From Lachnospiraceae bacterium (GTDB lineage: Bacteria; Bacillota; Clostridia; Lachnospirales; Lachnospiraceae), in assembly GCA_020860745.1 (NCBI GenBank), contig JAJBTR010000098.1:7334-24170 (forward strand): a DNA stretch of 16,837 nucleotides, read 5' to 3'. Each line of letters opens with the position of its first letter. The first letter of the stretch is position 1. Below, in pieces: positions 1 through 16,837 of the stretch. The notes under the pieces were generated by a model. The model was not told where the DNA came from, did not search any database, and was given only the letters and a program-made list of their open reading frames with translations. The position numbers were made by a program, and so were the translations under genes.

Positions 1-44
1 TCTTTCTATTTTGATAAATTTTTCGAAATCCGCTCCTGCTGCAC

Positions 45-73
45 TTGCGGCTCTCCCTAAATAATGATAAGAT
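45..73 (+). promoter_or_regulatory. Candidate sigma-A-type promoter for the plus-strand HTH gene
   Basis: TTGCGG at 45-50 and TAAGAT at 68-73 are separated by exactly 17 bases, in an AT-rich stretch about 45 bases before the start codon of the gene at 118. The -35 matches the consensus at three of six positions and the -10 at four of six, so this is a weak by-eye assignment. Confidence 0.3.
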
Positions 74-103
74 AAAAACATCTGTAATGCTTACGATGTA
101 CGC

Positions 104-110
104 AGGAGGA
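104..110 (+). promoter_or_regulatory. Strong ribosome binding site that selects a TTG start
   Basis: AGGAGGA lies seven bases before the TTG at 118-120. An ATG at 111-113 directly after it is too close and is out of frame with the long reading frame, so TTG is the best start. Confidence 0.7.
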
Positions 111-117
111 ATGATTC

Positions 118-1227
118 TTGGAAATACAACTGACTTATAGGGCTGCAGCGGAATACGATCACCTGCGTTTAGGAAGCATGACACCCGCCATGGCCGCAGA
201 ATATCTGCAGGGTGGAAATATCCTGCTCCGCACATTTTCAGAATCTCTGAGAGAGCAATACCCTTACCCGGATCTTAAGATGCGGCTGATTAACAGCTTT
301 CGCGCCTATGAGCCGGGCGCCTCCGCCGCCTCCGTTACAAAAAAAGTCCAGAACTGGCTGACCGGAAAAAATCAGCCCTCCAGCCGGGAGGACGTCTTTC
401 GCATTGCTTTTGCTCTGGATCTGACGGAAGCACAGACGAATTTTCTCCTGGGTCAATGTACAGATTACGGCATCCACTACCGGGATGGGCGCGATGTCAT
501 CTATGCATGGTTTCTCAGGAATGACTATGGCTATGAGGATGCCAGGAATTTTTTCGATTCTCTTCCGGACGTTCCTTACCTGCTGGAATTCCCGCAATAC
601 ACAGATTCGCACATCACAAAACATCTTCAGAATGATTTCCATGCGGTGCATTCTCTTGAGGAACTGCGACAGACGTATATCCGGAATCTTCCCAGCTTCG
701 GTGCGCTCCATGTGCGCGCGTATCAATATTTTGAAAAATATCTCTGTCAGCTGATTCACCCGGATACCGGATGGGAAAGCGTTACCGAGGAAGACTATTC
801 TCTGGAATCTGTCATGGAACAGTACCTCTCCCTCCAGATGCCTTTCCGCAGGAACCGTACACGGTATTCGGTGACGCAAAAGCTTCTGAAACAAAACTGG
901 CCCAATGCGACGGCGTTAAAAAATATCCGTGCGCATCGGGCCGATGTTCCCCGTAAGCTTCTGCTGATTCTCTATGTAGTTACTGAAAATGTCGTGGACA
1001 ATGATTACAGCGAGCTGGACGAAGATTACCTGTCCATCCAGGATCGTCTGAACAATCACTGGTGGATCCTGAACGCCATCCTGACCGACTGCGGCATGCC
1101 TCTCCTTGATCCGCGCAATATCACCGACTGGCTGGTGCTCTATGCCCTGACAGCCGACGAGGACGAATCCATGAGTGAACGGATGGCCTCCGTCATCGAC
1201 AATCTGTTTCAGGAAGGAGACCAATGA
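118..1227 (+). CDS. XRE-like helix-turn-helix protein, 369 aa, function unknown
   Basis: This is the only plus-strand gene, with a TTG start after a strong AGGAGGA site. Residues about 72-112 resemble an XRE/Cro-type helix-turn-helix: the VQNWLTGKNQPSSRED segment is followed by a helix (VFRIAFALDL), much like the 'WL.G...PS...L..LA.AL' pattern of lambda-repressor-like domains. The other roughly 250 residues are mostly helical, rich in aromatic and charged residues, with no recognisable catalytic motif, signal peptide or membrane helix. The gene ends five bases from the last stop of the opposing operon, so the two transcription units converge with almost no space for a terminator. A regulator or sensor of the kinase/phosphatase operon is possible from position alone; the family is not one I can name. 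That it is coding is firm, the function is not. Confidence 0.85.
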   Translation: MEIQLTYRAAAEYDHLRLGSMTPAMAAEYLQGGNILLRTFSESLREQYPYPDLKMRLINSFRAYEPGASAASVTKKVQNWLTGKNQPSSREDVFRIAFALDLTEAQTNFLLGQCTDYGIHYRDGRDVIYAWFLRNDYGYEDARNFFDSLPDVPYLLEFPQYTDSHITKHLQNDFHAVHSLEELRQTYIRNLPSFGALHVRAYQYFEKYLCQLIHPDTGWESVTEEDYSLESVMEQYLSLQMPFRRNRTRYSVTQKLLKQNWPNATALKNIRAHRADVPRKLLLILYVVTENVVDNDYSELDEDYLSIQDRLNNHWWILNAILTDCGMPLLDPRNITDWLVLYALTADEDESMSERMASVIDNLFQEGDQ

Positions 1228-1232
1228 TATCG

Positions 1233-1969
1233 TCAGCGATTCCTTCTGAATCTTCTTCTCATCAGACGGCGCTTCTTTTTGCCGGACGGCGGTTCTTCCA
1301 ACGGTGGCGCCGCATATAATTCAAACCCTTCCGGCGGCGGTCCCGCATACACGCACAGCGGCCCTTCATCCACGTCCAACCTCGGCGGCGCAGGATATAT
1401 GTTCAGATACAAAGCAGCATAAAATTCCTCCATCGACTGACACCGGCGAGCGGGATTCACTGCCATGCCTTTCAAAAGTATTTTCTGCTGTTCCGGTGTG
1501 ATATCTACCCCCAGATCACGCGGGGAAATCAGTTCGTCATGCAGTACCCGGTCCAGTGCCCGCGGCGGTTTCTTCCCGGTCAGACAACAGTAAATCGTCG
1601 CGGAGAGAGCGTAGACATCCGTCCACGGTCCCTGTCCTCTTCCCTGATATTGTTCAATAGGAGCAAAAGCATTCCTCAAAACAACAGGAAATTCTTCCTT
1701 TTTTCCCTCTCCTCCCTGGCACGCCCGAAATTCAGCAAACAGACCTTTTCGGCCTCCAACACCAGATTTTCCGGGCAGATATCACCATGTATCAGCCCGG
1801 CCTCATGCGCTGCGGTGAGCACATCGAACAGGGACTCGATCAGATCAAACAGTTCCTCAGGCGGGATCCGGCCGCCCCGCTTCTCCGCCAGCTCCGTAAA
1901 ACTCATCCCTTCTACCTGTTCCGATGGCTTATATACATTTTTATATGTCTCAAAAAATTCCTTTTTCAC
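1233..1969 (-). pseudogene. Degenerate Ser/Thr kinase remnant, frameshifted, N-lobe missing
   Basis: Two overlapping frames (1969-1676 and 1679-1233) together align without gaps to the C-lobe of the kinase at 5314-6465. The break lies in a run of six A on the sense strand (1699-1704 on the plus strand). Adding one A restores a continuous 245-codon frame in which exactly eight residues separate the RARE and PVVLRN segments, as in the intact paralogue (CARE to TVALKQ). Several features argue against activity: the whole N-lobe with P-loop and ATP-binding Lys is absent, HRD reads HGD, and DFG reads NFG. Homology begins at FFE, right at the junction with the radical SAM gene, whose TGA overlaps the GTG start (GTGA). 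The end is a basic KKKRRLMRRRFRRNR tail resembling the juxtamembrane segments of the sister kinases, but no membrane helix follows. It is probably a truncated tandem duplicate; a pseudokinase rescued by slippage is less likely. Confidence 0.8.
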
Positions 1970-3012
1970 TTTGAGCCCTCATCCTTTCGCCTCATCACCC
2001 TGGCACAGCCCGGCGATTCATACAGCTTTCCGTGAACAAAATAATTATAGGAGCGGCAGCCTCCGGCACAATATTTCCCAAACGCACAGGCCGCACACGC
2101 TCCGGTCAGCATCTCCGCCTGAAATTTCCGATTATAGGAAAAGGCATCCGGCGACTCCCAGATCTCCCTCAGAGACATTTTCCGAAGATTCCCCTCGGTA
2201 AAGCGGTCACTGTACATCGACTCGCAGCCGCGCACATTTCCCACACTGTCAATCCCGACGGAAGTAAGCCCGGCGCTGCATCCATGAAAACAGGATCTGC
2301 CGCGGCTTCCCCGCAGGATTTTCTCCTCTTTCGTGTAATACCCGATATTATCCGCGGCTATCATACGAAAAGGCGCTTCTTCTCTGTGATCCGCTATAAA
2401 ACGAATCACCTCCGCCTGTTCAAAACGAAAATCCACCGCTCCGTTCCCGGCATTCCCCATGGGAGAACACGCCTGAAGCTGCCAGGCGAAAATCGGAAAC
2501 TCCTGCAGTATCCCATACATTTCTTCCAGCCGCGTCACATTCCCGGCGTTCAGCGTGGTGATCACGGAAACCGGGATATCCTGTTCGGTCAGCACCCGGA
2601 TCGCAGACAGCGCACGCGCAAAGCTTCCCTTTTGCCGATACTGATCATGCAATTGTTCCGGTCCGTCCAGAGAGACAGCTACAGACTCAACATTTACCCT
2701 CTTTAACTGACTGACGACCTTATCTGTAAACAGAAATCCGTTTGTGATGATCGCGGTGAGAATACCTCTGTCCGTGAGCGCCCTGACAATTCTGGCCCAG
2801 TCTGCCCGCATAAACACTTCCCCGCCGATCAGGGACACCCTGCGGCATCCCAGATCAGCCAGCTGCCCCGCGACATCCAGGCATTCTTTTGTCGTCAGCT
2901 CGCCCGTCCGTGCCTTTCCACCCCCGGAGCCGCAATGCACACAGGAAAAGCAGCAGGCAAGCGTAATCTCCCAGACGCAATTTTGCAAACGCCAGCTCTT
3001 TTCGACGTCCAT
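1966..3012 (-). CDS. Radical SAM/SPASM domain protein
   Basis: A 348-residue enzyme with the radical SAM cluster motif CxxxCxxC at C20, C24 and C27 (ACCFSCVHC), a GGE motif at 63-65 and the SLDGP strand at 114-118. The C-terminal third carries a Cys-rich SPASM-type region (C241, C245, C263, C306, C309, C315, C319, C336) that would hold auxiliary iron-sulfur clusters. Known SPASM proteins include anaerobic sulfatase maturases and RiPP-peptide modifying enzymes, which use SAM to make a deoxyadenosyl radical in the cytoplasm. The substrate here cannot be read from the sequence. The ATG follows GGAGG at 3023-3019 with a six-base gap, and the gene starts 12 bases after the stop of the beta-helix ectodomain, so co-expression with it is likely. 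Its TGA overlaps the GTG of the kinase remnant. No obvious RiPP precursor lies beside it. Confidence 0.9.
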   Translation of the reverse strand: MDVEKSWRLQNCVWEITLACCFSCVHCGSGGGKARTGELTTKECLDVAGQLADLGCRRVSLIGGEVFMRADWARIVRALTDRGILTAIITNGFLFTDKVVSQLKRVNVESVAVSLDGPEQLHDQYRQKGSFARALSAIRVLTEQDIPVSVITTLNAGNVTRLEEMYGILQEFPIFAWQLQACSPMGNAGNGAVDFRFEQAEVIRFIADHREEAPFRMIAADNIGYYTKEEKILRGSRGRSCFHGCSAGLTSVGIDSVGNVRGCESMYSDRFTEGNLRKMSLREIWESPDAFSYNRKFQAEMLTGACAACAFGKYCAGGCRSYNYFVHGKLYESPGCARVMRRKDEGSK

Positions 3013-3024
3013 ACCAATCCTCCG

Positions 3025-5235
3025 TCAATCCCAGTACGTCCCGGCTTTTGCCGCGCTGCCCGTAAAGACGCCGCTGTTCATGGTGACAACCTCCGGCTCA
3101 CCCTCCGTGTCCAGGTAAAGCTCGCCCTGATTGTCCAGCGAGCCGGTCACTACCAGCCCCCGCTCCTCATCAGAGTTATATCTGGCATACAGGACTCCAT
3201 AGTTGGCAAAACTGCCGGAAACGATCATATTCGCGTCGGCGTCCAGATTCATCTCCCCGTAATTTTGTACCGCGCACCGCATCTCAATGGTATAGATCCA
3301 GTGGTTGCTGCATACATCAACCTCACCATAGTTTATCAGCTCCGTATCTCCGTCCATATAGATATCTCCGGCGTGGGTCGTGGCAAGGACTCCGCCTTCG
3401 GCAACGGTCACCGTACAACCTGACAGGCTCAGCTCCCCACAAATATTCAGGGATCCGCCAGTCTCAACGGAAATATCCACACCCGTCCAATATGCATCAG
3501 TCAACAGCACAAAATTTCCATCGCTCCCGACCGTCAGGGAATTTCCGATCGTACGGCTGCCGTAAAGGGAGGCGAGCAGCATTCCCTCATTCTCCACTGT
3601 CACATCCGCAAAGTCAAAATCATCCATGCAGGCCACTGACGCACCTTCGGACACGGCAAGGCTGCCGCCGCCCAGCAATCCGTGAGAGATAATACCGCCG
3701 TTTCCGGCGACGCTTAAGCATCCCTCCACCGTCAGACCGCCGTAATTTACCACCATCTTATTCACGGTCAGGTCGCCGGACGCCTCAATTTCCGCATCGA
3801 TCACAATCAGGTCTACGGAACCGTCGGCAAGGGCGCGCTCCAGCTCTTCCTGTGTCGTCACATACTCCCCGTCATAATCCGTGGCGCAGATTGTACGCGT
3901 AGTGACGTTGTCAAACGGAACCGTATCCTCGGAAGAGTAAGCCAGAATGCCCGGACCGCCGATCCTGCTTCCTGATGCCGCCGTGATCAGTGAAGCCGGG
4001 GCTGCGGAATCAATCAGACCACCGTTCGAAACCTCTGCGGTGGATGCGGTCAGCGACAGCGTACCAAAGTTTTCAATGATACCGCTGTTTTCAACAGACG
4101 CATAGTCGCCGATCTCAATCGTACCGGCATTGACGAAACGATAATTTGAGGACAGATAGGTTTCCCCGCCGCTTCGTCCCTCCAGGGTCAGCGTACCATA
4201 ATTAAATAACCCGTTATCCCGGAAATCAAAGAACCAGTTATTCTCTCCGTCACCAAAAACTGCCGTCCCCAGATTAATAAAATCACCGTCAAACGCCGAA
4301 GCAGTCTCCGGCTCCAGTTCTCCTATGTTTATAAAGTTACCATCTCCACTATAATCAAGACTTCCTGACATTGATCCGTAGTTCACAATAGTGAAAAAGT
4401 CATCGCTTTGACCGGCGGATAAACACAATGTCATGCTCCCGCGGTTCACCAGAATACTGCCGTCCACACACCACCCCCCGGCGTCATACGTCTTGTCAGA
4501 CGATGTGACAGACGCGCCCTCCTCGATCAAAACAGGGACTGACTGGATAATGATTTCATCCTCCGAGAAAATAATCTCGCTTCCGGAGGTAACGCGCACC
4601 GCCTCCGTGTCCGGATCATCCAATGCACTGCGGAGAGCTTCCTCTGTGGAGACCTCAACCGCATTGGCAAAAGCCGTCTCCTCAGAAAAAACCAGATAAG
4701 CTTCACTGTCTGCCGCTTCCAGCGAATCCTGACCGTAAAGATCAAGGCTCGCCCCACTCTCCAACACCAGATCATCTTCCTGCTCCACCCAGAGTTTCCA
4801 GAGATTCAGAATACCGCCATCCTCAACGTACACAGACCCGCCGGCAATGCGAAGGAAACCCTGATCAACACTCAGGTCACCCTGGATATCCACAATTCCT
4901 CCATCAACCACAACGATCGCCTGTGCAGATGTCAGCTGCTGATTCGACGGAATGAGAATCGGCTTGGAAATCTGCAGAATTCCATCAGAGATGTAAATAT
5001 CAGCATCCTCCGACAGAATAATCGCCGATACATCATCCGCATCCATCGCCTCACGAAGTTCCTCCTCGTTCGTCACTTCTCCGGCCTCTGCAAAAATCGC
5101 CTCCAGATCATCCGCTGAGACCCGGGATATCCCGTCCGTTCCATTATCTGTTGTATTCCCGGTCTCTTCTGTCTCTTTTGTATTTTCCTTTGAAGAATAC
5201 CATACCCCAAGGCCGACGACCGCGGCCGCAATCAC
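3025..5235 (-). CDS. Membrane-anchored beta-helix-like ectodomain, split from its kinase by an in-frame TAG
   Basis: The 736 residues from a GTG at 5235 begin inside a membrane helix; the same frame upstream reads RKKRYVLIVVLC before it and runs open back to the TAG that ends the kinase (5316-5314). No Shine-Dalgarno site precedes the GTG and no ATG or TTG lies in frame between TAG and GTG, so an independent start is doubtful. After the helix comes an acidic Thr/Glu linker (about 14-37) and then a long repetitive region of short strands with Gly, Asn and Ser turns (patterns such as NYGEMNLDA, NYGVLYA, NQGELYLDT), as in right-handed parallel beta-helices. Three cap-like helices punctuate it: TNEEELREAM (55), STEEALRSAL (196) and TTQEELERAL (460). 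Topology predicts the ectodomain outside the cell, as adhesin or ligand sensor. The ancestral gene was probably one receptor kinase of about 1,146 codons (6465 to 3025). Confidence 0.75.
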   Translation of the reverse strand: MIAAAVVGLGVWYSSKENTKETEETGNTTDNGTDGISRVSADDLEAIFAEAGEVTNEEELREAMDADDVSAIILSEDADIYISDGILQISKPILIPSNQQLTSAQAIVVVDGGIVDIQGDLSVDQGFLRIAGGSVYVEDGGILNLWKLWVEQEDDLVLESGASLDLYGQDSLEAADSEAYLVFSEETAFANAVEVSTEEALRSALDDPDTEAVRVTSGSEIIFSEDEIIIQSVPVLIEEGASVTSSDKTYDAGGWCVDGSILVNRGSMTLCLSAGQSDDFFTIVNYGSMSGSLDYSGDGNFINIGELEPETASAFDGDFINLGTAVFGDGENNWFFDFRDNGLFNYGTLTLEGRSGGETYLSSNYRFVNAGTIEIGDYASVENSGIIENFGTLSLTASTAEVSNGGLIDSAAPASLITAASGSRIGGPGILAYSSEDTVPFDNVTTRTICATDYDGEYVTTQEELERALADGSVDLIVIDAEIEASGDLTVNKMVVNYGGLTVEGCLSVAGNGGIISHGLLGGGSLAVSEGASVACMDDFDFADVTVENEGMLLASLYGSRTIGNSLTVGSDGNFVLLTDAYWTGVDISVETGGSLNICGELSLSGCTVTVAEGGVLATTHAGDIYMDGDTELINYGEVDVCSNHWIYTIEMRCAVQNYGEMNLDADANMIVSGSFANYGVLYARYNSDEERGLVVTGSLDNQGELYLDTEGEPEVVTMNSGVFTGSAAKAGTYWD

Positions 5236-5313
5236 ACAGAGAACAACAATCAGAACATACCGTTTTTTCCTGTTCCCGACATTTTGTGTTTTATCATTCC
5301 GCCCGCCATCTTC

Positions 5314-5316
5314 CTA
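5314..5316 (-). other. In-frame amber stop inside an ancestral receptor-kinase frame
   Basis: The kinase ends ...DTDEDT-TAG, and the same frame continues E-D-G-G-R-N-D-K-T-Q-N-V-G-N-R-K-K-R into the membrane helix with no other stop until 3025. One base change (for example GAG to TAG) would explain it. TAG acts as a normal stop elsewhere in the window: at 6498-6496 it ends the neighbouring kinase just after its membrane helix, with the next gene's ribosome binding site close behind. General TAG recoding is therefore unlikely. Confidence 0.85.
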
Positions 5317-6465
5317 CGTATCTTCATCTGTGTCGGCTTCCGTACCGATATAGGTTGCCGTCCGGTCAATAACCTCCCCATCCACTGCAACCTTCGTATC
5401 GGTATCCTCTTCCTCTTTCGGCTCTGTGTTCTCCTCTGAAGATTCCGCATCATCCCCCGGAGCTTCCTCTGTCGTATACAACCCTCCGTATAACTCCTCC
5501 ACAGAACGATATCGCTTCCCGGGGTTTACCGCCATACCCTTCAGCAGCGCTTTCTGTTGCGCCGGTGTGATATCGACCCCCAGATCACGCGGGGGAATCA
5601 GCTCGTCGTGTAGCGTCCGGTCCAATGCCTGAGGCGGTTTATTCCCGGTCAGACAGTAGTAGATTGTCGCAGAGAGAGCATAGACGTCCGTCCACGGTCC
5701 CTGCCCTTTTCCCTGATATTGCTCGATCGGCCCATATCCCTGTTTCAGGGCGACTGTCATCGTTTCCATCCCCGTCGCCGCCTCTCTGGCGCAGCCGAAA
5801 TCCAGAAGACGGATCATGCCGTCCTCCAGCATCAGGTTATCCGGGCTGATGTCCCGGTGTAAAAGACCGGCCTTATGAACCGTGCCGAGCGCGCCGAAAA
5901 GCGGCTTAACCAGCGAAAACAGCTCGTCCGGCGGTATTTTTCCGCCCCGCTGCTTTACCAGTTCCATGAAATTCGTCCCGTCCACATACTCCATGATGAT
6001 GTATGCCGTATTGTTTTTCTCGAAAAAATCCCGCACCATGACGATCTGCGGCTGTTTTTCCATCCGGGCCATTGTCCTGGCTTCATAGAGAAACTTTTTT
6101 ATGCCTTTCTCGTAATCGACCGTGGCGGAATTCGTATTGCGCATCACGGAAAGCGAAGTTCCCACATGACGGGAGACCCGATCCACAGGAAAATACTCCT
6201 TGATGGCGACTTTCATCTCCAGTCGCAGATCGCAGCCGATATATGTGATACCGAAACCGCCTTCCCCCAGAACCCGTCCGACGAGATACCTGCCCATAAG
6301 GACTGTTCCGGGCGGCAAATGATGCGGTGAAGCATGATATGCCCCGTGCGTCAGCCCGCATACCGAACAGACTTCTCCCGGTTCCACGCGATTCATGCAG
6401 TATGGGCAAAATCCGTAATAAATCTCGTTCCCGTTATTAGTATCTGTATGAAAGTTCCCGTCCAT
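5314..6465 (-). CDS. Zinc-ribbon Ser/Thr protein kinase (cytoplasmic half of a split receptor kinase)
   Basis: A 383-residue protein with an N-terminal zinc ribbon (C20, C23, C33, C36), a full protein kinase domain (about 60-330) and an acidic linker. Visible kinase features are the P-loop GEGGFG (67-72), ATP-binding Lys89 in VAIKEYFP, a probable alpha-C Glu128, the catalytic loop HRDISPDN with D205 and N210, DFG at 222-224, a GPIEQY segment in place of APE, and D260 of the F helix. The catalytic-loop Lys usual in HRDLKxxN is Ser, as in its two sister kinases here. It should phosphorylate Ser/Thr on partner proteins in the cytoplasm. The ATG at 6465 follows a good GGAGGAG site. It lies 30 bases after the previous kinase. 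Its frame runs on past TAG into a membrane helix and ectodomain, so it was probably membrane-bound in the ancestor and is soluble as written. Confidence 0.93.
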   Translation of the reverse strand: MDGNFHTDTNNGNEIYYGFCPYCMNRVEPGEVCSVCGLTHGAYHASPHHLPPGTVLMGRYLVGRVLGEGGFGITYIGCDLRLEMKVAIKEYFPVDRVSRHVGTSLSVMRNTNSATVDYEKGIKKFLYEARTMARMEKQPQIVMVRDFFEKNNTAYIIMEYVDGTNFMELVKQRGGKIPPDELFSLVKPLFGALGTVHKAGLLHRDISPDNLMLEDGMIRLLDFGCAREAATGMETMTVALKQGYGPIEQYQGKGQGPWTDVYALSATIYYCLTGNKPPQALDRTLHDELIPPRDLGVDITPAQQKALLKGMAVNPGKRYRSVEELYGGLYTTEEAPGDDAESSEENTEPKEEEDTDTKVAVDGEVIDRTATYIGTEADTDEDT

Positions 6466-6495
6466 CCCAGCAACTCCTCCCTCTTTATTAATGCT

Positions 6496-7698
6496 CTATC
6501 TGATCAGAAAAATCAAGAGCAAAACAACAACAATTATCACAACAATAAGAATGACAGGCCATAAGCGCCGTTTTTTCCCATACACCCCCGACGTATCCAT
6601 TTCCGACGCCGTCTTTCTTTCTGCCTTACGATCTGCGCCGGATATCAGGTCATCTCCGGCACCCGCACCTGTTCCGGATTCCCCGATCGTATTCTGTCCC
6701 TCATCTGTTCCGAATTCATCAATCGTATTGTCTTCCTCATCCGGAGATGAAGCAAAAAACGCTGCGGCAAAATCATCCATCGTCTGAATCCGTTCATTCG
6801 GTTGTATCGCAAGCCCCCGGATAATCGCCTCGTTCTGGCTCCTTGTCAGATCCGAGCCGAATTCCAACGGTGTTTTGAGATACGGATCTTCCAGACGGTC
6901 CACCGCGGACGGCGGAATGACTCCGGTCAAGGCATAGTATATGGTAGCTGCCAACGCATAGACATCCGTATATGTCCCCTGTCCTTTTGTCAGGTACTGT
7001 TCGATAGGTGCAAATCCGTGTTTTAAAAGAACTGTCATGGATTTATCGCCCTCCATGGAACGGGCCGACCCGAAATCAATCAGCTTTAATGTATCATCCG
7101 TCATCCAGAGAATATTGTCCGGACTGATGTCCCGGTGAAGAATCCCCTCCTCATGCAAACCTGCAAGATCCCGAATCAGTGCCGGAAGCTTCGGCAGCAG
7201 ATCGTTTGCCGGAATTTTCCCTCCCATCTCCTGAAGCTTATGAAATAAAGGCACGCCGTCCAGATATTCCATAACCAGATAAGCAGTTCCGCCGGTTTTG
7301 AAGCAGTCTTTCACATGAACAACAGAATCCAACGGTCTGATACCCGCGAGTCTCCTCACTTCTTTAAAGAAGTTATCATATCCTTTCTCAAACTCTTCCT
7401 CCATCCCCGATTTTGCAGATACCGACTGATCCGGATTGCGCAGCGCACAGCGAATGGGAAAATACTCTTTTATAGCGACCCTGACCCCATGCTCCTGTTC
7501 CAGTGCAGTATATGTGACGCCGAACCCTCCCTGTCCTCTCGCACCGCCCAGACGGTAGGAAAGAAGCGTCCCTTCCAGAAGTGTTCCCACTGGCATCTGC
7601 GTTTCCCCGGCTGTCCACGCCAGATTGCCGCCGCAATCAGGGCAGTATCTCGCCTCATCATCATCAACAGGTTTCACACAATACGGACAGTACCTCAT
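6496..7698 (-). CDS. Zinc-ribbon Ser/Thr protein kinase with C-terminal membrane anchor
   Basis: The frame is open from a GTG at 7707, but GGGAGG at 7712-7707 sits eight bases before an ATG at 7698 and overlaps that GTG, so the ATG is the better start and gives 400 residues beginning MRYCPYC. Domains: zinc ribbon (C4, C7, C19, C22), kinase (about 45-315) with RGQGGFG P-loop, Lys77 in VAIKEYFP, HRDISPDN at 188-195, DFG at 208-210 and APIEQY, then an acidic Thr-rich linker with a repeat (NTIDEFGT, NTIGESGT) and a basic GKKRRLW followed by a single membrane helix (about 380-399) ending the protein. This tail anchor places the kinase on the cytoplasmic face of the membrane. The linker threonines are plausible autophosphorylation sites for FHA proteins of the operon. 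It follows the PP2C gene within 15 bases, a common kinase-phosphatase pairing. Confidence 0.92.
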   Translation of the reverse strand: MRYCPYCVKPVDDDEARYCPDCGGNLAWTAGETQMPVGTLLEGTLLSYRLGGARGQGGFGVTYTALEQEHGVRVAIKEYFPIRCALRNPDQSVSAKSGMEEEFEKGYDNFFKEVRRLAGIRPLDSVVHVKDCFKTGGTAYLVMEYLDGVPLFHKLQEMGGKIPANDLLPKLPALIRDLAGLHEEGILHRDISPDNILWMTDDTLKLIDFGSARSMEGDKSMTVLLKHGFAPIEQYLTKGQGTYTDVYALAATIYYALTGVIPPSAVDRLEDPYLKTPLEFGSDLTRSQNEAIIRGLAIQPNERIQTMDDFAAAFFASSPDEEDNTIDEFGTDEGQNTIGESGTGAGAGDDLISGADRKAERKTASEMDTSGVYGKKRRLWPVILIVVIIVVVLLLIFLIR

Positions 7699-7713
7699 CC
7701 GCCACACCTCCCA

Positions 7714-8430
7714 TTATAATATCGTCAGCCAGACCGCCGCCGCGGTATTGTTGTCATTGTCATCCGGGATGCGGCGGCTGTGATACATGCGCATCCTGCA
7801 AATCCAGTCCTGCGGGTCGCTTGCTTTTTTCAACTCCCGTTCCATCTCTTCCTCCAGAACATATTCCCAGAATCCGTCAGAGCAGAGGAGGAAAGCATAC
7901 CATCCGGGATCCAGGCAGCGCTCCTGCGCTTCCGCCTTCAATTCTCCCTCCTGCCCAAGCGCTTTCAGTATCCGGCTGCGATCCTCATGAAAACGAATCT
8001 GTTCCGGTGTAATCTCCCCGAGCATGACGGCAATCTGCGACGCGCTGTGATCCTGCGTCTGAAAATCAAGCTTCCCTTCCCGGAAAAAATAAAGCCTGCT
8101 GTCTCCCACATGGATCCACCCCACATGCCGTCCGGAAATCGTCAGAACGACAGCTGTGCTCTTCATCGCGCAGGAAAGATTCTGTTTTTCACATACCGCC
8201 CTGTGTGCTTCCCGGATCAGGCGGGTCAGGCTTTCCGAATCTGTAACGCCGGGACGCCAGCTGCTGCAGATAACATCCGCCGCCGTGGAAGAAGCAATCC
8301 GTCCGCCTCCATGACCCCCCAGGCCGTCTGCGACAACCATACAGAGTTCTTCACCGGCTCCCCGCATCTGCACGGTATCCTCATTAACCGGCCTGCCGCC
8401 GATATCAGAATATTGCGCTGTCTGAATCAT
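7714..8430 (-). CDS. PP2C-family Ser/Thr phosphatase, soluble
   Basis: A 238-residue single-domain PP2C (PPM) phosphatase, about the usual size for bacterial Stp/PrpC enzymes. Metal-binding motifs are visible: NED with D18, VVADGLGGHGGG with D35, HVGDSRLYFF, LLCSDGFWEYV, and a late DDNDNNTAA. It should remove phosphate from Ser/Thr residues using two Mn or Mg ions in the cytoplasm. The ATG at 8430 has GAGG eight bases upstream and lies five bases after the previous PP2C stop. The anchored kinase follows directly, so this is its likely opposing enzyme. Confidence 0.93.
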   Translation of the reverse strand: MIQTAQYSDIGGRPVNEDTVQMRGAGEELCMVVADGLGGHGGGRIASSTAADVICSSWRPGVTDSESLTRLIREAHRAVCEKQNLSCAMKSTAVVLTISGRHVGWIHVGDSRLYFFREGKLDFQTQDHSASQIAVMLGEITPEQIRFHEDRSRILKALGQEGELKAEAQERCLDPGWYAFLLCSDGFWEYVLEEEMERELKKASDPQDWICRMRMYHSRRIPDDNDNNTAAAVWLTIL

Positions 8431-8435
8431 CTCTT

Positions 8436-9260
8436 TTACCTCTTATCTTCACATCGGATAATGATTGCCGAATAATTATCCTGTCCCAAAATCTTTTTTT
8501 CTTCTATCATGCGCCCGATTTCCTCCGCCGCGTCCTCTGCCCGTAGAGCAAGTGCCCGGCAAATTTCCTCCCCGCTAAGCGAACGATATACGCCGTCGCT
8601 CATCAGGGCAACACAATCATCCGGCAGCAAATGAAGCGGCTTCGCAGGCAAATCCAGATATTTCAACTGTCCCATCCCGAAAAAACTGGTGAGACCCGCC
8701 GCGTGCGGGTGAGATTTTGCCTCATCGAACGTCCCATTTCCGTTGATCATGCGGAGGATCAGTTCGTTTTGATAGATATGCTCCCTGTTCAACTGCAGGA
8801 GTTCGCCATTCCGGTACAGACAGATCCTGCTGTCGCCGACACTGGCGTAATATAATTTTCCCTGATAAAACAGCCCGGCAACCACCGTAGCTCCGCAGGT
8901 ACCAATGCGCGCCATGCCCAGTACACGGTTCACCTTACGGTTTGCACAGTCAAACAGTTCTGCCAGACGTTCCGTGGGTTCTCCGTCCGACAATGAAAAT
9001 TGCCGCATCATAGACGAAGTCACTGTACCGCTTACCAGATCTCCATTCTCCATGCCGCCCATACCGTCCGAGAGAACCGCAAGAAACCCCTGCTCGCTAT
9101 AAAGCTCCGGCGGAGAGAACGCCAGACTGTCCTCCTGACATTGTCTGTCCCCCTGCCCGGATACCTTCCCGGCAGAGAGCCGGTACGCCGCCGATTTCCG
9201 GCCGAATTTTCTCCTGACCGATGCAATCTTACGCAAACTCCCAACCTCTCTCCCAATCAA
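8436..9260 (-). CDS. PP2C-family Ser/Thr phosphatase, second copy
   Basis: PP2C motifs: CQED with D44, VLSDGMGGMENGD with D65, ASVGDSRICLY, LMSDGVYRS and a final GQDNYSA. It is closer to the receptor phosphatase at 11461-12900 than to its downstream neighbour: both share a NREHIY segment and a (S/D)(H/D)P...L.SF(F/L)GMG..(K/E)Y(L/I)D block, so a local duplication is likely. The start is uncertain. TTG at 9260 has a GGAG six bases upstream and overlaps the end of the FHA frame by 32 bases; another in-frame TTG is at 9236. The PP2C core begins near residue 33, so either start leaves the domain whole. Catalysis is expected in the cytoplasm. Confidence 0.9.
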   Translation of the reverse strand: MIGREVGSLRKIASVRRKFGRKSAAYRLSAGKVSGQGDRQCQEDSLAFSPPELYSEQGFLAVLSDGMGGMENGDLVSGTVTSSMMRQFSLSDGEPTERLAELFDCANRKVNRVLGMARIGTCGATVVAGLFYQGKLYYASVGDSRICLYRNGELLQLNREHIYQNELILRMINGNGTFDEAKSHPHAAGLTSFFGMGQLKYLDLPAKPLHLLPDDCVALMSDGVYRSLSGEEICRALALRAEDAAEEIGRMIEEKKILGQDNYSAIIIRCEDKR

Positions 9261-9709
9261 AACGCTCTCCGCACATGGCGATAAACATCAGATGTGTTGA
9301 GCCAACGGTTATGACATCATAGCTCTCAATTTTCGTAATACCCATAACCGTTTTCCGGTTGATCTGGATCAGATTCCGCCCGGAGGCCGGACCCGCAAAA
9401 AAAGAGACGGTCACGCTCATCATATGCCACCACAGCATGTTTTTCTCTGGAAATTTTCTGATCACCGGGAATACATATGTCTCCGATTTCTCTTCCTATA
9501 TAATTGTATCCCCCATGGATTCGGTAATCACACCCTTTCGCCGGTCCGTCCACACACACCAGCCAGCCGGACACCGGGTTAATATGGTTTTCCTCCTGTC
9601 TGTGAAAAGCAGCCGTGGCCAGACCGCTGCAGACCGGGCAGAAATCATGAATCGCGGCGTTGTAGTAATGTCCGTTGGGGCACCGCACCAGTCTGTTGAT
9701 AACATCCAT
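9229..9709 (-). pseudogene. Zinc-knuckle FHA protein, frameshifted in a T7 tract
   Basis: Two frames (9709-9326 and the frame ending at 9229) together match the FHA protein at 14473-15111 over its whole FHA half. The first holds an N-terminal CPNGHYY...CPVC zinc-binding motif (C10, H14, C24, C27), GWLVCVDGP, the FHA core IGR, and SREKH. The second continues FFAGPASGRN and ends MCGERFDW, like the paralogue's LCGENFDW. The break is in seven T on the sense strand (plus 9397-9403); removing one T restores a gap-free alignment (RLFFAGPASGRN against KMFFFGPSEGRN) and a protein of about 159 residues. ATG at 9709 has GAGGAG seven bases upstream, better than the TTG at 9715. It overlaps the previous FHA gene by 65 bases. 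As written, the FHA domain is truncated after its phosphopeptide-binding loop; phase variation or sequence error are alternatives to decay. Confidence 0.8.
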
Positions 9710-10067
9710 ACGCAATCTCCTCTGTATTTGCAGTTTGTTTTAATAGTTCTACCTGAAACAGATTTGTCGAATCTGCCAGATAAAACTGGCTCCCCGGCAG
9801 AACAGTCATGGGATAATACGGCGGAAAAGGACTGTCGTCTACATGCCAGGTACCGTTTCTGGATCCGAAATCCACCATGACCAGAAGCCCCTGCTGCCAG
9901 CGCAGCATACAGTGATGGCGGCTGACCGTCATAGAATCGTTTGAAAAACGCACGCCGCAGTCTGCATCTCTCCCGAACTGCAGGCCATCCGGTCCGATCA
10001 TCCAGGTTTTCCCCCTGAGCGGTCCTGACAGGCAGTGCAGAACAATTTTTTCATTCATTACTGACAC
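9645..10067 (-). CDS. Small FHA domain protein
   Basis: A 140-residue protein that is mostly one forkhead-associated domain: FGR at 31-33, SRHH with S49 and H52, and GSRNGT at 68-73, the residues that normally hold a phosphothreonine. It has no signal peptide or membrane helix, so it is a cytoplasmic reader of phosphorylated partners. GTG at 10067 has AAGGAG seven bases upstream; an in-frame ATG three codons later (10058) is also possible. The last 40 residues extend past the FHA fold, are Gln- and Thr-rich, and overlap the start of the next FHA gene, which suggests translational coupling. Confidence 0.88.
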   Translation of the reverse strand: MSVMNEKIVLHCLSGPLRGKTWMIGPDGLQFGRDADCGVRFSNDSMTVSRHHCMLRWQQGLLVMVDFGSRNGTWHVDDSPFPPYYPMTVLPGSQFYLADSTNLFQVELLKQTANTEEIAYGCYQQTGAVPQRTLLQRRDS

Positions 10068-10107
10068 ACCTCTACTCCTTCTTATTATCTAACCCACGAA
10101 AAACACA

Positions 10108-11442
10108 TCAGACATTTCCGTGCCGCACAGCGATCTGAATCTCCTGCGTCGAGGAGCCAAGGCTGATGCGCGCACCGACACCCACCTCATAGAGCTGCTC
10201 CGGGTTGAGCCTTGTACCGTTGACAAACGTTCCATAGGAGGACCCGAGGTCACGGATGTACACCCGTCCGTTCTGACACATGATCTCACAGTGCCGTCCG
10301 CTGACCCCGGAGGTTCCCGCCGGGACGACCAGATCGTTCGCCGCCGGATCCCGGCCGATGCGCACATGTTGCTTCACCGGATAGCGTTTTCCGGAAAAAT
10401 AACCCGCAACGCCCAGAATCCGGAATCCGCTGTCAAGCTCTTCCCGCTTTCCGTCAATCGGAATGGTCTCGGCATCAGAAAACGACGGGCTGCCGGCCGC
10501 ATCCCCGACCGCATAGGTCAGGCGGTTTTCATTGGCTCGGACAGTGGCTGCCACCACCTGATTTAACCCCTTCTTCATCATCCAGAATGCTACAAGAATA
10601 ATAATCACACTTAAAATCACACTCATGGAAACTATCGGTAGAGAATCCCAGATTGTATGCAAGGCAATGACAAGGACAAAATATTTCAGGAACACCGGCT
10701 TCGTAAAATGCTTCATCTGAAGTTTTTCATCGCCCTTGGCCCACACAAGCGCGCCGCAGGAAACCGCCGCCCAGAGAATATGTCCGCCGAGCGCCCAGAA
10801 GATTCGACCTCCTAGTTCAGAAAAACTCCAGCTTTCTTGAATTATTGCATACCATGCGTCCTCAATAGCGGTAAACCCGGCTCCGATGGTGGAGCCGATC
10901 AACATGCCGGTAAGGATATACTTTTTGTCCTTTCCCCGCAGGAAGAATGCAGCGGCTCCAACCTTTGCGGTCTCCTCCACAATGCCGACGATGATTGTCA
11001 TATAGCCTGGCAGAATCTCATAACCGATCGTGGTAAATACGAAAGATAATAGTCCCCCGATGAGCAGCACTACAATCACAGCCACAAAGGAGACATTACG
11101 CGGAATATTCATCTCCCAGAAAAAGCACATCGCGGTTATGGGAACCAGAAAGCTTCCTGCCATGAATAAAAACGGAAGAGCTGCTGTATGTCCAAATCCG
11201 AAGAGTAAAACATAGAGGAGTGCCATGACCAGCAGTGTACAGAGGAAAACTCTGGCAAACATATACGGTTTCTGCCAATTCTTAAGCATATTTTTTTCAT
11301 CCGGCGTTGTCAGCGCTGTCCCCGCGATAAAAAGCCGCGCATTCTCCTCCGGCGTGTGTTTCCGGAAAACATCGCTGAACACATCCCCCCATGTCAGTTT
11401 GTCGGTTCCCGCCTTTTTATAAAAGGTCCTGTTTTCGTTCAT
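10108..11442 (-). CDS. PrsW-like intramembrane protease fused to an FHA domain
   Basis: A 444-residue protein with about eight hydrophobic segments (about 60-290) and a C-terminal FHA domain. The membrane half has the PrsW signatures: EETAK with E156 and E157, F190xxxE194 (GFTAIED), H221, and H262xxxD266 (LHTIWD). PrsW-type proteins are glutamic intramembrane proteases; Bacillus PrsW starts release of a sigma factor by cleaving its anti-sigma factor. The cytoplasmic FHA part (about 345-440) keeps IGR (362-364), SGRH (381-384) and SSYGT (401-405). The fusion suggests that phosphothreonine binding recruits or switches the protease. It follows the receptor phosphatase by 18 bases with only a modest GGGGGA site, consistent with coupling. 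No sigma or anti-sigma gene is in the window, so the substrate is unknown. Confidence 0.88.
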   Translation of the reverse strand: MNENRTFYKKAGTDKLTWGDVFSDVFRKHTPEENARLFIAGTALTTPDEKNMLKNWQKPYMFARVFLCTLLVMALLYVLLFGFGHTAALPFLFMAGSFLVPITAMCFFWEMNIPRNVSFVAVIVVLLIGGLLSFVFTTIGYEILPGYMTIIVGIVEETAKVGAAAFFLRGKDKKYILTGMLIGSTIGAGFTAIEDAWYAIIQESWSFSELGGRIFWALGGHILWAAVSCGALVWAKGDEKLQMKHFTKPVFLKYFVLVIALHTIWDSLPIVSMSVILSVIIILVAFWMMKKGLNQVVAATVRANENRLTYAVGDAAGSPSFSDAETIPIDGKREELDSGFRILGVAGYFSGKRYPVKQHVRIGRDPAANDLVVPAGTSGVSGRHCEIMCQNGRVYIRDLGSSYGTFVNGTRLNPEQLYEVGVGARISLGSSTQEIQIAVRHGNV

Positions 11443-11460
11443 CCTATGTATCCCCCGTCA

Positions 11461-12900
11461 TCAGAAGTCCAGAATCAGGCAGGTGAAATTATCCTGCTTC
11501 GGATTCTGCGCCGCCAGCACCTGTTGTTCCATCAGCCTGGCGGCCTCATCCGCATTCGCGGTACTCTCCAGTATCTTTATGATCGTCCGCTCCGAAATCG
11601 TGTTAAAGACGCCGTCCGACATCAGCAGCAGCTTATCGCCGCGCCGTACATCCACCGGGCGCAGACTGCCGTCAATGTATTCCAGATCTCCCATACCCAG
11701 GAAACTGACCAGACGCTCCCTCTGCGGGTCTGATTTCACCCTGTCGAACGTTGCTTTTTTATTTACTGCCATGTGAAGCAGCTTCTGCTTATAGATATGC
11801 TCCCGGTTGATCTGAATGAGGTGGCTGTCGCAGTAGAGGTAAATGCGGCTGTCGCCCACAGCAATCCAGCGAAAACGCGATCCGTTGGTCAGCACGGCCA
11901 GAAGCGTCGCTCCGCTCTTGTAGATCTGATCCGGACCCAACAGATTCAGCACCTGACTGTTGCAAAGGCTCAGCATCTCATACAACGGGTTATTGCTGCC
12001 GGAAGCCCGGACCTGGTCAGCCGCCTGAATCATCCCCTTCACAGCCTGCTGACTGACTTTCTCTCCGTTAGAAAGTCCGCCCATACCATCCGAGACCACC
12101 GCAAGAAATCCGAGACGGGTAGACGCGGTGCCAAAGGTATCCTGCTGATTCCTTCGGTTTCCGATATTATGCACAATGCCGATCGCGCGGCCGTCCGAAT
12201 CCGGCATAGAAGGATTTTCGACTCGCGCCGTTTCCTCTTTCCATACGGTTTCTTCCTTATGGTTCCCCTCTGCCGCTGTCCCGACATCCGTAATTTCCTC
12301 TTTTTTCCCGCACAGGTGCAATATGCCCGCAATCGCAAGAATAACCGCAGCACCGCATACCAGTCCGAGTGCCAGCGCCTGTACAGCCGAAAGGCCGGAC
12401 AATAGTGCAGCAAATTCCCGATTTTCTGCGGCAACTGCACTTTCATCAACCGGTACAGCCGTCAGGGCAAACGTCATATTATCATTCGCCTCAAGCGTCG
12501 GACTCATTTCCAGCGTATATCCTTCCGCACTCTCATCCTCCACCGAGACAGAATACTCGTACGCTTCCCCTTCGTCGCTGAAGACCGCCACTTTTTCCTC
12601 CGCACAATACTCATTCCCGGCGCTTAATTCCTCAATCTCAATACTTTCCGCCTTGTTCCCCGCCTTGTCTGCCACATCCGCAATTTTTCGTGTAACAACG
12701 ACTTCTATGCCTTCATCAGGTGGCATTCCATCCGCATTGTCGTCGTGTTCCCCGGCCAGTGTGACAGTCAGCGTCACCTCTTTCGTATCGCCGGCGTTTT
12801 CCGCGGGAGTCAGCTTTTCTGTCGCGGCCTGCACGCTGGTGCTTCCCAGCAAAATCATCACGCACACTCCAGCCGCACCGCATAGTAATTTATGTCTCAT
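11461..12900 (-). CDS. Receptor-type PP2C phosphatase (signal peptide, ectodomain, membrane helix, PP2C)
   Basis: The frame is open from 12933, but GGGAGG at 12914-12909 sits eight bases before ATG 12900, and that start begins a clean signal peptide (MRHKLLCGAAGVCVMILLGS, probable cleavage after VQA at 25). The 479-residue product then has an acidic ectodomain (about 26-168) of strand-like segments such as YEYSVSVEDESAEGYTLEM, which loosely recalls Cna-B or other beta-sandwich modules, a membrane helix (about 172-197), a short linker and a cytoplasmic PP2C domain (about 237-479). PP2C residues: D254 in QQDT, D271 in SDGMGG, D350 in GDSR, D429 in SDG, D470 in QDN. Topology is ectodomain out, phosphatase in, so it may be a sensor that resets the kinases. 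It is paralogous to the PP2C at 8436-9260. Confidence 0.9.
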   Translation of the reverse strand: MRHKLLCGAAGVCVMILLGSTSVQAATEKLTPAENAGDTKEVTLTVTLAGEHDDNADGMPPDEGIEVVVTRKIADVADKAGNKAESIEIEELSAGNEYCAEEKVAVFSDEGEAYEYSVSVEDESAEGYTLEMSPTLEANDNMTFALTAVPVDESAVAAENREFAALLSGLSAVQALALGLVCGAAVILAIAGILHLCGKKEEITDVGTAAEGNHKEETVWKEETARVENPSMPDSDGRAIGIVHNIGNRRNQQDTFGTASTRLGFLAVVSDGMGGLSNGEKVSQQAVKGMIQAADQVRASGSNNPLYEMLSLCNSQVLNLLGPDQIYKSGATLLAVLTNGSRFRWIAVGDSRIYLYCDSHLIQINREHIYKQKLLHMAVNKKATFDRVKSDPQRERLVSFLGMGDLEYIDGSLRPVDVRRGDKLLLMSDGVFNTISERTIIKILESTANADEAARLMEQQVLAAQNPKQDNFTCLILDF

Positions 12901-12957
12901 CCGTCTTTCCTCCCGGCATCTTTCTAATTTCACTTTATTAAGGCAACGTCCCCTGTA

Positions 12958-14454
12958 TCATTCCACATAAAAACTCTCTCCGGAAAAATGGATGGTATTT
13001 CCCTGCCTTAAGCGATACCACCTGTCCCTCTGCAGCCTTTGTCCCGATACAAGCGTGCCATTGGTAGAGTGATCCATAATATACAACGCCAGATTCCTGT
13101 CGCACCACAGGCGGCACTGCGTACGGCTGATGCTTTCCGCACCGGCGGGATAACGCAGACGGCATTCCTCACTCCGGCCAATCAGGATACCGTTCTCTGC
13201 TGCCAGAATAAATACCTGACCCTGATAGAGTCCCGCGATTCCGCGCAGCCTGCAGCCGTCACGCGGGATCGTCGCCGTCACCCTGGCTTTTCCGGCTCTT
13301 TTTTCCATACCGAAATAATTCATCATTTTTGCGAACTGACCCGCGAGTTTCCAAGTTCCTGGCTGAGATTTCTGCTCCGCAAGCTTCCGATCTCCTGCCT
13401 CACATTTCTGCCCCGCAGCCGTTCCGGACAAAACCGGCGCCCGCAAACCGGAAACATTTCGGTCGGAAGACCCCTGCTTCACCAAAATATCCTCCCCGGG
13501 AAACAGAGCAGCCGCCATCTCCAGCGCCGATTGGAACCGGTCTTTCGGCTCCAGCTCCATACCCTTGCGAATCGACCGGCTCACATGAGCCGGAAGTTCC
13601 GGGCAAAAATTCTCAACAGGAACCACTTTTTCGTTCTGCATCAGCCGGCTCGGCGCTTTCGGCGGCATCTTTCCGCTTAATGCGTAATACATCGTCACAC
13701 TAAGGGCGTATACATCTGTCCATGGGCCCTGCTTTCCGTTTGTATAATACTGTTCCATCGGCGCAAAAACATGCTTTAAGATCGTTGTCATTCCATTCCC
13801 GCTGTTATAACAGCGAACCGACCCGAAATCAATGAGTTTGGCCTCTGTCAGGCTTGTCAGGAAGATATTATCCGGACTGATATCCCTGTGAATCAGCCCC
13901 CTCCCATGTATAATATGAAGTGTGCGAAGAATCTCCCTGATATAAGAAGAAAGCTGACTCCACGGAATCCTGCGCTGCCTGCGGATCATGCTGCGCATGT
14001 CAAACCCGGAAAGACATTCCATAGAGTAGTAAACCGTATTATTTTCCTCCGCCAGACCATACACATTTACGATGGAAGGCTCCCGGCGGAATCCATAGAG
14101 AATCTGTGCCTCCTCTTTAAAGTGCTGCCTGCATTTGGCGAAATAATCTTCCTGTCCGCTCTTCGGCACAATCCGATTGGTAACGATATTCCTCTCTACA
14201 TCCAGATCCGGATACAGTTCTTTGACGACCACTCTCTGGTTCCATTTGTAATCCCACGCCAGATAGGTAATGCCGAAGCCCCCTTTACCGATCACTTTCC
14301 CGATATAGTAGTGGGAAGCAAGCATATACCTGTCCGGCAGAGTATTGACAAGGCGTTCCGAAGCCGAAGCCTTTGCACTTTTATGGCAGTATGTACAGAT
14401 TCCGCTCTCAAGCCTCCCGGAAAAGCAGTTCGTACATAATTGCTGTAAATTCAT
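12958..14454 (-). CDS. Zinc-ribbon Ser/Thr protein kinase with C-terminal FHA domain
   Basis: A 498-residue protein: zinc ribbon (C7, C10, C20, C23), kinase domain (about 49-320) and FHA domain (about 404-498). Kinase residues: GKGGFG P-loop (56-61), Lys78 in VVVKELYP, HRDISPDN at 189-196, DFG at 209-211, APMEQY, and D247 in the F helix. The linker between kinase and FHA is basic and Gln/Lys/Gly-rich. In the FHA part IGR (425-427) and TNGT are present, but the usual SxxH reads SRTQ, so phosphothreonine binding may be changed. There is no membrane helix. It should be a cytoplasmic kinase that docks on phosphorylated partners or on itself. ATG 14454 has an AGGA nine bases upstream. Relative to its sisters it lacks the tail anchor and has VVVK instead of VAIK. 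Confidence 0.93.
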   Translation of the reverse strand: MNLQQLCTNCFSGRLESGICTYCHKSAKASASERLVNTLPDRYMLASHYYIGKVIGKGGFGITYLAWDYKWNQRVVVKELYPDLDVERNIVTNRIVPKSGQEDYFAKCRQHFKEEAQILYGFRREPSIVNVYGLAEENNTVYYSMECLSGFDMRSMIRRQRRIPWSQLSSYIREILRTLHIIHGRGLIHRDISPDNIFLTSLTEAKLIDFGSVRCYNSGNGMTTILKHVFAPMEQYYTNGKQGPWTDVYALSVTMYYALSGKMPPKAPSRLMQNEKVVPVENFCPELPAHVSRSIRKGMELEPKDRFQSALEMAAALFPGEDILVKQGSSDRNVSGLRAPVLSGTAAGQKCEAGDRKLAEQKSQPGTWKLAGQFAKMMNYFGMEKRAGKARVTATIPRDGCRLRGIAGLYQGQVFILAAENGILIGRSEECRLRYPAGAESISRTQCRLWCDRNLALYIMDHSTNGTLVSGQRLQRDRWYRLRQGNTIHFSGESFYVE

Positions 14455-14472
14455 TTTTCATCATCCTGACCA

Positions 14473-15111
14473 TCAGTTGGCCCAGTCAAAGTTTTCTCCG
14501 CAAAGCGGTACAAATATCAGTTTTGCACTGCCGATGCTCAGAGTATCGTAGGGATGGAGCTCGGTCGGCAGCATCACCATCTTGTCGTTCACCCGAACGA
14601 TGTTTCTGCCTTCTGAGGGGCCGAAGAAAAACATCTTCTCCACATCGTCATAAGCAATCAGCGCATGCTTTTCCCTGCTGATCTTCTGGTCGCCGCGGAT
14701 GCAGATATCCATATGCTCTGACCGTCCGATCTGATTGTAGCCGGTGCGAATGCGGTAGTCATTGCCGCGATCCGGTCCATCCACACAGACCAGCCAGCCG
14801 ACCACGGGAGTGAAGCCGCTTACCCGACCGGGGCTTACCGGAACCGTTTCAGAGCTATAGTCATTTCCGCCAATGTCCGCATTCAAAAATCCATCCATGG
14901 GACGAGTCGGGGCTTTCGTCTCATCTGAAGAGTTGACAAATGCGCCCACCGGTTCTGTCGCTCCGATATCGGCAAACCCGCCGTCCACCGGCTGGGTGGC
15001 GCCGACGTCGCCAAAACCGCCGCCGGAGAATGCCATCGACCCGACCTCCGGACCGGCCGTATTCGCATCTGTGCCAAAGTATTGTCCGTTTTCATATTTT
15101 ATCCTATCCAT
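14473..15111 (-). CDS. FHA domain protein with N-terminal Thr-x-Pro repeats
   Basis: A 212-residue soluble protein. The first 100 residues are Gly-, Asp- and Phe-rich and carry three similar blocks, GATQPVDGGF (T39), GATEPVGAF (T52) and APTRPMDGF (T69). The second half is an FHA domain with IGR (128-130), SREKH (145-149) and GRN (168-170), ending LCGENFDWAN. This layout, a flexible Thr-bearing N-tail before an FHA fold, recalls GarA/OdhI-type switches in which a kinase phosphorylates the tail and the FHA domain then binds it, although the motif sequence differs. ATG 15111 follows AAGGAG with a seven-base gap. The FHA half is a paralogue of the frameshifted gene at 9229-9709. It is a good candidate substrate for the kinase encoded directly downstream. 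Confidence 0.9.
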   Translation of the reverse strand: MDRIKYENGQYFGTDANTAGPEVGSMAFSGGGFGDVGATQPVDGGFADIGATEPVGAFVNSSDETKAPTRPMDGFLNADIGGNDYSSETVPVSPGRVSGFTPVVGWLVCVDGPDRGNDYRIRTGYNQIGRSEHMDICIRGDQKISREKHALIAYDDVEKMFFFGPSEGRNIVRVNDKMVMLPTELHPYDTLSIGSAKLIFVPLCGENFDWAN

Positions 15112-15159
15112 ATCTGCTCTCCTTTTCTTTTTTTATCTTAAAATGCAACAAGAATCATG

Positions 15160-16485
15160 TCACATAATATGGATCTTAAAACTGTTCTTCTCTGATCCGA
15201 GCGAGAAAACTGCTCCGTCCTCTACCCTGACCGGCTGTTGCGCAGACAGCTTTCCGAATCCCTGCAGAAACGTCCCGTAGGTAGAACCGCTGTCCATCAG
15301 AAAAAGCGCGCCGCTGCTGTCCTTAAATAACTTACAGTGATTCCGGCTCACACCTTTTACATCTGTCGGAAACCGAATGCCGGAAGAGACATCCCTCCCA
15401 AAGCTTATCCCCGAATTGCCCACGGGATACGTCCGTCCGTCCATTATCCCCGAAATCCCGGTGACGCTCACGGTACCCAGCACCGGCCGCGGAGCAGGCA
15501 TCGGCTGCACATCACTCCCATTCGGAGAAACCGCGCTGTCCGCCGCCTTCACCAACGGATCATCGGCGATCGGCCGCACAAAGGAGTCATCCACGATTGG
15601 CTGCACAAAGGAATCATCCGCAATCGGTTGCACAAAAGAATCATCCACGATCGGCTGCATCGGCCGTACGGGAGGTACGTCTGCAATCAGTGAATCCTGC
15701 TGCACCTGTTCCTCTGTCTCCCCGCCTTTTTTCCTCTTCCTGCTGCGGAAAAAAGCAGAAACCGCAGCAGCTATAACAGCGATCCATATCCAGCTCAGTC
15801 CGGAAAATGAATATCCGCCGGAGACAGCCGAGAGATCCGTATCAAAAGCGAGGAATAAATTCTCCTCCGTCAGAATCGCGACCGCATCGCCGTCTTCATT
15901 CATTAAAAGGGCAGGCACGTACGCCAGATCGTCCGGCTCCTCACAGGAATTGCCATCCTCATCAACAAACGCTCCCGCCAGAGACACGACGGTCTCCCCG
16001 TCCAGGGAAACCTCGCTGCCTCCCGTCACCTGATAATTTGCGGTCTGAACTCCATAATCCTCATCCACATAGATCAATGTCAGAATCTCATTCTTTTCGG
16101 TTGATACCATTTCTTTCAAATGCCTTGACGAGGGAATATCGTCCTCATCCTCATAGGCAAACGTCACACAGCCGTAGCCATCCATCTCATTATCCGGATA
16201 GATTACCGCATAACCGTTATCTTCCCAGTCCCATACAGTATAAAGCTCTGCACTGTCTGAGAGTGCACTATCCAGTGCGACTACCATCGCATCCCCATCC
16301 TCATCCTCCATCAGATAGGCAATGCCGATGGATACAGTCTCATCGGATTCGTTATAACCGCGAATATAAAATACTTCATCCTCGATATCATCCGAAGCAA
16401 AAGCCGTCAGTTGAAAAGCGCTTATAAACAACGCTGCCATCGTCATCACAATCCATACCCTGCATCTTTGTTTTATCTTATTCAT
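15160..16485 (-). CDS. Membrane FHA receptor: signal peptide, acidic ectodomain, membrane helix, repeats, FHA
   Basis: A 441-residue protein starting at ATG 16485 with GGAG six bases upstream. Residues 1-30 form a signal peptide (basic start, hydrophobic core, probable cleavage after AFA). Residues about 31-228 are an extracellular, very acidic domain with no family I recognise; many EDGD and DEDG turns might bind calcium, which is speculative. A membrane helix (about 230-246) is followed by RSRKRKK, which fits the positive-inside rule. The cytoplasmic part has four nine-residue repeats (277-312) and a C-terminal FHA domain with FGR (362-364), SRNH (380-383) and STYGT (401-405). It should couple an outside signal to phosphothreonine binding inside. 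It is the first large gene of the run and may mark the entry point of the pathway. Confidence 0.9.
   Translation of the reverse strand: MNKIKQRCRVWIVMTMAALFISAFQLTAFASDDIEDEVFYIRGYNESDETVSIGIAYLMEDEDGDAMVVALDSALSDSAELYTVWDWEDNGYAVIYPDNEMDGYGCVTFAYEDEDDIPSSRHLKEMVSTEKNEILTLIYVDEDYGVQTANYQVTGGSEVSLDGETVVSLAGAFVDEDGNSCEEPDDLAYVPALLMNEDGDAVAILTEENLFLAFDTDLSAVSGGYSFSGLSWIWIAVIAAAVSAFFRSRKRKKGGETEEQVQQDSLIADVPPVRPMQPIVDDSFVQPIADDSFVQPIVDDSFVRPIADDPLVKAADSAVSPNGSDVQPMPAPRPVLGTVSVTGISGIMDGRTYPVGNSGISFGRDVSSGIRFPTDVKGVSRNHCKLFKDSSGALFLMDSGSTYGTFLQGFGKLSAQQPVRVEDGAVFSLGSEKNSFKIHIM
15550..15657 (-). repeat. Four tandem 27-base units coding nine-residue repeats
   Basis: The units read QPIVDDSFV, QPIADDSFV, QPIVDDSFV and RPIADDPLV, giving a 36-residue juxtacytoplasmic linker between membrane helix and FHA domain. 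The DNA copies are near-identical, so the copy number could vary between strains by slippage or recombination. The acidic, Pro-containing unit suggests an extended spacer or a docking segment. Confidence 0.88.
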
Positions 16486-16511
16486 CTCTGTCTCCTCGCC
16501 TGCATACCAAT

Positions 16512-16598
16512 TTATCTGTTATTGATAACCCTTCCGTTCTTCTCATTTTTCACAGAGCATCCGCCCAAAATACCAATAATGATTAATGTAATGATCAT
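16512..16598 (-). CDS. 28-residue hydrophobic or lipoprotein-like peptide
   Basis: A short frame with ATG at 16598 and AAGGAG at 16613-16608, nine bases upstream, a well-formed start. The product begins MIITLIIIGILGGCSVK and ends in a polar, basic tail (NEKNGRVINNR). The ILGGC resembles a lipobox with Cys14, but only three residues could make the n-region and the core is short, so a small membrane peptide is equally possible. It lies 26 bases before the membrane FHA receptor in the same direction, and could be a leader peptide or a small partner. It is too short to support by homology from memory. Confidence 0.5.
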   Translation of the reverse strand: MIITLIIIGILGGCSVKNEKNGRVINNR

Positions 16599-16654
16599 AA
16601 CCTGCGTCTCCTTTTCTTTCTTGTGTTCGGATGCATCTCTCTTTCACTGATGCC

Positions 16655-16686
16655 ACTATAACACTCCCAAATTTTCCTTCGTCCAA
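16655..16686 (-). promoter_or_regulatory. Candidate promoter for the minus-strand operon
   Basis: On the minus strand TTGGAC (16686-16681) is followed after 17 bases by TGTTAT (16663-16658); a TATAGT (16660-16655) overlaps as another -10. Both elements are partial matches. The site lies about 60 bases before the small peptide start. The region 16599-16837 otherwise holds no gene that I can support. Confidence 0.35.
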
Positions 16687-16793
16687 CTTGTTTCCAGATC
16701 CTATCCGGAGGCACAGCCCGTCTATGTGCAAAAAAAGAAACAATCTACGGCATTTTTTGATCTGCTGCCCTGGCTTGTTTCTTTTCATAGTGC

Positions 16794-16821
16794 TAAAAAT
16801 AAGTGTCGCGCTGCGGCACTT
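16794..16821 (-). terminator. Possible rho-independent terminator of a gene beyond the right edge
   Basis: On the minus strand AAGTGCCGC, a three-base loop AGC and GCGACACTT (16821-16801) form a nine-pair stem with one G-U pair, followed by ATTTTTA. This would end a transcript entering from the right and insulate the operon that starts downstream. Confidence 0.5.
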
Positions 16822-16837
16822 CGCGCGCGAGCGGTTG

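Follow-up and report, generated by a model that had tools for sequence, protein, structure and literature searches.

Between its kinase domain and its membrane helix, a receptor-like Ser/Thr kinase gene of a Lachnospiraceae bacterium carries a single in-frame TAG, beyond which the same frame runs on through an apparently complete extracellular domain. The question raised by this locus is whether the stop is a recent break in a once continuous receptor, a stop that is read through at some rate, or something else. We analysed the locus in a stretch of 16,837 nucleotides (contig JAJBTR010000098.1), hereafter the window, in which all features considered lie on the minus strand (Table 1).

Organization of the interrupted frame

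The zinc-ribbon Ser/Thr kinase reading frame (6465-5314, minus strand, 383 aa) begins at an ATG preceded by GAGGGAGGAG and is closed by TAG 5316-5314. Its product matches Pkinase (E 6.6e-32), and alignment finds in it the zinc ribbon and all kinase motifs (glycine loop, lysine, HRD, DFG). The receptor is not encoded as one uninterrupted frame, being cut by this TAG in the linker; directly 3' of the stop the translation reads EDGGRNDKTQNVGNRKKRY, then VLIVVLCVIAAAVVGLGVW. A frameshift in place of a stop is ruled out, because the reading frame is identical on both sides of the TAG. The frame stays open for 762 codons past the stop, up to TGA 3027-3025, and over these 2286 bases the receptor frame contains no stops, compared to 38 and 53 in the other forward frames; the reverse frames have 13, 25 and 21. 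Because the other five frames are full of stops, and because the whole frame aligns to full-length homologs, the open downstream frame is not a product of chance.

Table 1. Features of the interrupted receptor gene and its neighbors (window coordinates)
Feature	Position	Strand	Basis
Neighboring kinase with a terminal membrane helix, closed by TAG; its counterpart in the syntenic locus of G001 is 63% identical	6496..7707	-	profile, synteny
Kinase half: zinc ribbon (CPYC...CG) at the N-terminus, followed by a Hanks-type Ser/Thr kinase domain and an acidic linker	5314..6465	-	ORF, profile match
TAG interrupting the read-through frame at codon 384, within hypervariable linker	5314..5316	-	sequence, alignment
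Remaining linker after TAG, basic KKR, no in-frame start codon	5257..5313	-	sequence
Membrane helix VLIVVLCVIAAAVVGLGVW, read-through residues 404-422	5200..5256	-	hydropathy
GTG, first start-like codon of downstream half, inside membrane helix, no ribosome binding site	5233..5235	-	sequence
Ectodomain, predicted to be a beta-solenoid, matching the adhesive domain Pectate_lyase_5 and closed by TGA 3027-3025	3025..5199	-	profile, structure prediction
Radical SAM/SPASM gene, 12 bases downstream of ectodomain, GGAGG ribosome binding site	1966..3012	-	profile, sequence
Second copy of the same kinase, decayed, in two frames	1233..1969	-	sequence, profile

Both the membrane helix (mean hydropathy 2.95) and the predicted beta-solenoid lie in the frame of the kinase. 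The ectodomain matches Pfam Pectate_lyase_5 (PF20585, E 8.5e-8), and structure prediction models it as a beta-solenoid. A Foldseek search with the model returned one match at E < 0.001, a bacterial self-associating protein, and weaker matches (Ag43, PL6 alginate lyase, pectate lyase) with low TM-scores; on this basis the ectodomain is assigned to the solenoid class only. Its sequence has no relative among solved structures at E 0.1. The first in-frame ATG, GTG or TTG after the TAG is GTG 5235 (residue 411), and the 25 bases ahead of it contain no Shine-Dalgarno-like stretch. The original prediction had described a kinase ending at this TAG, with the same frame continuing through a basic KKR, a helix and an ectodomain, and reading frame, hydropathy and alignment bear it out; the sequence likewise agrees with its claim that the downstream half has no ribosome binding site and a first start within the helix.

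The same operon also holds a plainly decayed kinase copy, in which HRD has become HGD, DFG has become NFG and the N-lobe is mostly missing, an observation that sits well with gene breakage at this locus. The radical SAM/SPASM gene is absent from the syntenic locus of G001, a genome of the same genus.

Fused homologs and ancestry

Searching with the downstream half yielded ten matches: eight kinase-membrane helix-ectodomain proteins (1081-1202 aa), the window itself, and one ectodomain alone (P0002), such that the ectodomain is joined to a kinase in 8 of the 9 non-window protein matches. At all seven loci from other genomes whose kinase is 64% or more identical (G001, G267, G439-G443), a single open frame covers kinase and membrane helix; contig ends truncate three of these loci (G439 at the 5' end, G440 18 residues past the helix, G443 within the ectodomain). 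In G001 the syntenic receptor is a single 1250-codon frame (P0011, 1250 aa, equal in length to P0137, a protein kinase of a Clostridiales bacterium), situated between the neighboring kinase (63% identical) and a homolog of window 118-1227 (89% identical). The kinases of such zinc-ribbon Hanks-type receptors are up to 78% identical to that of the window, this value being reached by P0011. Zinc ribbon, kinase, variable linker, membrane helix and solenoid ectodomain follow in the same order in P0011 and the window, with the same neighbors, but only the window's frame is cut by a TAG in the linker.

Among the best 120 of 559 receptor-length kinase matches, 114 are at least 950 aa long, 114 have a zinc ribbon, and 116 have a hydrophobic helix within residues 320-640. 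The alignment column of the TAG is a gap in seven of the eight other kinase-bearing proteins and a residue in one (P0010), and no other family member examined has a stop at this place. A TAG inside a match in G358 was rejected as a second case, as it lies upstream of the kinase start and not in the linker. An ancestral two-gene arrangement is ruled out, because fused homologs prevail and the second half lacks a start site. The original prediction had called for a search for full-length fusions, and held that homologs always occurring as two separate proteins would speak against an ancestral fusion; fused homologs are instead the rule, and the ancestral fusion stands.

Close members of the family are infrequent in genome draws (5 of 397 genomes from the family and 4 of 391 from the class at E 1e-95 or below, both counts including the window). 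The window's own proteins aside, no relative of at least 90% identity occurs among the matches listed (in two of the searches, the best 120), and no strain of the window's species was found to show the TAG as derived or polymorphic. The ectodomain itself is infrequent too: a search of 61 relatives with it gave two matches, the window's own genome and one weak match, with G001 below threshold; a search with P0002 of the family draw of 397 gave three, the window's genome and two weak matches. The kinase and ectodomain trees disagree, and since the ectodomain branches are long we treat exchange of ectodomains between lineages as a lead, not a result.

The ends of 28 relatives of 292-667 aa were read, and four of them end just past the kinase domain (P0024, P0115, P0117, P0128), suggesting that a soluble kinase is tolerable. 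Several of the 28 ends look frameshifted, judging from the protein alone (e.g. P0015, P0022, P0027, P0131). P0015 (414 aa) and P0002 (681 aa) are a kinase and an ectodomain listed as two proteins, apparently on one NCBI contig (68,239 bases), and P0002 is the nearest ectodomain to that of the window (42%). The end of P0015 reads as a frameshifted membrane helix, so this second family member was probably split by a nearby frameshift, not a stop.

PknB/Stk1 PASTA receptor kinases resemble the window's receptor in having a cytoplasmic Hanks kinase, one membrane helix and an extracellular sensor. The window's receptor falls outside that group: its ectodomain has no PASTA match at E 0.1, and its kinase scores 153 bits against a cut-off of 450 (NF033483).

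Age of the break

The ectodomain shows no decay. It keeps all 34 columns that do not vary among the nine other receptors in the set, and the lack of a second stop in 762 codons limits unconstrained divergence to about 0.045 substitutions per site, the level at which 3 stops would be expected (assuming a transition/transversion ratio of 2). The break is therefore young, or the frame is still translated, which an intact ectodomain also fits. The available portion of Belinky et al. 2021 (PMC7918605) describes in-frame stops in bacterial genes as mostly short-lived; the window's TAG resembles those stops in being single and in having an intact frame behind it, and differs in being known from one genome only.

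Alternative explanations

An artefact of sequencing or assembly, in which the receptor gene of this genome is really unbroken and the TAG reflects a consensus error or the minor allele of a strain mixture, is unlikely. The undecayed ectodomain fits such an artefact, as does the state of the assembly (430 contigs, 91.89% complete, 2.41% contaminated), but for each protein flanking the TAG (P0012, 383 aa; P0001, 736 aa) a single member sequence is listed from two contigs, which means that the TAG occurs twice, albeit in contigs that may share the same reads. In short-read assemblies, moreover, substitution errors are rarer than frameshifts. Genome-wide recoding of TAG as an amino acid would explain the open frame and nothing else that we found, and is very improbable: TAG is the terminal stop of the kinase at 7707-6496 in the same operon, and ends 2 of the 16 tabulated window frames, namely that kinase and 6465-5314. 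No CUA anticodon occurs among 31 tRNA matches (28 assigned by ARAGORN, the other 3 from cmscan alignments) of this incomplete genome, which include no tRNA for Tyr, Phe, Asp or Met, and PylS matches of 25.6 and 24.7 bits fall below the cut-off of 178.15. The original prediction, noting TAG as the normal stop of the adjacent kinase, had likewise considered general recoding unlikely.

We consider it improbable that the TAG is a leaky regulatory stop, at which low-rate readthrough yields a minor membrane receptor and a majority of soluble kinase from one mRNA. The downstream frame is intact, and in-frame stops under purifying selection are reported as widespread in bacteria in the available portion of one survey (PMC7918605). 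The stop is followed by a G, a base that in this position increased readthrough in an E. coli reporter library, and the first 15 bases behind the stop are G-rich and T-poor to a degree reached at 1.4% of the gene's codon positions (52%, 25% and 6% for spans of 6, 9 and 18 bases). The available portion of the reporter study (PMC11126739) finds lower readthrough when downstream bases are changed to T, but no significant correlation with the composition of the 5 bases that follow the stop, nor any with RNA structure, and TGA leakier than TAG, which counts against a leaky TAG here. A structured readthrough element is not convincing, as the downstream RNA is only modestly structured (z -1.96, 7 of 200 shuffles equally stable). 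The tRNA and PylS results also argue against readthrough, as do the other members examined, which have no stop at this place; a TAG in the linker is seen in one genome only. A small literature check found no description of readthrough giving soluble and membrane forms of one kinase. Even more doubtful are two working proteins, with the ectodomain separately translated by reinitiation or from an internal start and pairing with the soluble kinase. The intact frame would suit this, and a short ORF in another frame starts just behind the TAG, where ribosomes could reload, but there is no in-frame ATG ahead of the helix, and the homologs are fused. The GTG without a ribosome binding site is the first start-like codon and lies inside the helix, so a product begun there would have no basic anchor and an incomplete helix. 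Of the two alternatives in the original prediction, a recent nonsense split is upheld by the fused homologs, the intact gene in G001 and the undecayed ectodomain, while readthrough has only the intact frame and the G on its side.

Probable history and implications

The probable explanation, in our view, is a nonsense mutation of recent date, which would leave the kinase soluble and probably active and the ectodomain silenced. The ancestor would have been a full-length receptor Ser/Thr kinase with a cytoplasmic zinc ribbon and kinase, an acidic linker, one membrane helix and a beta-solenoid outside the cell, in which one recent nonsense change in the variable linker would have turned one codon into TAG. 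Translation would now mostly halt at this codon and yield a soluble kinase of 383 residues that retains its catalytic motifs but is uncoupled from the membrane and from the extracellular signal, and the ectodomain would be produced little or not at all, with decay to follow. The single stop thus probably leaves only the soluble kinase half, and resembles recent gene breakage, not a new regulatory device. It is a long shot that the linker is a break point of this receptor family, subject to repeated uncoupling (the TAG here, the probable frameshift between P0015 and P0002, and ectodomain exchange), with the TAG here kept leaky.

A TAG that leaked by design would offer a simple route to soluble and membrane forms of one kinase. 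Gene decay of the sort favored here is ordinary, and if the recent nonsense mutation holds, this locus would be one more young gene breakage, of use chiefly as a natural test of whether such receptor kinases work without their sensor.

A receptor kinase frame interrupted by a single stop

The kinase ORF has a good ribosome binding site in front of it, and its product of 383 residues carries a zinc ribbon at the N terminus and a protein kinase domain (Pkinase, E 6.6e-32). The ORF ends at a TAG at 5316-5314 on the reverse strand, beyond which the identical frame stays open for 762 codons; the remaining five frames over this downstream DNA contain 13 to 53 stops each. A kinase frame cut by one in-frame TAG before a membrane helix, as originally predicted, is thus seen directly. 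The downstream half was also said to lack a proper start, and its earliest in-frame start-like codon, GTG 5235, indeed lies within the helix and lacks a ribosome binding site. From an alignment of nine sequences, AlphaFold2 models the ectodomain as a beta-solenoid (mean pLDDT 79.9, pTM 0.75); a structure search returned adhesins and PL6 or pectate lyases, all weak, with a single match at E < 0.001.

Features of the interrupted receptor kinase gene and its flank
Feature	Position	Strand	Basis or remark
Kinase half: zinc ribbon and Hanks-type kinase	6465-5314	-	ORF, 383 residues, ends at TAG
Membrane helix	read-through residues 404-422	-	hydropathy; basic stretch also in downstream half
Ectodomain, Pectate_lyase_5 match	to TGA 3027-3025	-	domain search
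Decayed kinase copy, frameshifted	1969-1233	-	identity 74% (residues 234-330) and 50% (145-228)
Radical SAM/SPASM gene	1966-3012	-	directly behind ectodomain; own GGAGG site

The TAG is present in two contigs, possibly from non-independent samples, because the database entries for the two pieces (P0012, the kinase, and P0001, a 736-residue protein beginning at GTG 5235) are each one sequence listed in two contigs. Among the matches listed in the protein searches, none was an intact relative with 90% identity or higher.

Fused homologues and the age of the break

A search with the downstream half returned 10 proteins: the window's own piece, an ectodomain-only protein of 681 aa (P0002, 42% identical to the window's), and eight kinase-TM-ectodomain fusions of 1081-1202 aa, the full-length homologues that the original prediction had proposed to look for. 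Among receptor-length proteins the kinase half gave 559 matches at E 1e-100 or better, and the best 120 of these are mostly at least 950 aa long (114/120), with a zinc ribbon (114/120) and a hydrophobic helix within residues 320-640 (116/120). In a genome of the same genus (G001), the syntenic locus places a counterpart of the neighbouring kinase (63% identical) ahead of one unbroken receptor frame of 1250 codons, whose kinase is 78% identical to the window's (81% for kinase blocks); a homologue (89% identical) of window gene 118-1227 follows. Kinase and membrane helix share one open frame at all seven loci outside the window's genome whose kinase match is 64% identical or better (G001, G267, G439-G443), of which the G439 contig begins inside the gene, G440 ends 18 residues past the helix and G443 ends in the ectodomain. 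The remaining kinase matches in those genome sets are at most 51% identical, and the few inspected have different ectodomains or none. Given the fused homologues, the intact syntenic frame and the seven open loci, the fused receptor is the ancestral state.

The TAG sits in the acidic linker that joins the kinase to the membrane helix and that differs widely in length within the family; the alignment column of the TAG is a gap in 7 of 8 other kinase-bearing proteins (P0010 has a residue), and it alters no conserved residue. Conservation was scored in a ten-member set from which near-duplicates (P0006, P0008, P0009) and the kinase-less P0002 were excluded. The window retains 139/142 columns of the kinase block and 34/34 ectodomain columns invariant among the other nine members (34/35 when the MAG locus L043 is left out, 40/40 without P0010, and 51/56 without G001 and G267, within the range of 51/52 to 51/66 for other members). 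About 2.9% of random substitutions would make a stop in this frame, and the occurrence of zero further stops puts a ceiling of about 0.045 substitutions per site on unconstrained divergence, assuming a transition/transversion ratio of 2. Because the ectodomain columns are kept and no further stop has appeared, either the break is young or the downstream frame is still in use.

Continued use could come from low-level readthrough of the TAG, which had been proposed to supply a membrane-bound fraction, and which is possible but unlikely. The base following the TAG is G, and in the excerpted parts of an E. coli reporter study (PMC11126739) G after the stop increased readthrough; TGA was, however, leakier than TAG there, and readthrough did not correlate with RNA structure (the base following the stop is also the subject of PMC5289835, as excerpted). 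Structure downstream of the TAG is modest (z -1.96), and G-richness behind it stands out in a 15-base window only (1.4% of codon positions equally extreme, versus 52%, 25% and 6% for 6, 9 and 18 bases), so that nothing at this locus specifically supports readthrough beyond the following G and the intact downstream frame. TAG also terminates the adjacent kinase gene in this operon, confirming it as a normal stop there. A tRNA search of the genome gave 31 matches, with no CUA anticodon among the 28 named by ARAGORN (the other three, from cmscan alignments, are UUU, UUU and UGG), and a genome search gave no PylS match above cut-off, negatives that fall short of proof in an incomplete genome whose matches include no tRNA for Tyr, Phe, Asp or Met. 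According to the portions seen of one survey (PMC7918605), in-frame stops are widespread in bacteria, most do not persist for long, and they are under purifying selection at a fairly high dN/dS. The best-supported reading is that a receptor kinase of a common type has recently acquired a nonsense mutation in its linker, in agreement with the recent split, one of the two alternatives first proposed.

Possible ectodomain exchange and gene neighbourhood

The ectodomain is fast-evolving and rare. Of 61 relatives searched with the downstream half, just one matched besides the window's own genome, and weakly; G001 went undetected at that threshold, yet an alignment along the length of its ectodomain gives 29% identity. 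With P0002 as query, 3 of 397 family genomes matched, the window's and two weakly. The window's ectodomain is closer to those of other MAGs (L043/L044, 38%) than to that of the G001 receptor at L039 7113-10865 (29%). The kinase tree groups the window with G001 (support 100), whereas the ectodomain tree places it with L043/L044/P0002 and separates this group from all other members, G001 included (support 100), and this disagreement suggests that ectodomains may have been exchanged across the linker between lineages, with the caveat of long branches.

The decayed kinase copy has HRD changed to HGD and DFG to NFG, is missing most of its N-lobe, has no ectodomain, and abuts the convergent gene 118-1227; it is not present in the syntenic G001 locus. 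Kinase copies are both gained and lost at the window locus. The radical SAM/SPASM gene was found at E 1e-40 in 2 of 20 genus genomes, the window's included, and a 70% identical piece lies behind a different receptor-kinase frame in G010 (L105). Kinases, PP2C phosphatases and FHA-domain proteins are densely packed at 6496-16485 on the reverse strand; some of these proteins are membrane-bound, and the region is a putative local phosphorylation signalling cluster. Kinase relatives from the same bacterial family, at L061, L063 and L065, have repeat ectodomains that look leucine-rich-repeat-like by eye, and L063 and L065 have a second kinase gene directly adjoining.

Other relatives, probably broken or soluble

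A frameshift close to the membrane helix has probably broken a second family member at almost the same position, since the C-terminal residues of P0015 (a 414 aa kinase), read from the protein, resemble a frameshifted helix; P0015 and P0002 come from the same source, apparently one contig of 68,239 bases. Protein ends were read for 28 relatives, 292-667 aa long, out of the 120 matches listed; four of them stop just past the kinase domain (P0024, P0115, P0117, P0128), so soluble members seem to exist in this kinase family. The split receptor is real but ordinary, and the product left by the nonsense mutation is probably a soluble kinase, predicted to be active.
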